DNA from: Planctomycetota bacterium | Lineage (GTDB): Bacteria; Planctomycetota; Planctomycetia; Pirellulales; PNKZ01 | Reading direction: 5' to 3' | Assembly: GCA_018242585.1 (NCBI GenBank) | Contig: JAFEBQ010000022.1 | Coordinates: 1-64,000 of the forward strand | DNA: 64,000 bases | Shown: one piece after another, positions 1 through 64,000 of the stretch | Position numbering within the stretch: position 1 is the stretch's first letter | Layout: every line of letters begins with the position of its first letter | Position numbers and translations under genes: made by a program | The notes under the pieces: model-generated | What the model was told of the DNA's origin: nothing | The model's database searches: none | The model's input: only the letters and a program-made list of their open reading frames with translations

Positions 1-43
1 TCTTAGTTTGACAGAGCACTAGGCTGTCACGCCCGATTCAAGG

Positions 44-1435
44 TCAGGTCTGCTTCAGCAGCGCCGTGATGCCCGCGGTCAGCAGCGCGTCGACATTGGG
101 CGAGCAGTTCGCCACGCTCACTTCGTAGCCCCCTTGCGGATAGGCTTCCTTGGTCGGAATGTACCACGCGCCGCCGTCTCCGTAGGCCGCCGTGGCGACG
201 AAGCGCGAGGGGGCGAGGCTTTGCGCGCGCAGTTGGTACTCGACGAACGACTCGGCCGGCAAGTGGAGCAGCGTGGCGTCGTTGACATGCAGCGCGCTGA
301 GAATGATCGGCGTCCGCGCAGCCAGGCGTTCGATCCAACTGGCGCGCATGGCCGGCCGAATACGATTGGCCGGAATGTTCTTCCCGTTCACCAGCATGGC
401 CAGCTCACCTTCCTTGGTGAAGGCCGGGTTCACTTCGGGAAGAATGTCGTGCGTGGTCCAGGACATCTGACGAATCGCCTGGGGCGTCAAGCCGCGCTCG
501 GCGGCGACCATGGCGTTGTACATCCGCTCGGTCAGCGCCACCCGGGCCTCGGGCGATCCGTCGTTGTACTTGCCGGCGGCAATGTTGCCGGCCGCGCCGG
601 TAAAGTAAATCTGCGTGCAGTTGGGCGACTCTTTCTGCCGGCGCTTGCGGGCCAGGCCGGGAAAGTCGCTGCTCACTTCGCCACGTCCGTAATAGCTCAT
701 CGGGTGCGTGGCATAGTAGTGGCAGCAAGCCACCTTCTCGTCACCGCTATAGAACGCCACCGTCTTCAACATGGGATCGATCACTCCTTCGGGCAGCGCA
801 ATCAGCTCGGGATCTTTACAGGCGCTGCCGCGCATCTTGCGCACACGCCCATCGGGCCCCAGGTCCAGGCGGCGGTTTCCGGCCACGCGCTCGACACGGG
901 CTTGGCCGGTGGCCACCTGCGTCAGCGGCCGGGCGTTGAGGAGTGCTTCGCGAATGGCCGCTTGCAGCCGTTCAATGCACTGCTGGAAGTAAGGGACGTT
1001 CACACAGGTCAACCCGGCGTGTTGCGCCGCGAGCAACTTCTCGGTGTCCAGGCAGACAAACGGCGCGTCGTGTTGATGGACGCATTGCACCGCCACGCGC
1101 TCGGGCGAGGTGCCGGCCGCTTTGGCCAGCGCGGCGCGCCATTCGATGTGGGCTCGGTTCAAGATGCCGGTCCAGTCGACCGCGCAGAGGACGATCGGGC
1201 TTCCCGCGCCGACAATCACCAGGCCGATCGCCTCCAAGCCATCGGCCACGGTCTTGACCGGCGTGATCCAACCGCCGCACAAGGGATGACCCTCCGGCGG
1301 CGTAACGTCGGCCCGGAAGGTGGCGATCTTCAGCCCGTCGGTGGCGCCATAGGCCCAGGCCGGCAGCCACAGCGCCGCGCCAGCGCCGACCGTTTGTTGA
1401 ATCCAATGTCGCCGGGAAAGCTGGTTGGTGCTCAT
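44..1435 (-). CDS. Neutral/alkaline ceramidase-like protein, Tat-exported
   Basis: 463-aa secreted protein. I start it at the ATG at 1435 because the protein then opens with a twin-arginine signal (LSRRHWIQQT, hydrophobic stretch, then WAYGA); an upstream in-frame Met would bury this signal. The body resembles the neutral/alkaline non-lysosomal ceramidase-like family common in planctomycetes: an early strand with DVTPPEG, a His-rich metal-site region (CVHQHDAP, about residue 120) and a CHYYATHP segment. Such proteins are predicted zinc amidohydrolases, but substrates in planctomycetes are mostly unknown, so ceramide is not claimed. It is divergent from the esterase at 1599. A second member of the family is encoded at 53044-54543 and has the more usual ATHTHSAPS motif. 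Confidence 0.8.
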   Translation of the reverse strand: MSTNQLSRRHWIQQTVGAGAALWLPAWAYGATDGLKIATFRADVTPPEGHPLCGGWITPVKTVADGLEAIGLVIVGAGSPIVLCAVDWTGILNRAHIEWRAALAKAAGTSPERVAVQCVHQHDAPFVCLDTEKLLAAQHAGLTCVNVPYFQQCIERLQAAIREALLNARPLTQVATGQARVERVAGNRRLDLGPDGRVRKMRGSACKDPELIALPEGVIDPMLKTVAFYSGDEKVACCHYYATHPMSYYGRGEVSSDFPGLARKRRQKESPNCTQIYFTGAAGNIAAGKYNDGSPEARVALTERMYNAMVAAERGLTPQAIRQMSWTTHDILPEVNPAFTKEGELAMLVNGKNIPANRIRPAMRASWIERLAARTPIILSALHVNDATLLHLPAESFVEYQLRAQSLAPSRFVATAAYGDGGAWYIPTKEAYPQGGYEVSVANCSPNVDALLTAGITALLKQT

Positions 1436-1598
1436 CGATGGCGTCCCAAGTCGTGGTGGGGCAGGGGGCGGGAATTGCGTTGCACTGCGAAGTGGATGCA
1501 CTTATCGTAATGCGTGAGCCCGATGCGAACAACCAAATTGCTCGGCGTACCCGCCACCTTACCCTCCCACCATGTCCTTTCACGGCAAGCAGGCGATC

Positions 1599-3701
1599 AT
1601 GAAGTACACGCTTTCAATTCTGGCGGTGTTGTTGGTCGGCACGCTGGCGGCGCGAGCCGAGGACGTTCGGCTGCAAGCGCCCAAGGATTTGAACGGTTAC
1701 TTTCCGTTCCAGGCGCCGGCCTCGCTCGATGCGTGGAACACCCGTCGCGATTTCGTTCGGCGCCAGATTCTGGTCTCGGCCGGCCTGTGGCCCATGCCGA
1801 CCAAGACGCCGCTGAACGCCGTGATCCACGGTAAGATCGATCGCGGCGAGTACACCGTCGAGAAGGTCTACTTCGAGAGCGTGCCTGGGTTCTATGTCAC
1901 CGGCAGCTTGTACCGCCCCAAGAACGCCCAGGGGAAAGTCCCGGGAGTCCTGTCGGCGCACGGACACGCCAAAGATGCGCGGCTGCAACCGGCCACGCCC
2001 GAGCGGACGCGCCAACAAATTGCCGAAGGGGCCGAGCGGTTCGAGAGCGGCGGGCTGTCGATCTATCAGGCCCGCTGCGTGCAGCTGGCGCGAATGGGCT
2101 GCGTCGTCTGGCAATGGGACATGCTGAGCGATTCCGACTCGGTACAGTTGCCGCGCGAAGTGGTCCACACCTTCGCCAAGCAGCGCCCCGAGATGAATAC
2201 CACCAAGAACTGGGGCCTGTACAGTCCGCAAGCCGAGGCGCATTGCCAGAACATCCTGGGTTTGCAACTGCTGAATGCAGTTCGCGGCGTTGACTTCTTG
2301 CTGAGCTTGCCCGAGGTCGATCCCGAGCGCGTGGCGGTCACCGGCGAAAGCGGCGGCGGCACGCAGACGATGTTGCTGTCGGCGGTTGACGAGCGGATCA
2401 AGTTGTCGTTTCCCGTCGTGATGGTCAGCACCGCGATGCAGGGTGGTTGCACTTGCGAGAATGCCAGCTTGCTGCGCGTGAATACCGGCAATGTCGAGTT
2501 CGCCGCCCTGTTCGCGCCCAAGCCGCTGGGCATGAACACGGCCAACGATTGGACCAAGGAGATGGCCACCAAGGGCTTTCCCGATTTGCAGAAGCTGTAC
2601 GCGCTGTACGGCAAGCCGAGCGACGTATTCTTGCTGCGCGGCGAGCACTTTCAGCACAACTACAACGCGGTCACGCGCTCGGCGTTTTACACGTTCTTGA
2701 ACAAGTATTTCCGGCTGGGGCTGCCATCGCCGGTGATCGAGCGCGACTTCGAGCCGTTGTCGCGCGAGCAGTTGTCGGTTTGGGATGCCGACCATCCGGC
2801 CCCCAAGGCGGGCGATCCCGAGTTCGAGCGCAAGCTGCTGGCCTGGCTTACCAACGATGCCGATCAGCAACTCCGCGCGGCTGTCGCGGCCGGCGGTGGC
2901 TTGCAAAAAGTGATTCGTCCGGGGGTCGAAGCGTTGATCGGCCGCACTTATGCCCAGGCCGGCGACGTTGCCTGGGATTTGCAGGAGAAAGAGGACCGCG
3001 GCGGTTACCTGGAAATGAAGGGACTGCTGCGCAACAAGACCTGTGGCGAGGAAGTCCGCGTCACATGGCTCTATCCCAAGCAGTGGAATGGTCGCGTGGT
3101 GGTCTGGCTCGACGACCAGGGACAGAGTGCGGCCAGCAGCGAACGAGTTGCCCGGCTGGTGCAAGCGGGAACGACCGTCCTGACGGCCGATCTGTTGTTC
3201 CAGGGGAGCGACGCCGCCAAACAGAATCGCGTTGTCGCCAATCCTCGCGAGTTCGCCGGCTATACCTATGGCTACAACCACGCGCTGTTCGCCCAGCGCA
3301 CGCACGACGTGCTGACCTTGGTCACCTTCTTGCGCAATGCCAAGTTCGAGCACCACCCGCAGCCGACCAGCGTGGCAGTCGCTGGCTGGGGAAGCACCGG
3401 CCCGATCGCACTGGCCGCGGGAGCGCTGGCCGACAAGGCGGTCGATCGAGTCGCGGTTGATACCCAAGGCTTTCGCTTCGGCAAGTTGCTCGATTATCGC
3501 GATCCGATGTTCCTGCCCGGCGGGGCCAAGTACTTGGACGTGCCTGGCCTGATGGCGTTGAACGCGCCACACGCGTTGTGGATTGCTGGCGAGGGGAGCG
3601 CGCCGGAAACATTCGACGCCAATTTCAGCGAACTGACGCCGTACACCGGCGACCCTGCCCGGCAGCAAGCCGCGGCTACTGACTGGCTACTCCAGCCGTA
3701 A
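1599..3701 (+). CDS. Secreted alpha/beta hydrolase (acetyl xylan esterase/prolyl oligopeptidase-like)
   Basis: 700-aa protein with a signal peptide (MKYTLSILAVLLVG, cleavage near AARAED). The ATG at 1599 is preferred over the in-frame ATG at 1572 because it places the signal peptide at the N-terminus. The nucleophile elbow is GESGGG, in VAVTGESGGGTQTML near residue 255, typical of the acetyl-xylan-esterase/dienelactone-hydrolase group of large planctomycete hydrolases. A later GEHFQHNYN segment may carry the catalytic His. The C-terminal 300 residues look like a second, degenerate hydrolase-type domain (VAVAGWGSTGP). Its likely role is deacylation of polysaccharides or glycoconjugates in the periplasm. 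It is divergent from the ceramidase-like gene and lies upstream of the LarA-like gene. Confidence 0.8.
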   Translation: MKYTLSILAVLLVGTLAARAEDVRLQAPKDLNGYFPFQAPASLDAWNTRRDFVRRQILVSAGLWPMPTKTPLNAVIHGKIDRGEYTVEKVYFESVPGFYVTGSLYRPKNAQGKVPGVLSAHGHAKDARLQPATPERTRQQIAEGAERFESGGLSIYQARCVQLARMGCVVWQWDMLSDSDSVQLPREVVHTFAKQRPEMNTTKNWGLYSPQAEAHCQNILGLQLLNAVRGVDFLLSLPEVDPERVAVTGESGGGTQTMLLSAVDERIKLSFPVVMVSTAMQGGCTCENASLLRVNTGNVEFAALFAPKPLGMNTANDWTKEMATKGFPDLQKLYALYGKPSDVFLLRGEHFQHNYNAVTRSAFYTFLNKYFRLGLPSPVIERDFEPLSREQLSVWDADHPAPKAGDPEFERKLLAWLTNDADQQLRAAVAAGGGLQKVIRPGVEALIGRTYAQAGDVAWDLQEKEDRGGYLEMKGLLRNKTCGEEVRVTWLYPKQWNGRVVVWLDDQGQSAASSERVARLVQAGTTVLTADLLFQGSDAAKQNRVVANPREFAGYTYGYNHALFAQRTHDVLTLVTFLRNAKFEHHPQPTSVAVAGWGSTGPIALAAGALADKAVDRVAVDTQGFRFGKLLDYRDPMFLPGGAKYLDVPGLMALNAPHALWIAGEGSAPETFDANFSELTPYTGDPARQQAAATDWLLQP

Positions 3702-3840
3702 CGACAAGCCGGGCTGGTTTCGTCCGAATATTCTGGCTGTAAGGACGGTGCGATAGCCCAGGACTTTCGGACACCGGCGGTTTGCTATAATGGACCGGTC
3801 CAGCTCGGCCCGCCCATCCATCACCCGTGACGATCGTCGC

Positions 3841-5115
3841 ATGGCACTCTACTTTGCCGCCGGCTCACCGACTACCGAACTCAGCCCGCAGCAGCTGCGC
3901 GAGGCGCTGCACGACTGCTTCACGCAGTTGGGGCCGCGGAGCAAGGTGCTGGCGATTCCGCCCGATTTCACTCGCTTCAACAGCCGAGCCGGACTGCTGA
4001 CCTGCCAGACGTACGAATACTTTGGCGACCGGCTGGTCGATGTGATGCCGGCCTTGGGCACGCACTTTGCCATGCCCGACTGGCAGCTCGACAAGATGTT
4101 TCCTGGCGTCCCCAAGTCGCTGTTCCGCGAACATCGCTGGCGCGACGACGTGGTGACCGTCGGCACCGTGCCGGCCGAGTATGTGTCGGAGGTGACCGAC
4201 GGCATCTGGAAGAAGTCGTGGCCGGCCCAGTTGAACAAACTGGTCTGGCACGGCGGGCATGACCTGATTCTTTCCATCGGTCAGGTCGTGCCGCACGAAG
4301 TGATTGGCATGGCCAATTACAACAAGAACTTGTTCGTCGGCACGGGGGGCTCGGCGGGAATTAACGAAAGCCATTTCCTCGGCGCGGCCTACGGCATGGA
4401 ACGGATGATGGGGCGGGCCGATACGCCGCTCCGCCGCATCTTGAACTATGCCCAGGATCATTTCTGCCGGCACTTGCCGCTGTTGTTCGTCCAGACCGTG
4501 GTGGGGGTGAACGACCGGGGGGAGTTGGTAACGCGCGGCCTGTTCATTGGCGACGACTATGAATGCTTTGAGCGGGCCAGCGAACTGTCGATCCGCGTGA
4601 ACTTCACCATCTTGCAGGAAGAGCTGCCCAAGGTCGTCGTTTATCTGGACGAGGAGGAGTTCCACAGCACCTGGCTGGGAAACAAGTCGATCTATCGCAC
4701 CAGGATGGCGATCGCCGATCGGGGCGAACTGATCGTCCTGGCGCCGGGCGTGAAGACGTTTGGCGAGGATCCGCAAATCGACAAGCTGATCCGCAAGTAC
4801 GGCTATCGAACGACGCCTGAAATCCTGAGCTTCATGGAACAGAACGAAGATCTGCAAGGGAACCTGTCGGCGGCGGCCCATCTGATTCATGGCTCGTCCG
4901 AGCAGCGCTTCACCATCACCTATTGTCCGGGCCATTTGACGCCGGCGGAAATCGAAGGGGTCGGCTACCGCTACGCCGACCTGGCCGAGATGAGCCGCCG
5001 CTACGACCCTCGCACCTTGCGCGATGGTTGGAACGTCCTGCCCGATGGTGAGCGCGTCTATTACATCAGCAACCCGGCGCTCGGGCTGTGGGCGTGTGAA
5101 GGTCGGCTGAAGTAA
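3841..5115 (+). CDS. LarA-family nickel-pincer racemase/epimerase (DUF2088)
   Basis: 424-aa cytoplasmic protein, no signal peptide. The N-terminal PPDFTRFNSRAG motif (about residues 40-51) matches the PPDxTR signature of LarA N-domains, and HGGHDLILSIGQVVPHEV and GTGGSAGINESHFLG match the conserved middle region that holds the cofactor His and Lys. LarA homologues racemize or epimerize 2-hydroxy acids (lactate, malate, sugar acids such as mannonate) with a nickel pincer nucleotide. The sugar-acid role is the better guess here, given the carbohydrate esterases around it. No LarB, LarC or LarE gene lies in the window. The ATG at 3841 was chosen over an in-frame one at 3790 because similarity begins there. 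Confidence 0.82.
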   Translation: MALYFAAGSPTTELSPQQLREALHDCFTQLGPRSKVLAIPPDFTRFNSRAGLLTCQTYEYFGDRLVDVMPALGTHFAMPDWQLDKMFPGVPKSLFREHRWRDDVVTVGTVPAEYVSEVTDGIWKKSWPAQLNKLVWHGGHDLILSIGQVVPHEVIGMANYNKNLFVGTGGSAGINESHFLGAAYGMERMMGRADTPLRRILNYAQDHFCRHLPLLFVQTVVGVNDRGELVTRGLFIGDDYECFERASELSIRVNFTILQEELPKVVVYLDEEEFHSTWLGNKSIYRTRMAIADRGELIVLAPGVKTFGEDPQIDKLIRKYGYRTTPEILSFMEQNEDLQGNLSAAAHLIHGSSEQRFTITYCPGHLTPAEIEGVGYRYADLAEMSRRYDPRTLRDGWNVLPDGERVYYISNPALGLWACEGRLK

Positions 5116-5186
5116 CCCTCCCAGTTCGATGTGGGGGGAACTGAAGGTGTTGTAAGTTCCCTGCGTTCAATGATGCGGAGACGCTC

Positions 5187-5894
5187 ATGAAAATTGCCTG
5201 GTTGGTCCTGCCCGCGATCCTCGTCACAACCGCTGTTATCGCGGACGAGCCGGCGCGCAAGGTGCATATCGTTCTCGTTGGCGATTCAACCGTGACCGAC
5301 ACGGCTGGCTGGGGCGGCGCGTTTATCAAACACTTGGGGCCGTCGGCAGAAGGGGTGAACCTGGCCCGCGGCGGGCGCAGCTCGAAAAGCTTTCGCGACG
5401 AGGGGACTTGGAAGAAGGCCATCGAGCAAAAGCCCGACTACGTGCTGATTCAATTCGGGCACAACGACCAGCCCGGCAAGGGGCCCGAGCGCGAGACCGA
5501 CCCAGCCACGACCTATCGCGACTTCCTTCGGCAATATGTCGACGAAGCGCGAGCGATCGGCACCAAGCCGATCCTGATCACATCGGTAGTGCGGCGGACG
5601 TTCAATGCCGAGGGCAAGATCGAGTCGAGTCTCGTCCCCTATGCCAACGCCGTGAAGGCCGTCGCGGCCGAGAAGAACGTCCCGGTGATCGACCTGCACC
5701 AGCGCAGCCTGGAATTGATGAACCAGCTGGGGCCGGCCGAAGCCGAGAAGTTTGGCCCGCCTCACCCGACGCGCCCTGGGAAGTTTGACGGCACACACTT
5801 CAACGAAATGGGCGCCGAGCGGACTGCCGAGTTGGTGATTAGCGAGCTCGTCAAGGTCGAGCCAGCCGCGAAAGCCTGGTTCCCGCCGCGGTAG
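5187..5894 (+). CDS. SGNH/GDSL hydrolase, rhamnogalacturonan acetylesterase-like
   Basis: 235-aa exported esterase. A signal peptide (MKIAWLVLPAILVTTAVIA) precedes the block I GDST motif (nucleophile Ser34), block II Gly in NLARGGRSS, block III GHND (91-94) and a C-terminal DGTHFNEMG that supplies the catalytic Asp/His. This four-block pattern and the short length are those of rhamnogalacturonan acetylesterases, which remove O-acetyl groups from pectic rhamnogalacturonan. It starts 71 bp after the LarA-like gene on the same strand, so the two may be co-transcribed. A pectin-related role is inferred from family resemblance only. Confidence 0.85.
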   Translation: MKIAWLVLPAILVTTAVIADEPARKVHIVLVGDSTVTDTAGWGGAFIKHLGPSAEGVNLARGGRSSKSFRDEGTWKKAIEQKPDYVLIQFGHNDQPGKGPERETDPATTYRDFLRQYVDEARAIGTKPILITSVVRRTFNAEGKIESSLVPYANAVKAVAAEKNVPVIDLHQRSLELMNQLGPAEAEKFGPPHPTRPGKFDGTHFNEMGAERTAELVISELVKVEPAAKAWFPPR

Positions 5895-5924
5895 TCCACT
5901 GCTGATTGGCGGCGCGCCGCGGAG

Positions 5925-7280
5925 TTAGCCGCTCTTCTCGACGGGCAATTGCTCGGTCACGTGCAGCCCGTACTTTTCCAACAGCCGATACAAGCTGCGA
6001 CGATTCAGCCTCAGCGCTCGGGCCGTGCGAGCCTTGTTACCGCGTTCGCGTTTCAGCACTTCGAGCACGTGCGACCGCTCGACTTCTCCCAGGTCGTCGA
6101 CGCCCGTCACCGAGGGGCTGTCCTTGTTGTCGGCGACTTCGTCCGGCAAGTCCTTGAGTGTGATCTGCCAGTCGTCGGCCAGGATCTTGGCTCGTTCGAT
6201 GGCGTTGATCAACTGGCGGATGTTCCCCGGCCAAGGGTGGCGCTCCAGGGCCTTCAGCGCCTCGGGCTCGATCGTCCAGTCGGCGCCGACAAAGTGTTTG
6301 ACCAACAACGGGATGTCGCCGACCCGATGGCGCAGCGGCGGCAGGTTCAACGACATGACGTTGATGCGGTAGTACAGGTCTTCGCGGAACCGACCAGCCT
6401 TTACCTCGGCGGCCATGTCGCGATTCGTGGCAGCCAACAGGCGCACGCTGACGCGACGTTCCTTGACCGAGCCAATGCGGCGCATCGAGCCGTCTTCCAG
6501 CACGCGCAACAGCTTGGCCTGCAGCGCCGGCGGCATCTCGCCGATCTCGTCGATGAACAACGTGCCCCCGTCGGCTACCTCGAAGAACCCTGGCTTGGCG
6601 TTGACCGCGCCGGTAAAGGCTCCCTTCTCGTGGCCGAAGAGTTCGCTTTCCAGCAACGTCTCGGGCAAGGCGGCACAGTTGATTGTCACCAGCGGCCGAT
6701 CGGCCCGCGCGCTCGTGCGGTGCAGGGCGGCGGCGACCAACTCCTTGCCCGTGCCGCTTTCTCCTTGAATCAGAATCGCCTTGTCGGTCGGGCCGGCGCG
6801 CTCGATCAGCCGCCAGACCTCTTTGATCGCGGACGATTCGCCGATCATCTCGCACTTGCCGGGACGTTGGTTCAGCAAGTGCTTGAGCTGCTGGTTCTCC
6901 TTGACCAGGTGGCGCCGGTTGGTCGCTTTCTCGACCAGTGCTTCAAGTTCGGCCAGCGACGACGGCTTGCGCAGATAGTAATACGCGCCGGCTTTCATCG
7001 CCTGGACGCAATTCTCGACGCTGGCTTCGCCGGTCAGCACGATGACTTCGCACTCGGGCTGCAAAGCGCGTAGCTGCCCTATCAGTTCGAGCCCCGAGAG
7101 TTGAGGCATGTTCATATCGACGATGGCCACGTCGAACTCGCGGCGGTGAGCCAGTTCCAGGGCGTCGAGGCCGTCGCCGGCTTCCTGGACCTGGTAGCCG
7201 CGTTTGGCCAGCCGTTTGGCCATTACCGAACGGAACTCGGCGTCATCATCGACAACCAACAGATCAATAGCTTCGGACAT
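5925..7280 (-). CDS. Sigma-54-dependent NtrC-family response regulator (REC-AAA+-Fis)
   Basis: 451-aa DNA-binding activator. An N-terminal receiver has its phospho-acceptor Asp55 in VAIVDMNMP and the switch residues Thr84 and Lys105. The central AAA+ domain has Walker A GESGTGKE (173-180) and the sigma-54-contacting GAFTGA loop (220-225), both intact. A Fis-type helix-turn-helix (NKARTARALRLNRRSLYRLL) lies near the C-terminus. It will activate sigma-54 promoters when phosphorylated. No kinase is adjacent; the nearest are at 14.7 and 16.7 kb. It stands divergent from a strong -24/-12 promoter at about 7477, its probable target. It is a close paralogue of the regulator at 27756-29153. Confidence 0.95.
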   Translation of the reverse strand: MSEAIDLLVVDDDAEFRSVMAKRLAKRGYQVQEAGDGLDALELAHRREFDVAIVDMNMPQLSGLELIGQLRALQPECEVIVLTGEASVENCVQAMKAGAYYYLRKPSSLAELEALVEKATNRRHLVKENQQLKHLLNQRPGKCEMIGESSAIKEVWRLIERAGPTDKAILIQGESGTGKELVAAALHRTSARADRPLVTINCAALPETLLESELFGHEKGAFTGAVNAKPGFFEVADGGTLFIDEIGEMPPALQAKLLRVLEDGSMRRIGSVKERRVSVRLLAATNRDMAAEVKAGRFREDLYYRINVMSLNLPPLRHRVGDIPLLVKHFVGADWTIEPEALKALERHPWPGNIRQLINAIERAKILADDWQITLKDLPDEVADNKDSPSVTGVDDLGEVERSHVLEVLKRERGNKARTARALRLNRRSLYRLLEKYGLHVTEQLPVEKSG

Positions 7281-7365
7281 TGCTCCCCACGTCCGCCTAC
7301 CTGGCGGCAGTCAGTTTATTTTGATTGGATCGAACCGCGCGTCCGTGCTCTGGCGACCCACGGCG

Positions 7366-7407
7366 TGCGGCTCCGCACATTTTCGGTTAATCGCCGTGCG
7401 GTTCGCA
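7366..7407. promoter_or_regulatory. Candidate enhancer dyads for the NtrC-type regulator
   Basis: Two short dyads share the arms TGCG/CGCA: TGCGGCTCCGCA at 7366-7377 and TGCGGTTCGCA at 7397-7407. They lie 70-110 bp upstream of the -24 element at 7478, the usual distance for an NtrC-type upstream activating site, and between the regulator and its probable target. A related dyad (TGCGATCGCA, 29203-29212) occurs upstream of the second sigma-54 promoter. Assignment as a binding site is inference. Confidence 0.4.
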
Positions 7408-7476
7408 AGGTGCCAGCGACGCAAAAACTGGACGAATCCTCGCACTTCGTCGGTGTGCCACCAGCGCGCGCGAGCG

Positions 7477-7492
7477 CGGCACTTGAATTGCA
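7477..7492 (+). promoter_or_regulatory. Sigma-54 (-24/-12) promoter
   Basis: The sequence CGGCACTTGAATTGCA fits the sigma-54 consensus TGGCAC-N5-TTGC, with the invariant GG (7478-7479) and GC (7490-7491) separated by exactly 10 bases. It lies about 57 bp upstream of the ATG of the 84-aa gene and faces away from the divergent NtrC-type regulator. Confidence 0.75.
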
Positions 7493-7548
7493 TTAGGTTC
7501 CCTTGGGTTTGCCAGGAGAGTTAACAACACCCCCAAAAGGAAGCAATC

Positions 7549-7803
7549 ATGAGCACGACATCCGATGTCAAACCCGCAGCTGCGGAATGTGTATGTGCCA
7601 ATCCGCGCGCGCTGGCCGGGTTGCTGAACGATCTGTTCGAAGTGCTGGCGCTGCAGGCCACGGAACTGGAACGTCTGACGTCCCACGTCGAACAGCACAA
7701 TCGCCCGCTGCTCAAGCCCACCAAGCTGCCCGAATGCATCTCGCGGCTGAGCGAACTGCACGCCCGCTTGAACCAGAAGCCGGTGTACTCGATCAAGGCA
7801 TGA
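7549..7803 (+). CDS. Small hypothetical protein, first gene after a sigma-54 promoter
   Basis: 84-aa cytoplasmic protein, no recognised family. It has a Shine-Dalgarno AAAGGAAG eight bases before the ATG. The N-terminus has two cysteines (ECVCANP, about residues 13-20), followed by an amphipathic helical region rich in Leu and Glu (LLNDLFEVLALQATELERL) and a second helix near the C-terminus (CISRLSELHARL) with a third Cys. The layout suggests a small helical protein that could dimerize or bind metal or another protein. It is followed after 61 bp by the dihydroorotate-dehydrogenase-like gene and is probably co-transcribed with it under the sigma-54 promoter. Confidence 0.75.
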   Translation: MSTTSDVKPAAAECVCANPRALAGLLNDLFEVLALQATELERLTSHVEQHNRPLLKPTKLPECISRLSELHARLNQKPVYSIKA

Positions 7804-7864
7804 GTCGCCGGGCGCCGCGGGTCGGATCGCGCCAATCGGCGCCAAAAAAGGACGGGATAACGCC

Positions 7865-8878
7865 ATGACACGAGATCTCAGCACCAATTACTTGGGCCTG
7901 AAGCTGCGCAATCCGTTGATCGCGTCGTCGTCTCCGCTGACCGGCGAGTTGGACGTGCTGCGACGGCTCGAAGCCAATGGCGTGGCCGCGGTGGTCCTGC
8001 CCTCGTTGTTCGAGGAGCAGATCGACTTGCCGGCCTTCAAGGCCAAGCATCCCGAGGCGTTCCAGCCCCACGTCGCCGGGCACGCGCTGACGGCCTTTCA
8101 CCAGATGTCCCAGTACAATCATGGCCCCAAGGCCCTGGTTGAGTTGTTGACGCAGGCCAAGAGCCGGCTGTCGATTCCGGTCATGGCCAGCTTGAACGGA
8201 ACCACCAAAGGAGCTTGGCTGCGCCATGCGCAACTGCTGGAGGAAGCGGGGGCCGACGCGCTGGAAATGAACATGTATTCGGTGATCTGCGATCCTCAAG
8301 TAACCGCGGCGCAAATCGAAGATCAATATGTCGACCTGGTGGCCGAAGTGTGCGGCAAGGTTAAGATTCCGGTCGCGGTGAAGATCGGACCTTACTACAC
8401 CGCGCTGTCGAACTTGGCGCATCGCTTTGCCCAGGCCGGCGCCAAGGGGATGGTGATGTTCAACCGCTTCATGCAACCCGACGTCAACGTCGACGCGATG
8501 CGAGTCTGGCCGCACCTGACCCTGAGCACGCCCGACGAGTTGCGACCGGCGTTGCGGTGGATCGCCATCCTGCGTGGCCAACTCGACATCTCGTTGGCCG
8601 CGACCGGTGGAGTGCATTACGTCGACGGCTTGATTAAGGCGCTGGTGGCCGGCGCCGATGTGGCGATGATCGCTTCGGTCTTGTATCGCAATGGGATCGA
8701 TGTGATCGCCACGTTGCTCAAGGAATTCGAGTGCTGGCTCGACGCCGGCGAATACCACTCGGTCGCCCAGTTAAAAGGCTGCCTCAGCCAGATCAACGCC
8801 CCCGACCCGTCGGTCTTTGAACGGGCCAACTACATGCGGGCGATGACCGAATTCGTCAGCGGCAACGGCAATCACTAG
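7865..8878 (+). CDS. Dihydroorotate dehydrogenase-like FMN protein
   Basis: 337-aa cytoplasmic TIM-barrel flavoprotein of the dihydroorotate dehydrogenase superfamily. Recognisable are the opening DLSTNYLGLKLRNPLIASSS, the barrel strands VMASLNGTT, ALEMNMYS and IPVAVKIGPYYT, and the phosphate-binding end strand ATGGVHYVDGLIKALVAGAD. This sub-family is not the pyrimidine-pathway PyrD; in many bacteria it is linked to anaerobic or redox genes such as pyruvate:ferredoxin oxidoreductase, and its substrate is uncertain. It is the second gene behind the sigma-54 promoter at about 7477, which fits a role in low-oxygen or stress metabolism. The ATG at 7865 is the first base set of the similarity. Confidence 0.85.
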   Translation: MTRDLSTNYLGLKLRNPLIASSSPLTGELDVLRRLEANGVAAVVLPSLFEEQIDLPAFKAKHPEAFQPHVAGHALTAFHQMSQYNHGPKALVELLTQAKSRLSIPVMASLNGTTKGAWLRHAQLLEEAGADALEMNMYSVICDPQVTAAQIEDQYVDLVAEVCGKVKIPVAVKIGPYYTALSNLAHRFAQAGAKGMVMFNRFMQPDVNVDAMRVWPHLTLSTPDELRPALRWIAILRGQLDISLAATGGVHYVDGLIKALVAGADVAMIASVLYRNGIDVIATLLKEFECWLDAGEYHSVAQLKGCLSQINAPDPSVFERANYMRAMTEFVSGNGNH

Positions 8879-8933
8879 CCGGCCGTTGGCCAGAATGCAG
8901 GTCGCCGTCGCGATAATTGCTCCCTCGTCAGTG

Positions 8934-10484
8934 TTAGGATAGCAAAGCGAGCGATTGATAGGCGGCCGCCGCCTGCTGAGTCAACGGTTCGACGGTATTG
9001 ACGAGGCAGGGCGACTCGGCGGCCGAGGGGGATTCGTACTCGGCGCTTTGCTGCTCGTAGAGTTCGGGACGCGCTTCCGAGGCGTCGGCCGCGTCTTGCT
9101 GTAGCCGGGTATGAATTCGAGCCAAAGCCACGTCGCGCGGACAGCGGCACTCGATCAACAGCACATCGGCATCGCGGCGTTGGCCTAGCTTTTTGGCGGC
9201 TTCGCGCCACGCCTGCTGGCCAAATGTCCCATCGAGCGCCACCGAGACCCCTTGCTCGAGCCAGGTGTCCGCCTCACGGAGCAGTTCCTCGTACACTTGC
9301 TGGCGCGCATCGGGTCGATAGCGCCCCTGGTCGAACGGCTCGGGCGTCGACGATTTGCCAGTCCAGCGGTCGCGAATCACGTCGGTTCGCAACATGACCG
9401 CCGCCAGTTGGTCGGACAGCGTTTTGGCCAGCGTCGACTTGCCCGAGCCCATCAGGCCAGTCACCAGTAGCAATAGCGGCCTTGCATCCGCCGCACGCTG
9501 GTACCGATCGGCCAGCGTCAGGTACTCACGCGCTTCGCTGATAGCCGCCGCTCGCGATTCGCCGACAAGCTGCGCGCCGCGCAAGGCCGCCACTTTGGCG
9601 CGCACACAAGCGCGGTAGCTTTTGTGGAACGCAGTCAACTTGTCGGGTGGCGCGTCGTGACTTTGCGTCAGGTAGCTGTCGAGGACCGCTTTCCCAACGT
9701 GTGATGCGCCAAGTCGATCGCATTCCATCGCCAGAAAGCAAAGCTCGTCGACCACGTCTCCCTGGCGGAGCAGGGGGTCGAACTCGATGCAATCGAACAC
9801 GACCGGCGAATCGAGCAGGCAGATATGCTCGGGACGCAGATCCCCATGCCCGTCAACCACGCGACCGGCGCGGACGCGATCAGCGAATAGCTCCGGCCGA
9901 CTATGGAGCAGGCGGTACTGGGGCGTGTGAACGCGTCGAATCAAAGCTTCGCCGACTTCCTGGCCAGTGCCGAGCAAAGCTTGATAGTTCCCCGCGACGT
10001 GCGTGCCAAGCTGCGTCAAATAATCCTTGGGCCGCAACGCGACTGGCGGGGCCGACAGGTAAAACCGAGTCAGGAATTGCGCGAGCTGTGTTACCTGCGC
10101 CTCGGTCAACTGCCCGGCGCGAATCACCACGTCGAGCATTCGCTCGGCCGGCAGGCGACGCATCTGCACGATCCAATCAACCGGTGGTCCATCGCCCCCC
10201 AGTTGATACGTGCCATCGGCCTGTTGCGTGACCGGCAGCACGTCCAAATAGATGTCCGGCGCCAGGCGGCGATTCAGTCGCACCTCGTCCTGGCAAGCCT
10301 GTTCGCGGCGGGCCGGGTTGCTAAAGTCGACGAACGTAAACCGGACTGGCTTCTTCAGCTTGTACGCAAACTGGTCGGTCAAGAACACGTGGGACAAGTG
10401 CGTCTCGACATGCTCGACCGATGTCGGCCGCTCGGCATAGGCGGCCGGCGTGTTGAGCCAGCGGACAAGAGTGTCTTGGTTCAT
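8934..10484 (-). CDS. Bifunctional APH-like kinase / AAA_33 ATP-binding protein
   Basis: 516-aa cytoplasmic protein with two parts. The N-terminal 320 residues are aminoglycoside-phosphotransferase-like, with the catalytic loop VDGHGDLRPEHICL followed by the metal-binding FDCIEFD. The C-terminal 190 residues are a P-loop kinase-like domain with Walker A GLMGSGKST and a later RTDVIRD segment. This fusion is widespread and includes a member of the M. tuberculosis DosR regulon (Rv2004c, from memory); its substrate is unknown and it should not be read as an antibiotic-resistance gene. The ATG at 10484 is used rather than an in-frame TTG at 10517 that overlaps the upstream gene. It ends the operon that begins at 14134; only 25 bp separate it from the P-type ATPase gene. 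Confidence 0.85.
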   Translation of the reverse strand: MNQDTLVRWLNTPAAYAERPTSVEHVETHLSHVFLTDQFAYKLKKPVRFTFVDFSNPARREQACQDEVRLNRRLAPDIYLDVLPVTQQADGTYQLGGDGPPVDWIVQMRRLPAERMLDVVIRAGQLTEAQVTQLAQFLTRFYLSAPPVALRPKDYLTQLGTHVAGNYQALLGTGQEVGEALIRRVHTPQYRLLHSRPELFADRVRAGRVVDGHGDLRPEHICLLDSPVVFDCIEFDPLLRQGDVVDELCFLAMECDRLGASHVGKAVLDSYLTQSHDAPPDKLTAFHKSYRACVRAKVAALRGAQLVGESRAAAISEAREYLTLADRYQRAADARPLLLLVTGLMGSGKSTLAKTLSDQLAAVMLRTDVIRDRWTGKSSTPEPFDQGRYRPDARQQVYEELLREADTWLEQGVSVALDGTFGQQAWREAAKKLGQRRDADVLLIECRCPRDVALARIHTRLQQDAADASEARPELYEQQSAEYESPSAAESPCLVNTVEPLTQQAAAAYQSLALLS

Positions 10485-10509
10485 GATTCGCTCTTCTGCT
10501 CGCCATCGA

Positions 10510-12372
10510 TCATTCAAAGTCGATCAGCGCCCGTGGGGACCAGCCGGCGCGCAGCGCATTGAGCACCGCCCAGACATCAATCAGCTCTTGAAACACGGCG
10601 CCGGCAACGGGAGCCAACACACCCGCCGCGGCCAAGCCCATCCCAATCGTACTCAAGGCCATGCCTCCCACGGCGCTTTGCAGGGCGATGCGCCGCATGC
10701 GCTCGGCAATGTGCAGCAGTTCGTCGACTCGCGACAGCGAGCTGTCCAGCACGACGGCATCGGCCGCGGCGCTGGTCACTTCATTCGACTGGCCAAACGC
10801 AATGCCCACCGTGGCGGCCACCAAGGCCGGAGCGTCGTTGATGCCGTCCCCCAGAAACAAGGTCTTGGCCTGCGCCGTTTCGCGACGGACGATCGCCACT
10901 TTGTCTTCGGGACTTTGGCTGCTGAAGACATGGTCGATGCCGACCCGCTCGGCCAGGTAACGAACCTCGGAATCGCGGTCTCCGGAGACGATCATCGTGC
11001 GGGTCATACCATGCTTGGGGGCCAAGTGATGAATGAACGACGCTCCGTCGGCCCGCGGCTCGTCGCGAAAGCGATAGGCGGCCGCCAATCGGCCATCGAC
11101 CAGGACCAGGCATTCCATGCCGGCGATCTGGGGAGGCAATGGCTCCGTGGGAGTCTGGTCGTTACGGTTGGCGAGGAAGTGTTTGCGACTGGTGATCTCG
11201 ACGCGCTGGCCGGCGATTGTGCCGGTGAGACCGCGCCCCGGCGGTTCGCTGATCTCGGCCACCGGATGTCGGGGCAAATGAGCGTTGTCGGCAGCAGCCA
11301 GGATCGCGCCCGACAGCGGATGCTTGGAATACTGCTCCAGGCTCGCGGCCAGTGCGAGAACCTGCCGGGGCTCGAAACCTGGCTGGCAAAGTTGCTCAGT
11401 CAGTCGCGGCTGGCCATAGGTGAGCGTGCCCGTCTTGTCGAAGATCACCGTACGGCATTGCCCAAGCTGTTCAAAGGCCGCTGGGTTCTTGATGATGATG
11501 CCCCGCCGAGCCGACAGGGAAATCCCGCCGAGAATCGCCACGGGAATCGCGATCAGCAACGGGCAGGGGGTCGCCACGACGAGCACCGCCAGAAACCGGT
11601 TCGCCTCGCCGCTGGCCAGCCAGGCGACTGCGGCCCAGGCCAGCGCCAGGGGCGTGTACCAGGTGCCGAGTTGATCCCCCAGCCGGCGCATGCGCGGCTG
11701 ATGCTGGGCCGTGGCTTGCATGACATGCATGATCCGCGCGTAACGCGAATCGACGGCCAAGCGAGTCGTACGAATCGTCAGCGCCGAGGCACCGTTGATC
11801 GACCCGCTAAGCACCTCCGCGCCGGGAACCTTGGACATCTGGTAAGGTTCGCCAGTCAGGTACGACTCGTCCATCGTGCCGTGCCCCTCGACGACGATGC
11901 CATCGGCCGGGCAGGCTTCGTGCGGGAAGATGACGACCAGGTCGCCGACGGCCACCTCGGCTACCGGCACCTCGGCGATGGCTTCGCCACGGCGGCAGTG
12001 GGCATGAGAAGGCATCCGCCGCGCCAGCGCCGCCAGCACCGACGATGCGTTATACACGGCATAGCTTTCGAGCGACTCGCCCCCCGAGAACATCAGGACG
12101 ACCAGCGCCCCGGCCAGGTGCTCGCCCAACATCGCCGCCGAGACGATCGAGATACCGGCCAGCAAATCGGCGCCGAAGTCCAAGGCCCGAATCTTGACGG
12201 CCAGATCCCACAAGATTGGCGCGCCACCCGCGAGCAGAGCCATCCACAAGGGGAGGTCCACCCAGGTAGCGCTCGCCGAGGTGGCAAAGCGAAGCACCAG
12301 ATGGACTGCAATCATCGCCAGCGCGAGTACGGCCACGCCAATGTATTTGCGCCCGGGTTGGTCAACAGTCAT
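10510..12372 (-). CDS. Heavy-metal translocating P-type ATPase, N-domain-less
   Basis: 620-aa inner-membrane P1B-type ATPase. It has the phosphorylation motif DKTGTLT (312-318), the TGEP actuator loop (183-186), the SKHPLSGAI nucleotide-domain HP motif and a hinge [10 protein letters not shown]. The transmembrane metal-site motif is TPCPLL (268-273), a TPCP form instead of the CPC of Cu or Zn pumps, and there is no N-terminal metal-binding HMA domain. Metal specificity therefore cannot be read with confidence. The ATG at 12372 was preferred to an earlier in-frame start at 12429. It belongs to the minus-strand operon with the baeRF and coiled-coil genes upstream and the APH-like kinase downstream. 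Confidence 0.88.
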
Positions 12373-12517
12373 TGGCACGGCGTCACTCGTTCCGCTCGCC
12401 TGGAAGCCGCGCCCTGTCGACCGAACCATTTCGCGTCGACGGCCTCGATGGCGGTGACAACTTCTCCCATCATCAAACTTACTTAACTAGGCATTATAAC
12501 CAAGAACTTCATTGCGA

Positions 12518-12922
12518 TTAATCCGTCCGCTGTAACTGCTTCCACAGACTGTTCCAGTGAGTGACGACCGCTTGATGATGCCGCTTGATGCGTCGGTGGG
12601 CTTCGCTCTGTTGTCGGTGGCGAGTCTGCTCCTCGGTATGGTTCGCGCAGCCCGCATTGCACTTGGCGGCCTGGCCATTTTTCTCTTCCGAGGCGATGGT
12701 GTGCTCGTGCTTGTCGAGTTCCTGCTCATAGGCACGAATCGCGCCGGCGTGGCTTTGCAAGGCTTCCAAGTGGGCCTTGAGCGCGCTGGCGAATATGGTT
12801 TGCGACCCGAGGATCTCGGCGAGTTCGTGTTGCCAGACGCGCAGGTTGTCATGCCAAGCATTGTTCTCGGCGATCCATTGCCGGTGTTCGCTGTGCATCT
12901 GTTGGTGGGTGGAGGCTGGCAT
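12518..12922 (-). CDS. Hypothetical helical protein
   Basis: 134-aa cytoplasmic protein without a recognised family. The start is fixed by a strong Shine-Dalgarno (GAAGGAG, six bases before the ATG at 12922). The protein is very rich in His, Gln, Glu and Ala, and is probably almost wholly alpha-helical with coiled-coil character. It has only two cysteines (AKCNAGC, about residue 88). Histidines recur at helix spacing throughout (HQQMHSEH, HAGAI, HEHTIA, RRIKRHHQAVVTHW), so metal or heme binding is possible but not shown. It sits 27 bp after the baeRF gene and upstream of the metal ATPase gene, which suggests a shared transcript. Confidence 0.75.
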   Translation of the reverse strand: MPASTHQQMHSEHRQWIAENNAWHDNLRVWQHELAEILGSQTIFASALKAHLEALQSHAGAIRAYEQELDKHEHTIASEEKNGQAAKCNAGCANHTEEQTRHRQQSEAHRRIKRHHQAVVTHWNSLWKQLQRTD

Positions 12923-12949
12923 GATCGGCTCCTTCACGTGGATGAGTAA

Positions 12950-14134
12950 TCAGGGGCATTTGCTGGGAGCGGCCGCTGGCAGTTCGTAGCGATAGAAGGC
13001 CGCGACGCCGATGCCGGCCGGAATGGTGTCGCCGGCCACGGCGAAAGCGCTGCCACGGTGCTTCAAGGTCTGATAAGCCGCCAAGTCGAACAAATCTTCC
13101 GCGCCCGGCGTCGTTTCATCAGTCAACTCGACCGAGCCAGTCCCAGAATTGAACTTGCCCCACAGCGCGTCATCGCGATCGACAAACACGGTATCAACCG
13201 CTCCGGCAAACGCCGCGCTCAAGATGTTCTCGATCGAAGCCGACACGCGCGCCGTGCCCAAATGTTCCTCAATCCGCTCACGACCGTTCTTGGCGGCCTG
13301 CCGCCAGACGGGCGCGAGCATCTCGACCACCCGGCGATGCAACTCGGCGTCGCTCCAATGCTCGGGGCTGCCATGCACTGGCAAGCCGAACAGTTGCGGA
13401 TAGGTGTTGACGTCTTGATAGATCGGGAACAGGTACTGGACCCCTGCGAACAATAGCGGAGCACGCTCGCTTCCCAGGTAATCGTGCAGAGCGCCATTGA
13501 TCATCCGGAACCAGGTCCGCAATTCGTCCTTGTGCCGATCGACTTCGCCCCCTTGGCCGTGGTACATGGTTCCCTGGTCGCCGCGACCTCCGCCCGAGGC
13601 GCCCAGAACTTGGACCATGCCTTGCGGCGGCTGATAATTCAGCGCCTGGGTCAAACCGACGGGTAAGGTGTCGACCGCCAATCGCTCGAGCTGCCAGCGG
13701 TCGCCGCGATAGAGCCGGACGCCGTTCTGGCTGACGGCCAGCACGAAGTAGGCGTGGTTGTCAGTTAGCAGCGGCAGCACCGGCTTGATGCAAACACGGT
13801 GCCCGACCGCGACGGTCTCGACCACGCTCATCGGCAATTGCCAACGCTTCATGCCCGCCGTGGTCAAAATCACCATCAGTCCCTGGCTTTGGTCGTGCCA
13901 GAACTTGGTGTCATCCACCAGCGCACGCCCAGGCTTGAGCAAGCGGGCCGCCGCCTCCTCGTCGATGCCTTCGGCCAGCAGCTTTTGCCCGGCCCGGTTG
14001 AGTAAGTTCTTCAGGCGGATCGGACCTTGCTGCCCAGCCGCGCCGGACGGCGAGGTGGGAAGATAGATCGTGACGCAAGGCCAACTCGTGGTCTCGAGGC
14101 AGTCTTGCAGGTTGCGTTGAGTGAAGGTGTCCAT
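12950..14134 (-). CDS. baeRF (bacterial archaeo-eukaryotic release-factor-like) family protein
   Basis: 394-aa cytoplasmic protein. The opening (LQDCLETTSWPCVTIYLPTS) and the later segments YFVLAVSQNGVRLYRGD and PLLFAGVQYLFPIY are those of the bacterial eRF1-like (baeRF) families, which share the middle/C-terminal fold of eukaryotic release factor 1 and Pelota. They are proposed to act on stalled or hibernating ribosomes, but no member has a firmly proven role. The central segment GASGGGRGDQGTMYHGQGG is a Gly-rich loop in the position where eRF1 has its GGQ-bearing domain. It has a plausible ribosome site (AGGGAACG) and is first in the minus-strand operon 14134-8934. Confidence 0.7.
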   Translation of the reverse strand: MDTFTQRNLQDCLETTSWPCVTIYLPTSPSGAAGQQGPIRLKNLLNRAGQKLLAEGIDEEAAARLLKPGRALVDDTKFWHDQSQGLMVILTTAGMKRWQLPMSVVETVAVGHRVCIKPVLPLLTDNHAYFVLAVSQNGVRLYRGDRWQLERLAVDTLPVGLTQALNYQPPQGMVQVLGASGGGRGDQGTMYHGQGGEVDRHKDELRTWFRMINGALHDYLGSERAPLLFAGVQYLFPIYQDVNTYPQLFGLPVHGSPEHWSDAELHRRVVEMLAPVWRQAAKNGRERIEEHLGTARVSASIENILSAAFAGAVDTVFVDRDDALWGKFNSGTGSVELTDETTPGAEDLFDLAAYQTLKHRGSAFAVAGDTIPAGIGVAAFYRYELPAAAPSKCP

Positions 14135-14712
14135 GATGCGTTCCCTGTCACGCTAGTAATTGTTCCGCCAAGCGGTTCAAGTTAGCGCGATAAAAGTGGG
14201 CGTCGGACGCTGACCCACAGGCGGCCAGCGCCAGACGCCCTAGGGCAATTACGACTTGACTTCCGCCTTGCTGGTCTTGGCCGACTCGACCTTCATGGCT
14301 TACTTCCACCGGCCACGGTGGAAGTAAGCACGCCTCGGCTGATTAGAACGCACCTTTTGTGCCAAGCAGAGGGGAGAGTGGAATCAGCGTTTTAGGCCGC
14401 GAAATTAAGCTGGCTGAGGCAACGTGCCTGGGCTCGAATGTGTCAAGGCGCGCGAGATGAGCGGCCCGGCACACCGGCGCGCCAGACTGACGCAACGGCC
14501 GCCAGGGGCGATCGGCTGGCAGACACGGCAATGCCGCTCGGGATCGCCGGCCGATCGTAGGCGGAGATACTTTCCGTCCCCGTGCTTGATATTAGAATCG
14601 AGTTGCCGCAGCGACTACGGGCCATGGGAATGGGCCATCGAATCGCTGGGGACGAGAACGAGTGACCCGCGTTTCGCGTTCTACCGTGTGGTATTGCCAG
14701 CAGGTTGTCGTC
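14135..14712. other. Intergenic region between the baeRF operon and the globin-kinase operon
   Basis: 578 bp without a convincing gene; it separates divergent operons and must hold both promoters. I found no match to the GG-N10-GC sigma-54 pattern on either strand. The clearest structure is the perfect hairpin at 14298-14329, listed separately. A 15-codon open frame (minus, 14249-14296) begins just inside it but has no other support. Confidence 0.6.
14298..14329. repeat. Perfect inverted repeat, 14-bp arms
   Basis: Left arm GCTTACTTCCACCG and right arm CGGTGGAAGTAAGC are exact reverse complements around a GCCA loop. There is no T-run on either side, so it does not look like a simple intrinsic terminator. 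It lies in the divergent promoter region, 164 bp from the baeRF start and 384 bp from the globin kinase start, and may be an operator, an RNA hairpin or a REP-like repeat. Confidence 0.8.
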
Positions 14713-15879
14713 ATGCAAGCAGACTTGCTTTTCAAACGCTATCAGGAGTTGCAGACCTACGTGGGCTGGCAGCCGACCGATGCTGCGCGCGTGGCGGCCG
14801 CGGCCGAGGCGCTGCGTCCGGCGTTCGCGCGGCTGATCGATGACTTCTACGAAGAAATCGAGAAGCACGAGGCGACGCGCCGCGTGATCACGGGGGGGGC
14901 ACAGCAGATCATGCGTTTGAAGGGGACGTTGATCGGCTGGCTCGAAAACCTGGTTTCCGGCGTGTATGACCGCGACTATGTCGCGCGCCGTTGGCGAGTC
15001 GGCTTCCGTCACGTGGAAATCGGCCTGGACCAGGTGTTCACCAACGCGGCCCTGTCACGGCTGCGGGGCGGATTGGCGCGCGCGCTGGACCAGGCTTGGA
15101 CGGGCGACGCCACCGCGCTCGCCGCTGCGCACCGCTCGTTGAACTTGCTGTTGGACCTGGACCTGGCAATTATCGAAGACGCTTATCAAACGGCGTTTCA
15201 ACGCCGGCAGCAGCAGGTCGAACGGCTGGCGACGATCGGACAGGTGGCGGGTGGCATCGCGCACGAACTGCGCAATCCGCTGAACGTCATCAAAACATCG
15301 ATCTATTTCTTGCTGAACGCCAAAAACGCGTCGCCCGACAAGGTGGCCACGCACCTCGAGCGGATCAATCGCCAGGTCGGTCTGGCCGATGGGGTGATCA
15401 CGGCGTTGAACAATTTCGCGCGCTTGCCCGTGCCCGAAATGCAATCGATCGGTACGCGCGAGTTCCTGCGGAACGTGATCGATTCAGTGACGATTCCGGC
15501 CGTGGTGCAAGCGTCGATCGACTGCCCCGAGGACGTGGGGGTAATCATGGGGGACGCGCGTCAGTTGGCGATCGTATTCAGCAACCTGATCCGCAATGCC
15601 TGCGACGCCATGCCCGATGGCGGGCAGCTTACGATTCGCGCTCGGAGCTTGCCCGAGCTGGTCGAAATCGCGGTCACCGACAACGGCGTCGGCATTGCCC
15701 CCGAGCATCTATCGCGCGTGGTCGAGCCGCTCTACTCAACCAAGGCGCGCGGTATCGGGTTAGGGTTGGCCATGGCCGTGGCCATTCTCGACAAGCACGG
15801 CGGCCGGCTCAAAATCGAAAGCGAGGTCGGTCGAGGAACGACAATGACCGTCCTGCTGCCGTCAACCGTCGCAATCTGA
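14713..15879 (+). CDS. Globin-coupled histidine kinase (heme-based O2 sensor kinase)
   Basis: 388-aa cytoplasmic kinase. Residues about 1-160 form a sensor globin of the protoglobin type: Tyr46 in DDFYEEIE as distal ligand candidate and His100 in VGFRHVEIGLD as proximal heme ligand. Residues 165-388 form a HisKA/HATPase_c kinase with phospho-His184 (GIAHELRNPL), N-box NLIRNACDAM, G1 DNGVGI and GLGLAMAV. As far as I recall, AfGcHK of Anaeromyxobacter uses Tyr45, His99 and His183, so all three residues line up with a constant shift of one. The ATG at 14713 is used because domain similarity starts there; an upstream start at 14662 adds 17 unlike residues. The next gene encodes a double receiver, as in AfGcHK. 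Confidence 0.9.
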   Translation: MQADLLFKRYQELQTYVGWQPTDAARVAAAAEALRPAFARLIDDFYEEIEKHEATRRVITGGAQQIMRLKGTLIGWLENLVSGVYDRDYVARRWRVGFRHVEIGLDQVFTNAALSRLRGGLARALDQAWTGDATALAAAHRSLNLLLDLDLAIIEDAYQTAFQRRQQQVERLATIGQVAGGIAHELRNPLNVIKTSIYFLLNAKNASPDKVATHLERINRQVGLADGVITALNNFARLPVPEMQSIGTREFLRNVIDSVTIPAVVQASIDCPEDVGVIMGDARQLAIVFSNLIRNACDAMPDGGQLTIRARSLPELVEIAVTDNGVGIAPEHLSRVVEPLYSTKARGIGLGLAMAVAILDKHGGRLKIESEVGRGTTMTVLLPSTVAI

Positions 15880-15921
15880 TCCCGCCTGCTAGAATCTCCC
15901 TCGCGCATGCCTGAGGCCCAT

Positions 15922-16662
15922 ATGTCCGACGCTAAAACTCGTATCCTCGTCGTCGACGATGAACCCGATACCTGTGAGAATCTCCGCGACATTTTCACCG
16001 AGATGGGATACGAAGCTGACATCGCGTTCAACGGATCGGATGCAATGGAATTGGTGGCCAGGCAGCACTACGACGTGGCGCTGCTCGATCTGAAAATGCC
16101 CGGGATGGACGGGTTGGAACTTTATCGGCGCATTCGCAAGGTCTCGGCCGGCACGGTGGCCATCGTGGTGACTGCCTATGCCAGCAGTAGCACCGCCGAT
16201 TCGGTTCTCGAGGCCGGCGCCTGGCGGATGCTATCGAAGCCGGTGAACTTTCAACAGTTGTTGACCGCGGTCGGCGAAGCGGCGAATCAGCCGCTGGTCC
16301 TCTTGGTGGACGACGACTCGGAATTGTGCGACAGTCTGTGGGATTTGTTTCGCGAGCAGGGCTACCGCGTGTGCCTGGCCCACGATGTCGATGCGGCGGC
16401 GCGGCAGTTGGAACGCTGCGGTCATCAGGTGGTGTTGATCGATTGGAAACTGCCGCGCGGCACGGGGGCCGATGTGTTGAGTCTGGTACGTAAGCAGTCA
16501 CCCCGGGCCCGCACCATTCTGATCACGGGCCATCGAGGCGAGTGGGAAGAACGGGTGCAAAACGCCTTGCAGCAGGGGGCCGACGCCGTCTGCTACAAAC
16601 CATTCGAAATGTCACGGTTGTTGGAAACAGTTCGTCAACTTTCTCGTCCGAGTTCGTCATGA
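15922..16662 (+). CDS. Double-receiver response regulator
   Basis: 246-aa protein made of two receiver domains and no output domain. REC1 has acidic pocket DDE (12-14), phospho-Asp56 (ALLDLKMPG), Thr84 and Lys106. REC2 begins near residue 124 (VLLVDDDSE), with Asp174 (VLIDWKLPRG) and a C-terminal CYKP Lys. The ATG at 15922 follows a GAGG site; an ATG at 15907 has none. It begins 42 bp after the globin kinase and its last bases overlap the next gene (ATGA at 16659). It is probably the direct phosphate acceptor of the globin kinase and passes phosphate on within the cluster, since it cannot bind DNA itself. Confidence 0.9.
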   Translation: MSDAKTRILVVDDEPDTCENLRDIFTEMGYEADIAFNGSDAMELVARQHYDVALLDLKMPGMDGLELYRRIRKVSAGTVAIVVTAYASSSTADSVLEAGAWRMLSKPVNFQQLLTAVGEAANQPLVLLVDDDSELCDSLWDLFREQGYRVCLAHDVDAAARQLERCGHQVVLIDWKLPRGTGADVLSLVRKQSPRARTILITGHRGEWEERVQNALQQGADAVCYKPFEMSRLLETVRQLSRPSSS

Positions 16663-18095
16663 GTGCGTCTCGTCCGCCGCGCGTGCTGATCATCGAGGAC
16701 GACGCCGACGCGCGGGCCAACCTGACGGACATTCTGGAAATCGACGGCTGGCAAGTCGACACCGCCGCCACGGCCCGCGAGGCGCAAACCGACCGGCATT
16801 GGGCTGATTACACGGCCATCATGCTCGACCGCCGCTTGCCCGACGGCGATGGCGCCGAGTTGCTGCCACGTTTGAAGGCGCTGGCCTCCGACGCGGCGAT
16901 CATCATGATCACCGGCTTTACCGATTTGGACGGCGCGATCTCGGCGTTGCGGCTCGGCGCGGCTGACTACATATTGAAGCCGGTCAATCCCGATGCGCTG
17001 CGCGCCAGCCTGGGGCGACTGGCCGAGCGACAACGCGTGGCCGAGGCGCTGCAAGAGACCGAGCAGCGACTGGCGGCCGTGTTTGAGAACGCGCTGGACG
17101 GGATCGTGATCGCCGATACCAAGGGGCGGATGATCGATGTCAACCCGGCGGCGTGCGCCATTCTGGGTTTCAGTCGCGCCGAGTTGCTGGCCCGTTCACT
17201 CCATGACCTGGCGCCGTCGGAAGAGTTGCCGGCGTTCCAACAGCAATGGGAGCGGCTGGCAACGCTGGGTAAGCAGGTGGTCGAGATCAACATGGTCCGA
17301 CGCGGCGGCGCGGTGATCGATGTCGAATACCAGGCCGTGGCGAACTTTCTCACCGGCTTGCACTTGTTGTCGATTCGCGACATCACTTCGCGCAAAAAGG
17401 CCGAAGAGCGCGCGCTGCAAGCCGAACGGCTGGCGGCGATCGGCGAGACCATGGCCGGGCTGGTTCACGAAGGACGCAACGCGCTGCAGCGGAGCAAGGC
17501 TTGCCTGGAGATGCTGGCAATGGAGGTGGAAGATCGGCCCGACGCGCTCGATCTGGTAGCTCGCGCACAACGCGCCCAGGAAGACATACACCGGTTGTAC
17601 GAAGAAGTGCGACAGTACGCGGCGCCAATCCGGCTCCAGCGCGAGGACTGTGACCTGCGCCGGCTGTGGCGGGAAATCTGGGCCCAGGTGACACACCTGC
17701 GCAGCGCCAGTGTGCTGAGTTTGCACGAGGAAGTGGCCGGCGACCCGTGTTGCGAGGGGGATTTTTTTCAGCTCGGGCAGGTGTTCCGCAACATTTTCGA
17801 AAACGCGATTCAGGTTTCCCCTCCCGCAGGAAGAATCTCGGTTGATTGCCAAGAGGTCTCGCTCGACGGAAAACCCGCGGTAAAGTGTCGGATTGTCGAC
17901 CAGGGACCGGGCATGAACCGGCAACAGCGGACGCGGATTTTCGAACCGTTTTTCACGACCAAGTCAAAAGGGACTGGCCTCGGCATGGCAATTGCCCAGC
18001 GTATTATCCAGTCGCATGCCGGCACGATCGAAGTAGCCGACCGCGACGGACCGGGGGCCGAAATCGCCATCACCTTGCCCAAAGCCGTCCCATGA
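16659..18095 (+). CDS. Hybrid sensor kinase: receiver-PAS-HisKA-HATPase_c
   Basis: 478-aa cytoplasmic protein. An N-terminal receiver (phospho-Asp57 in IMLDRRLPDG) is followed by a PAS domain (about 140-250; ENALDGIVIADTKGRMIDVN) and a kinase core. The H-box reads AGLVHEGRNAL: the phospho-His is present but the usual Pro after RN is Ala. The ATP domain is complete (N-box NIFENAIQVSP, G1 DQGPGM, then EPFFTTKSKGTGLGMAI). Having the receiver at the front suggests that phosphorylation by another kinase controls its activity. It overlaps both neighbours by ATGA, so translation is coupled from the double receiver to the last receiver. Confidence 0.9.
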   Translation: MSASRPPRVLIIEDDADARANLTDILEIDGWQVDTAATAREAQTDRHWADYTAIMLDRRLPDGDGAELLPRLKALASDAAIIMITGFTDLDGAISALRLGAADYILKPVNPDALRASLGRLAERQRVAEALQETEQRLAAVFENALDGIVIADTKGRMIDVNPAACAILGFSRAELLARSLHDLAPSEELPAFQQQWERLATLGKQVVEINMVRRGGAVIDVEYQAVANFLTGLHLLSIRDITSRKKAEERALQAERLAAIGETMAGLVHEGRNALQRSKACLEMLAMEVEDRPDALDLVARAQRAQEDIHRLYEEVRQYAAPIRLQREDCDLRRLWREIWAQVTHLRSASVLSLHEEVAGDPCCEGDFFQLGQVFRNIFENAIQVSPPAGRISVDCQEVSLDGKPAVKCRIVDQGPGMNRQQRTRIFEPFFTTKSKGTGLGMAIAQRIIQSHAGTIEVADRDGPGAEIAITLPKAVP

Positions 18096-18484
18096 CCGAT
18101 AGCTTGCGCGTTGCCGTGGCCGATGACGAATCGGACATGCGCGACTTCTTTGAACGGATGCTCCCACGCTGCGGACACCAGGTCGTGGCCGTGGCCGAGA
18201 TGGGCGAGCAACTGGTCGAGTTGTGCCGACAGGTAAAACCTGACCTGGTGATCACCGATTTCAAAATGCCAGGTATCGACGGCATCGAAGCCTCGCTGCA
18301 AATCTGTCGCGAGCGACCCACCGCGGTGATTCTGGTTTCGGCGTATCACGATCCCGAACCGATCACGCGGGCCGAAAACGACCATGTGCTGGCCTATTTG
18401 GTCAAGCCGATCGGGCTGGTCGATCTGGCCCCGGCCATTGCCGTGGCCATGCGCCGGTTTCAGGAATTGCAGACCCACCGGTAG
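18092..18484 (+). CDS. Single-domain response regulator
   Basis: 130-aa receiver with no output domain. Acidic pocket DDE (11-13), phospho-Asp56 (LVITDFKMPGIDG), conserved Ser in ILVSAYHD and Lys in YLVKPIG are all present. The start ATG overlaps the stop of the preceding kinase (ATGA). The sequence resembles receivers of the AmiR/NasT type, but the protein ends right after the receiver, so no ANTAR or other RNA-binding tail exists. It is the last gene of the four-gene signalling operon and probably shuttles phosphate to, or drains it from, the two kinases; the distant sigma-54 regulators are possible end points. Confidence 0.9.
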   Translation: MTDSLRVAVADDESDMRDFFERMLPRCGHQVVAVAEMGEQLVELCRQVKPDLVITDFKMPGIDGIEASLQICRERPTAVILVSAYHDPEPITRAENDHVLAYLVKPIGLVDLAPAIAVAMRRFQELQTHR

Positions 18485-18697
18485 GAAACCAGTGGCTTGC
18501 GGCAGGCAGCCGACGAGGGCAATTCTCCCAGCCCCGGAACACGTGATTCGCCACAATCGCGAGCTCGCTAGAAGGTGGAGGGCATAAGACCAGCCAGCGA
18601 TTTGGCCGCTGTTTGGCGGAAGTCACTCGTTACCAATGCGATAGCCAAGGCTGACAACGCCATGTGTGACGCCGCTCAGTGCGTGCGTGGTCGCACA

Positions 18698-19561
18698 TCA
18701 GGACAGGGGGCGTGACACACTGTTTGGCGCTGCCGCTTTGTGGCCGACGACGCGCGCGAAGGCGAATGTTCCGGCAATCGAAACCAGCGCATAGGCCAAC
18801 ACGGCGGTAGCGGCGAGCGTCTCGGCAAAGCTGGCCGAAACGATCACCAACCCCACGGCGACGTTGCGCAGTCCGGTGGTGACGGCCAGCGTGCGGCGCG
18901 TCGTCGCGTCGCGGCCGGCAGCGAGCCAACCCGTCAGCAGGCTGACCGCCAGCAACAAGAGCATGCCGCACCAGCCATGCCAGCGCACCAACAGCAGTCC
19001 CGCGTACTGGGTCGCCAAGATCAACACGACCACGACCAGTAGCAGCAAGTTGGCGAGTCCGCGCGCTGGAACGCGCAACCGCTCATTCCAACGCGGCAAC
19101 CAGCGACGAAAGGCGATCCCGGCGGCCAGCGGAAGCGCCTGGGTGACCAGCAGCGTGGTCGTCAGCGTGCCGTAGTCGACGCGCAGGTCGCTTCCTTCGA
19201 GCATCAACGGCAGAGCGACCGAAAGTAGCAGCGGCGCGGCAACGACGGAACAAGCCGCCAGCAACACCATCAGCGCGGTGGCCAGCGGCACGTCCCCGCG
19301 CGCAGTGTCGACGAATGACGGCCCCATCGGCGCGCCGGGACAAACGGCCAGAATCAGAAACCCCACCGACACCAGCGGCGCCGCCCCGAACAGCCACAGC
19401 AACACCACGACCGCTAGCGGCACGACGACAAAGTTGGCGAGCGCGGCCAGGAGAATCACGCCCCAGCGACGCGCGGCCGCGAGCAATTCGCCGATGGTGA
19501 CGCTCATGCCCACCGACAGCATCAACGTCACCAAGGCCACCATGTTCAGCAACTTGAGCAC
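18698..19561 (-). CDS. Bile acid:sodium symporter (BASS/SBF) family transporter
   Basis: 287-aa inner-membrane protein with about nine hydrophobic segments and almost no loops. The conserved segments VCPGAPMGPSFVDTARGD (first crossover, helix break) and TGLRNVAVGLVIVSASF (second inverted repeat) mark the SBF family, which transports organic anions or arsenite with Na+ or H+. The substrate cannot be told from sequence. It stands alone, downstream of and convergent with the signalling operon, and a 100-bp inverted-repeat element separates it from the operon upstream. Confidence 0.75.
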   Translation of the reverse strand: MLKLLNMVALVTLMLSVGMSVTIGELLAAARRWGVILLAALANFVVVPLAVVVLLWLFGAAPLVSVGFLILAVCPGAPMGPSFVDTARGDVPLATALMVLLAACSVVAAPLLLSVALPLMLEGSDLRVDYGTLTTTLLVTQALPLAAGIAFRRWLPRWNERLRVPARGLANLLLLVVVVLILATQYAGLLLVRWHGWCGMLLLLAVSLLTGWLAAGRDATTRRTLAVTTGLRNVAVGLVIVSASFAETLAATAVLAYALVSIAGTFAFARVVGHKAAAPNSVSRPLS

Positions 19562-19623
19562 GTGGCGCCTTTCGCTCTTTTGCTATGAGTTGCTAAATCG
19601 CTTATCGCCGCGATCTAGCGTCT

Positions 19624-19724
19624 GGGTGGCACGCCCGTCCTTCGGGCGTGGGGAAGCACGTATCGACCCCAATCTTTGATTGGCAATTTCCCACGCCCTG
19701 CGCTGCGCTGGGGACGTGCCACCC
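19624..19724. repeat. Inverted-repeat element, about 100 bp
   Basis: The ends GGGTGGCACG (19624-19633) and CGTGCCACCC (19715-19724) are exact reverse complements. Inside is a tight hairpin CACGCCCG-TCCTT-CGGGCGTG (19630-19650) and a GC-rich half with GCGCTGCGCTGGGG. It lies between two minus-strand genes and has the look of an interspersed REP/MITE-like repeat that may also act as a terminator. Genome-wide copy number is unknown from this window. Confidence 0.65.
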
Positions 19725-19760
19725 CCGCTACAGGCTCTTGAGAACTACTCCAGGCGGCGG

Positions 19761-20450
19761 CTACTCGCGACAAATCGGCATGCCGAACATCGCCACCGAG
19801 GTGACCGCAAACAATGCCAACGAAATCACCAGGGCGCTGAGCTGCAAGCGTTGTGAATCGAACGTGCTTCCCATACCGGCAAAGAACAACACCGACGCGA
19901 ACAGCACCGTCAGCAGCACGTAACGGTCGGAGGTTTGGTTGGCCGTCTGAGCGCGATCGTACTCGGCCTGAAAGTTCTCGTTTGCCTGGCGCACCACCTC
20001 GATTTCGGGCTGCTTGTACTCCGCCATCTTGAACGGGTTAAGCGGCGCATCGGGGTTGTTGAATGGATCAGTCTTGAGCCAGGCGTCCAGCGCCACGCGC
20101 ATTTCAGGACGAAACCGCTTGGCCAGGATTTGCTCGGTTCGCGCGTCCCCGCGGCTTTGGGCTTCGATGTACGAGATCAGCATGGCCGCGTCGACCGAGC
20201 GGAATTGCATGGCCGACAGGGTGGCTTCGGTGCTGATTCGGCCCGCCTTGGCGGCGTCGGCCAGTCGGAATGTTTGCACCCCGCCCCACAGGGTCGCCTG
20301 GTAAGCGCACCAGGCCGAGAACATGGTGGCCAGCGAAAGCAGGACCGCCGAGGCGATATCAACCCAGCGCTTGCGTTCTTCCTTTTCGACGGCCGCCAGA
20401 ATGCGGCGCAATAGAGCCGTGTTTTCATTCGAATTCAAATCGGCAGGCAT
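19761..20450 (-). CDS. Hypothetical membrane protein (DUF4337-like)
   Basis: 229-aa inner-membrane protein. There is one transmembrane helix near residues 30-55 (IASAVLLSLATMFSAWCAYQ), a 100-residue soluble helical part, then two C-terminal helices (YVLLTVLFASVLFFAGMG and LVISLALFAVTSVAMFG). This resembles proteins annotated as DUF4337, whose role is unknown. The ATG at 20450 follows GGAGGGG; a TTG five codons upstream is less likely. It is the last gene of a minus-strand run with the DUF2252 gene 48 bp upstream. Confidence 0.75.
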   Translation of the reverse strand: MPADLNSNENTALLRRILAAVEKEERKRWVDIASAVLLSLATMFSAWCAYQATLWGGVQTFRLADAAKAGRISTEATLSAMQFRSVDAAMLISYIEAQSRGDARTEQILAKRFRPEMRVALDAWLKTDPFNNPDAPLNPFKMAEYKQPEIEVVRQANENFQAEYDRAQTANQTSDRYVLLTVLFASVLFFAGMGSTFDSQRLQLSALVISLALFAVTSVAMFGMPICRE

Positions 20451-20498
20451 CGTGCCCCTCCGCAATCCTGAACATGCCGCGTGCCGTCGGCGGCGCGC

Positions 20499-21890
20499 TC
20501 AGGCTTCCTCGACAAAGACGTCGATCTTACCTTCTCGGACTGCGTTCATCAGCGCCGCGTAGTCTTGCTCGGACTGGTCAGCATAGGCGACGGCAAAGTC
20601 GGCCACCGCTTCGTCAAACTTGTCCGACTTGCCCAGGTAACCGCTGATCTTGCACGGCTCGCCCGAGCGCGCGTGGGCCCGCGCCAGCGTCCAGCCGCAC
20701 ATGCGCGCGTAGCCGAGCATATTGGCCGGCGTGTAAATCTCGACGAGCATCTTGATTTTCATGTCGCGCAATTGGCGAATATAGAAGTCATGCCCCGCGA
20801 TGCCCTGTGTCCAGCCCAGAAACATGTCGCTGGCTGATTGCATGGCCTGATAGCCAGTCACCACCCGTTGACCGTTGTTGGCGTAGGGGCTCCGGCCCGC
20901 GAATGCTTCGAGCACGCTGGGTCGGGCTTCTTTGACCTGCAGGAACAACGGGTCTTCCTCGGCCGCCATCAGCAACAGCACGCCACAGCGCGTGCCAACA
21001 CTGCCGACGCCCACCACCTTCATCGCCATGTCCATCAACTTGTAGCGATCGATGAGCAAACGGCGGTGCTCGGGCAGGCTTTCGCGGTATTGCTCAAAGC
21101 CGCGGCGCACGTTCTCCATCATTTTTTCCTGGCTGACGTTGCGCGCGTGATAGATCAGGGGAGGATCGTCCTTGATCGTGGGAGACAAGGCCGCCGCGTG
21201 AACCAGTTGGGGAAAGTCGTGCTCGAATGCCGATCGTTCGCGGGCCTTGGTCAGCCGCTTCTCGGCGCGCCGGCGCGTGACGTCGTCTTTAATCGTGGCG
21301 ACGATCTCTTCCATGTCCAGCGAATTGTACCAGACCTCGAGCGCTGTCATCTCGCTGTATTCGGCCATGTGCTCGCGATAGCTGGTCACGCAGGCCTGGG
21401 CCGCGTCGCGGGCGTCGGCTTCGCCGTGGTGGTTGTTTCGGCTGGCCAGCACGAAACTCGTAGCCAGCCGTTTGACGTCCCACTCCCACGGCGCGCGCAG
21501 CGTCTCGTCCAGGTCGTTGATGTCAAACACCACGCGCCGCTCGGGCGTGGCATACGCGCCAAAGTTTGTCAGGTGGCAATCGCCGCAGGCTTGCACCTGT
21601 AAACCGGTCGCGGGTGTCGTGGCCAGATCGGCCGCCATGGCCAGGGCCGAGCCTCGGTAAAACGTGAACGGCGACTGGAGCATGCGGCCATAGCGGATCG
21701 GAATCAACTCGGCAATGCGCCCTTCGTTGGCGCGCTCGAGGATGATCAGCGGATCAGGCCGATCGATTGCCGGCTTCCATTTGGCATGCGACGTGCGAGG
21801 GCATTTGTCGCGCAGAGCCTTACCTTCGGCGTAAAGTTCCGCTCGGGTGGGATGAAAGCCGAACCGCGGGCTGGTTTCAAGCTCGGACAT
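20499..21890 (-). CDS. DUF2252 family protein
   Basis: 463-aa cytoplasmic protein of the DUF2252 family, distantly related to protein-kinase-like/aminoglycoside-kinase folds. Diagnostic segments are SPFTFYRGSALAMAADL, VQACGDCHLTNFGAY (the GD.H catalytic-loop-like motif), VFDINDLDETLRAPWEWDVKRL (metal-binding-like DxND) and CGWTLARAHARSG. Enzymatic function is unknown. It follows the secreted-protein gene (65 bp) and precedes the membrane-protein gene, all on the minus strand. Confidence 0.88.
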   Translation of the reverse strand: MSELETSPRFGFHPTRAELYAEGKALRDKCPRTSHAKWKPAIDRPDPLIILERANEGRIAELIPIRYGRMLQSPFTFYRGSALAMAADLATTPATGLQVQACGDCHLTNFGAYATPERRVVFDINDLDETLRAPWEWDVKRLATSFVLASRNNHHGEADARDAAQACVTSYREHMAEYSEMTALEVWYNSLDMEEIVATIKDDVTRRRAEKRLTKARERSAFEHDFPQLVHAAALSPTIKDDPPLIYHARNVSQEKMMENVRRGFEQYRESLPEHRRLLIDRYKLMDMAMKVVGVGSVGTRCGVLLLMAAEEDPLFLQVKEARPSVLEAFAGRSPYANNGQRVVTGYQAMQSASDMFLGWTQGIAGHDFYIRQLRDMKIKMLVEIYTPANMLGYARMCGWTLARAHARSGEPCKISGYLGKSDKFDEAVADFAVAYADQSEQDYAALMNAVREGKIDVFVEEA

Positions 21891-21955
21891 GATGAGAAGT
21901 GAGACCCTGTGAAACTCGCAGGTTGCGCCTCCTAGGGCGCGGCGCCATGCGGTGT

Positions 21956-22507
21956 CTATTTGTCGTGCAGCACGTAGTTCGCGCGCAACATCTGCTTCAC
22001 CCGTTGCAACTCGGTCGGCGTCAGCGGCGGCTCGGCCAACAACGACTGGTGCTTTTCCTCGGCCTCGGCCTTGCTCGCGGCTTGGACCAGTCGGCTAAAG
22101 CCATTTGAGTCTTTGACGTGATACCACGACGTGACGTAGACGTTGCGATTGCGGTCCATTGCCGGCAGCATCAGGCGAATGCGGCCTCCCAGTTCGGGAT
22201 AATCAATCGTGATGTGTCCCTTGCCGTCGCCAGTAATACCCTCGAGCGCGGCCAGATCGCCGGTCTTGCCCGGCGCGATCACGTATTCTTGACCAGGTGC
22301 CACCACAATTTCGTCGGTCCACAGCCGGCCCGTCTTGCGCGCCAGTCGAAAGCGGAACGGCCGCGAGTCCAGATTATAGATGTGCCCTTCCTTCGGCGGC
22401 GCGGCATCGGGCAGGGGGCCATCGGGAGTTTCCTGGGCCAACGCCGACGAAGCCGCGGCGACCAGCGCCAGACAAAGGAACAACCAGAACCGCGTGCGAA
22501 ATGCCAT
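21956..22507 (-). CDS. Hypothetical secreted protein
   Basis: 183-aa exported protein with signal peptide (RFWLFLCLALVAAASSALAQ). The start at 22507 follows a GAGGGG site; longer in-frame readings to 22672 have no signal peptide at the front. The mature part begins with a conserved-looking segment (GHIYNLDSRPFRFRLARKTG), is probably beta-rich (SWYHVKDSNGF) and ends in a helical tail. No family is recognised. It is first in the operon with DUF2252 and is divergent from the HlyD-type exporter operon. Confidence 0.75.
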   Translation of the reverse strand: MAFRTRFWLFLCLALVAAASSALAQETPDGPLPDAAPPKEGHIYNLDSRPFRFRLARKTGRLWTDEIVVAPGQEYVIAPGKTGDLAALEGITGDGKGHITIDYPELGGRIRLMLPAMDRNRNVYVTSWYHVKDSNGFSRLVQAASKAEAEEKHQSLLAEPPLTPTELQRVKQMLRANYVLHDK

Positions 22508-22578
22508 GAGAAACCCCTCGGAAACAAGCTGGGCTACATATCTTTGCATCATAGGCAGCCGAGGGGGGCAATTCCAAG

Positions 22579-22611
22579 CGCGCCCCCCGCGGGGCGCGGG
22601 AATTATTTTTT
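22579..22611 (+). terminator. Hairpin followed by T-run on the plus strand
   Basis: CGCGCCCC-CCGC-GGGGCGCG (22579-22598) is followed by a run of six T (22606-22611). It has the form of an intrinsic terminator reading right, yet no plus-strand gene ends here; it sits in the leader region 135 bp before the exporter operon. It may therefore be an attenuator, or it may end stray transcription. Confidence 0.5.
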
Positions 22612-22745
22612 GATTCGACGGCGTGCGGCTCTGGCACCCCCTGGCTAAAATGGCATCTCCATTCAAACGCACGATCTGCCGGTGGCCTTCCCAGGAGCGT
22701 GCCGAGCAGCCAGTTTGTCAACGATGAGAGTAAGGACTCAGGGGA

Positions 22746-23744
22746 ATGAATAAGATCGTCAAGCTCGCCATGTGGTTGGTCATCGCCGTCGTCGGCGTCG
22801 GCTATGGCTATTACTGGTATCAGGAGCAACAAAAGTCGACGTTGCCGGCGGGAATCGTCTCGGGCAATGGTCGGATCGAATCGATTCAGGTTGATGTGGC
22901 CGCCAAGTACGGCGGGCGCGTGAGCAAGATGCTGGCCAAGGAAGGCGATCTGGTCGAAGCGGGCCAGACCGTGGCCGTCATCGACACCACCGAGATGGAA
23001 GCCGAGCTCGCCACCGCCAAGGCCAAGACTCTGGAAGCCGAGGAGACCGAAGCCCAGATCAAGTCGGACATCGTCAAGTCCGAAGCCGAGTTGCTGTTTT
23101 CTCAGCAACAACTCGACCGGGCCAAGACGTTGTTCGCGAAGGCGACGATCTCGAAGGAAGAATTCGACGAGAAGCAAACCGTCACCAAGTCAGCGACGGC
23201 GGCGCTCGAGTCGACGAAAGCTAAGCTCCGCTCGACCACGCAAAGCGCCGAGGCCGCCCGCGCCGAGACCAAGCGGATTCAAGCCAAGATCGACGATTCG
23301 ACCCTGAAGTCGCCGGTCAAAGGCAAGGTTCTCTACCGGCTGGCTGAAGAAGGTGAAGTGCTGGCCGCCGGCGGCAAGGCGCTGACTCTGGTGAACCTGA
23401 ACGAGTTCTACATGGAGATCTTCTTGCCGGCGATGGACGCCGCCAAGGTTATCGTAGGGGCCGATGCCAAGATCACGATCGATGTGCGCCCCGGTGCCGC
23501 GGCTCCGGCGACGGTGACGTTTGTCTCGCCCGAGGCGCAGTTCACTCCCAAGCAAGTCGAGACCCGCAGCGAGCGCGACAAGCTGATGTTCCGCGTCAAG
23601 CTGCGCGTGCCTCCCGAAATCGTCGCGCCGTACGTCGAACGCATCAAGACGGGCATCCGCGGCGTTGGTTACGTGCGCATCGACAAGTCGGTCGAGTGGC
23701 CGAGCAACCTGTCACAGCCCTTGCCACCGCCACCGGCGTCGTAA
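22746..23744 (+). CDS. HlyD-family membrane fusion protein
   Basis: 332-aa periplasmic adaptor anchored by one N-terminal transmembrane helix ([19 protein letters not shown]). After it come a biotinyl-lipoyl-like half ([20 protein letters not shown]), a long coiled-coil hairpin (about 85-190; alternating Ala, Glu, Lys), the second lipoyl half ([21 protein letters not shown]) and a beta-barrel domain. It resembles YbhG/YhiI, adaptors of the RbbA-like and YbhFSR exporters. The ATG follows AGGGGA. It begins a three-gene operon with the ABC ATPase/permease and a second permease, and together they probably form a tripartite or two-membrane-component efflux pump. Confidence 0.88.
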
Positions 23745-23838
23745 CGTCGAACGCGCCGCGACGAACGTCGGGCGCGGTGCATGGTGGCCGGAGGTACCGG
23801 TCAGTTGGCCAATCGTTTGCTCGCGGGGGTGTAACGTC

Positions 23839-26595
23839 GTGGTGGGGTCGGGCAGCAATGTCGCTTCAATCGCTGGGGTCACGCACCTGTACGGGCGTGT
23901 GGCCGCGCTGCGGGATATTTCGATCGATCTGCCAGCCGGCTGCATGATCGGCCTGATCGGTCCCGACGGCGTGGGCAAGTCGACATTGCTGGGCCTGATC
24001 TCCGGCGCCAAGAAAATTCAGTCGGGCCAGGTGGTCGTGCTCGGCGGCGATATGCGCGACCCCCATCACCGCAACAACGTCTGTCCGCAAATCGCCTACA
24101 TGCCGCAAGGGCTGGGCAAGAACCTATACAAAGAGCTGAGCGTCTTCGAGAACATCGATTTCTTCGCCCGGCTGTTCGGACAAGGGAAGGCCGAGCGACT
24201 GGCGCGGATCAACGCGCTGTTGCGGGCCACGGGGCTCGACCCGTTTCCCGAGCGCCCGGCCGGCAAGCTTTCGGGGGGCATGAAACAGAAGGTCGGCCTG
24301 TGCAGTTCGCTGGTCCATGACCCCGATCTGTTGATCCTGGACGAGCCAACCACCGGGGTTGATCCTCTTTCACGTCAGCAGTTCTGGTCGCTGATCGACA
24401 ACATCCGCGCCCAGCGACCGCAAATGAGCGTGCTCGTGTCGACCGCTTACATGGACGAAGCCCAGCGGTTCGATTGGCTGGTGGCGATGGACGCCGGCAA
24501 AGTGCTGGCCACTGGAACGCCCCAGGAACTGCTCGAGCGGACCAACACGCCGTCGCTCGAAGAGGCGTTCGTCGCGCTGCTGCCACCCGAGAAACGCGGC
24601 AGCGGCCAGAAGCTGGTCATCCCGCCGCGGCAACCTTCGACCGCAGGGCCGGCCATCGTAGCCCGCCACTTGACCAAGCGTTTCGGCAAGTTCACGGCAG
24701 TGAACGACGTCAGCTTTACGATCGAGCGGGGCGAAATCTTCGGCTTCCTCGGCTCGAACGGCTGTGGCAAATCGACCACGATGAAGATGCTGACCGGGCT
24801 GTTGCCGGCGTCGGAGGGCGAAGCGGAACTATTCGGCCAGAAGGTCGACGCCTCGGACGTCGATACCCGGCGCCGCGTCGGCTACATGTCACAGGCGTTC
24901 TCGCTCTACAGCGAGTTGACGGTGCGACAAAACCTGTGGCTGCACGCGCGGCTGTTTCATTTGCCGCCCGAGAAAATGGGGCCGCGGATCGACGAGTTGG
25001 TCGAGCGGTTCGGACTGGGGGTTCACTTGGACCAGTTGTCCGAGTCGTTGCCGCTGGGCGTGCGCCAGCGGTTGTCGCTGGCCGTGGCCGTGATTCACGA
25101 GCCCGAGATGTTGATCCTGGACGAGCCGACCTCGGGGGTCGACCCGGTGGCGCGCGACGAGTTTTGGGAACTGCTGGTCGACCTGTCCCGCCAGCAGAAC
25201 GTGACGATCTTCATCTCGACCCACTTCATGAACGAAGCGCTCCGCTGCGACCGGATGTCGCTGATGCATGCCGGCACGGTGCTGGCCTGTGACACGCCGC
25301 GCAAGCTGATGGAAGCCCGTGGGACCGACGATCTTGAGACCGCGTTCATCGGCTACATCGCCGACGCCGCGGGCGACACGCTGGAAATGGGCAAATCGTC
25401 GGACCAGCCCTTGCTGTATGAAGCAGACGCCGATTCGGCCGGCCACGCGCCGTCGAACTCGCCGCTGGTGATCGGCCGGATGCTGGCCTATAGCTATCGC
25501 GAGACGCTCGAGATTCTGCGCGATCCGGTTCGACTGGCGTTCGCGTTCATTGGCTCGGCGTTGCTGATGCTGGTGTTTGGCTTTGGCATCACGACCGACG
25601 TCGAGCACATCCGCTACGCGACACTCGACATGGATCGCACCCCCGACAGCCGCGACTATTTGGAGTATTACGCCGGCACGCCCCGGTTCTTTCGGCAATT
25701 GTCGCCGTCAACCAGTCCCGAGGAAACCCAGCGGCGGTTGAAGAGCGACGAGATTTCCTTGGCGTTCGAGGTGCCGCCGAAGTTTGGCCGCGACCTGATG
25801 CGCGACGCCCAGCCCGAGGTGTCGGCCTGGGTCGACGGGGCGAACCCGTTCCGCGGCGAGACGATCAAGCAATACGTTATCGGCGCGCACCAGGCGTACC
25901 TGAAAGATCGTGCCAAGCGCGATGTCAGCATGGCGGTGGCGACATCGACCCAGATCGATATCGCATCGCGATTCATGTACAACCCGACGTTCGAGAGCAT
26001 TTTTGCCATTGTGCCGAGCGTGCCGCCGATTCTGCTGATTTTGATTCCCGCCATTCTGATGGCCGTCAGCGTGGTCCGCGAAAAAGAACTGGGCTCGATC
26101 ACCAATTTCTATGTCACGCCGACGACGCGGTTCGAGTTCCTGCTGGGCAAGCAACTCCCATACATCGCGATTGGCATGGCCAATTACGTGATCCTGGTGT
26201 TGATGGCCGTCGTCGTGTTCGGCGTGCCGATCAAGGGGAGCGGGTTGGGGTTGACGCTCTGCGCGCTGCTGTACGTGACTGCCACGACGGGCATCGGCCT
26301 GCTGGTATCGACATTCACGTCCAGCCAGGTCGCAGCCGTGTTCGTCACGGCAATTCTGACGATCCTGCCGACGACGCAATTCTCGGGCATGTTGCAACCA
26401 GTCTCGACGTTGGAGGGGAGCGCCCGGGTGATCGGCTCGTTGTGGCCGACCACTTATTTCATGCAGGCCAGCGTCGGCGCGTTTACCAAAGGGTTGGACT
26501 TCAGTTTCCTGGCCGGCACGGCCGGAACCTTGGCGATATTCGTCCCGGTGTTGATGTTGGTGACGGCCGCGGCCTTGCGCGGGCAGGAGGCATAG
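23839..26595 (+). CDS. RbbA/YhiH-like ABC transporter: two ATPase domains fused to a permease
   Basis: 918-aa protein, close to the length of E. coli RbbA. ABC1: Walker A GPDGVGKS (41-48), signature LSGGMKQ (144-150), Walker B LLILDEP. ABC2: Walker A GSNGCGKS (305-312), Walker [14 protein letters not shown], but the signature position reads LPLGVRQR (404-411) instead of LSGGxxQR. The C-terminal 400 residues are an ABC2-type permease with one N-proximal and about five C-terminal helices and a periplasmic domain between. I take the GTG at 23839 as start: it follows GGGGGTG, no ATG precedes the first strand, and the open frame upstream overlaps the HlyD gene. Substrate unknown. Confidence 0.88.
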
Positions 26596-26597
26596 CC

Positions 26598-27722
26598 GTG
26601 CAGATGCTCTCGAACATCTTCTGGCTGGGGACCAAGGAGCTGCGCAGCTTGCAGCGCGACGCCGTGTTGGTGGTGTTCGTGATCTATTCGTTCACGTTCG
26701 CCATCTATAGCCAGGCCAAGGGGACGTCGACCGAGGTGAACCGCGCCTCGATCGCCTTTGTCGACGAGGATAATAGCGCGCTGTCGCACAAGCTGATCGA
26801 CGCCTTTTATCCACCTCGGTTCAAGAAGCCGGCGCTGATCCGCGTGCAGGACGTAGACGACGCGATGGATCGCGGCAAGTACATGTTCGTGGTGGTGATT
26901 CCGCCGCGCTTCGAGTTGAACGTCCGGGCGGGAAACAAGGCCGAGATTCAAGTCAACATTGACGCTACGGCCATGATGCAAGCCAGCGTTGGCGCGTCGT
27001 ACATCCGCAACATCATCGCCGATCAGCTCAACAGTTTTATCACCCGTCAGGACCAGAAACCCGACCTGCCGATCAAGCTGGTAGTGCGCAAGGACTTCAA
27101 CCCCAACGGCGACACCTCCTGGTTCAACAGCATCGTGGCGATCATCAACCAGGTGACGATGCTAACGGTCATCTTGACGGGCGCGGCCCTGATTCGCGAG
27201 CGTGAACATGGCACCATCGAGCACCTGATGGTGATGCCGCTGACGGCGTTCGAGATCGCCCTGGCCAAGGTCTGGGCCAACGGCCTGGTGATCCTGGTGG
27301 CCGCCACCCTGTCGCTGATCCTGGTCGTGCGAATGATCCTGCAAGTGCCGATCGCCGGCTCGCCCGTGTTGTTCCTCGGCGGCGTGGTGCTGTACCTGTT
27401 CTTTGCGACGGCGCTGGGGATCTTTCTGGGAACGATTGCGCGGACGATGGCCCAGTTTGCTCTGCTGATCGTGCTGTTGATTATCGTGTTGCAGATGCTC
27501 TCGGGGGGCAACACGCCGATCGAAAGCCAGCCGGAGTGGCTGCAACGGCTGACGATCTTTCTGCCGTCGCGGCACTTTGTGGCCTTTGCCCAGGCGATTA
27601 TCTACCGCGGCGCAGGCTTCGAGTTGGTCTGGCCCGAGTTCCTGACCGTGGCTGGAATCGGCCTGGCGTTCTTCACGTACAGCATTAGCCGCTTCCGCAA
27701 ATCGCTTTCGGTCAGTCAATAA
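26598..27722 (+). CDS. YhhJ-like ABC2-type permease
   Basis: 374-aa inner-membrane permease of the ABC-2 family: one N-terminal helix (AVLVVFVIYSFTFAIYS), a periplasmic domain of about 140 residues, then five helices from residue 180 (NSIVAIINQVTMLTVILTG), with the cytoplasmic REREHGTIEHLMVMPL coupling segment between the first two. The GTG at 26598 is seven bases after GGAGG and better placed than the ATG two codons on. Only two bases separate it from the stop of the RbbA-like gene, so the two are coupled. It should pair with the permease domain of that protein. Confidence 0.88.
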   Translation: MQMLSNIFWLGTKELRSLQRDAVLVVFVIYSFTFAIYSQAKGTSTEVNRASIAFVDEDNSALSHKLIDAFYPPRFKKPALIRVQDVDDAMDRGKYMFVVVIPPRFELNVRAGNKAEIQVNIDATAMMQASVGASYIRNIIADQLNSFITRQDQKPDLPIKLVVRKDFNPNGDTSWFNSIVAIINQVTMLTVILTGAALIREREHGTIEHLMVMPLTAFEIALAKVWANGLVILVAATLSLILVVRMILQVPIAGSPVLFLGGVVLYLFFATALGIFLGTIARTMAQFALLIVLLIIVLQMLSGGNTPIESQPEWLQRLTIFLPSRHFVAFAQAIIYRGAGFELVWPEFLTVAGIGLAFFTYSISRFRKSLSVSQ

Positions 27723-27755
27723 ACCAGTCAGTGTCCGCGCCAGGGCGATTTAGCC

Positions 27756-29153
27756 TCAGGCGGTCGATTGCCGCGGCTCGGTCGGCACGCGATTGGCCAT
27801 CGCGGCCCCTTCCAGGTTGTACTTCTCGAGTAGCCGATAGAGGCTCCGCCGGTTAATGCCCAGCGCGCGCGCGGCGCGGGCTTTGTTCCCCCGTTCGCGG
27901 CGCAGCACTTCGATGACGTGCGAGCGCTGGATCGCTTCGAGCGAATCACCGGCTACCTTCCACGACACCGTGTCGATATCCGGCGCCACGCCCAATCGCG
28001 TGATCTCCTCGGGCAAATCGGCCAACCGCACAATGTGGTCGTTGCCCATGATTTTGGCCCGCTCGACGGCGTTGACCAATTGCCGGATGTTGCCCGGCCA
28101 CTGGTATCGTTCCAGGGCTGTCATCGCGGCGGGCTCGATCCGCCAGTCGCGTCCCAAGAAGTGTTCGACCAGCAGCGGGATATCGGACATTCGCTCGCGC
28201 AACGGTGGCAGGTTGAGCGCCATCACGTTGATACGATAGTATAGGTCTTCGCGGAATCGCCCGGCCTTCACCTCTTCGGCCATGTTGCGATTGGTCGCCG
28301 CGAGTAGCCGGACGTTGACGCGACGCTCTTTCACGCTGCCGACGCGGCGCATCGACCCATCTTCCAATACGCGCAGCAGCTTGGCTTGCAGCGAGCCGGG
28401 CATCTCGCCGATCTCGTCGATGAACAGGGTGCCGCCGTCGGCCAACTCGAACAAACCGGGCTTGGCCGTCACCGCGCCGGTGAACGCCCCTTTCTCATGG
28501 CCGAACAGTTCGCTTTCCAGCAGCGACTCGGGCAGGGCGGCGCAATTGATCACGACCAGCGGCTTGTCGGCACGCGCGCTGTGCTGGTGCAAGGCGCGAG
28601 CGACCAACTCCTTGCCCGTGCCGCTCTCTCCCTGGATCAGAATCGCCTTGTCGGTGGGGCCGGCGCGTTCGATCAACCGGAGCACTTCTCGCAGCGCCGG
28701 CGAGTGGCCGATCATCCGCTGTCGCGGCGCGGCGCGGTGCAGCACCTCGCGCAGCTGGTCGTTCTCCTTGGCCAGATAGCCGCGCTCGGCCGCCCGTTCG
28801 ATCAACTTCTCCAGGTCGGCCAGCGCGCACGGTTTGGTCAGGTAGTCATAGGCGCCCAGCTTCATCGCCGCCACGGCCGACTCGATCGAACCCTGGCCCG
28901 TGAGCAGAATCACCTCGCACTCGGAATGACCAGCCTTGAGCTTCTCGAGCAGCTCAACGCCCGACATGCCCGGCATCAGCAAGTCGACGATGGCCACGTC
29001 GAACTGGCGGCGATTGGCCAGGTCGAGCGCTTCGAGGCCGCCGGGCGCTTCTTGCACTTGGTAGCCGCGGCGTTCAAAACGTCGGGCCAAGATGCCGCGG
29101 AACTCGTCATCGTCATCAACGACCAGCAGGTCGACATGCTGTGGGTTGAGCAC
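27756..29153 (-). CDS. Second sigma-54-dependent NtrC-family response regulator
   Basis: 465-aa paralogue of the regulator at 5925-7280. Receiver with phospho-Asp57 (VAIVDLLMPG), AAA+ domain with GESGTGKE and the GAFTGA loop, and a Fis-type HTH (NKARAARALGINRRSLYRLL). The two proteins are alike over almost their whole length, including the exact Walker and HTH regions, so they are products of duplication. The GTG at 29153 is taken as start: it aligns with the ATG of the paralogue and has AAGGG upstream. It is convergent with the exporter operon (33-bp gap) and divergent from the sigma-54 promoter at about 29475, whose oxidase operon is its likely target. Confidence 0.93.
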   Translation of the reverse strand: MLNPQHVDLLVVDDDDEFRGILARRFERRGYQVQEAPGGLEALDLANRRQFDVAIVDLLMPGMSGVELLEKLKAGHSECEVILLTGQGSIESAVAAMKLGAYDYLTKPCALADLEKLIERAAERGYLAKENDQLREVLHRAAPRQRMIGHSPALREVLRLIERAGPTDKAILIQGESGTGKELVARALHQHSARADKPLVVINCAALPESLLESELFGHEKGAFTGAVTAKPGLFELADGGTLFIDEIGEMPGSLQAKLLRVLEDGSMRRVGSVKERRVNVRLLAATNRNMAEEVKAGRFREDLYYRINVMALNLPPLRERMSDIPLLVEHFLGRDWRIEPAAMTALERYQWPGNIRQLVNAVERAKIMGNDHIVRLADLPEEITRLGVAPDIDTVSWKVAGDSLEAIQRSHVIEVLRRERGNKARAARALGINRRSLYRLLEKYNLEGAAMANRVPTEPRQSTA

Positions 29154-29202
29154 GGGAGTCGCCCTTATATGAAGGTAGATGCGGTGGCGCGCTTGTGCGC
29201 CG

Positions 29203-29229
29203 TGCGATCGCAATTACGCACAGTTGTGC
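29203..29229. promoter_or_regulatory. Candidate enhancer dyads upstream of the oxidase operon
   Basis: A perfect palindrome TGCGATCGCA (29203-29212) is followed by GCACA-GT-TGTGC (29218-29229). The TGCG/CGCA arms are the same as in the two dyads at 7366-7407. The site lies about 265 bp upstream of the -24 element at 29476, within range for DNA looping by an NtrC-type activator. Function is inferred. Confidence 0.4.
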
Positions 29230-29474
29230 CTTGGAGTGACACCTCGTCGCAATTCACGTGCCGCCCGCGCGACAGGCCAAATCGCGGAAGAAATGCAGCA
29301 AATCGAGTGGGCCAGCGCGCGTCACTCGCGGATGAAAAGCGTGCAGCCTGGCACAGGTGAGCGAGGTCGCACACTGGGTTGGCGTCTGAATGGCGACAAA
29401 CCGAAACACCACGGCATCAACAAAACTCCATGATTCTCGGGCAATTGTCAGATTCGCCACGCGACGCGGCAGTG

Positions 29475-29490
29475 TGGCATTCGACTTGCA
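29475..29490 (+). promoter_or_regulatory. Sigma-54 (-24/-12) promoter
   Basis: TGGCATTCGACTTGCA matches the consensus TGGCAC-N5-TTGCA except for one base, with GG (29476-29477) and GC (29488-29489) exactly 10 bases apart. It lies about 58 bp before the uspA-like ATG. The spacing to the start codon is nearly the same as at the first sigma-54 promoter (about 57 bp), and the following bases (CATTAG) are also shared by the two sites. Confidence 0.78.
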
Positions 29491-29547
29491 TTAGTTACTT
29501 CTGGCACGAACTAACGATGACCAATGTTCCCAGCAAGGGAGCCCATC

Positions 29548-30000
29548 ATGAACGCCAAGAAGATCCTGGTACCGACCGACTTCTCGGAAATGAGCCGTGC
29601 GGCCGTTGATTATGCGGCGGCGCTGGCGCGAGAGGGGGGCGGCGAGTTGTTGATCGTGACGGTTCGCGAGATTACGCCCATCTACGCGACTGCTGAAGGC
29701 ATGTATTGTGGCGTCGAAGAACCGAATCATGCCGCGTTGAAGCAGATGCTCAACGAAGTGCGCCCCAAAGATCCGCTGGTGCGCGTCCGGCGTGAAGTGC
29801 TGGACGGCGCGCCAGCCGACGCCATTGTGGCGCTCGCCGCGGCCGAGCAGGTCGACCTGATTGTGATGGCCACCCACGGCCGCACCGGGCTGATGCATTT
29901 GTTGATGGGAAGCGTGGCCGAGGGAGTCGTGCGCAACGCCGACTGCCCTGTCCTGACGCTCAAGCCAGCGGTCAAGTCGGCCGCGGCGACGGGCGCTTAG
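29548..30000 (+). CDS. Universal stress protein (UspA family)
   Basis: 150-aa single-domain cytoplasmic USP. The first strand KKILVPTDFSEMS and the ATP-binding signature THGRTGLMHLLMGSVAEGVV (G-2x-G-9x-G-S) are intact, so it is expected to bind ATP. The start follows AAGGGAG. As the first gene after the sigma-54 promoter and upstream of hemerythrin and oxidase genes, it is probably induced under oxygen limitation or similar stress. USPs in such clusters are used as markers of dormancy or hypoxia responses. Confidence 0.93.
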   Translation: MNAKKILVPTDFSEMSRAAVDYAAALAREGGGELLIVTVREITPIYATAEGMYCGVEEPNHAALKQMLNEVRPKDPLVRVRREVLDGAPADAIVALAAAEQVDLIVMATHGRTGLMHLLMGSVAEGVVRNADCPVLTLKPAVKSAAATGA

Positions 30001-30052
30001 GCGCCGCCTGGAACAAGCAACCACAAACGGCAAGATGCCAGGCAGGTTTCCC

Positions 30053-30514
30053 ATGAGAAGTGTCCACGAAGCGGAACCGTTTTTGCAGATGGCCCTCGAA
30101 GAGCATCGAGAGCTACACCACCAGGTGGATGACATCAATCGGATGTTCGAGCAGCCGCCTGGGGAAATCGCTCCCGACGAGGTGCGCGCGCTGCACGCGC
30201 GGATGATGTCGCTGCGCGACAACGTCAGCAAGCATTTCCGCCAGGAGGAAGCAGGGGGCTATCTGGAAGAGGCGATTTGCCGCTCGCCCACCGTGGCGGC
30301 CAAAGCCGACTCGCTCCAGAAGCAGCATCAAGAACTGCTTGAGTTGATCGACCGCGTGCTGGCGGCGCCCCACGTGGTCGACGCGCCGGCCGACGTCTGG
30401 CGGAAGTCGCAACGCGAGTTCGCGGCCTTCTGCAAGCGGCTGTTGGCGCACGAACGGGCCGAGAACGCCCTGCTGGCCAAGGCGTTCAACGTGGATTTGA
30501 GCTCGATTGACTAA
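30053..30514 (+). CDS. Hemerythrin-like domain protein
   Basis: 153-aa cytoplasmic four-helix protein. Candidate di-iron ligands are at the expected helix positions: His18 and His22 (EEHRELHH), His61 and Glu65 (KHFRQEE), His92 (KQHQELL), His123 and Glu127 (LAHERAEN). Hemerythrin-like proteins bind O2 or NO, or store and sense iron and oxygen. The ATG at 30053 is used; one at 30035 adds six residues. It follows the USP gene by 52 bp and precedes two cytochrome genes, so a role in O2 or NO handling near the oxidase is plausible. Confidence 0.82.
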   Translation: MRSVHEAEPFLQMALEEHRELHHQVDDINRMFEQPPGEIAPDEVRALHARMMSLRDNVSKHFRQEEAGGYLEEAICRSPTVAAKADSLQKQHQELLELIDRVLAAPHVVDAPADVWRKSQREFAAFCKRLLAHERAENALLAKAFNVDLSSID

Positions 30515-30588
30515 CGGCCGCGTAACGCCCCGATCCAAATAACCCGACGGCCCGCGTGGCCGCGCCGAATCGAGAATCGAGGAACATC

Positions 30589-30978
30589 ATGACCAGGCTA
30601 TTGCCGATTGGACTGTGCTGCCTGACGCTTTTCGGGCTGGGATTCCAGGTCCACGGCGCTCCGCATCCGAACGACGTGAGTGTCTTCATGAAGCTCAAGC
30701 TCCCGCACGCCCATCGCGTGTTGGACGGCATCATCATGGAAGACTATGACCTGATTGCCAAAAGCGCGAGCCAACTTGGTCTGCTCAGCCAGGAAGCGAA
30801 TTGGAACGTCTTGCAAACCCCCGAGTATCTCGCGCACAGCGTCGACTTTCGCCGCGCCGTCGATGCCTTGAGCCGCGCCGCTCGTGACAAGGATGCCGAC
30901 CAGGCGACGCTGGCTTACATGGACATGACGCTCAAGTGCGTCAATTGCCACAAGTACGTGCGCGACGCGCGGAACTAA
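30589..30978 (+). CDS. Monoheme class II-like cytochrome c
   Basis: 129-aa periplasmic protein with signal peptide (LLPIGLCCLTLFGLGFQVHG). The single heme motif CVNCH (117-121) lies at the very C-terminus, as in cytochrome c' and other four-helix class II cytochromes, and the rest is helical. It could carry electrons to the oxidase or bind NO; there is no clear distal-site evidence for either. The ATG follows GAGGAAC. It sits between the hemerythrin and the diheme cytochrome genes. Confidence 0.82.
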   Translation: MTRLLPIGLCCLTLFGLGFQVHGAPHPNDVSVFMKLKLPHAHRVLDGIIMEDYDLIAKSASQLGLLSQEANWNVLQTPEYLAHSVDFRRAVDALSRAARDKDADQATLAYMDMTLKCVNCHKYVRDARN

Positions 30979-31080
30979 ACCGCGCCGCGATCCCCATGCC
31001 CGACCTCGCCATGTCTGGCGGTAGCACCGTGGCGCAGCGGCTGAAACTGTTGACTGAAACACCTAGCGGGAGAAGGTCTG

Positions 31081-32130
31081 TTGTCGATCCGATATTCATG
31101 GCTCGTCTTGTTCGCGCTCTGGGGAGTTGCTGGTTGCGGCCAGACGCACGAGGTGGCCTGGAATCCCAGCAGCGAAGTCCGCGAACTGACGCCGGCTTTG
31201 CAGGCCAAGGTGACCGAGCAGTTGACCCGCTATTGCGGCACGCCCAGCCGACCCAGGCAATTCGGTCAGGCGGACGTGCCGACGCTGCAACTGGTGCGCG
31301 GCATGCTGGTCTATCAGTCCAAGTGCGCTGGCTGTCACGGTGACACTGGCGATGGTCAAGGCCCGGCCGCGGCGCATCTGAACCCGCGACCGCGCGATTA
31401 TCGCAAGGGAATCTTCAAGTTCATTTCCACGCCGTTCGGCACCAAGCCGCTGCGAGGTGACCTGGCTCGGACGATTCGGCAAGGCGCGAGAGGCACGTCG
31501 ATGCCGTCGTTCGCGCTGTTGGATGACGAAGACGTCGAGGCGTTGGTCGACTACGTCCTGTTGCTAACTCATCGTGGCGAGTTGGAAGCCTTGCTGGCCA
31601 ACGAAGCACGGGACGAAGACGCGATCGACCCAGCCAACGGCGAAGAGTACGTGGCGGCGATTCGACAACTGTGGCAAGCGTCGGACGGCCAGCAGATTTA
31701 CCCGCTGAGCCTCAAGCCCAAGTACACGATGGCCTCGGTGGAACTGGGCAAGCAAGCGTTCTTGTCCGAGACGGCTGGCTGCTACAAGTGTCACGGGCCC
31801 GACGGCCGCGCCGAAACGTCGGACAATCAGAAGGGATTCACCGACGCCTGGGGCGTGCAAACTCGGGCGGCCGATCTGACCAGCGGCATGTTCCACGGCG
31901 GGCAAGAGCCGCTGGACATTTACCGCCGCATCTACGGCGGCATCAACGGCACGCCGATGCCGTCGTTTTCGTTGAAGCTGGCCGATCAGCCCGACATGTT
32001 TTGGCACCTGGTCCACTACGTGCAATACGTGTCGAGCGCCCGACGCCGCGAGACCCAGGCCGAGCAGCAAGCTTACCTAACTCGCGCACGGGAAGCGGCG
32101 TCACAAGCCGCGGCAAAAGCAAAGCCCTAG
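31081..32130 (+). CDS. Diheme cytochrome c lipoprotein
   Basis: 349-aa protein with a lipoprotein signal (LFALWGVAGC, lipid-modified Cys19). Two class I heme domains: CAGCH (82-86) with Met141 in TSMPSF, and CYKCH (234-238) with Met293 in TPMPSF. The start is a TTG at 31081 after GGAGAAGG; no in-frame ATG occurs before residue 75, and only this start gives the signal. Two hemes and its place just before ccoN suggest it takes the role of CcoP, which is otherwise missing from the operon. A 102-bp gap separates it from the preceding cytochrome gene. Confidence 0.87.
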   Translation: MSIRYSWLVLFALWGVAGCGQTHEVAWNPSSEVRELTPALQAKVTEQLTRYCGTPSRPRQFGQADVPTLQLVRGMLVYQSKCAGCHGDTGDGQGPAAAHLNPRPRDYRKGIFKFISTPFGTKPLRGDLARTIRQGARGTSMPSFALLDDEDVEALVDYVLLLTHRGELEALLANEARDEDAIDPANGEEYVAAIRQLWQASDGQQIYPLSLKPKYTMASVELGKQAFLSETAGCYKCHGPDGRAETSDNQKGFTDAWGVQTRAADLTSGMFHGGQEPLDIYRRIYGGINGTPMPSFSLKLADQPDMFWHLVHYVQYVSSARRRETQAEQQAYLTRAREAASQAAAKAKP

Positions 32131-32203
32131 CGAACCATAAGCGGGCCGCGTTCCACGGTTAACAAGCCCACAACTGCGGAAATAGTTCACGACGAGACAA
32201 GCG

Positions 32204-32860
32204 ATGACTGATGCTTCTCCCCCGACTGGCAGCGAGCGCCTGCGAAAGCTGGCCGAGCTCGAAGAGCTGCGGACGCGAATCACCGATCTTGAGCGCGAAC
32301 TCGGCGCCAGCGACGAGTCCGGCTGGCCGCCACGCGGCTATTACACCGCATATTACGCCACGACCGGGTTCATGCTGGGCATCTTCGGCGCCGCCGTCAG
32401 CCTGATCTTCAACATCATCGGCTCGCTGGTCTGGTCGCGGTACAGTGGCGTCGAACAATCGCCGCTGCGGTTGATTCAGGTTTATTTGACCTTTCCGCTG
32501 GGCGAATCGGCATTGCACATCGAAAGCGTGCTGACGCTGGCCATTGGCTGCTGCTTGTACCTGGCCACGGGCATGCTCTATGGCATCATCTTTCACCTGG
32601 CGCTGACACGCTGGACCGCGGATCGCGGGCTGATGGCGCGGCTGGTGTTCGTCAGCGCGCTGTCGCTGGCCGTCTGGCTGGTGAACTTCTACGGCATTCT
32701 TTCCTGGTTACAGCCGTTGTTGTTCGGTGGCGACTGGATTGTGCGGTTGGTTCCCTGGTGGGTGGCCGCGCTGTCGCACCTGGTCTTTGGTTGGACCATG
32801 GTGTTGGTCTACCCGTGGGGCACCTACGTCCCTTATCAAGTCGAAACGGAGCAGGCATGA
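32204..32860 (+). CDS. Oxidase-operon membrane protein, unknown
   Basis: 218-aa inner-membrane protein: a charged N-terminal coiled-coil (about residues 10-37, ELEELRTRITDLEREL) and about four transmembrane helices (GFMLGIFGAAVSLIFNIIG, VLTLAIGCCLYLATGMLYG, LVFVSALSLAVWLVNFYG, VAALSHLVFGWTMVLVYPW). I do not recognise a named family. It overlaps ccoN by four bases (ATGA), so it is made together with the catalytic subunit and is probably an extra subunit or assembly factor of the oxidase. Confidence 0.8.
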   Translation: MTDASPPTGSERLRKLAELEELRTRITDLERELGASDESGWPPRGYYTAYYATTGFMLGIFGAAVSLIFNIIGSLVWSRYSGVEQSPLRLIQVYLTFPLGESALHIESVLTLAIGCCLYLATGMLYGIIFHLALTRWTADRGLMARLVFVSALSLAVWLVNFYGILSWLQPLLFGGDWIVRLVPWWVAALSHLVFGWTMVLVYPWGTYVPYQVETEQA

Positions 32861-34263
32861 CCGCCCAGAATGCAACCGCCACGACGGCTGGCGACGAGAT
32901 CAGCTACGAGCGACTGGTCGAGCAACGCCTGGTTCTCTGGTACTTGATCGCGGCGTTGACGTATCTGATGATCTCGATGCTCGGTGGCCTGTTGATGGCA
33001 ACCCAGTTGATCAACGCCAACCCGCTGCGCGGCATTGAACTGCTTTCGCCGGGACGCTGGCGGATGGTGCATACCAACGCCGTGGCCTACGGCTTTTTGG
33101 CCAACGCCTTCTTGGGCGTGTTGCACTGGGCGGTGCCCCGCTTGACGTTGCGTCCGGTGGCCAGTCGCGCATTGTCGTACTTCATTTTCATCGCCTGGCA
33201 GGTCGTGGTCCTGTCGACGGCCGCGGGCATTTTGCTTGGCCAGGCCCAGGCGGTTGAATGGGGCGAAACGCCCGTCTGGATCGACCCATTGGCGCTGGCC
33301 GGGCTGTTGCTGGTGGCCATCAATTTCATGGTCCCCATCTCGCGCGCCAAAGGGCCGTTGTACGTCACGCTGTGGTACTTCATGGCGATGTTCGTCTGGA
33401 CCTTCCTGACCTACGCCATGGGAAACTTCGTCACTCAATACGTCGTCGGCGGTGTCAGCGGCGGCGCGATCGGCGGATTGTTCATCCACGACCTGGTCGG
33501 CTTGTTCGTCACGCCGCTGGGCTGGGGAATGATGTACTACTTTGTGCCGATCTTGCTCCGCAAGCCGATTTGGAGCCACGGCCTGTCGCTGGTCGGCTTT
33601 TGGGGCTTGGCGTTTTTCTATCCGCTGCAAGGGATTCACCACTTCCTCTACACGCCGATTCCGATGTTCCTGCAATACGGCGCCGTGGTGTCGACCATCG
33701 CGGTCGAGTTCGTGGTGATGACCGTGATCATCAACTTCTTCGGCACCTTGTGCGGAGATGGCCGCGCGTTCGTGACCAACTTGCCGATTCGTTGGTTCTA
33801 CACCGGCATGGTGTTGTACTTCGTCACTTGCTTGCAGTGTGCGTTGCAAGTGACGTTAACCTTCCAGGCGCTGATCCACTTTAGCGATTGGGTCGTCGGC
33901 CACGCCCATCTGGTGATGTTCGGCGTGTTCAGTATGTGGATCCTGGGCGTGATCACGTACCTGGTGCCGCGCCTCAGCGGCCGCCCGTGGTACAGCCAGT
34001 CGCTGTGCGAATGGCATTATTGGCTGTCGGCGTCGGGCATTGTGATCATGTTCTTGGACCTGACGCTGGCCGGCATCTTTCAAGGCTACTACTGGTCTTC
34101 GCTGCAGCCCTGGGAAGTGAGCGTCGATGGCTCGCAACCCTTCTGGATCGTGCGATTGGTGGCTGGCTTGATGATGTTCGGCGGCCAATGCGCGCTGATC
34201 CACAACATGTACCAGACGTTCACGGGGCCGAAGCCGGCCGAGCAAGTAGCCTATGCGTCGTAA
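32857..34263 (+). CDS. ccoN: cbb3-type cytochrome c oxidase subunit I
   Basis: 468-aa catalytic subunit with about 12 helices. Ligands are in place: His72 (MVHTNAVAYG) and His351 for low-spin heme b, His349 for heme b3 (VVGHAHL), CuB ligands His211 (FIHDLVG), His261 and His262 (GIHHFLYTP), and Tyr255 (FFYPLQG), the residue that is cross-linked to a CuB His in C-family oxidases. The spacing of 211/255/261/262/349/351 matches, from memory, P. stutzeri CcoN with a shift of four. It reduces O2 to water at high affinity. The 4-bp overlap with the upstream gene fixes the start. Confidence 0.95.
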   Translation: MTAQNATATTAGDEISYERLVEQRLVLWYLIAALTYLMISMLGGLLMATQLINANPLRGIELLSPGRWRMVHTNAVAYGFLANAFLGVLHWAVPRLTLRPVASRALSYFIFIAWQVVVLSTAAGILLGQAQAVEWGETPVWIDPLALAGLLLVAINFMVPISRAKGPLYVTLWYFMAMFVWTFLTYAMGNFVTQYVVGGVSGGAIGGLFIHDLVGLFVTPLGWGMMYYFVPILLRKPIWSHGLSLVGFWGLAFFYPLQGIHHFLYTPIPMFLQYGAVVSTIAVEFVVMTVIINFFGTLCGDGRAFVTNLPIRWFYTGMVLYFVTCLQCALQVTLTFQALIHFSDWVVGHAHLVMFGVFSMWILGVITYLVPRLSGRPWYSQSLCEWHYWLSASGIVIMFLDLTLAGIFQGYYWSSLQPWEVSVDGSQPFWIVRLVAGLMMFGGQCALIHNMYQTFTGPKPAEQVAYAS

Positions 34264-34303
34264 CCCTGGGTGTGCAATCTCTTTCGCGATCGAGTAACTG
34301 AAC

Positions 34304-35008
34304 ATGTTTGAGAGTCGAGCGGGCGTGCTGTTTGTCGGTGGCCTGGGCTTTTTCGCCTTTGCGTTCCTGAGCAACGGGCTGGTGCCGATGCTGATGTACA
34401 AGCATCTGCCCGAGCAACAGGCCAGCGAGCTGACGAACGCCAACGTGATGTACCAATTCGAGGATTTGCAACGCCGCTATCCCGAAGCGTTCGAGCGCGC
34501 TTACGGCAAGCCCCCTACAGTGCCGGCGGGGGCGACGACCGAAGAAAAAGCCGAGGTCAAGAACGAGTGGCTCGAAAAGCAGGCCGCCCAAGCGCTGCTG
34601 CTGGGCCGCGAGGTTTACGTGGGCGAAGGCTGTTGGCATTGCCACAGCCAGTTCGTCCGCCCCGTGTCGAATGAGTCGCGCCGGTTTGGTCCGGTGTCGA
34701 AAGCCGAGGAATACCAAAACGAGTTGCAACGCCCGGTGTTGTTTGGCACGCGGCGCGTGGGGCCCGATCTGTCGCGCGAAGGGGGGCGGCGGTCGAACGA
34801 CTGGCACGCGGTCCACTTCTTCAAACCTACAACCGTCTCGACCGGCTCGCCGATGCCCGAGTATCCCTGGCTGTTCGACGGCGACGCCAGCAGGCCCAAC
34901 GAGCGCGGCCTGGCCTTGATGACCTATGTGCAATGGCTGGGTTCGTGGCTGGAAAGCTATCCGTATTACGAGGCCTATCAACCGGTCGCGCTGGAGGAGA
35001 AGAAGTAA
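34304..35008 (+). CDS. ccoO: cbb3-type cytochrome c oxidase subunit II (monoheme)
   Basis: 234-aa protein with one N-terminal anchor helix (GVLFVGGLGFFAFAFLSNG) and a periplasmic heme domain. The heme motif CWHCH (110-114) is within GEGCWHCHSQFVRPV, highly typical of CcoO, and the Met ligand is probably in GSPMPEYPW. It passes electrons to the binuclear centre of CcoN. It follows ccoN by 40 bp, and its stop overlaps the next start (TAATG). Confidence 0.95.
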   Translation: MFESRAGVLFVGGLGFFAFAFLSNGLVPMLMYKHLPEQQASELTNANVMYQFEDLQRRYPEAFERAYGKPPTVPAGATTEEKAEVKNEWLEKQAAQALLLGREVYVGEGCWHCHSQFVRPVSNESRRFGPVSKAEEYQNELQRPVLFGTRRVGPDLSREGGRRSNDWHAVHFFKPTTVSTGSPMPEYPWLFDGDASRPNERGLALMTYVQWLGSWLESYPYYEAYQPVALEEKK

Positions 35009-35331
35009 TGAGTACGTCAACGACAATCGAGGGGGCGAAGTCGCGCCGGACGCGACGCCGGCTGGGACTGTTGATGGCCGTGGTGATCCTGGTCCCCAGC
35101 ATGTTGGGCTTTGGGACCAAGTTCATCGAGTTGGTCCATGTCTTCCGCGGCGACCCCAGCGGCATGTTCGCCATCGCCCCGATCATCAACTATCTGCTGG
35201 CCAGTTGCGGCTTCCTGATGCTGTTTGCCTGGGCGGCCATGAACGGCATGTTCCGCAACATCGAACAGCCCAAACAGACGATGCTCGACAACGAAGCGCG
35301 TCTGGACGCCTATGATCAGCCTCATCGCTAA
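35008..35331 (+). CDS. Small oxidase-associated membrane protein
   Basis: 107-aa protein with two transmembrane helices (LLMAVVILVPSMLGFGTKFI and NYLLASCGFLMLFAWAAMNG) and a basic N-terminus. The ATG shares one base with the ccoO stop codon, so translation is coupled. No family is recognised; position suggests an accessory subunit or assembly factor of the cbb3 oxidase. Confidence 0.8.
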   Translation: MSTSTTIEGAKSRRTRRRLGLLMAVVILVPSMLGFGTKFIELVHVFRGDPSGMFAIAPIINYLLASCGFLMLFAWAAMNGMFRNIEQPKQTMLDNEARLDAYDQPHR

Positions 35332-35368
35332 GACAGTCCAAGCACCACTTTCCGAAACCCGAGACGCC

Positions 35369-35551
35369 ATGTCACCCGACCCGCGTGAATCAACGCCCGT
35401 CGCCGAGCACAGCTTTCACCGCTACGTCGGGAATCGCATTCCCTGGTATGTGCGGTTGCTGTGGCTGATGTTTTGGATCGGCGCGGTTTACTACGTCATC
35501 GTTTACGTGTTCCCGGCTTTGCAAATCGAACTGTTGCGCCCTGTCCAATGA
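35369..35551 (+). CDS. CcoQ-like single-helix protein
   Basis: 60-aa protein with one transmembrane helix (VRLLWLMFWIGAVYYVIVYV). Size, topology and place between ccoO and the copper ATPase fit a CcoQ-type subunit that stabilizes the oxidase, though sequence similarity is too short to prove it. The ATG at 35369 is used; an in-frame ATG at 35312 would overlap the previous gene. Its stop overlaps the next start by ATGA. Confidence 0.7.
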   Translation: MSPDPRESTPVAEHSFHRYVGNRIPWYVRLLWLMFWIGAVYYVIVYVFPALQIELLRPVQ

Positions 35552-37782
35552 GTGCTTCCGAAGCCACCACCGAGATTTGCAGCTATTGCGGCCTGCCGCT
35601 GGGGCGAACGTGGCGGTGGTCGTGGCGTCGCGCATCGAACCAAGCAATGCCGCCAACGGATGCGCCGCACGTCGCTGCTGGGCCGCGGTATTGTTGCTCG
35701 GGCTGCCGCTTTGCCGCGTCGATCAACGGCGACAAGGAAGGGGCCGAGTTCAATGTCGGCGTGCTGGCACGGCTGGGCATGGCCGTGTTTCTGACTCTGA
35801 ACGTGATGGTCTTCACCATGGTCCTCTGGTCGGCCGAGGTCTACGCCGACTCGCGCGAAGCGCCGACCGTGGCGGCCATGGATGACCTCTGTCGCTGGCT
35901 GGGAATGCTCTTCTCGCTGCCGGTGTTGTGGCTGCTGGGGCGGCCGCTGCTGGAGAATGCCTGGGGAAGCGTTCGACGAGCCCAGCCGTCGACCGATGTG
36001 TTGCTGTTGGCGGGGGTCGTGGCCGCGTACGTCGCCTCTTGCGTGGCGGTGTTGCGCGGCACGGGACGTGTCTACTTCGAAGTCGGTTGCGTGGTGCTGC
36101 TGGCCGTCACGTTGGGGCGTTGGCTCGAAGCCACCGGACGTCAGCGCGCGTCGGCCGCGCTCGACGCCCTGGCGCGCTTGCTTCCCCCACGAGTCAACTT
36201 GCAGCGCGGCCATAAAGCCGTCGACATCGCACTCGACGAGTTGCAAGTTGGCGATCTGTTGTTGGTCAAGGCCGGTGAGCGGATTGCCGCCGATGGAGTC
36301 ATTGTTCGTGGCTATGCGGCAATCGATCAACAAACCTTGACCGGCGAGCATCAACCGCTGGTCAAGGAGCCTGGCGAGTCGGTCCTGGGCGGCACATTAA
36401 ATCTGGACGGCGACTTGATGGTCCGCGTCACGGCTGCGCCGCATGACGGCACGCTGCAACGACTGATCGAAGCGGTCGAGCGCGCGCGAGCTGAGAAGGG
36501 GCGTTATCAACGCCTGGCCGAGCGCGTGAGCGCCTGGTTCCTGCCGGCCGTGGCGACGATCGCGCTGGCGACGTTGGCAATTCACCTGGCGCGAGGCGAT
36601 GTGGAAGGGGCCTGGCAATCGGGACTGGCGGTTGTCTTGATCGCTTGCCCGTGCGCGTTGGGAATGGCGACGCCGCTGGCCGTGTGGAGCGCACTGGGGA
36701 CGGCAGCCGGCGCTCAAGTGTTGTTTACCCGCGGCGACGCGCTGGAACGGCTGGCCAGCGTGGGGTCCGTGTGCTTCGACAAGACTGGCACTCTGACCAC
36801 GGGGCAGGCCACGCTGGCCACCGTTTCGCTCGACGGAGGCTGGCACCTGGGGCAGGTGAAGAAGCTGTTGGCGTCTTTGGTCGTAAGATCGAATCATACC
36901 TTGGCCCGGTCGCTGGCCGACTGGGCCGGGACAGACGAACTAGCGAACAACAGCGGTGAAGTGCGCACGCTGGCCGGCCGCGGCTTGCTAACGACGGTAA
37001 CGGAGACAGGCCAGCGGCTGGTCCTGGGAAGCGCGCGCTGGATGAATGAGTTGAGCCTGCAGTGGCCAGTGAAGCTCCGCGATCAGATGACCGAACAATG
37101 CGCGCAAGGTCGCCCAATCGCTTGCCTGGGTGTCGGTGACGCGGTCGTTGCTTTGTTCAGCTTTGACGAGACATTGCGCCCCGAGACCGTGGTGGCAATT
37201 GGCGAATGCCAAGCCCTGGGACTACGCATCGAAGTGCTGACGGGCGATCATCGCGGCCACGGCGCGGCCCTGGAGCGTCGCCTGGGCGTGGCGGTGGCCG
37301 CCGAATTGCTGCCCGACGACAAGACGCGGCGCGTGCGCGAATTGCGCCGCGACCGTGGCGTGGTGATGGTCGGGGACGGCATCAATGACGCGCCGGCCTT
37401 GGCCGCAGCCGACGTGGGAATCGCCCTGGCCTGTGGCGCGGACGTCGCAAGGCAGTCGGCTGACGTCTGCTTGCTGGGTGACGATTTGCGGCATGTGACG
37501 TGGGCCATTCAATGGTCCCGTCGCACAGTGCGAGTCATTCGCCAAAATCTGTTCTGGGCATTTTTTTACAACGTGCTTGGCATCGGGCTGGCGGCGGCTG
37601 GTTATTTGAATCCGATCTGGGCCGCGGCCGCGATGGTGGCCAGCAGCGTAATGGTCATCGGCAACTCGCTCCGCTTGCGACGAGCGCCCGAGTTCACCGA
37701 TCCGTCGGCCAGCCTCACTGACATTTCGCGCCCTGACTGGCCGCGTGACAGTGCCTCGGCCGCGGCGGGAGCGCGCACATGA
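35548..37782 (+). CDS. FixI/CcoI-like copper-transporting P1B-type ATPase
   Basis: 744-aa inner-membrane pump. The N-terminus carries a Cys-rich metal-binding segment (CSYC at 11-14 and CCSGC at 49-53) as in FixI/CcoI proteins but goes straight into the membrane domain; the usual HMA domain is missing. Membrane metal motif CPC (367-369), TGE actuator, DKTGTLT (Asp411) and [10 protein letters not shown] are intact. The nucleotide-domain HP dipeptide is changed to His450-Thr451 (SNHTLARS). In cbb3 operons this pump delivers copper for CuB assembly, and its coupling by ATGA to genes on both sides supports that. Confidence 0.92.
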   Translation: MSASEATTEICSYCGLPLGRTWRWSWRRASNQAMPPTDAPHVAAGPRYCCSGCRFAASINGDKEGAEFNVGVLARLGMAVFLTLNVMVFTMVLWSAEVYADSREAPTVAAMDDLCRWLGMLFSLPVLWLLGRPLLENAWGSVRRAQPSTDVLLLAGVVAAYVASCVAVLRGTGRVYFEVGCVVLLAVTLGRWLEATGRQRASAALDALARLLPPRVNLQRGHKAVDIALDELQVGDLLLVKAGERIAADGVIVRGYAAIDQQTLTGEHQPLVKEPGESVLGGTLNLDGDLMVRVTAAPHDGTLQRLIEAVERARAEKGRYQRLAERVSAWFLPAVATIALATLAIHLARGDVEGAWQSGLAVVLIACPCALGMATPLAVWSALGTAAGAQVLFTRGDALERLASVGSVCFDKTGTLTTGQATLATVSLDGGWHLGQVKKLLASLVVRSNHTLARSLADWAGTDELANNSGEVRTLAGRGLLTTVTETGQRLVLGSARWMNELSLQWPVKLRDQMTEQCAQGRPIACLGVGDAVVALFSFDETLRPETVVAIGECQALGLRIEVLTGDHRGHGAALERRLGVAVAAELLPDDKTRRVRELRRDRGVVMVGDGINDAPALAAADVGIALACGADVARQSADVCLLGDDLRHVTWAIQWSRRTVRVIRQNLFWAFFYNVLGIGLAAAGYLNPIWAAAAMVASSVMVIGNSLRLRRAPEFTDPSASLTDISRPDWPRDSASAAAGART

Positions 37783-38480
37783 CCGAATTGGCGTTGGTCT
37801 GGATCGGCGGCTTGTTGGGCTCGGCACACTGCTTGGGCATGTGCGGGCCGTTTGCGCTGGCGCTGGCCTCAGGAGCGCGAAGCCGCGGCGAGAACTTCCG
37901 CCGTCAGTTGGCGTACACCGTGGGGCGAATCTTTGTTTACGCCGTCGGTGGCGCGGCGGCCGGTTATAGCGGCTGGCGATTGATGCGGCAGTTCTCGGCG
38001 CTGGTCGATGTCCAGGCGGTGTTGGCCTTGGTGGCCGGCGCGCTTCTGCTGTGGCAAGGTCTGCACGGGTTTGGCTTACTTAACTTTCGTCGTGCCACGG
38101 TCGCGTCAGGCGGTTGCCCATCGGGGGGCTTGCTGCGACCGCTGCTCAAAAGTCGCGGCCTGCGCCCGGCGCTAATTGCCGGAGTCTTCACGGGGTTTCT
38201 GCCTTGCGGCCTCGTGTATGGATTCCTGGCGTTGGCCGGTAGCCGAGGCGGCTTGCTGCAAGGAATGCTTACCATGGCGGCGTTCGGCGCAGGCACCGCG
38301 CCGGCGATGGTCATGTTGGGAGCAGGGGCCGGGATGATTCCCATGAGCCGGCGCGTGCTGATGTTTCGCGTGGCGGCCGGTTGCGTGTTGTTGACCGGCG
38401 TGGTTTCGATTGCTCGCGGGCTGGGTTACCTGCCATTGTTCAACGGCGCGCCGGCGCCAGGGTGCCCGCTATGTCACTAG
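37779..38480 (+). CDS. DsbD_2/TauE-SafE-like membrane protein of the cbb3 operon
   Basis: 233-aa protein with about six helices. The motifs GSAHCLGMCGPFALAL and GVFTGFLPCGLVYGFL are the paired Cys-containing repeats of the DsbD_2 family, found next to ccoI in many cbb3 clusters and linked to copper or cytochrome maturation. The C-terminus ends in a further CPLCH, which resembles a heme motif lacking space for a domain, so it is more likely a metal or thiol site. It overlaps the ATPase gene by four bases and the next gene by ten. Confidence 0.85.
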   Translation: MTELALVWIGGLLGSAHCLGMCGPFALALASGARSRGENFRRQLAYTVGRIFVYAVGGAAAGYSGWRLMRQFSALVDVQAVLALVAGALLLWQGLHGFGLLNFRRATVASGGCPSGGLLRPLLKSRGLRPALIAGVFTGFLPCGLVYGFLALAGSRGGLLQGMLTMAAFGAGTAPAMVMLGAGAGMIPMSRRVLMFRVAAGCVLLTGVVSIARGLGYLPLFNGAPAPGCPLCH

Positions 38481-38989
38481 TCGCCGCTGAATCAATCGAC
38501 GACGAGCCGCGCAAACGGTCGATCTCAAAGCGCACCCCCGCAACGAAGGCCGATAGCGCCGCGGTTAACGACAAGAACGGCTCGCCGTCGCGCTGGACGC
38601 GAACCGGCGTGAACTTTCTGCTCGACACCCTGCTGTTGATCTTATTTATCGCCCTGGCCACCGTGGCCGTGATCGTCCGCTTCATCTTTCCGCCAGGGCC
38701 TCAGGCCGCCGGCTGGCTATTGTGGGGCGGCACGTTCAGCGACTGGCACCGCGCGGAGTTCTTGCTGTTGTGCGTGCTGGCCTTGGGCATCCTGGTACAC
38801 GTGATGCTGCACTGGAATTGGGTCTGCTCGGTGGTGGCGCACCGGCTGGCCAAATGGCGGTGCCGTTCCGTCCAGGCCGACGAAGGTACGCAGACCCTGT
38901 TGGGAGTGGGGCTGCTGATCGTGTTGTTCAACATCGTCGGCCTAATCACCGCGGCGGCGGCGCTGACGATCGTGTCGGCACAACCCTGA
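38471..38989 (+). CDS. DUF4405 membrane protein
   Basis: 172-aa protein with a basic 45-residue N-terminus and three or four helices. The segment WHRAEFLLLCVLALGILVHV followed by MLHWNWVCSVVAH is typical of DUF4405, a family with His pairs in helices that suggest b-type heme binding. It is the last plus-strand gene of the oxidase operon and overlaps the preceding gene by ten bases. A role in electron supply or oxidase assembly is inferred only from context. Confidence 0.8.
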   Translation: MSLVAAESIDDEPRKRSISKRTPATKADSAAVNDKNGSPSRWTRTGVNFLLDTLLLILFIALATVAVIVRFIFPPGPQAAGWLLWGGTFSDWHRAEFLLLCVLALGILVHVMLHWNWVCSVVAHRLAKWRCRSVQADEGTQTLLGVGLLIVLFNIVGLITAAAALTIVSAQP

Positions 38990-39026
38990 CACGTCACTCA
39001 ATCAATCACCAGTGCCGCAAGGCCAC

Positions 39027-39239
39027 TCACATGCAAGCAGCCACGCTGAAGGCCATCAGCACGAAGCCGACGGCCAGCACCGCCGTCAAAATCGCCACCA
39101 CGACGCGGCCGGCGAACAGGTCGTCGGTCATCATCCGGTGGCGCTGTGATCGATCGAAATGGTCGCGCCAATAGCCATGCTTGCCAAACGGGTTGTAATC
39201 GGCGTGCGGCGTCGAATCGTGATGAGTAACGGTGGCCAT
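39027..39239 (-). CDS. Small single-helix membrane protein
   Basis: 70-aa protein with a His- and Asp-rich soluble N-terminus (HHDSTPHADYNPFGKHGYWR) and one C-terminal transmembrane helix (VVVAILTAVLAVGFVLMAFS). The ATG at 39239 follows AGGAAG, and longer readings of the frame lose sense at once. It is convergent with the DUF4405 gene. No family is recognised; the small size keeps confidence moderate. Confidence 0.6.
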   Translation of the reverse strand: MATVTHHDSTPHADYNPFGKHGYWRDHFDRSQRHRMMTDDLFAGRVVVAILTAVLAVGFVLMAFSVAACM

Positions 39240-39525
39240 CTTCCTGCCTCGGCGCGGTTGAATGAAGTTGAGCCTTTGCCTGGGACACACTCGTTCCCCT
39301 GAAAGGAATCGCAAACGCGATGCCGCCGAGACAACAAACGAATGGAACGGACGGTGCGAGTGCCGGATGTCGCTAACCGCTCGGCACTTAAGCGGGGCGA
39401 TCATCAAGCGCGGCCCATCGCCCGCACGGGACGGCCGGTGTGCCAGCGCGCCGGCAAGCACGATCGATTGTGCCCAGCGGGCACAATACCCGCACCAGCC
39501 TCGTTCAGATCGTCGTCGGCGGTGT

Positions 39526-42273
39526 TCACCGCGACCGAGGCTGTGAAAGCGCCGGGCCAGGCGTCGCCGATTGTCCGTCGCTCGTCGTGGCTGCTGACCG
39601 CTCGGGCACCACGCATTGCCGCGGCTGCAGCAGCTTGGCCACCAGCCCCGTCCAGCCGCACTGGTGCGCGGCTCCCACGCCGCGCCCATTGTCCCCGTGG
39701 AAGTACTCGTAGAAGAGCAAGTAGTCCCGGAAGTGGGGATCGCGCTGCAGCTTCTCGCACTGGCCAAACACGGCCCGCCGTCCTTGTTCGTCGCGCAGGA
39801 AGATGCGATCCAGCCGGCGTGACAACTCGCTGGCCACTTCGTTGATGGTCAGGTACTGGCCCGAGCCGGTCGGGCACTCGATCTTGAAATCGTCGCCATA
39901 GTAATGGTGAAACTTTTGCAGCGACTCGACAATCAGGTAGTTCATCGGAAACCAGATCGGCCCGCGCCAATTCGAGTTCCCCCCGAACAGCCACGACGTT
40001 GACTCGGCGGGCTCGTAGGTTACGCTTAGTTGCTGACCACCACAGTTGAACTCGTAGGGCTCGGCGGCGTGCTGCCGCGACAGAGCTCGCACGCCGTAAT
40101 CGGACAGAAACCGCGTCTCGTCGAGCATCCGACGCAAGAGGGCCTTCATCCGATGCCCGCGCAGCATCGACAACAGCCGGCGCTCGCCCACCCCCGGCTC
40201 GTGCCAGCGCGAAACCAGCGCCGCCAGGTCGGGCCGGTAGTTCAAGTACCATTTCAACCGGCGATTGAACTCGGGCAATCGGTCCAGCAGTTCGGGCTCG
40301 AGCGTTTCGACGGCGAACAACGGCACCAGCCCGACGAGTGAGTGAACCTTCAGCGGGATCATCCGCCCGTCGGGCAATTGCAATTCGTCGTAGAAGAACT
40401 GGTCCTCCTCGTCCCACAACCCGCGACCGCACTCGCCAATGTTGGTCAGCGCCTCGGCGATGTGCAGGAAGTGCTCGAAGAACTTGGTCGCGATGTCCTC
40501 GTACACCGGATTGTGCAGCGACAGTTCCAGCGCGATGCGCATCAGGTTCAGGCAATACATCCCCATCCAGGCGGTGCCGTCGGCCTGATTCAAGTAGCCG
40601 CCCGTCGGCAGCGGCTTGCTCCGATCGAAGACGCCAATGTTGTCCAGCCCGAGGAAGCCACCCTGGAAGATGTTGCGCCCGCCGGAGTCCTTGCGATTGA
40701 CCCACCAGGTGAAGTTCAGCATCAGCTTGTGGAACACGCGTTCCAGGAACGCCAAGTCTCCCGGCCCGCCGTGGCATTTGCGGTCGATCTGAAACACGCG
40801 CCACGCGGCCCAGGCGTGGACCGGTGGGTTCACGTCGCCAAACGCCCACTCGTAGGCTGGCAATTGCCCGTTGGGGTGCATGTACCACTCGCGCGTCAGC
40901 AGCACGAGTTGGTGCTTGGCGAACTCGGGATCCAGCAGCGCCAACGGAATGCAATGGAACGCCAGATCCCAAGCCGCGTACCAGGGATACTCCCACTTGT
41001 CGGGCATCGAAATCACATCGGCGTTGTTCAGGTGTTGCCAATCGTGATTGCGTCCCTGGCGTCGCCCGGTCGGTGGAGGCGGCTGGGCCGGATCGCCGCG
41101 CAGCCATTGTGGCACGTCGTAGTAATAGAACTGCTTGTTCCAGATCATGCCGGCAAAGGCTTGCCGCTGGACCAGACGCGCGTCGGCGTCGGCCACGTCG
41201 CGCTGCAGGTCGGCGTAAAACTCGTCGGCTTCGCGGCGGCGCGCCGTCATCACGGCGTCAAAGTCGGCGAACCCGCCCGCCACGTCCTCGGGGGCCAGTC
41301 GCACCCGCACCTGCGCGGAACCCCCCGCCGGGAGATTCAATGTGTAGTGCGCGGCGGCCTTGGTGCCGGTTTGCTCGCGATTCACCGCGTCGCGCTGGCC
41401 AGCAATAAGGTAGTTGTGAAAGGCGTCCTTGAACGGCCCCGGCGCTTCGGCATTGAACAATCGTCGCACGTTGGTTTCGTTCTCACAAAACAACAACTCC
41501 GGCTGGCCCTCGCACCACAACCGTCGCACACCCAACCGGCGGTGGCTCGCGTCAATGGCGCTTTCGCCAGGGGCGGCGTCGTCGGCCGCGGCCAGGCTGG
41601 GCTTCTGCTCGGTGTTGCCCGACCAACTCCACGTGTTGCGGAACCAGAGCGTGGGCAACACGTGAATCGACGCCGCCTCGGGCCCGCGATTGTGGACCGT
41701 GACGAGCATTAGGATGTCTTCGGGTGATGTTTTGGCGTACTCGACGAACACGTCAAAGTACCGGTCCTCGTCAAACACACCCGTGTCGAGCAACTCGAAC
41801 TCGGGTTCCGTCCGATCGCGCTTCTGATTCTCGGCGAGCAGCCGCTCGTAGGGAAACGCGGCCTGCGGGTACTTGTACAACAGCTTCAGGTATGAATGAG
41901 TCGGCGTGGCGTCGAGGTAGTAATACAGTTCCTTGACGTCCTCGCCATGATTCCCTTCTTCGTTCGTCAGCCCGAACAGCCGCTCTTTCAAGATCGGATC
42001 GCGACCGTTCCAGAGGGCGAGCGCCAGGCAAAGCCGCGCCTCGAGGTCCGAGAAACCCGCCAGGCCGTCCTCGCCCCAGCGGTACGCGCGACTCCGGGCA
42101 TGATCGTGCGGCAGGTAGTCCCAGGCGTTGCCGTCGGCGCTGTAGTCCTCGCGCACGGTCCCCCATTGCCGCTCCGACAGGTACGGCCCCCATTTGCGCC
42201 AGGGAGCGTCAGCCTGATCGGATTGCAACAGTCGGGCTTGCTCGGCAAGTTTCGAGTCGAGCGGTCGAGTCAT
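39526..42273 (-). CDS. GH63/MGH1-like glucosidase
   Basis: 915-aa cytoplasmic protein of the large (alpha/alpha)6-barrel glucosidase group related to GH63 and mannosylglycerate hydrolase. Recognisable segments are [18 protein letters not shown] near the N-terminus, [18 protein letters not shown] and NPPVHAWA in the barrel, [17 protein letters not shown] and a closing [15 protein letters not shown]. The Asp in AWDLAFH and the Glu in [11 protein letters not shown] are candidates for the acid/base pair. Such enzymes act on alpha-glucosides or compatible-solute glycosides. The ATG at 42273 is chosen over an in-frame start at 42366 that lacks conserved sequence. Confidence 0.85.
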
Positions 42274-42365
42274 GGGCGGAACGCGCGAAAAGCGTGGATC
42301 GACGCGATGGCAATCAACCACTAGTGTACCGCGCCGCGAACCGCGAGTGGGCAAGGGGCGATTCA

Positions 42366-42398
42366 CATTAACCCCCGGTCAATGACCGGGGGTTAATG
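42366..42398. terminator. Perfect hairpin, probable terminator of the PSD1/DUF1501 operon
   Basis: Arms CATTAACCCCCGGTC and GACCGGGGGTTAATG pair perfectly (15 bp) around AAT. It begins 19 bp beyond the DUF1501 stop codon on the minus strand and before the GH63-like gene. It has no clear T-run, so termination is inferred from position. Its core also occurs at 62282-62306. Confidence 0.7.
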
Positions 42399-42416
42399 AC
42401 ATCTCGCGGCGAAAAA

Positions 42417-43862
42417 CTACGCCAAAATGTCTTTCGCCACGTGGCCGGCCACGTCGGTCAGCCGGAAGTCACGCCCGGCATAGCGGAACGTGAGCCTGAG
42501 GTGGTCGAGCCCCAGCAAGTGCAGAATCGTGGCGTGCAAGTCATGGATGTGCAGCTTGTTCTCGACGGCGAAATAGCCATAGTCGTCCGTCGCCCCGTAG
42601 GCCATGCCGCCACGCACGCCGGCGCCCGCCAGCCACATCGTGAACCCGTACGGGTTGTGATCGCGCCCGTCGTTGCCTTCGGCCGTCGGGGTGCGACCGA
42701 ACTCGCCACCCCACACGACTAGCGTGTCTTTCAGCAAGCCGCGCGCCTTGAGGTCGGTCAAGAAACCAGCGATTGGCTTGTCGACCTCCGAGGCGTTCTT
42801 GGTGTGACCCTGGTACAAGTTGCCGTGTTGGTCCCATTGGACTTCGCTGTCGCTATGCGTGACCTGCACGAAGCGGACGCCATTTTCCAGAAACCGCCGC
42901 GCCATCAGGCATTGCCGGCCGAAGTTCTCGGTGATCGGGTCGTCGATGCCGTACAACGATCGGGTTGCGTCGCTTTCGCTGGCCAGATTCTGAATCTCGG
43001 GCATCACGCCCTGCATCCGATAGGCCAACTCAAAGGAGTTGATCCGCCCTTCGAGCGCCTGGTCCGTCGGACTCGTGGCCAGATGCTCGCGATTCATCGC
43101 GGCAATCAAGTCGAGTTGCTGGCGCTGCTCTTTGGCGCTGAGTCGCGAGTTTTGAATGTGCTTGACCATCGCCTGGGCCGCGCTCGTCGAGGCGTTGCCG
43201 ATCGGCGTCCCCTGACAATAGGCCGGCAGGAACGACGCGCCCCAATTGTTCACGCCGCCGTGGGCCAGGGTGGGGCAAATGGTGATGAAGGCCGGCAGGT
43301 TCTTGTTCTCGGTCCCCAGGCCATAGGTGATCCACGAGCCCATGCTGGGGCGCACGAACTGGTCGCTGCCGGTGTGCAGCTTCAACAGCGCGCCGCCGTG
43401 CGCGGGATTCGTCCCGTGGACCGAGCGCAAGATGCACAAGTCGTCCACGTGCTGGGCCACGTGCGGGAACAAATCGCTCACCGGCAGGCCGCTCTCGCCG
43501 TACTGGTGAAACTTCCACGGCGACTTGAGCAGATTGCCTTGCTTGGCGAAGGTGACCCGCGGCAGCTCGAACGGGGGCGGCTTGCCATGATCGCGGTCCA
43601 ACATCGGCTTGGGGTCGAACGTATCGACGTGCGACGGGCCCCCCTTCATGAACAGAAACACGACGCGCTTCGCTCGCGCGGGGAAGTGGGGCGCCTTCGC
43701 GGCCAGCGGATCGCCCGGTGCCGCCGGCTTGGCCGCCGCGCGGGCCTGTTGCTCGGCGAACGCTTCGTCCCCCAGCATCGCGGCCAGGGCCAGGTGTCCA
43801 AAGCCGACGGCCGAAGTCCGCAGCAGTGTACGGCGCGAGCAGCCACAATGTTCGTGGGCCAT
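42417..43862 (-). CDS. DUF1501 protein, Tat-exported
   Basis: 481-aa protein with a twin-arginine signal (CSRRTLLRTSAVGFGHLALA). DUF1501 proteins have a sulfatase/alkaline-phosphatase-like fold; the segments VVFLFMKGGPSHVDTFDPK, CILRSVHGTNPAHGGALL and VWGGEFGRTPTAEG belong to it. In planctomycetes they are nearly always paired with a PSD1 cytochrome and are thought to act together on an unknown, perhaps polysaccharide, substrate. Here the pair is intact: the upstream PSD1 gene ends two bases before this start. Confidence 0.93.
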   Translation of the reverse strand: MAHEHCGCSRRTLLRTSAVGFGHLALAAMLGDEAFAEQQARAAAKPAAPGDPLAAKAPHFPARAKRVVFLFMKGGPSHVDTFDPKPMLDRDHGKPPPFELPRVTFAKQGNLLKSPWKFHQYGESGLPVSDLFPHVAQHVDDLCILRSVHGTNPAHGGALLKLHTGSDQFVRPSMGSWITYGLGTENKNLPAFITICPTLAHGGVNNWGASFLPAYCQGTPIGNASTSAAQAMVKHIQNSRLSAKEQRQQLDLIAAMNREHLATSPTDQALEGRINSFELAYRMQGVMPEIQNLASESDATRSLYGIDDPITENFGRQCLMARRFLENGVRFVQVTHSDSEVQWDQHGNLYQGHTKNASEVDKPIAGFLTDLKARGLLKDTLVVWGGEFGRTPTAEGNDGRDHNPYGFTMWLAGAGVRGGMAYGATDDYGYFAVENKLHIHDLHATILHLLGLDHLRLTFRYAGRDFRLTDVAGHVAKDILA

Positions 43863-43864
43863 TG

Positions 43865-46684
43865 CTACCTCACGTAGATGAATTCGTTGCTGGCCAACAG
43901 TCCGTGGCAGAGCAAAGCCCAGGCGTGCAGTTCAGCGGCCGCGGCGCGCCGCGCGTCGTCGGTCGACGCACCACGCAACTGGGCGACAAACTTCAAGGCC
44001 CGGTCCAACTCGCCGCGCGTCGGTGCCCGGCCAAACGCCGTGTAATAGGCGCGGCGCACGCGGCTGGCCGGATCGTGCTCGGTGTCCAACAGTCGGCGGG
44101 CCCAGACGTCGGCCGAGTCCATCACCAGCTCGGCGTTCAACATCCACAGCGCCTGCGGCGCGACGACCGTGCAGTTCCGGTTGCCAGTCGGGACCGTCGG
44201 GTCAGGAAAGTCGAACTGCTCGAACAACGTGTACAGGTTGTTGCGAATCACGGGCAGGTAAACCGCTCGGCGCAAGCTGTCGTACTTGGTCCGATCGATC
44301 GAGGTGTGATCGAATACGAACTGCCGGTTCCGCAGCGGCACCGTCTTGCCGCCGATCCGTTGTTCAAGTCGGCCGCTGACCGCCAGAATGGCGTCGCGAA
44401 TCTCCTCGGCTTCCAACCGTTGCTGCCGCCATTTCCACAGCAGCTTGTTCTCGGGATCGATCACGGCGCACTCGGCCTCGCGCGGATGACGCGAGGCCAT
44501 CTGATACGTATTCGAGCGCATGATCAGCCGGTGCAAATCCTTGGTCGACCAGCCCGCGGTGGCAAAGTGCCGGGCCAGCCAATCGAGCAACTCGGGATGG
44601 GTCGGCCGGTCGCCGAGTTGGCCAAAGTTGTCGGTCGAGCCGACAATGCCAGCGCCAAAATGCCACCGCCAGATCCGATTCACGTACACGCGCGCGGTCA
44701 ACGGGTGTTCCAGGTCGGCCATCCAGTTGGCCAGTTCCAGCCGACCACTCTGCTCGGCCGAGAACGAGTTCGTCGCTGCGGCCGAAGTGCCCGCCCCGCT
44801 CGACGAACCGAACGAGACCTGCATCACTTGTGGGAAACCGCGGGGCACGGCCTTGCCCAGGTTGCGGTGGCTGCCGCGGATGTGAATCGGCAGTTCGTTC
44901 ACCACCTTGCCGTCGGTCACTCCCATTGCCGCTGGCAGGTCGGGCGAGGTGCTTTCCAACACGCGAGCTTCCTCGCTCAGCCGGTGATACTCGGCCAGTG
45001 TTTCATCATCGAACGCGAACTCAGGCTTCGGAGGCACCGCCAAGAAACCAGCGTTGTCGTACAGCGCCGCGCGAGCCAGTTCGAGCGCTTCGTCGTCGAG
45101 CTTCTTCGCCTTGCCGTCTTTCTTCTTGGCCTCGGCCCACGCCGCTTCGGCCGCCGCGAACTTGAGGCGGTAGTACGAGTCGATTCCGTCGAAATCCTTG
45201 GCGGCTACTAGCTCGTGCCAGCGACCAAAGAACGGATCGTCGCGATGATATTCCAGGTGCAACCGACAGTGATGCAAAATGTGCGGGTGCAGCCCCAGCG
45301 GCTCGGCAATGGCCGCCACCTGGGTCAGGGGCATGTCGGGCGCGAACTTGGCCGACGCCATCAAATACTCTGTCGCCTTGGCACGCGCGGCGTCGCGCAG
45401 CTTGGTGGTCGCCTTCGACTTGAACGACGCGGCCGCCGCTTTCTTGGCCGTGATGGCGGCTTCGACCTTTTTGTTCTCCTCGGTCTCGGCGTCGCTGGCG
45501 AAGGTGTGTTCGTTCCAGTGCTTGATCGCGCCGGTCTTCGAGTCGGTAAAGGTTTTGGTGCTTTTGAGGATCGCCGCCAGCGAGTAGTAATCGGTCTGCT
45601 TCAACGGATCGAACTTGTGGTCGTGACAGCGGACACAGCCGAGCGTCATCCCCAAAAACACTTTGCCGATGGTGTCAAGCTGCTCGTCGATCGTGTCCAT
45701 GTCGAGCTTGTCGCGATCCGGCTCGGCCAGCACCTTGGCCCCCAGCACCAGAAAGCCCGTCGCGGTGCGCGACTCTTGATTGGCGTCGGCCAGTAGGTCG
45801 CCGGCCAATTGCTCGACCAGGAACCGATCGTACGGCTTGTCCCGGTTAAAGGCGTCGACGACCCAGTCGCGGTAGCGCCAGGCATTGCCAAACGCCAGGT
45901 TCTCGTCGAGCCCGTTCGAATCGGCGTAGCGGGCCACGTCGAGCCAGTGGCGTCCCCAACGCACGCCGTAATCGGGCGAGGCAAGCAGCCGCTCGACGAC
46001 GCGGTCGAACGCGTCGGGAACCTGATCGTTCAAGAATGCCTCGACTTCGGCCGGCGTGGGGGGCAGTCCGGTCAGATCGAACGTCGCGCGGCGAATCAGC
46101 GTCCGTTTGTCGGCCGGCGGGGCAGGGGAGAGCTTGGCCGCTTCCAGCCGGGCCAGCACGAATGCGTCAATCGGTGTGCGGACCCAGGCGGTGTTTTGCA
46201 CCGCCGGCAGGTCGGGCTTGCCAACTGGTTGAAACGCCCAGAACTTGCGGCCGTCGTCAATGCTCATACCGACCGGCGCGGGGCCAGAACTCTCCGCCCC
46301 CACCCGCGGGTCCGGAGCGCCTTCTTTCACCCAGCGTTCGAGCGTCGCCACTTCGGCGGCGGACAAACGATTCTGGGGCGGCATTTGCAGGTCGGGGTTC
46401 TTGTACCGAACGGCCTCGATCAGCCGGCTTTTCTCGGGATCACCCGCCACGAGCGCCGGCCCGGAGTCGCCCCCCTTCATCACGCCGTCGCGCGAATCGA
46501 GCAGCAAACCGCCGTTGGCTTCGCGCCCCGCGTGGCATTCATAGCAATGCTGAACCAGGATCGGCCGAACGCTCTTCTCGAAGAACTCCACGCCGGCGGC
46601 AGTCGGCTCCGCGGCACTGGCGTGTGACGTGCCGTAAAAGCAGATCGCGAGCGCGGCCCAGGCGGACCAGCACCCGGCGTTCAT
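43865..46684 (-). CDS. PSD1 / DUF1549-DUF1553 planctomycete cytochrome
   Basis: 939-aa exported protein with signal peptide (WAALAICFYGTSHASA). Order of domains: cytochrome PSCyt1 with CYECH heme motif near residue 47 and LQMPPQNRLS, then DUF1549 (PSCyt2; about 140-380, including ARYADSNGLDEN), a second CVRCHDHKFDPLKQTDY motif, a long helical middle, and DUF1553 (PSD1; from about 680, ANWMADLEHPLTARVYVNRIW cut short, FATAGWSTKDLHRLI). Either ATG at 46684 or 46717 is possible; neither has a good ribosome site. It is translationally close-coupled to DUF1501. Confidence 0.93.
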   Translation of the reverse strand: MNAGCWSAWAALAICFYGTSHASAAEPTAAGVEFFEKSVRPILVQHCYECHAGREANGGLLLDSRDGVMKGGDSGPALVAGDPEKSRLIEAVRYKNPDLQMPPQNRLSAAEVATLERWVKEGAPDPRVGAESSGPAPVGMSIDDGRKFWAFQPVGKPDLPAVQNTAWVRTPIDAFVLARLEAAKLSPAPPADKRTLIRRATFDLTGLPPTPAEVEAFLNDQVPDAFDRVVERLLASPDYGVRWGRHWLDVARYADSNGLDENLAFGNAWRYRDWVVDAFNRDKPYDRFLVEQLAGDLLADANQESRTATGFLVLGAKVLAEPDRDKLDMDTIDEQLDTIGKVFLGMTLGCVRCHDHKFDPLKQTDYYSLAAILKSTKTFTDSKTGAIKHWNEHTFASDAETEENKKVEAAITAKKAAAASFKSKATTKLRDAARAKATEYLMASAKFAPDMPLTQVAAIAEPLGLHPHILHHCRLHLEYHRDDPFFGRWHELVAAKDFDGIDSYYRLKFAAAEAAWAEAKKKDGKAKKLDDEALELARAALYDNAGFLAVPPKPEFAFDDETLAEYHRLSEEARVLESTSPDLPAAMGVTDGKVVNELPIHIRGSHRNLGKAVPRGFPQVMQVSFGSSSGAGTSAAATNSFSAEQSGRLELANWMADLEHPLTARVYVNRIWRWHFGAGIVGSTDNFGQLGDRPTHPELLDWLARHFATAGWSTKDLHRLIMRSNTYQMASRHPREAECAVIDPENKLLWKWRQQRLEAEEIRDAILAVSGRLEQRIGGKTVPLRNRQFVFDHTSIDRTKYDSLRRAVYLPVIRNNLYTLFEQFDFPDPTVPTGNRNCTVVAPQALWMLNAELVMDSADVWARRLLDTEHDPASRVRRAYYTAFGRAPTRGELDRALKFVAQLRGASTDDARRAAAAELHAWALLCHGLLASNEFIYVR

Positions 46685-46752
46685 CCAGCATTGTGATGTC
46701 GGTGGTTTGGCTCGCATCGAGAGTCAACTCGCAGTGCGGTTCGATCGATCAA

Positions 46753-47601
46753 TTACGATTTTGGCGCCGGCCCGAACTCGGCGGAAATCCGCTGGGCACA
46801 CTCCACCACGGCCTGGACGACCTCGGCTTGCTCGTCGGGATCGTCCTTGCGGCACAGGTGCGAGACACACAGCACGCCGAGCAGGCTGTTGCCGCTGCCC
46901 AGGATGGCGGTCGCGCAGTCCTTCACGCCCATTACGATCGGGCTGTCGTCGTGGGCATAGCCTTGCTGACGAATCGTCTCGAACTGGGTTTCGAGCGCGC
47001 GGACCTTGGCGGCCGGCTCGCCAGCGTGCTTCCAATACTCCTGACGACGATGATCGGGCAGCATGGCCAGCGCGGCCAGGCCGCTGATTCGACGGTGCAA
47101 CTCGAACGTCGCGCCGATGCGAACCGCCACCAACACGTCGGCGTCCCCTTCGGCCCGGGCGACGACGAGCATGCGATTTTGCGTGACGATGTTCAGGTGG
47201 CACGACTCGCGCAGCCGCCGCGCCAGGTGTTCCATGTGGGGCGTCGCGTGCGCAATCAGAAACTGGGTGCTCGCGTGCTGCGAGCCAATCTCGAACAGCT
47301 TGGTCGACAACCGATAGAACTGGGCGTCGTCGCGGACCAGGTAGCCGCGCTCTTGCAATCGCACCAGCACGCGGAACAACTCTTGCTTGGTGCGCCCCAG
47401 GGCGTCGGCAATGCCGGTCAGGCTCATGCCGTGCGAGGCGTCTGCCAAGAGTTCGAGAATGTCGAGGGCCTTGTCGACCGCGGGAACCTGGTAGGCGCTC
47501 GCCTCGCCGGTCGCGGGGCGTTCGGCGCCGTTACGCTCCGAGTTAGCCCGTTCGGCGACGTTACCGTTGGCGGTGGGGTTTTTCTTTCTGGCGGCTTTCA
47601 T
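46753..47601 (-). CDS. IclR-family transcriptional regulator
   Basis: 282-aa DNA-binding protein. A 40-residue low-complexity head (rich in Asn, Ala, Glu) precedes the winged HTH (ALDILELLADASHGMSLTGI and GRTKQELFRVLVRLQERGYL); the rest is the IclR effector domain. It is divergent from the dehydratase gene (69-bp gap), its probable target along with itself. The ATG has no ribosome site, and a promoter-like TTGACG-N15-TATAAA just upstream would start RNA only a few bases before the ATG, so the mRNA may be leaderless. Confidence 0.9.
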   Translation of the reverse strand: MKAARKKNPTANGNVAERANSERNGAERPATGEASAYQVPAVDKALDILELLADASHGMSLTGIADALGRTKQELFRVLVRLQERGYLVRDDAQFYRLSTKLFEIGSQHASTQFLIAHATPHMEHLARRLRESCHLNIVTQNRMLVVARAEGDADVLVAVRIGATFELHRRISGLAALAMLPDHRRQEYWKHAGEPAAKVRALETQFETIRQQGYAHDDSPIVMGVKDCATAILGSGNSLLGVLCVSHLCRKDDPDEQAEVVQAVVECAQRISAEFGPAPKS

Positions 47602-47616
47602 AAAACACAGTTTTAT
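47600..47616. promoter_or_regulatory. Perfect inverted repeat overlapping the IclR start, probable operator
   Basis: ATAAAAC-ACA-GTTTTAT (17 bp, 7-bp arms) lies at the start codon of the IclR gene and over its inferred -10 region, in the 69-bp gap between the divergent genes. Size and place fit an IclR operator giving autorepression and control of the dehydratase gene. Confidence 0.55.
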
Positions 47617-47670
47617 ATATGATACTAGCGTGCGTCAAGCGAATTCACGGCCAAACGCGGAACCGCAGCC

Positions 47671-48675
47671 ATGCCAATACATATTCCCACGATCGACGAC
47701 GTCCGCCGAGCGCAAGTCGTCATCCAGCAGCATCTCTCGCCCGCGCCCCTGGTTCGCTCGTACGCGCTGGAGCAAGCGCTCGGCCTGTCGGGCGGTCGCC
47801 GCGTGTGGCTGAAGGATTATGGTTGGACGCCGGTTGGGTCGTTCAAGCTGTTGGGGGCGCTCAACTGGATGGCGGCGCACGCGGCCGAGATCGGCGATCG
47901 ACCCGTGGCGGCTCACTCGTCAGGCAACTTCGCGGCGGGCATCTCGTACGCCGGAATGAAATACGCCAAGCGCGTGATCGTGGTCATGCCCGACACCGCC
48001 TCGCGGACCAAGGCCGAGTTAACCCGCTCGTTCGGCGCCGACATTCGCACGTACAACATCGCCCGCGATCACGAGACCGGCGAGCGCGACCGGCTGACGC
48101 ACGAGATTGCCGTCGAACTCGGCGCGATCCAGGCGTCCCCCTACGACGACCCGCACGTAATCGCCGGCAACGGCGTCGGCGGCTGGGAGATTGTCGAAGA
48201 GCTGCGACGACAGGGGCGCGAGGTGTCGCACTTTGTCTGCCAGGTGAGCGGCGGCGGGCTGATGGCCGGCCACGCCTTGGCGATTGCCGACGGGTTTCCT
48301 CGAGCACGCATCATTGGCGTCGAGCCCGAGGGGGCCGACGATTTCCGTCAATCGCTGGCGGCTCGTGAACGCCGGCGCGTCGAGCGGCCGCAGAGCATCT
48401 GTGACGGGCTATTGTCGTACGACGTGGGTGAGACGAACTGGCCGATTCTGGCGCGCTGCGTGGCCGAGAGCGTGGTCGTGGACGATCTGTCGACCCGCCG
48501 GGCGATGCGCTGGCTCTACCAGTGTCACGGCCTGCGCAGCGAACCCTCGGGGGCGATCACCACGGCCGCGGCGTTAAACGGCACGTTCGACCTGAGCGGT
48601 GAAGGGGACGTGGTTTTGGTCCTCAGCGGCCGCAACGCCGACGAGCAAGCGTTCCAAGATTGGATTGCGGTGTAG
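47671..48675 (+). CDS. PLP-dependent serine/threonine dehydratase-like protein
   Basis: 334-aa cytoplasmic fold-type II PLP enzyme. Lys59 in VGSFKLLGA is the Schiff-base residue, SSGNFAAG binds the substrate carboxylate, GGGLMAGH binds the PLP phosphate, and a C-terminal SGRNAD closes the site. The family covers L-threonine/serine dehydratase and threo-3-hydroxyaspartate ammonia-lyase; all give 2-oxo acids and ammonia. There is no C-terminal ACT or regulatory domain, which favours a catabolic rather than biosynthetic (IlvA) enzyme. It is probably controlled by the divergent IclR gene. Confidence 0.85.
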   Translation: MPIHIPTIDDVRRAQVVIQQHLSPAPLVRSYALEQALGLSGGRRVWLKDYGWTPVGSFKLLGALNWMAAHAAEIGDRPVAAHSSGNFAAGISYAGMKYAKRVIVVMPDTASRTKAELTRSFGADIRTYNIARDHETGERDRLTHEIAVELGAIQASPYDDPHVIAGNGVGGWEIVEELRRQGREVSHFVCQVSGGGLMAGHALAIADGFPRARIIGVEPEGADDFRQSLAARERRRVERPQSICDGLLSYDVGETNWPILARCVAESVVVDDLSTRRAMRWLYQCHGLRSEPSGAITTAAALNGTFDLSGEGDVVLVLSGRNADEQAFQDWIAV

Positions 48676-48847
48676 CAACACTCTCTCCTACTGACTCTCC
48701 TACTGAGTTGGCGTGCAATGAAGACGTATTCTGAAAAGTGGCCATATTGACGGCACGGCACATCTGTTGGGGTATTTTGTTTGCCCCCGAGAGAAGTAGT
48801 CGTTAAAGTCTGAACATGTGCGTTTCATTCCGCATTCAAGAGGGCAC

Positions 48848-49672
48848 ATGATGGCTAAAGAGTGGTATGCCAAAGTCAATGGTTCGCAAGTCGGGCCGCT
48901 TGAGCCCTCGGAACTGCGCGCGTTGGCGACGACTCTGCGACTAAAGCGGTCGGATGTGATCAGGAAAGGTGAAGGGGGCCAATGGGTTCCCGCGGAGAAA
49001 GTAAAAGGGCTCTTCGATGGAGTGCCCGCGGCTGCTGTCCCGCTGGTAGCTGCAAGTCGGCCTCCTTTGGTGCCGGAAGTAATGCCGAGGAGCGAGCGGC
49101 CCCAAGTTCGTCAGGTGTCCCAAGCTGAGCAATATGCCTCCGCGCCCCCAATTCAGGATTTGCCGAGCACCCTTCCTTCTGCATTGGTGCCAGTTCGGAC
49201 TGCACCCATCGCCCCGGCACAAGTACCTGATGTCCAGCGTGTGCCGTGCCCGATCTGTGGTGAGTCGATTGCCGCCACCGCCGTCAAGTGCCGACATTGT
49301 AACGAATACCTTGATGGGCGGCCCAATCCCGCGACCCAGTATCCCCAAGCTATTCAGCAGCCGCAAATCGTGATGATGGCGCCGCAACAGGCAGCGCCGA
49401 TCAATGTTGTTGTCAATCAGAGTAACGACAATTACATGTCGACCGCGGTGCAGACCAATGTTGGTCGCCACTATAAGCGATGGAGCAAAGGCACTGCGAT
49501 GGTCTTAAGTTTCTTGTGGCCAGGCTTGGGACAAATTTATAAAGGCGAACTTCTCGGTGGACTTGCCTGGATGTTCTTTGTGGTGGTCGGCTACGCATTC
49601 TTAATCATCCCGGGACTGGTGCTTCATCTGTTGTGCATAATTGGCGCCGGCATGGGGAACGAGTACGCATAA
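48848..49672 (+). CDS. GYF_2 (DUF4339)-zinc ribbon-TM2-like membrane protein
   Basis: 274-aa protein. Residues 3-57 form a GYF_2 domain (EWYAKVNGSQVGPLEPSEL and a WVPAEKV end), then a Pro-rich linker, a zinc ribbon with Cys134, Cys137, Cys148, Cys151 (CPICGES, CRHCNEY), and a C-terminal TM2-like pair of helices (LWPGLGQIYKGELLGGLAW). GYF domains bind Pro-rich peptides. This soluble-head, membrane-tail design occurs often in planctomycetes but has no known role. Two adjacent ATGs (48848, 48851) share a GAGGG site. Codon use looks less GC-biased than in flanking genes. Confidence 0.82.
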   Translation: MMAKEWYAKVNGSQVGPLEPSELRALATTLRLKRSDVIRKGEGGQWVPAEKVKGLFDGVPAAAVPLVAASRPPLVPEVMPRSERPQVRQVSQAEQYASAPPIQDLPSTLPSALVPVRTAPIAPAQVPDVQRVPCPICGESIAATAVKCRHCNEYLDGRPNPATQYPQAIQQPQIVMMAPQQAAPINVVVNQSNDNYMSTAVQTNVGRHYKRWSKGTAMVLSFLWPGLGQIYKGELLGGLAWMFFVVVGYAFLIIPGLVLHLLCIIGAGMGNEYA

Positions 49673-49709
49673 CTTTCCGGCGACAGTTGCGATTTATCAT
49701 AGGCGTCGT

Positions 49710-50456
49710 ATGCAAAGTGGCTTTGCTTCCGTAGTGCTCGTGTTGTTGGCCGCTCAAGGAATCCTCTTTGGCGCCGAACCACCTGCTGGCTTTCAACCGA
49801 TCTTCAATGGCCGCGATCTGGCGGGTTGGCACGGCTTGAACCCTCACTCGGTCACCAAGTTGCAAGGCGAGAAGCTGGGCGCGGCGCTGAAAAAAATGCG
49901 CGACGAGTTTTCCAGCCACTGGCGGGTCGAGAACGGCGAACTGGTGAATGATGGGACCGGGCCGTACGCCACGACCGACCAGGAGTTCGGCGACATCGAA
50001 CTACTGATCGAATACCGGACGGTTGCCGGGGCCGACAGCGGCATCTATCTGCGCGGCTGTCCCCAGGTGCAAATCTGGGACACCCATCAACCGAGCGTGG
50101 TCGACAAGCCGGATCGGAATCCGAACCTGGGCTCGGGGGGCTTGTTCAACAACACGCCGCGCACGCCGGGGCGCGACCCGTTGGTCCTGGCCGACAAGCC
50201 GTTCGGCGAGTGGAACGCGTTTCGCATCAAGCAAGCCGGCTCACGGACGTGGGTTTGGCTGAATAACAAGCTGGTGGTCGACGGCGCGGTATTGGAGAAC
50301 TATTACGACCGGACCAAGCCGATTCCAGCACGTGGGCCGATCATGCTGCAAACCCACGGGGGCGAGATTCGCTGGCGGAACATTATGGTCCGCGAACTCG
50401 GCGCGGAGGAAGCGGCCGATTTGATTCGCCAGGCCGAAGCCAAGAGCAAGGGGTAG
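49710..50456 (+). CDS. DUF1080 (3-keto-disaccharide hydrolase-like) protein
   Basis: 248-aa exported protein with signal peptide (ASVVLVLLAAQGILFGAE). The family opening PIFNGRDLAGWHG and the concanavalin-like segments DIELLIEYRTVAGADSGIYL and ARGPIMLQTHGGEIRWRNI are present. Some DUF1080 proteins hydrolyse 3-keto-glycosides or bind carbohydrate. It is followed by a sulfatase gene on the same strand after 138 bp. It is one of three DUF1080 units in the window (others at 57253-59271 and 59271-59984). Confidence 0.88.
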   Translation: MQSGFASVVLVLLAAQGILFGAEPPAGFQPIFNGRDLAGWHGLNPHSVTKLQGEKLGAALKKMRDEFSSHWRVENGELVNDGTGPYATTDQEFGDIELLIEYRTVAGADSGIYLRGCPQVQIWDTHQPSVVDKPDRNPNLGSGGLFNNTPRTPGRDPLVLADKPFGEWNAFRIKQAGSRTWVWLNNKLVVDGAVLENYYDRTKPIPARGPIMLQTHGGEIRWRNIMVRELGAEEAADLIRQAEAKSKG

Positions 50457-50594
50457 GGGCGCGCTGGGGTAATTACCCCCGTGGCTGGATCGCGCTGAAT
50501 TGCCAGCGCGATCGGCCCAGCTTTTTGACGCCGCTTGCCGACCGTTTATATTGACGCCGTTCCTCTTTCTTTTTTCGTGACAGAGGCTCGGGCA

Positions 50595-52097
50595 ATGAAG
50601 CGCTTCTTGGTGGTGGCGTGCGCGTGTTGGGCAATTGGTCTCGGAGTCGCCGAGACCCAAGAGCCGGCCAGCAAGTCCGCCGCCGAAACACGGATGAACG
50701 TCCTGTTCATTGCCATCGACGACCTGCGGCCAGAACTGGGCTGCTACGGCGTGCCGTATATCAAGACGCCGGCGATGGACCGGCTGGCCGCGTCGGGCAC
50801 CTTGTTCGAGCGGGCCTATTGCCAACAGTCGGTCTGCAATCCGTCGCGAGCCAGTCTGCTGTCGGGTTGCCGTCCGGCCACCACCAAAGTCGTGGTCAAC
50901 AACGTCAACCTGTTGACGGCCATGCCCAACGTGGTGACTCTACCGCGATTGTTCAAGGACCAAGGGTATCACACCGTCTCGATCGGCAAGATATTTCACA
51001 TCGAAGAGAAGGTGACTGACGACGCGCAGGCCTGGAGCGAGCCGTCGTTCATGCACAAGCCTGGCATCAAGTCCTGGTACACGCCCGAGTCGTTGGACCT
51101 GATTCGCCAGCGTCCCGCCGAGATGAAGACGGCCAGCAAGCTCGCCGACAACAAGGCAGCGCGCCGCGGGCCGCCGTTCGAGGCGGCCGACCTGCCCGAC
51201 AGCGCTTACAACGATCACGCCCTGGCCGAGCGGGCGGTGCAAGCGCTTGAACATGTGAAGGGAAAGCCGTTCTTTTTGGCCGTTGGTTTTTCAAAGCCGC
51301 ACCTGCCATTTTGCTGCCCCCAGAAATACTTCGACCTGTACCCGCTCGACACAATCGAGTTGCCCCAGAACCGGGCGCTTCCCGCCGGGGTGCCAGCCGT
51401 GGCGGGGCACGATTGGTACGAGTTGCGGACTTATGCCTCGGTGCCGCCCCGTGGGCCGATCAGCGACGAGATGGCCCGGCGGTTGATCCAAGGGTATCGC
51501 GCTTGTACGAGTTTCGTCGATGCGCAAATCGGGCTGGTCCTCGACGAACTCGATCGACAAGGGCTGCGCGATTCGACGATCGTCGTCCTGTGGGGAGATC
51601 ATGGCTATCACCTGGGCGAGCACGACATCTGGACCAAGATGACGAACTTCGAGTTGGCCACGCGCGTCCCCCTGATCGTGCGTGTGCCGGGCCGGCCCGC
51701 GGGTCAGCGCGCCCGCGGCATCGTCGAGTTGCTTGATCTGTACCCGACGCTGGCCGAGTTGTGCGCGCTGCCAGCGCCGCCACAACTGGAAGGAAAGAGC
51801 TTCGCGTCGCTGCTCAATGACGCTTCGTTGCCTGGCAAGAAGGTCGCCCTCAGCGAGTACACCCGCCCGAAACAAGCGCGGGGTGTCTCGGTTCGCTCCG
51901 ATAAGTTCCGCTACACCCAATGGCACGACCTGAAAGGGAAGCTTCTTGGCAGCGAGCTGTACGATGAGGTCGCCGACCCGGGCGAGAATACGAACCTGAT
52001 TGACAACCCGAAGTATGCCGACGAGGCGGCTCGGCTGGCGCTTGAACTCGACGAGAATCATCCCTTCCCAGGCTCGGATTTCGGCGGTACGAAGTAA
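50595..52097 (+). CDS. Secreted sulfatase, iduronate-2-sulfatase-like
   Basis: 500-aa enzyme with signal peptide (RFLVVACACWAIGLGVA). Calcium ligands are in AIDDLRPELGC (Asp42, Asp43), and the catalytic Cys81 is in CNPSRAS, the CxPSR consensus converted to formylglycine. Later HLPFCCP and LWGDHGYHLGEHD carry the remaining metal and sulfate ligands. The latter segments are most like iduronate-2-sulfatase. It cleaves sulfate esters, probably from algal or animal polysaccharides. No formylglycine-generating enzyme or sulfatase-maturase gene lies in the window. Confidence 0.93.
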   Translation: MKRFLVVACACWAIGLGVAETQEPASKSAAETRMNVLFIAIDDLRPELGCYGVPYIKTPAMDRLAASGTLFERAYCQQSVCNPSRASLLSGCRPATTKVVVNNVNLLTAMPNVVTLPRLFKDQGYHTVSIGKIFHIEEKVTDDAQAWSEPSFMHKPGIKSWYTPESLDLIRQRPAEMKTASKLADNKAARRGPPFEAADLPDSAYNDHALAERAVQALEHVKGKPFFLAVGFSKPHLPFCCPQKYFDLYPLDTIELPQNRALPAGVPAVAGHDWYELRTYASVPPRGPISDEMARRLIQGYRACTSFVDAQIGLVLDELDRQGLRDSTIVVLWGDHGYHLGEHDIWTKMTNFELATRVPLIVRVPGRPAGQRARGIVELLDLYPTLAELCALPAPPQLEGKSFASLLNDASLPGKKVALSEYTRPKQARGVSVRSDKFRYTQWHDLKGKLLGSELYDEVADPGENTNLIDNPKYADEAARLALELDENHPFPGSDFGGTK

Positions 52098-52243
52098 GTT
52101 TCTGGCCGACGAGGTTGGGCCACGCTATAACGGATCGGCCGATCGCCACGCGCTGGCCAACTTCCAGGTGGCCCGGCTGTGATGAAGGCTCCCGCCCCGT
52201 TACTCGCCGAATTCCCCTTTCCTGATCGAAGGATTGGTATCTG

Positions 52244-53023
52244 ATGTCGCGTCGTTTCAAAGAGATTTTGGCCGCGGGGGAGCTGGCCCGCGTCTTTTGT
52301 GTGGGACGCTTGCCCACGACCGTGACGGTCGATCTGTTCGCGCTGGCCGGCGGGTTTGCCGGCTTTTGGATCGACCAGGAGCACGTCGGCCTCACCTGGC
52401 AAGAAGTGCAAACCTTGTCGGTGGCGGCGCGGGCCAACGGGCTCGACTGTTTCGTCCGCATGGCCCCGACCGACTATGCGGCCGTGACCCAGAATCTGGA
52501 AGCCGGCGCTGGCGGCGTGATGGCGGCGCAAATCCAGTCGGCCGCGCACGCCGAGCAATTCGTGCAGTGGGCCAAGTTCGCGCCGCGCGGCTTGCGCGGA
52601 CTGAACACCCAGGGGCGCGACGCCAACTACACGCACAAGCCGCCGATTCAGTTCGCCGCCGACGCCAATCGAGAGAACTTCGTGGCGATTCAGATCGAGA
52701 CGCTCGGCTCGCTCGACGAGGTGGAACAGATTGCCGCGCTGGCCGACGTGGACCTGCTGTTCGTCGGGCCGAGCGATTTGTCGCAGGCCCTGGGCGTGCT
52801 GGGCCAGTTCGATCATCCCAAGTTGTGGGAAGGCATCGAGCGGATCGCACGCGCGTGCAAGGCCCACGGCAAGCACTGGGGCACGGTGCCGGCCGATCCC
52901 AAGTTCGCCGACCGATGTTACGAGTTGGGTTGCCGGATGGTCAGCATCGCGCCCGACGTTCGCGCGCTGCGGCTGGGCATCGACGCTGCCAAGACGGCGT
53001 ACGGGTCGTTGTTCCAGAAGTAG
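52244..53023 (+). CDS. HpcH/HpaI aldolase family protein
   Basis: 259-aa cytoplasmic TIM-barrel, class II pyruvate aldolase type. FWIDQEHVGLTWQEV holds the catalytic His region, FVRMAPTD the second strand, FVAIQIETLGSLDEVEQI a metal-binding Glu, and DLLFVGPSDLSQALG a metal-binding Asp and the substrate loop. Members cleave 2-keto-3-deoxy sugar acids or 4-hydroxy-2-oxo acids to pyruvate and an aldehyde. It sits between a sulfatase and a ceramidase-like gene and may process sugar acids released outside the cell. Confidence 0.88.
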   Translation: MSRRFKEILAAGELARVFCVGRLPTTVTVDLFALAGGFAGFWIDQEHVGLTWQEVQTLSVAARANGLDCFVRMAPTDYAAVTQNLEAGAGGVMAAQIQSAAHAEQFVQWAKFAPRGLRGLNTQGRDANYTHKPPIQFAADANRENFVAIQIETLGSLDEVEQIAALADVDLLFVGPSDLSQALGVLGQFDHPKLWEGIERIARACKAHGKHWGTVPADPKFADRCYELGCRMVSIAPDVRALRLGIDAAKTAYGSLFQK

Positions 53024-53043
53024 TCCACGCAGGGGAGCGAACC

Positions 53044-54543
53044 GTGCGTCGATTGGCGATCTGTTTCCTGGGGATGCTAATTTTGCTCGGCGCAGGGCGC
53101 AGCGCGACGGCCGGTGTGCTACGCGCCGGCGCGGCCAAGGCTGACGTCAGCCCGCGCACGCTGCCGGCCATTCGCAACGGCGGGTTCCTCGAAGTGGTTG
53201 ATGACAAGGTGCTCGACCCCTTGCACGCTCGGGCCTTGGTGCTCGACGACGGCAGCGAGCGGCTGGCGATCGTGGTGGTCGACAGTTGCATGATGCCGCG
53301 CGAGCTGTGCGACCAGGCCAAGGCGCTGGCCGCGGCGGGGACCAAGCTGCGGCGCGAGCGGATATTGATTTCCGCCACCCACACGCACAGCGCGCCGAGC
53401 GTGATGGACTTTACGCTGGGCGCTCGTGCCGATCGAGCTTACACCGAATACCTGCCCGGCAAGATTGCCGAGGCGATCGTCGAAGCCGACCGTCGGTTGG
53501 TGCCTGCCGAGTGGGGGCACACGTCATTTCACGCGCCGAACCACACGCATTGCCGCCGCTGGATTCATCAGCCCGATAAAATCGATGTCGACCCGTTCGG
53601 TGACCGCACCGTCCGGGCGATGATGCACCCTGGCTATCAGAACCCGGCCTATGTTGGACCGTCGGGACCGGTCGACGACGAGTTGTCGTTGCTGGCGATT
53701 CGTTCGATCGACGGCGCGCCGATCGCCTTGCTGGCGAACTATTCGATGCACTACTTCGGCGTCGGTCGCGGCTTTTCGGCCGATTACTTCGGTCGCTTCT
53801 GCGATCTGGTCGAAGCCCGCGATGGGGCGGACGCTGCCGCGCGAGCCAAGAACGCGCCAGCGCCCGTGGCGATCATGTCGCAGGGCACGAGCGGCGACTT
53901 GCACTGGATGGATTACAGCCAGTCCAAGCGCGCGATCACCATCGACGAATACGCCAGCCAGGTGGCGGCACTAACGCTCGAAGCGCGCCAGCGCGTAGAG
54001 TATCGCCGCGAGGTGTCGCTGGCCATGGCCGAACGGACGATTGAGCTAGGGCGCAGGCTGCCGAGCCCCGAACGCCTGGCCTGGGCGCGTCCGTTGAACG
54101 AAGCCCGTGGCGAGCGGCGGCCCAAGGACCGGCCCGAGGTCTATGCCGAGCAGGCGGTCTATCTGCACGAGCATCCGACCGAGACACTGGTGTTGCAGGC
54201 GGCGCGGATCGGCGATGTGGGCATCACCGCGATCCCGAACGAAGTCTTCTCGATCACCGGCCTGAAGCTCAAGGCCCAGAGCCCGCTGCTGAAGACGTTC
54301 AACATCGAGTTGGCGAACGGCGCGTCGGGCTATATTCCGCCACCGGAGCAGCACGCTTTGGGAGGCTACACGACCTGGCCGGCGCGGACGGCGGGGCTCG
54401 AAGTGCAAGCCGAGCCCAAGATCGTCGACACGGTACTGGAATTGCTGGAACAGGTGTCAGGCCAGCCGCGGCGCAAGCACGAAGGGGATTTCTATACGCC
54501 CGAGATGCGGGCTCAGATGCAAGCGGTCTTGCCGTTGAAGTAA
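53044..54543 (+). CDS. Neutral/alkaline ceramidase-like secreted protein
   Basis: 499-aa protein with signal peptide (AICFLGMLILLGAGRSATAG). Start is a GTG at 53044 after GGGGAG; the frame stays open far upstream, but that part overlaps the aldolase gene and has no conserved sequence. The family features are AKADVSPRTLPAIRNGGF at the N-terminus, the metal-site motif ISATHTHSAPS, and PVAIMSQGTSGDLHWMD. It is related to, but not closely like, the protein at 44-1435. Only 20 bp separate it from the aldolase gene, so the two are probably co-transcribed. Confidence 0.87.
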   Translation: MRRLAICFLGMLILLGAGRSATAGVLRAGAAKADVSPRTLPAIRNGGFLEVVDDKVLDPLHARALVLDDGSERLAIVVVDSCMMPRELCDQAKALAAAGTKLRRERILISATHTHSAPSVMDFTLGARADRAYTEYLPGKIAEAIVEADRRLVPAEWGHTSFHAPNHTHCRRWIHQPDKIDVDPFGDRTVRAMMHPGYQNPAYVGPSGPVDDELSLLAIRSIDGAPIALLANYSMHYFGVGRGFSADYFGRFCDLVEARDGADAAARAKNAPAPVAIMSQGTSGDLHWMDYSQSKRAITIDEYASQVAALTLEARQRVEYRREVSLAMAERTIELGRRLPSPERLAWARPLNEARGERRPKDRPEVYAEQAVYLHEHPTETLVLQAARIGDVGITAIPNEVFSITGLKLKAQSPLLKTFNIELANGASGYIPPPEQHALGGYTTWPARTAGLEVQAEPKIVDTVLELLEQVSGQPRRKHEGDFYTPEMRAQMQAVLPLK

Positions 54544-54550
54544 CGCGGGA

Positions 54551-54771
54551 GGTTCACCGCAGAGACGCAGAGGACGCAGAGAAAAGCCGCAGGGGGACAG
54601 GGGCGAGGGGGAGTAAGAGGGAAAGAGAGGAGAGAACAGAAAGTAGAAATGTGGAAGGAACAACGCTTGAGGTTTAGCCGCAGGGGCATAGGCCCGCGCT
54701 TTCTTCCCCACTCATCAATCATCACTCCGCACTCATCATTTCTCTCTGTGTCCTCCGTGCCTCCGTGGTTC
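54551..54771. repeat. Long imperfect inverted-repeat element
   Basis: Left arm (54551-54584, containing CGCAGAGACGCAGAGG) and right arm (54739-54771, containing CCTCCGTGCCTCCGTGG) are imperfect reverse complements of each other. Between them lies about 150 bp, purine-rich on the left (GGGGAGTAAGAGGG) and pyrimidine-rich on the right. Similar arms are known as interspersed repeats in many unrelated bacteria. It occupies the gap between two convergent genes. Confidence 0.7.
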
Positions 54772-54777
54772 AAAAAA

Positions 54778-55848
54778 TCAGCGCCCCGGCGGCTTCGGCT
54801 TGCCCGGGTCCATTTGCTTGAGCATCCGGAACATTTCATTGTCGGTGGTCAGGATCAGCCGGGTGTTCTTGGCCAGCGACTTCTTGTACGCCTCGAGCAC
54901 GCGTAAGAAGTTGTAAAAGTCGCCGGTCTCCTGGATCGCCTTGGCATAAGCCTCGATCACCTCGGCGTCGACCTTGCCGCGCAGGCTGCTCGACTCCTGC
55001 GCTCCCTCGCCTTGGATCTTCTGCACTTCGGCCTGGGTGCGGTTGATGATTTCCTGCTTGCGCTGTTCCCCTTCGCTGATCGACTTGATGGCAATCGATT
55101 CCATCAGGGCCGTCGCGCGGCGGAAGGCGGCGTCGCGCACCTGGGGCACGAACTCGATGCGCGTCAGGCCGACGTCAACCAACTCGATGCCGCGCCCTTT
55201 CGAGTCCTTCTGGCCGTCTTCGTTGAGCGCGGCTTTCGTGTCTTTCATGATCTGTTCCACGATCTTGGTCCGCCCCAACAGCACCGGCACCTTGGCCTCG
55301 GGCGGCACCATCTGCTCGATCAGCGCGTTGTCAGCCGCCTTCTCGGCCGGGCCTTTCTTGACGCCGGTCGGCTCGGGCAGGCCCAGCGTGTAGGTCAGCT
55401 TGCGGTTGTTGCTGCGGACCACTTCCGAAAGATTGTTGCTGGTGAGCGTGTCGCGGGCGTGACTGCGGACGAACTCCTTCACGCGCGATTCGGCGTTCAA
55501 CTCGGTGCGCAATGTTTGGACGAACAAGACCGGATCGTTGATCCGCCAGGCGGCCCAGACCGTGACTTCAATCTTCTTGCCGTCCTTGGTCGGCACGTCG
55601 ACCAACTGATCGTTGGGGCGCGAGCCGTGCCAGACTTGCAGCGTCTTGGGCAACCGCATCACCTGCTGTATGACCGGCAGCTTGAAGTACAAGCCCGGCT
55701 CGGTTCGGCTTTGCACCGGGTTGCCGAACTGTAGGATCACCGCCAACTCGCGCTCGTCGACGGTATAGAGGACCGAATTCCCCAGCGGAATCAACAGCAG
55801 CAAGACGATACTGATCAGCAGCAGTTGCACGCGGCGTTGGTTGGTCAT
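54778..55848 (-). CDS. HflC-like SPFH/band-7 membrane protein
   Basis: 356-aa protein with one N-terminal helix (LLLISIVLLLLIPLGNSVLY) and a periplasmic SPFH domain (DERELAVILQFGNPVQS, EPGLYFKLPVIQQV). The pattern matches HflC, which with HflK surrounds the FtsH protease. Between about residues 160 and 225 there is an insert rich in Lys, Pro and Glu (EPTGVKKGPAEKAADN) that ordinary HflC lacks. The ATG at 55848 is used. It follows the HflK-like gene by 88 bp; a short run of GTTGCTAG-like repeats (55858-55889) lies in between. Confidence 0.85.
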   Translation of the reverse strand: MTNQRRVQLLLISIVLLLLIPLGNSVLYTVDERELAVILQFGNPVQSRTEPGLYFKLPVIQQVMRLPKTLQVWHGSRPNDQLVDVPTKDGKKIEVTVWAAWRINDPVLFVQTLRTELNAESRVKEFVRSHARDTLTSNNLSEVVRSNNRKLTYTLGLPEPTGVKKGPAEKAADNALIEQMVPPEAKVPVLLGRTKIVEQIMKDTKAALNEDGQKDSKGRGIELVDVGLTRIEFVPQVRDAAFRRATALMESIAIKSISEGEQRKQEIINRTQAEVQKIQGEGAQESSSLRGKVDAEVIEAYAKAIQETGDFYNFLRVLEAYKKSLAKNTRLILTTDNEMFRMLKQMDPGKPKPPGR

Positions 55849-55936
55849 GATAAAAGTTGCTAGTTGCTGGTTGCGAGTTGCTAGTGAAATGCGGTACGCC
55901 AAGCCCAGGGGTCTCACCCCCCAGGGAGCATTCGTG

Positions 55937-56911
55937 TCAGCGGTCGAGTTGCAGCAGCGGGTAGATTTGCTTCAGGTCGCTGTCCATGATCGTTTTGGAC
56001 TGCACTCCTTCGAGCACTTCTTCCATCGCTTCCAGGTAGAGCCGCTGGCGCGTAATGTCGGGTGCCTTTTGATAGGCGCGATACTTCGTGACCAGGGCGT
56101 CGATCTCGCCTTGCGATTCGGCGTGCCGCCGGTCGGCGTAGCCTTGCGCCTCGCGAATCGCCTTGTCTTTGGCCGCCAAGGCCTGCGGGATCAAGCGATT
56201 CCGCTCGGCTTCGGCCTCGTTTTCGAGTTTCTGCTTTTCCTGAATCGCGGCGTTCACCCGATCGAAGGCTGGTTTGACTTGCTCTGGCGGCGTGACGCGC
56301 TGCATCTGCAGCGCCGGCACCGTGATGCCGCATTGATAGTGGTCGAGAATTTCCTGGGTCGCCTTCCGCGCTTCGTGCGAGATTTCGCTCCGCGCGGCCC
56401 CGATCACCTCGTCGAACGAGTAATCACCCACCAGCCGGTTCATCACCGTGCGGGCCACGGTGGTCACCAACTGTTGCGCGAACTCGTCGGGATCGTTTGC
56501 CGGAAAGCGGAACAGGTACTGGGCCGGATCGGTCACTTTCCATTGCACGGTCCACTCGACGCTGGCCGTGTTCAGGTCGCCGGTCAGCATCAGCGTTTCG
56601 TCTTCGTGTGCCTTGTTGCGAGTGTCGACAGTGGTTAGCGGCAGCCGCAAGCTCCGCTCTTCGATGCTCACCTTCAGCACCTGGTCGGCCAGTGGCAGCT
56701 TGAAATGCAAGCCGGGCATCATCGTCGACTGGTATTTGCCGAATCGCATCACGACGGCCTGCTCGTACGGCGCGACCGTGTAGAAGCAGCCGAGCGAGAA
56801 GTACAACGCCATCAGCCCCAGGATCGCCCAGGGGGCCAGCATCAACAACGGATCAATCGGCAACGATTGCTGCGGCGGCCGGCGGCCGCTCGCGCTTTCC
56901 GGAAAGACCAT
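55937..56911 (-). CDS. HflK-like SPFH/band-7 membrane protein
   Basis: 324-aa protein: a short cytoplasmic head, one helix (LMLAPWAILGLMALYFSLG), then the SPFH domain (VAPYEQAVVMRFGKYQSTM, MPGLHFKLPLADQV) and a long Glu/Ala-rich coiled coil (EKQKLENEAEAERNRLIPQA). It forms, with the HflC-like protein encoded downstream, the probable membrane scaffold around FtsH that controls its proteolysis. The ATG at 56911 follows GAGGGG. A Gly/Pro-rich cytoplasmic tail typical of proteobacterial HflK is absent. Confidence 0.87.
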   Translation of the reverse strand: MVFPESASGRRPPQQSLPIDPLLMLAPWAILGLMALYFSLGCFYTVAPYEQAVVMRFGKYQSTMMPGLHFKLPLADQVLKVSIEERSLRLPLTTVDTRNKAHEDETLMLTGDLNTASVEWTVQWKVTDPAQYLFRFPANDPDEFAQQLVTTVARTVMNRLVGDYSFDEVIGAARSEISHEARKATQEILDHYQCGITVPALQMQRVTPPEQVKPAFDRVNAAIQEKQKLENEAEAERNRLIPQALAAKDKAIREAQGYADRRHAESQGEIDALVTKYRAYQKAPDITRQRLYLEAMEEVLEGVQSKTIMDSDLKQIYPLLQLDR

Positions 56912-57252
56912 TGATGGTTCCCCTCGCAAAATAGGCGGCGCATCGCTGCGCCGTCGTAAAGAAGCTGTCCCGGACGAGTGCAATACCTGCGCGCGATTGC
57001 GACTTTTGCCCTCGGCCGGCGCGAGTCATCATAACTCGCCGCGCGGGCGCGCTTAAGCGGGTTGCGCAAAATCGCGGCAATGTCTTGGCGTTTTAGCTAC
57101 GCACCATGCGGCAAAGGGTTCGCCCTGGGGGTGGCGGCCAGCGAGGCGATTCGTGGCGGCGGCGGTTGATTGTCGCCGGTCGCCCGATTCTAATCGTCGT
57201 GCCCGCCTACCGTTGCGAATCATCCCACCCTCCCGCTCAAGTGATCGCGCTT
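56912..57252. other. Divergent promoter region, HflK / sialate esterase
   Basis: 341 bp between divergent genes; no gene seen. It contains two short inverted repeats, GGCGCA-TCGC-TGCGCC (56937-56952) and GCGAGT-N7-ACTCGC (57021-57039), either of which could be an operator. No clear -10/-35 or sigma-54 site was recognised. Confidence 0.55.
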
Positions 57253-59271
57253 ATGAAAACGAAATCGTTCGCCTTGTCGTGCTTGTTGGTCCTGGTCTCG
57301 GCCGGTTGGTTGCACGCCGCCGAGTCGTTCATCCTGGGCAGTCTGTTCTCGAACCATGCCGTGTTGCAGCGCGACATGCCCGCGCCGGTCTGGGGCCAGG
57401 CCGCGCCCGGAATCAAGGTGACGGTCAAGTTCGCTGACCAGGAAAAGGTCGCCACCGCCGACAAGAACGGCCGCTGGGAAGTGCGGCTCGATCCGCTCGC
57501 CGCTTCGAGCGAAGGACGCACGCTGACCGCCACGGCCGAGGGGGAAACCAAGCCGCTCTCCCGCACCGATGTGCTCGTGGGCGAAGTTTGGATCTGCAGC
57601 GGGCAGTCGAACATGGCTTGGACGCTGAGCAGCTCCGACGGTGGGGCCGAAGCGATTGCCGCGGCGGGCGACGGGCAGTTACGCCTGTTCGCCGCGGCGG
57701 CCAAGGCGACCGATGAACCCCAAGCGTTGATTGGCGGCGAGTGGGCCGTCGACGCGCCGAACGCGGCGCAAGGCTTCTCGGGCGTCGCCTATTTCTTCGG
57801 CAAGGAATTGCGCAAGTCGCTCGGCGTGCCGGTCGGCCTGGTCCGCTCGGCTGTCGGCGGCACGGTGGCCGAAGCCTGGACCGCGCGTGGCGACTTGGAG
57901 GCGAACCCGACGCTGGTCGGTTTGTTCGATGTCCAGGCCAAAGCCGTGACCGACTATCCGCAATCGCTGGCCAGTTACAAGCAAAAAGAAACCGAGTTGC
58001 TGGCCAAGTGGGAAGCTGATGTCGCGAAAGCAAAAGCCGACGGCAAGCCCGAGCCGCGCAAACCAGCCGCGCCGCAAGACCCCACCAAGAGCCCGAACCG
58101 TCCATGCGGGTTGTACAACGGCTCGATCGCGCCGCTGCAGCCGTACGCCATTCGCGGGGCGATCTGGTATCAGGGGGAATCGAACTCGGGACGCGGCAAG
58201 CAGTATCAGACGTTGTTCCCCGCCATGATCGGCAGTTGGCGCAAGGCCTGGGGCCAGGGTGACTTTCCGTTCTTGTTCGTGCAGATCACGCCGCACAACA
58301 ACATGACTCCAGAGGTCCGCGAGGCACAACGCATCACGACCGAAACGACCCCCAACACGGCGATGGCCGTCACGGTCGACGTGGGGCATCCGACCGATAT
58401 TCATCCGCGACAGAAGCAGCCGGTGGGGCAGCGCTTGGCCTTGGCGGCCCGCGCGCTGGCGTACGGCGAGCAGCTTGAATACTCCGGCCCGACGTACGAC
58501 ACAATTCGCGTCGATGGCGGCCGGGCGATCCTGTCGTTCAAGCATCTGGGCGGCGGCTTGGTCGCCAAGGGGAGCGAGTTGCGCGGCTTCACCATTGCCG
58601 GCACCGACGGCAACTTCGCGCCGGCCAAGGCCATGATCGACGGCGATACGATCGTCGTATCGAGCGAATCGGTCAGCTCCCCGGTTCAGGTGCGCTACGG
58701 CTGGACCAACGTGCCGGACATCAACTTGTTCAATCAGGCCGGGCTCCCTGCCTCGCCGTTCCAGACCGATCCGGTCTTCGTCCTGGAAGATGGCTTCGAG
58801 CTGATCTTCGATGGCCGCGACTTGAGCGCCTGGCAAGCGAAGGAAGGGCTCTCGCTGCAGGGAAAAGTTATCGAAAGCGGCAGCCGCTTCTCGGCGCGCG
58901 ATGGGCGGATTGTCGTCAGCCCTGGCAAGGGATTGAGCGCGGTCTGGTCGAAGCGCGAGTTCCCCCGCGACTTTGAAATGCGGTTGCAGTTCCGTGCCGG
59001 CGTCAACGCCGACAGCGGTATCTTTGTCCGCAAGCCGCAACTGCAGTGTCGCGATTATCTGGCGGCCGGGCCGTACAAGGAATTGAAGAGCTACCAGCCG
59101 CAGGATTGGAACGACATTCAAGTTGTAGTTCGTGGCAACGTGGCGACGTGTACCTGCAACGGCGAGCCGCTGAAGTTCACGGCCGAGCTGCCGGCCACGG
59201 GGCCGATCGGTCTGGAAGCTGACCGGGGGCAGTTGGAGTATCGCTACATTCGTGTGAAGGAAGCTCGCTAA
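57253..59271 (+). CDS. Sialate O-acetylesterase fused to a C-terminal DUF1080 domain
   Basis: 672-aa exported protein with signal peptide ([17 protein letters not shown]). Residues about 25-545 are a sialate O-acetylesterase/SGNH unit with GQSNM (117-121, nucleophile Ser119) and WYQGESN near residue 302, plus a Lys/Glu-rich insertion around 240-275. Residues about 555-672 are a DUF1080-like domain ([45 protein letters not shown]). The esterase removes O-acetyl groups from sialic or other acyl sugars; the extra domain may bind or cut the glycan. It shares one base with the next gene (TAATG). Confidence 0.9.
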
Positions 59272-59984
59272 TGAGTCGTGGCGTCGCTCTGTTACTGTTA
59301 CTTGTCGCTTCGGTCGCTCGGGCGGGCGAGGCGCCGGCTTGGCGCGAACTGTTCAATGGCCGCGACCTGACCGGCTGGGTCAATGTGAACACCGCCTCGG
59401 ACACCTGGTCGGTGCGCGATGGGATGCTCATCTGCAAAGGGAAGCCGATCGGCGTGATGCGGAGCGATCGGCAGTACGAGAACTTTCTGTTGCACGTCGA
59501 GTGGCGACACATGGAGCCCGGCGGCAACTCGGGGGTCTTTGCCTGGAGCGAAGGGACCGTGCCCGAGGGGAAGCAACTCCCCAAAGGGCTCGAGGTGCAG
59601 ATGCTCGAACTCGACTGGCCGAAGTTGCATCCGCTGAAGGACGGCAGCTTGCCGCCGATCGCGTATGTGCATGGCGAGTTGTTCGGCGCGGGCGGATTGA
59701 TCGTCACGCCTGACAATCCGCGCGGCCCGCGGAGCAAGTCGATCGAAAACCGCTGCCGCCCGCGCGGCGAGTGGAACGAGTATGACGTGGTGTTCGTCGA
59801 CGGCGTGGTCAAGCTGGCCGTCAACGGCAAGTTCGTCAACGGCATCAGCCAGTCGTCGGTCCGGAAAGGATACTTGTGCCTGGAATCGGAAGGGGCCGAG
59901 ATTCACTTCCGCAACTTGAGGATTCTCGAGCTACCGCCCGGCGTGACGACGCCGGAGCAAACGGCGCCGATAGTCGACAAATAG
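59271..59984 (+). CDS. DUF1080 (3-keto-disaccharide hydrolase-like) protein
   Basis: 237-aa exported protein, short signal peptide ([16 protein letters not shown]). Opens with [20 protein letters not shown] and has the family core ([19 protein letters not shown], then [11 protein letters not shown]). The ATG overlaps the stop of the preceding fusion gene by one base, so it is translationally coupled to a protein with a related domain. It is probably secreted and acts on the same glycan as the fusion. It contains no second catalytic domain. Confidence 0.87.
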
Positions 59985-60099
59985 TGGAAACTCAGGCGAT
60001 AGCACGCCCCGGCCGGAAAAACTCGACATTGCCTTTGGCTCGGTTAAGATAATCGTTGTCGGTGCAGTCGTTTCGATTTCCAAAACTGTTGGGAGCGCG

Positions 60100-60276
60100 A
60101 TGATGGACAAGACCGAAGTGAGCGCACATCTGGCCGAGGTGAAGTTGCAATTGGCCGCCAAGTACGACGGCATGGCCCGCCGTTCGACCAGTCTGCCTCG
60201 CCAGCGCAAGTACATCAACCAGGCCGACAACTTCCGGACACAGGCCCAGCAACTCAGCCGGCAAAAGCCGCGCTAG
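60100..60276 (+). CDS. Small basic hypothetical protein
   Basis: 58-aa protein (MMDKTEVSAHLAEVKLQLAA at the start, then Arg/Gln-rich to QLSRQKPR). It starts at ATG ATG, with a GGGAGCG site upstream. Predicted to be one or two helices with net positive charge and no membrane segment. It is followed by a strong bidirectional terminator, which supports a real transcript. No family recognised. Confidence 0.6.
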   Translation: MMDKTEVSAHLAEVKLQLAAKYDGMARRSTSLPRQRKYINQADNFRTQAQQLSRQKPR

Positions 60277-60322
60277 TCGCTCGCTGTCTCCGCTGTTCAA
60301 ATCTCGCCGCACGTCGACCGAC

Positions 60323-60353
60323 AAACACCCCTCCCTGACAGGGAGGGGTGTTT
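60323..60353. terminator. Bidirectional hairpin terminator
   Basis: AAACACCCCTCCCT and AGGGAGGGGTGTTT (14-bp perfect arms) flank a GAC loop, with T-rich ends on both strands. It lies between the convergent 58-aa gene (plus) and the DoxX gene (minus). Confidence 0.85.
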
Positions 60354-60401
60354 CCACAACGAGCTACGGCGCTGTTCGTGCGCGCTGAGCAACTCGATCT
60401 C

Positions 60402-60809
60402 TCACTTCCGCTGGTCCAGGCTCATCGGGCCCGAGCCGTTGGCGATGACCAGCAGCATGGCCCCCATCATCGACAGGTTCTTCATGGCCTGGATCATTTG
60501 CATTTCGGCCGCCTTGTCCTGCAGCTTCCAGAACGGGTGGAAGTAGTACGTCGCCAGCACCAGGAACACGAGTAACAAGCTGGCGCCGATCCGGGCGTGG
60601 TAGCCCAACATCACCGACGCGCTGCCCACGATCAAAAACGCGATCGCGCCAACGAGCATGAACTTAGCGGCTGGGATGCCTGCTTCGGTCATCCCTTCGG
60701 CCGTCTTCTCGAAATGGGGAATCTTGGCCCCGACCGCGCTTAACAAGAAGATCAAGCTCAGCATCACGCGGCCGGCCACGGTCAACACGCCCTGGACTTG
60801 CGAATTCAT
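60402..60809 (-). CDS. DoxX-family membrane protein
   Basis: 135-aa inner-membrane protein with four helices. The opening VAGRVMLSLIFLLSAVGAKI and the second helix pair (FMLVGAIAFLIVGSASVMLG, IGASLLLVFLVLATYYF) are typical of DoxX/DoxD-like proteins, associated with thiol or redox processes. It is last in the minus-strand order MarR-pirin-DoxX, 61 bp after the pirin gene, and ends at a strong terminator. Confidence 0.88.
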   Translation of the reverse strand: MNSQVQGVLTVAGRVMLSLIFLLSAVGAKIPHFEKTAEGMTEAGIPAAKFMLVGAIAFLIVGSASVMLGYHARIGASLLLVFLVLATYYFHPFWKLQDKAAEMQMIQAMKNLSMMGAMLLVIANGSGPMSLDQRK

Positions 60810-60870
60810 GGTCTAACTCCCTGCGAAAAGTGTGGTTGGTAACAGATGGTTAAGAGTTCTCAAGCCGTGC

Positions 60871-61569
60871 TCACGGCAGATCGAACCACATGACTTCGGT
60901 CGGTTCGTTTGCTTGCAGTTCAAGCTGTGCTTCGTCGCTGAGCGCGGCGCCGTCGCCGGCAGCCAGCGTGTGACCACTCAGCTGCAGCTTGCCGCGCAGC
61001 ACTTGCAGCCAGCCGTGACGCCCCTCGGCGATCGGCTGGGCCAGGGACTGACCGGCGGTCAAATTGGCCAGATAGATTCGCGCGTCTTGCTGGATGATCA
61101 GCGATTCGCGCTCGCCAGCGGGCGAAACGACCAACTGCATTTGGCCTTGCCGGCCCGCCGGGTCGAACACCCGCTGGTCGTAGCTCGGCGTTAATCCCGG
61201 CTGGCGCGGCAACAGCCACACCTGGTACAGGTGAACCGGCTCGGTGGCCGACGGGTTGAACTCGCTGTGGCGAATGCCGCTGCCGGCGGTCATCCGTTGG
61301 AGTTCGCCCGGTTGGATCACGGCGCCGTTTCCCAGGCTGTCGCGATGTTGCAACTCGCCCGACAGGACGTACGTGACGATCTCCATGTCGCGATGGCCGT
61401 GCATGCCGAAGCCTTGCCCCGGCGCAACGCGGTCTTCGTTCATCACGCGGAGCGCGCGGAACATGACGTGCTGAGGGTCGTAATAGTCGCCGAACGAAAA
61501 GCTGTGGAACGTATCGAGCCAGCCGTGGTCGAAATGGCCGCGCTCGTTCGAGGGTCGGACGTTAATCAT
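60871..61569 (-). CDS. Pirin-family bicupin protein (YhaK type)
   Basis: 232-aa cytoplasmic bicupin. Metal ligands are in GFGMHGHRDMEIVTYVLSG and SGIRHSEFNPS (His, His, His, Glu), and the C-terminal cupin is degenerate. Members act as quercetin dioxygenase-like enzymes or redox sensors. The ATG at 61569 is used; an in-frame start at 61614 is weaker. It lies 88 bp after the MarR gene on the same strand, and the gap contains the dyad GTTGA-TATG-TCAAC (61602-61615). Confidence 0.9.
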   Translation of the reverse strand: MINVRPSNERGHFDHGWLDTFHSFSFGDYYDPQHVMFRALRVMNEDRVAPGQGFGMHGHRDMEIVTYVLSGELQHRDSLGNGAVIQPGELQRMTAGSGIRHSEFNPSATEPVHLYQVWLLPRQPGLTPSYDQRVFDPAGRQGQMQLVVSPAGERESLIIQQDARIYLANLTAGQSLAQPIAEGRHGWLQVLRGKLQLSGHTLAAGDGAALSDEAQLELQANEPTEVMWFDLP

Positions 61570-61601
61570 GATGTCACCGATGGTATCGCAATTTGATATT
61601 T

Positions 61602-61615
61602 GTTGATATGTCAAC
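61602..61615. promoter_or_regulatory. Short dyad before the pirin gene
   Basis: GTTGA-TATG-TCAAC, overlapped by two direct TTGATAT repeats (61593-61599, 61603-61609) 10 bp apart, and by a TTGACA hexamer on the minus strand. It may be a second MarR-binding site allowing separate control of the pirin-DoxX pair. Confidence 0.4.
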
Positions 61616-61657
61616 TATTTGGCCAAAAAAACACCGCAGCGAATAGGAGGCTACCTT

Positions 61658-62140
61658 CTAGCTCGGTGCGTCATCCAGCCGTTCGCGGGCCTTTTCCAGC
61701 AGTCGTGACAGTTCTTTCAATTCGGCCTGGGTCAGGTGGCCCAGCAGTTTGTCGTGCAGATCGAGCACCGGTCGGTCGAGGCCGGCCAGCAACTTGGTGG
61801 CTTTGTCGGTGACGGCCACGTAGACGACGCGGCGGTCCTCGGTGCAACGCTCGCGGCAGACCAGGCCGGCTTGCTCCAAGCGGTCGATCAGGCCCGTGAT
61901 GCCGGGTACCACGGTGATCGTCCGGCTGGCGATTTCAAGAATCGGCAGGGGCTGACCGGCCCCGCGGACGATCCGCAGGATGTTGTACTGCGCCGGCGTC
62001 AGGCCATGCTCGCGCAACAACCGGGCAAACGTCAGTTGCAGCCGATCGCTCGTGCGGACCAGGTTCAGCGTCGCTTCCTGGGCCAGCGAATCGAACGGCC
62101 GCGCCTTCTTCAGTTCGCGTTGGAGTTTGCCGCGGGTCAT
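61658..62140 (-). CDS. MarR-family transcriptional regulator
   Basis: 160-aa winged-helix dimeric regulator. The HTH and wing are EHGLTPAQYNILRIVRGAG, then PILEIASRTITVVPGITGLI and RRVVYVAVTDKATKLL. The ATG at 62140 is preferred to a GTG at 62179, because the promoter found just upstream would place the transcription start near that GTG. It heads the MarR-pirin-DoxX operon and probably represses it by binding the palindrome at 62185-62204, released by a phenolic or redox signal. Confidence 0.9.
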   Translation of the reverse strand: MTRGKLQRELKKARPFDSLAQEATLNLVRTSDRLQLTFARLLREHGLTPAQYNILRIVRGAGQPLPILEIASRTITVVPGITGLIDRLEQAGLVCRERCTEDRRVVYVAVTDKATKLLAGLDRPVLDLHDKLLGHLTQAELKELSRLLEKARERLDDAPS

Positions 62141-62184
62141 GGGGTCGCTCGGCAGAGCAGGGGACTTAATGCATGTCACGTTTA

Positions 62185-62215
62185 ATAGTTTATATATAAA
62201 CTATCGTCATGTCAA
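62185..62215 (-). promoter_or_regulatory. Promoter and MarR operator of the MarR-pirin-DoxX operon
   Basis: A perfect 20-bp palindrome ATAGTTTATATATAAACTAT (62185-62204) overlaps the -10 region (TATAAA); a perfect -35 hexamer TTGACA (62215-62210, minus strand) lies 15-17 bp upstream. The arrangement is that of a MarR-type autorepressor operator placed over its own promoter. Confidence 0.75.
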
Positions 62216-62281
62216 TAGTCTGGCCTTGAGTTTCTTGGGGACGGTGACTAAGGCGGGAATCTAAGGGGGTGGAAAGCAAAA

Positions 62282-62306
62282 AGCCCCCGGTCATTGACCG
62301 GGGGCT
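62282..62306 (-). terminator. Intrinsic terminator of the Gfo/Idh/MocA gene
   Basis: AGCCCCCGGTC-ATT-GACCGGGGGCT (11-bp arms) is followed on the minus strand by TTTTTGC, 35 bp past the stop codon. Its core is the reverse complement of the core of the hairpin at 42366-42398. Confidence 0.85.
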
Positions 62307-62340
62307 AAAGGGCGAGTGGACCGCAAGTTGCGACGACGAG

Positions 62341-63663
62341 CTAGACCCCCTTGGGGATGGCCCAGTGGCCGGGTTCGTATTCGCGGCGGACCAGCCGGTT
62401 GGCCTCGTCGTCGCCGACGACCTGCTCCTTGGCCGGGTCGAAATTGAGGGGCCGACCGACCCGCGTGGCGATGTTCCCCAGATGGCACAGCGACGCCGAC
62501 AAGTGGCCAATCTCAACGTCGGCCGTGGGGCGATTGCCGCTGGCGATGCAGTCCAAGAAGTTCCGCGCGTGCGCGACTTCGCGTTCGCTGATCTTGCTCT
62601 CGCGGATCAACTTGTTCTTGGGGCCGAACAGTTGCCAGCCGTCCCCCTTGCCGAACAGCATCATCCCCTTGGTGCCGTAGAAGGCGTTGCCGTTCTCGTA
62701 CCCTTCTTGCCGGTACGGGGTCCAGATTCGTTGTTCAAAGATTAGTTGTCGCCTGTGGCCGACGCGGCCATCGCCTGGGTACTCGAAGATCACGTACTGG
62801 TTGTCGGCGAACTCCTGGTCATCGTCGAAGAAATACTTGCCACCCGAGGCGAGGATGCGCGACGGGTGCGTGGTGACGCCCAAGCCCATGCGGGCCATGT
62901 CGATGTCGTGAACTCCGTCGTTCCCCATATCGCCGGTGCCAAAGGCATAGACCCAGTGCCAGCCATAGTGCAGCCGGTTGGCCTGGTAAGGAATGTGCGG
63001 CGCGGGACCGAGCCAAAGCTTGTAATCGAGTTCTGGCGGCGGCTCGCTGGGCGCGCCGTGGCCGATATCGCGACGCTTCTGGCTGTTCCAGGCCTTGGCC
63101 ACCAGGATGTCGCCGATTTCACCGCCGCGGAGGATGTCCATCGCTTCGATGGCGTGCGCGCCGCTGCGCGTTTGCGTGCCGGTCTGCACGACTTTGTTCT
63201 GGCGGCGAGCCGCTTCGACCAGCAATCGCCCTTCGCGAAGGTTGTGCGAGCAGGGTTTCTCGACGTAGACGTGCTTACCTGCTTCGAGGGCCAGGATCGC
63301 GGCCGGCGCGTGCCAATGGTCGGGCGTGGCGACGATCACGGCATCGATCTGCGGATCGTCGAGCACGCGGCGCAGGTCCGACACTTGTTTCGGCTCTTTG
63401 CCTTGCTTGGCGCCGATCTTCTCGGCCGCCTTGGCCGCGCGGGTTGATTCGGGATCGCAGGTGTAAGCGATTTCGGCGTCGGGCAGGCCGGCGAACGTCG
63501 TGGCCACGGCGGTGCCGCGTCCCCCGCTGCCGACGAGCGCGATCACTTTCTTGTTCGACGCGGCGTTGGCCCGGGCCACGGCCGACCAGCGGGCAAGGAC
63601 GGCGGCGCTGGCCACGGACAGCCCGGCGGTTTGCAAGAAGCGGCGACGCGGAGTGTCGTGCAT
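62341..63663 (-). CDS. Gfo/Idh/MocA-family oxidoreductase, Tat-exported
   Basis: 440-aa protein with a twin-arginine signal (TPRRRFLQTAGLSVASAAVL). The Rossmann strand IALVGSGGRGTAVA binds NAD(P), TPDHWHAPAAILALEAGKHV and EKPCSHN are the conserved active-site region (EKP Lys), and the C-terminal part is the GFO_IDH_MocA sheet domain. Exported members with this motif set are abundant in planctomycetes and oxidize glycosides to 3-keto forms, which would pair with DUF1080 hydrolases. It is transcribed alone and ends at a strong terminator. Confidence 0.93.
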   Translation of the reverse strand: MHDTPRRRFLQTAGLSVASAAVLARWSAVARANAASNKKVIALVGSGGRGTAVATTFAGLPDAEIAYTCDPESTRAAKAAEKIGAKQGKEPKQVSDLRRVLDDPQIDAVIVATPDHWHAPAAILALEAGKHVYVEKPCSHNLREGRLLVEAARRQNKVVQTGTQTRSGAHAIEAMDILRGGEIGDILVAKAWNSQKRRDIGHGAPSEPPPELDYKLWLGPAPHIPYQANRLHYGWHWVYAFGTGDMGNDGVHDIDMARMGLGVTTHPSRILASGGKYFFDDDQEFADNQYVIFEYPGDGRVGHRRQLIFEQRIWTPYRQEGYENGNAFYGTKGMMLFGKGDGWQLFGPKNKLIRESKISEREVAHARNFLDCIASGNRPTADVEIGHLSASLCHLGNIATRVGRPLNFDPAKEQVVGDDEANRLVRREYEPGHWAIPKGV

Positions 63664-63871
63664 GGCGTGTCTCCGAGTGTGGTGGGAATGTGGGGGCCGG
63701 TTGTCCGCTACTTGACCATTCGCCGCCGGCAATTGCAACTTTTCTTTGTCGCATGGCGATCGCGTGCGAGTCACAAGATGCACGGCGAGGGCTGTTCGGT
63801 TCTCGCACGAAGGGTCAGAATAACGGCGCTCCGTGTGAACGATCTTTCGTGACCTGTTCGAGTGCGCAGCG

Positions 63872-64000
63872 ATGGACCTGAAGCAGTTTGGCCTTAACCT
63901 GGCCGTGGCGTTTCTGGGCGGCTTTCTGGTTGGCCTCGAGCGGCAGATTCAGCAACGGACGGCCGGGCTGCGGACCAACACCCTGGTGGCGGTCGGGGCA
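63872..64000 (+). CDS. MgtC/SapB-family membrane protein, N-terminal part
   Basis: First 43 codons of a gene that runs off the window. The visible sequence (LAVAFLGGFLVGLERQIQQR, then TAGLRTNTLVAVGA) matches the start of MgtC/SapB proteins, which are inner-membrane proteins linked to magnesium limitation and to inhibition of F-type ATPase in pathogens. The ATG at 63872 is the probable start. Nothing can be said about the rest. Confidence 0.75.
   Translation, partial: MDLKQFGLNLAVAFLGGFLVGLERQIQQRTAGLRTNTLVAVGA

Follow-up and report, generated by a model that had tools for sequence, protein, structure and literature searches.

A planctomycete globin-kinase operon as the probable front end of an Nmp-type oxygen response, with a lone receiver apparently derived from an antiterminator

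The locus at positions 14713–18484 of the window (the whole stretch of 64,000 nucleotides analysed here, from a contig of a planctomycete of the order Pirellulales) raises the question of what is controlled by a series of signalling proteins that begins with a globin and ends with a lone receiver. Four ORFs were found within it on the + strand, and these and their Pfam domains bear out the first-pass annotation, which had read a globin kinase, a double receiver, a receiver-PAS-kinase and a lone receiver in a row. P0001 (14713–15879, +; 388 aa) is an NmpU-like globin-coupled histidine kinase with a protoglobin domain at residues 9–161 (Tyr46, His100), HisKA with His184, and HATPase_c. It is followed by the NmpT-like double receiver P0002 (15922–16662, +; 246 aa; Asp56 and Asp174), the NmpS-like receiver-PAS-histidine kinase P0003 (16659–18095, +; 478 aa; Asp57 and His270, H-box GLVHEGRNALQRSKACLEML) and the lone receiver P0004 (18092–18484, +; 130 aa; Asp56). 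As had been noted, ATGA stop-start overlaps in the sequence (16659–16662 and 18092–18095, both +) join the last three genes. The operon has six candidate phosphorylation sites (H184; D56 and D174; D57 and H270; D56), and the earlier count of about eight is reached only with two NtrC-type proteins encoded elsewhere in the window.

Pfam assigned Protoglobin (5.3e-30), HisKA and HATPase_c to P0001. The globin domain aligned without gaps to that of AfGcHK from Anaeromyxobacter sp. Fw109-5 (PDB 5ohe; E 1.8e-27, residues 10–159 on 9–158; 38% identity), so that Tyr46 corresponds to AfGcHK Tyr45 and His100 to His99, and His184 sits within the H-box GGIAHELRNPLN; the proposed match of these three residues to the AfGcHK sites was thus upheld. 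Tyr and His occupy the Tyr46 and His100 positions in 82 of 83 aligned globins, and the AfGcHK-like pocket residues and distal Tyr are kept in the P0001 alignment. Among the Foldseek matches listed for the P0001 model, kinase cores were matched and not the globin, and therefore membership of the globin family rests on sequence. Both the sequence and the ligand residues fit a heme-bound globin sensor, supporting, on sequence evidence, the assignment of P0001 as a globin-coupled, oxygen-type sensor kinase.

In the published NmpRSTU system of Myxococcus, the NtrC regulator NmpR is acted on by NmpU (a globin kinase), NmpT (a double receiver) and NmpS (a receiver-kinase); no phosphate passes through NmpS, whose receiver is a proposed off-switch, and nmpSTU has already been recorded in one planctomycete (PMC6211767, PMC11841059). 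Anaeromyxobacter sp. Fw109-5 has nmpS and nmpR too (PMC11841059), and the U, T and S genes and an NtrC gene are present in the Anaeromyxobacter loci L119–L122 and the related L125. The planctomycete operon resembles NmpRSTU in having a globin kinase with heme Tyr/His first, then a double receiver, then a front-receiver hybrid kinase, as well as in a receiver code common to T receiver 1 and S, in nearby NtrC-type regulators and in its candidate targets (USP, hemerythrin, P-type ATPase and cbb3 oxidase). It differs in its extra fourth gene (a lone receiver here, REC-ANTAR in relatives), in the PAS domain and other kinase core of its hybrid kinase, and in its NtrC genes, which are non-contiguous, of another clade and paired with another candidate binding site. 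AfGcHK is likewise similar in its Tyr/His ligands, histidine kinase architecture and double receiver, and P0002, directly after the globin kinase and with two Response_reg domains, is the AfGcHK-type partner it had been taken for; however, the biochemistry described for AfGcHK is that of a two-protein system, and here there are two further genes. Those two had been set apart from the described two-gene system, but the hybrid kinase has a published counterpart in NmpS, and of the two it is the fourth gene that appears to be new. The U-T-S order with a receiver-ANTAR gene in fourth place was found in 29 related Planctomycetia operons, and further Planctomycetia operons have U-T-S; the shared order is not a matter of chance. 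Taken jointly with the whole mechanism set out below, including the NtrC output and the lone-receiver buffer, it is probable that the locus forms the front end of an oxygen response of the Nmp type, a planctomycete version of NmpRSTU.

P0002 is presumed to be a phosphate sink, and in P0003 Pfam found Response_reg, PAS and HATPase_c, with HisKA under the cut-off. The code D[TIA]NDI is common to T receiver 1 and the S receiver, with N in 63/65 and 67/70 sequences; on this contig the alpha-1 code of P0002 REC1 is DTNDI, and the codes are DANDI in P0003, DMFRM in P0004, and EFVKR and EFIRR in the NtrC proteins. The P0003 H-box is of the type of kinases preceding REC-ANTAR genes, and Cys at H+12 was present in 48/54 kinases with a REC or REC-ANTAR partner versus 13/30 without (p 1.8e-5). 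The P0003 kinase core shares the type of kinases encoded ahead of receiver-ANTAR genes and differs from the Anaeromyxobacter NmpS core, which appears to be a new observation; since the core types differ, the rule that a phosphorylated receiver turns the kinase off would be one carried over by analogy. Regulation of a histidine kinase by an N-terminal receiver is a feature shared with LvrB (8vc9) and with EsxG, to which PMC6211767 refers, although the partners of P0003 differ and its kinase core is only distantly similar.

P0004 consists of one Response_reg domain, and its top PDB match was the receiver of the antiterminator 1s8n. Over the receiver it shares 69–72% identity with the REC-ANTAR proteins of three related operons; its sequence ends at the ANTAR junction, and a tree placed it inside the REC-ANTAR receivers. 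On these sequence comparisons, P0004 is a REC-ANTAR orthologue and a derivative of an antiterminator without the RNA-binding domain, the ANTAR-less state being derived. Its receiver is of the type of REC-ANTAR antiterminators (Rv1626/1s8n, EutV; PMC3369931), and relatives in the same operon slot have the ANTAR domain; because P0004 itself lacks a C-terminal ANTAR, we class it as derived from an antiterminator and not as one, and it should not bind RNA. No ANTAR (PF03861) was found in this genome by a search that recovers it in six other planctomycete genomes. Shortening by a simple frameshift was rejected, as none of the three forward frames downstream of P0004 holds an ANTAR and the stretch at its tail gave a marginal match only (E about 0.02). 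The earlier statement that the operon has no nucleic-acid-binding output is therefore true, but of a derived state, as the fourth protein of most relatives ends in ANTAR; this difference between the 29 related operons and the ANTAR-less fourth gene here appears to be new. Dual hexaloops (A1, G4), the target RNA of ANTAR, were not in excess with 4-bp stems (18 in ANTAR loci versus 16 in shuffles), and with 5-bp stems only three matches were obtained, none before an annotated gene. A link of ANTAR loss to an adjacent NtrC gene (6/10 versus 4/39 globin loci; Fisher p 0.002) was not significant once relatedness was allowed for, because there were only about four independent losses. Most likely, all that is left to P0004 is to accept phosphate from P0003, competing with the NtrC branch or buffering it.

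The annotation had placed the output with two sigma-54 regulators, a proposal that sequence evidence supports in part. These candidates, NtrC a (5925–7280, −) and NtrC b (27756–29213, −; 70% identical to a, its true start probably inside), fall in a 40-row globin-linked clade (SH-aLRT 99, the only support measure of this quick tree) that leaves 15 of their own paralogues outside and includes globin-sigma54 fusions beside USP and hemerythrin. We infer that P0003 is the kinase serving them. Counting against this, NtrC a lies about 7.4 kb upstream and b about 9.3 kb downstream of the operon ends, their receiver codes are unlike that of P0004, and the NmpR proteins of Myxococcota group apart in a clade of their own.

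Sigma-54 −24/−12-like sites point to candidate targets. The site TGGCATTCGACTTGCA (29475–29490, +) has the USP gene ATG 33 bases downstream, with a candidate enhancer, GTGCAGCCTGGCAC (29341–29354, +), in the gap that separates this gene from NtrC b; the putative targets there (29524–35331, +) are USP, hemerythrin, cytochrome c, and COX1-like and FixO-like cbb3 oxidase subunits, with a P-type ATPase, FixI-like by position, 3' of the oxidase genes (35461–37782, +). A further site, CGGCACTTGAATTGCA (7477–7492, +), precedes an 84-aa ORF (7549–7803) and a DHODH-like gene, and a candidate enhancer was read from the sequence at 7365–7378 (+; GTGCGGCTCCGCAC). On the − strand, TGGCACAAAAGGTGCG (14349–14364) lies upstream of baeRF, 139-aa ORF, P-type ATPase and AAA-kinase genes, and CGGCACGTGAATTGCG (29248–29263) upstream of NtrC b. 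A GTGC-N6-GCAC dyad was enriched, accompanying 9/76 sigma-54 sites where the background rate is 0.0115 per site (p 2.5e-7), and six sites with the window left out (p 1.6e-4). Ahead of the globin-kinase gene itself no sigma-54 site was detected, which counts against the favored explanation. The Myxococcus NmpR site GCGCA-N5-TGCGC, a trait of that genus that may not define the Nmp family, is unsupported as a regulator site here, being absent from the candidate promoters with its sole exact match in the kinase H-box coding region.

In the mechanism that we propose, oxygen on the P0001 heme would stimulate phosphorylation of His184, as in AfGcHK and NmpU, and the phosphate would pass to P0002 receiver 1, the sink, and to the P0003 front receiver, which when phosphorylated would keep the P0003 kinase off, by analogy with NmpT and NmpS. 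When oxygen drops, P0003 would autophosphorylate on His270 and donate phosphate to P0004 and to the two NtrC-type activators; NtrC a and b would then switch on the sigma-54 promoters of the USP-hemerythrin-cbb3 oxidase genes, the baeRF/P-type ATPase genes and related genes, while P0004, its RNA-binding domain lost, would compete for or buffer the phosphate of the NtrC branch.

An alternative is that P0003 works through P0004 alone, its real output, which would act by protein contact like CheY or DivK, and that NtrC a and b are controlled by another kinase. The P0003 H-box and Cys+12, which fit kinases adjoining a REC-ANTAR gene, the ATGA coupling of the two genes and the differing NtrC receiver codes agree with this; we nevertheless regard it as unlikely, as the NtrC clade is globin-linked, S adjoins an NtrC gene in two loci of this operon's own family that also hold cbb3 genes (L201 and L202), and one operon (L054) holds S, an ANTAR-less receiver and NtrC together. 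The same wiring could also respond to NO, CO or heme/redox state. Several gases can be bound by protoglobin-type sensors and sequence does not separate them, yet with the distal Tyr and AfGcHK-like pocket conserved and oxygen-use genes as candidate targets, a ligand other than oxygen is improbable.

Less probable again is the four-step phosphorelay that the annotation had favored, from P0001 to the P0002 or P0003 receiver, then a histidine and P0004. Although His and Asp sites alternate as this would require, Pfam found no HPt domain in any of the four proteins and phosphate does not go through NmpS in the studied system, which makes a four-protein relay doubtful. That an isolated globin kinase stands by chance beside unrelated genes has virtually no probability, with nothing found in its favor, and is refuted by the synteny of the 29 U-T-S-REC-ANTAR operons, the additional U-T-S operons of Planctomycetia and those of Anaeromyxobacter.

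With the Nmp-type reading preferred, a wider interpretation can be offered tentatively, as a possibility somewhat short of probable: Planctomycetia may keep one oxygen-sensing front end (globin kinase, sink and receiver-gated kinase) and exchange back ends (REC-ANTAR antitermination, NtrC sigma-54 activation, both, or a globin-sigma54 fusion), the RNA output having been lost here while its receiver was retained to buffer phosphate for the sigma-54 branch. Most of what is established on NmpRSTU comes from Myxococcus. We found no description of a globin-gated ANTAR antiterminator as a form of oxygen control. For most Planctomycetia, REC-ANTAR is predicted to be an oxygen-gated RNA regulator, for others a direct globin-sigma54 activator is predicted, and in this organism sigma-54 would control the cbb3 oxidase, hemerythrin and USP. 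Since the front end is the same and its receiver code nearly invariant while the back ends differ, these operons may constitute a natural test of how two-component output changes under a constant sensor.

The four open reading frames proposed in the first-pass annotation, their order and their two ATGA overlaps were all exactly borne out. Pfam resolved P0001 (14713..15879 +), the NmpU-like kinase (U), as Protoglobin-HisKA-HATPase, P0002 (15922..16662 +), NmpT-like (T), as REC-REC, P0003 (16659..18095 +), NmpS-like (S), as REC-PAS-HATPase with a weak HisKA before the HATPase, and P0004 (18092..18484 +) as a single REC. The P0001 globin aligned without gaps to the Anaeromyxobacter sp. Fw109-5 globin-coupled kinase AfGcHK (PDB 5ohe), with Tyr46 and His100 matching its Tyr45 and His99, and 82 of 83 aligned globins have Tyr and His there. 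AlphaFold2 modeled the first 160 residues of P0001 as all-helical and connected to the kinase core (mean pLDDT 86.5, pTM 0.54). P0001 would bind heme and respond to oxygen.

The hybrid kinase had been taken as an addition to the described two-gene system, but the arrangement is not new: the globin kinase NmpU, double receiver NmpT, receiver-kinase NmpS and NtrC-type NmpR form one pathway in Myxococcus xanthus, in which NmpU phosphorylates NmpT receiver 1 and the NmpS receiver, NmpR is the only phosphorylation target of NmpS, and replacement of the NmpS receiver Asp raises NmpS activity (PMC6211767). The same study had already noted nmpSTU homologues in Planctomyces sp. SH-PL14. All phosphotransfers in the window system are predicted, and its logic would be kinase-off.

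The operon's architecture and homology are established, and its gene order is conserved among relatives. A search of the class (397 genomes) gave a globin match in 133; the stronger matches were taken with their surroundings, together with named loci and relatives from the same family and order, and operon classes were assigned with HMMs built in this analysis. Among 126 distinct globin genes, 29 head U-T-S-REC-ANTAR operons (ANTAR, PF03861, is an RNA-binding domain) and three U-T-S-REC operons (the window, L054 and L152, the last interrupted by a contig end), the remaining contexts being U-T-S, U-T-S-NtrC, globin-PAS-kinase-REC-ANTAR and a globin-sigma-54 activator fusion (eight genes; Pfam check on L090). 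The four-gene set occurs at other loci of the same order, probably Pirellulales (L054, L076, L206, L207, L209), and the proposed synteny check is therefore positive. The fusions join Protoglobin directly to the activator, without a receiver (L090, L103, L105, L107, L109, L138, L147, L164), most with USP and hemerythrin genes alongside; no description of them was found in the literature searched.

ANTAR has been lost from the fourth gene in the window. The closest solved structure to P0004 is the receiver of antiterminator 1s8n, the receiver tree places it among REC-ANTAR receivers, and it is 69–72% identical to the REC-ANTAR proteins encoded in the operons at L076, L165 and L207, ending where their ANTAR region starts. 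Pfam detected ANTAR in the L076 and L165 proteins (E 1.2e-18) and not in P0004 or its L054 counterpart. None was found in a three-frame reading downstream of P0004, in PF03861 searches of the window's genome, which included positive controls, or in a permissive six-frame scan. On the receiver tree, ANTAR appears to have been lost about four times. The catalytic residues of P0004 are intact (D11, D12, D56, S83, K105), and it may serve as a buffer.

Five alpha-1 receiver positions were used as a specificity code, after OmpR/EnvZ-type specificity. D[TIA]NDI is common, with nearly no exceptions, to T receiver 1 and S receivers, as an NmpU-target code would require; lone or ANTAR receivers mostly carry DMY[RK]I, and planctomycete NtrC receivers mostly start [ED][FL]. 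The P0003 H-box, HESRNALQRSQACLEML, differs from that of Anaeromyxobacter NmpS, SHEIRNPLNAAALQLS, and recurs in kinases preceding REC-ANTAR genes, whether or not a globin is present; those of L040, L062 and L070 are AHELNNPLxTxSLRVE-like. Cys at H+12 is present in 48 of 54 kinases whose partner is REC or REC-ANTAR versus 13 of 30 others, counts that ignore relatedness. Because P0003 shares this H-box and retains the Cys, P0004 is its best-supported candidate partner. REC-ANTAR genes also lie behind same-H-box kinases, with no globin nearby, in other planctomycetes (L208, L211, L213, L216, L217, L221-L223, L225), a wider kinase-ANTAR family for which no description was found.

The sigma-54 activators NtrC a (5925..7280 -) and NtrC b (27756..29213 -), candidate outputs, are 70% identical (next own paralogue, 46%) and group with globin-linked NtrC proteins of planctomycetes in one clade (SH-aLRT 99), which includes the globin fusions and leaves 15 own paralogues outside. 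Their closest relatives, L186 and L187, both adjoin S genes. The genome has one rpoN. Intergenic, correctly oriented promoter-like sites among the best sigma-54 matches lie at 29475 (before USP), 29248 (reverse, before NtrC b), 7477 and 14349 (reverse, before baeRF). Site 7477 directly precedes an 84-aa ORF (7549-7803 +) without a Pfam match, divergent from NtrC a. Behind 14349 lie consecutive baeRF, 139-aa ORF, P-type ATPase and AAA/zeta-toxin-like kinase genes (8934-14134 -), members of which recur near globin operons elsewhere. Between that site and baeRF (14252-14327 -) are a perfect 12-bp inverted repeat, TTACTTCCACCG-GCCA-CGGTGGAAGTAA, and a following 15-codon ORF, MKVESAKTSKAEVKS, whose ribosome site is within the hairpin.

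The top dyads upstream of sigma-54 sites at loci of the clade were GTGC-N6-GCAC and GTGCG-N4-CGCAC. The dyad occurs at 9 of 76 sites (p 2.5e-7), including window positions 7365 and 29341, the latter serving both divergent sites; since the motif was first spotted in the window, the fair test is the one that leaves the window out, where six sites carry the dyad (p 1.6e-4). NmpR binds GCGCA-N5-TGCGC, and its regulon comprises a CBS gene, USP, a P-type ATPase with cbb3 oxidase, and hemN-hemerythrin (PMC11841059). Behind NtrC b, genes of the kinds found in that Myxococcus regulon encode USP, hemerythrin, cytochrome c, COX1 and FixO subunits, followed by a P-type ATPase. The window system is a genuine Nmp-type system, from a planctomycete, with its back end changed.
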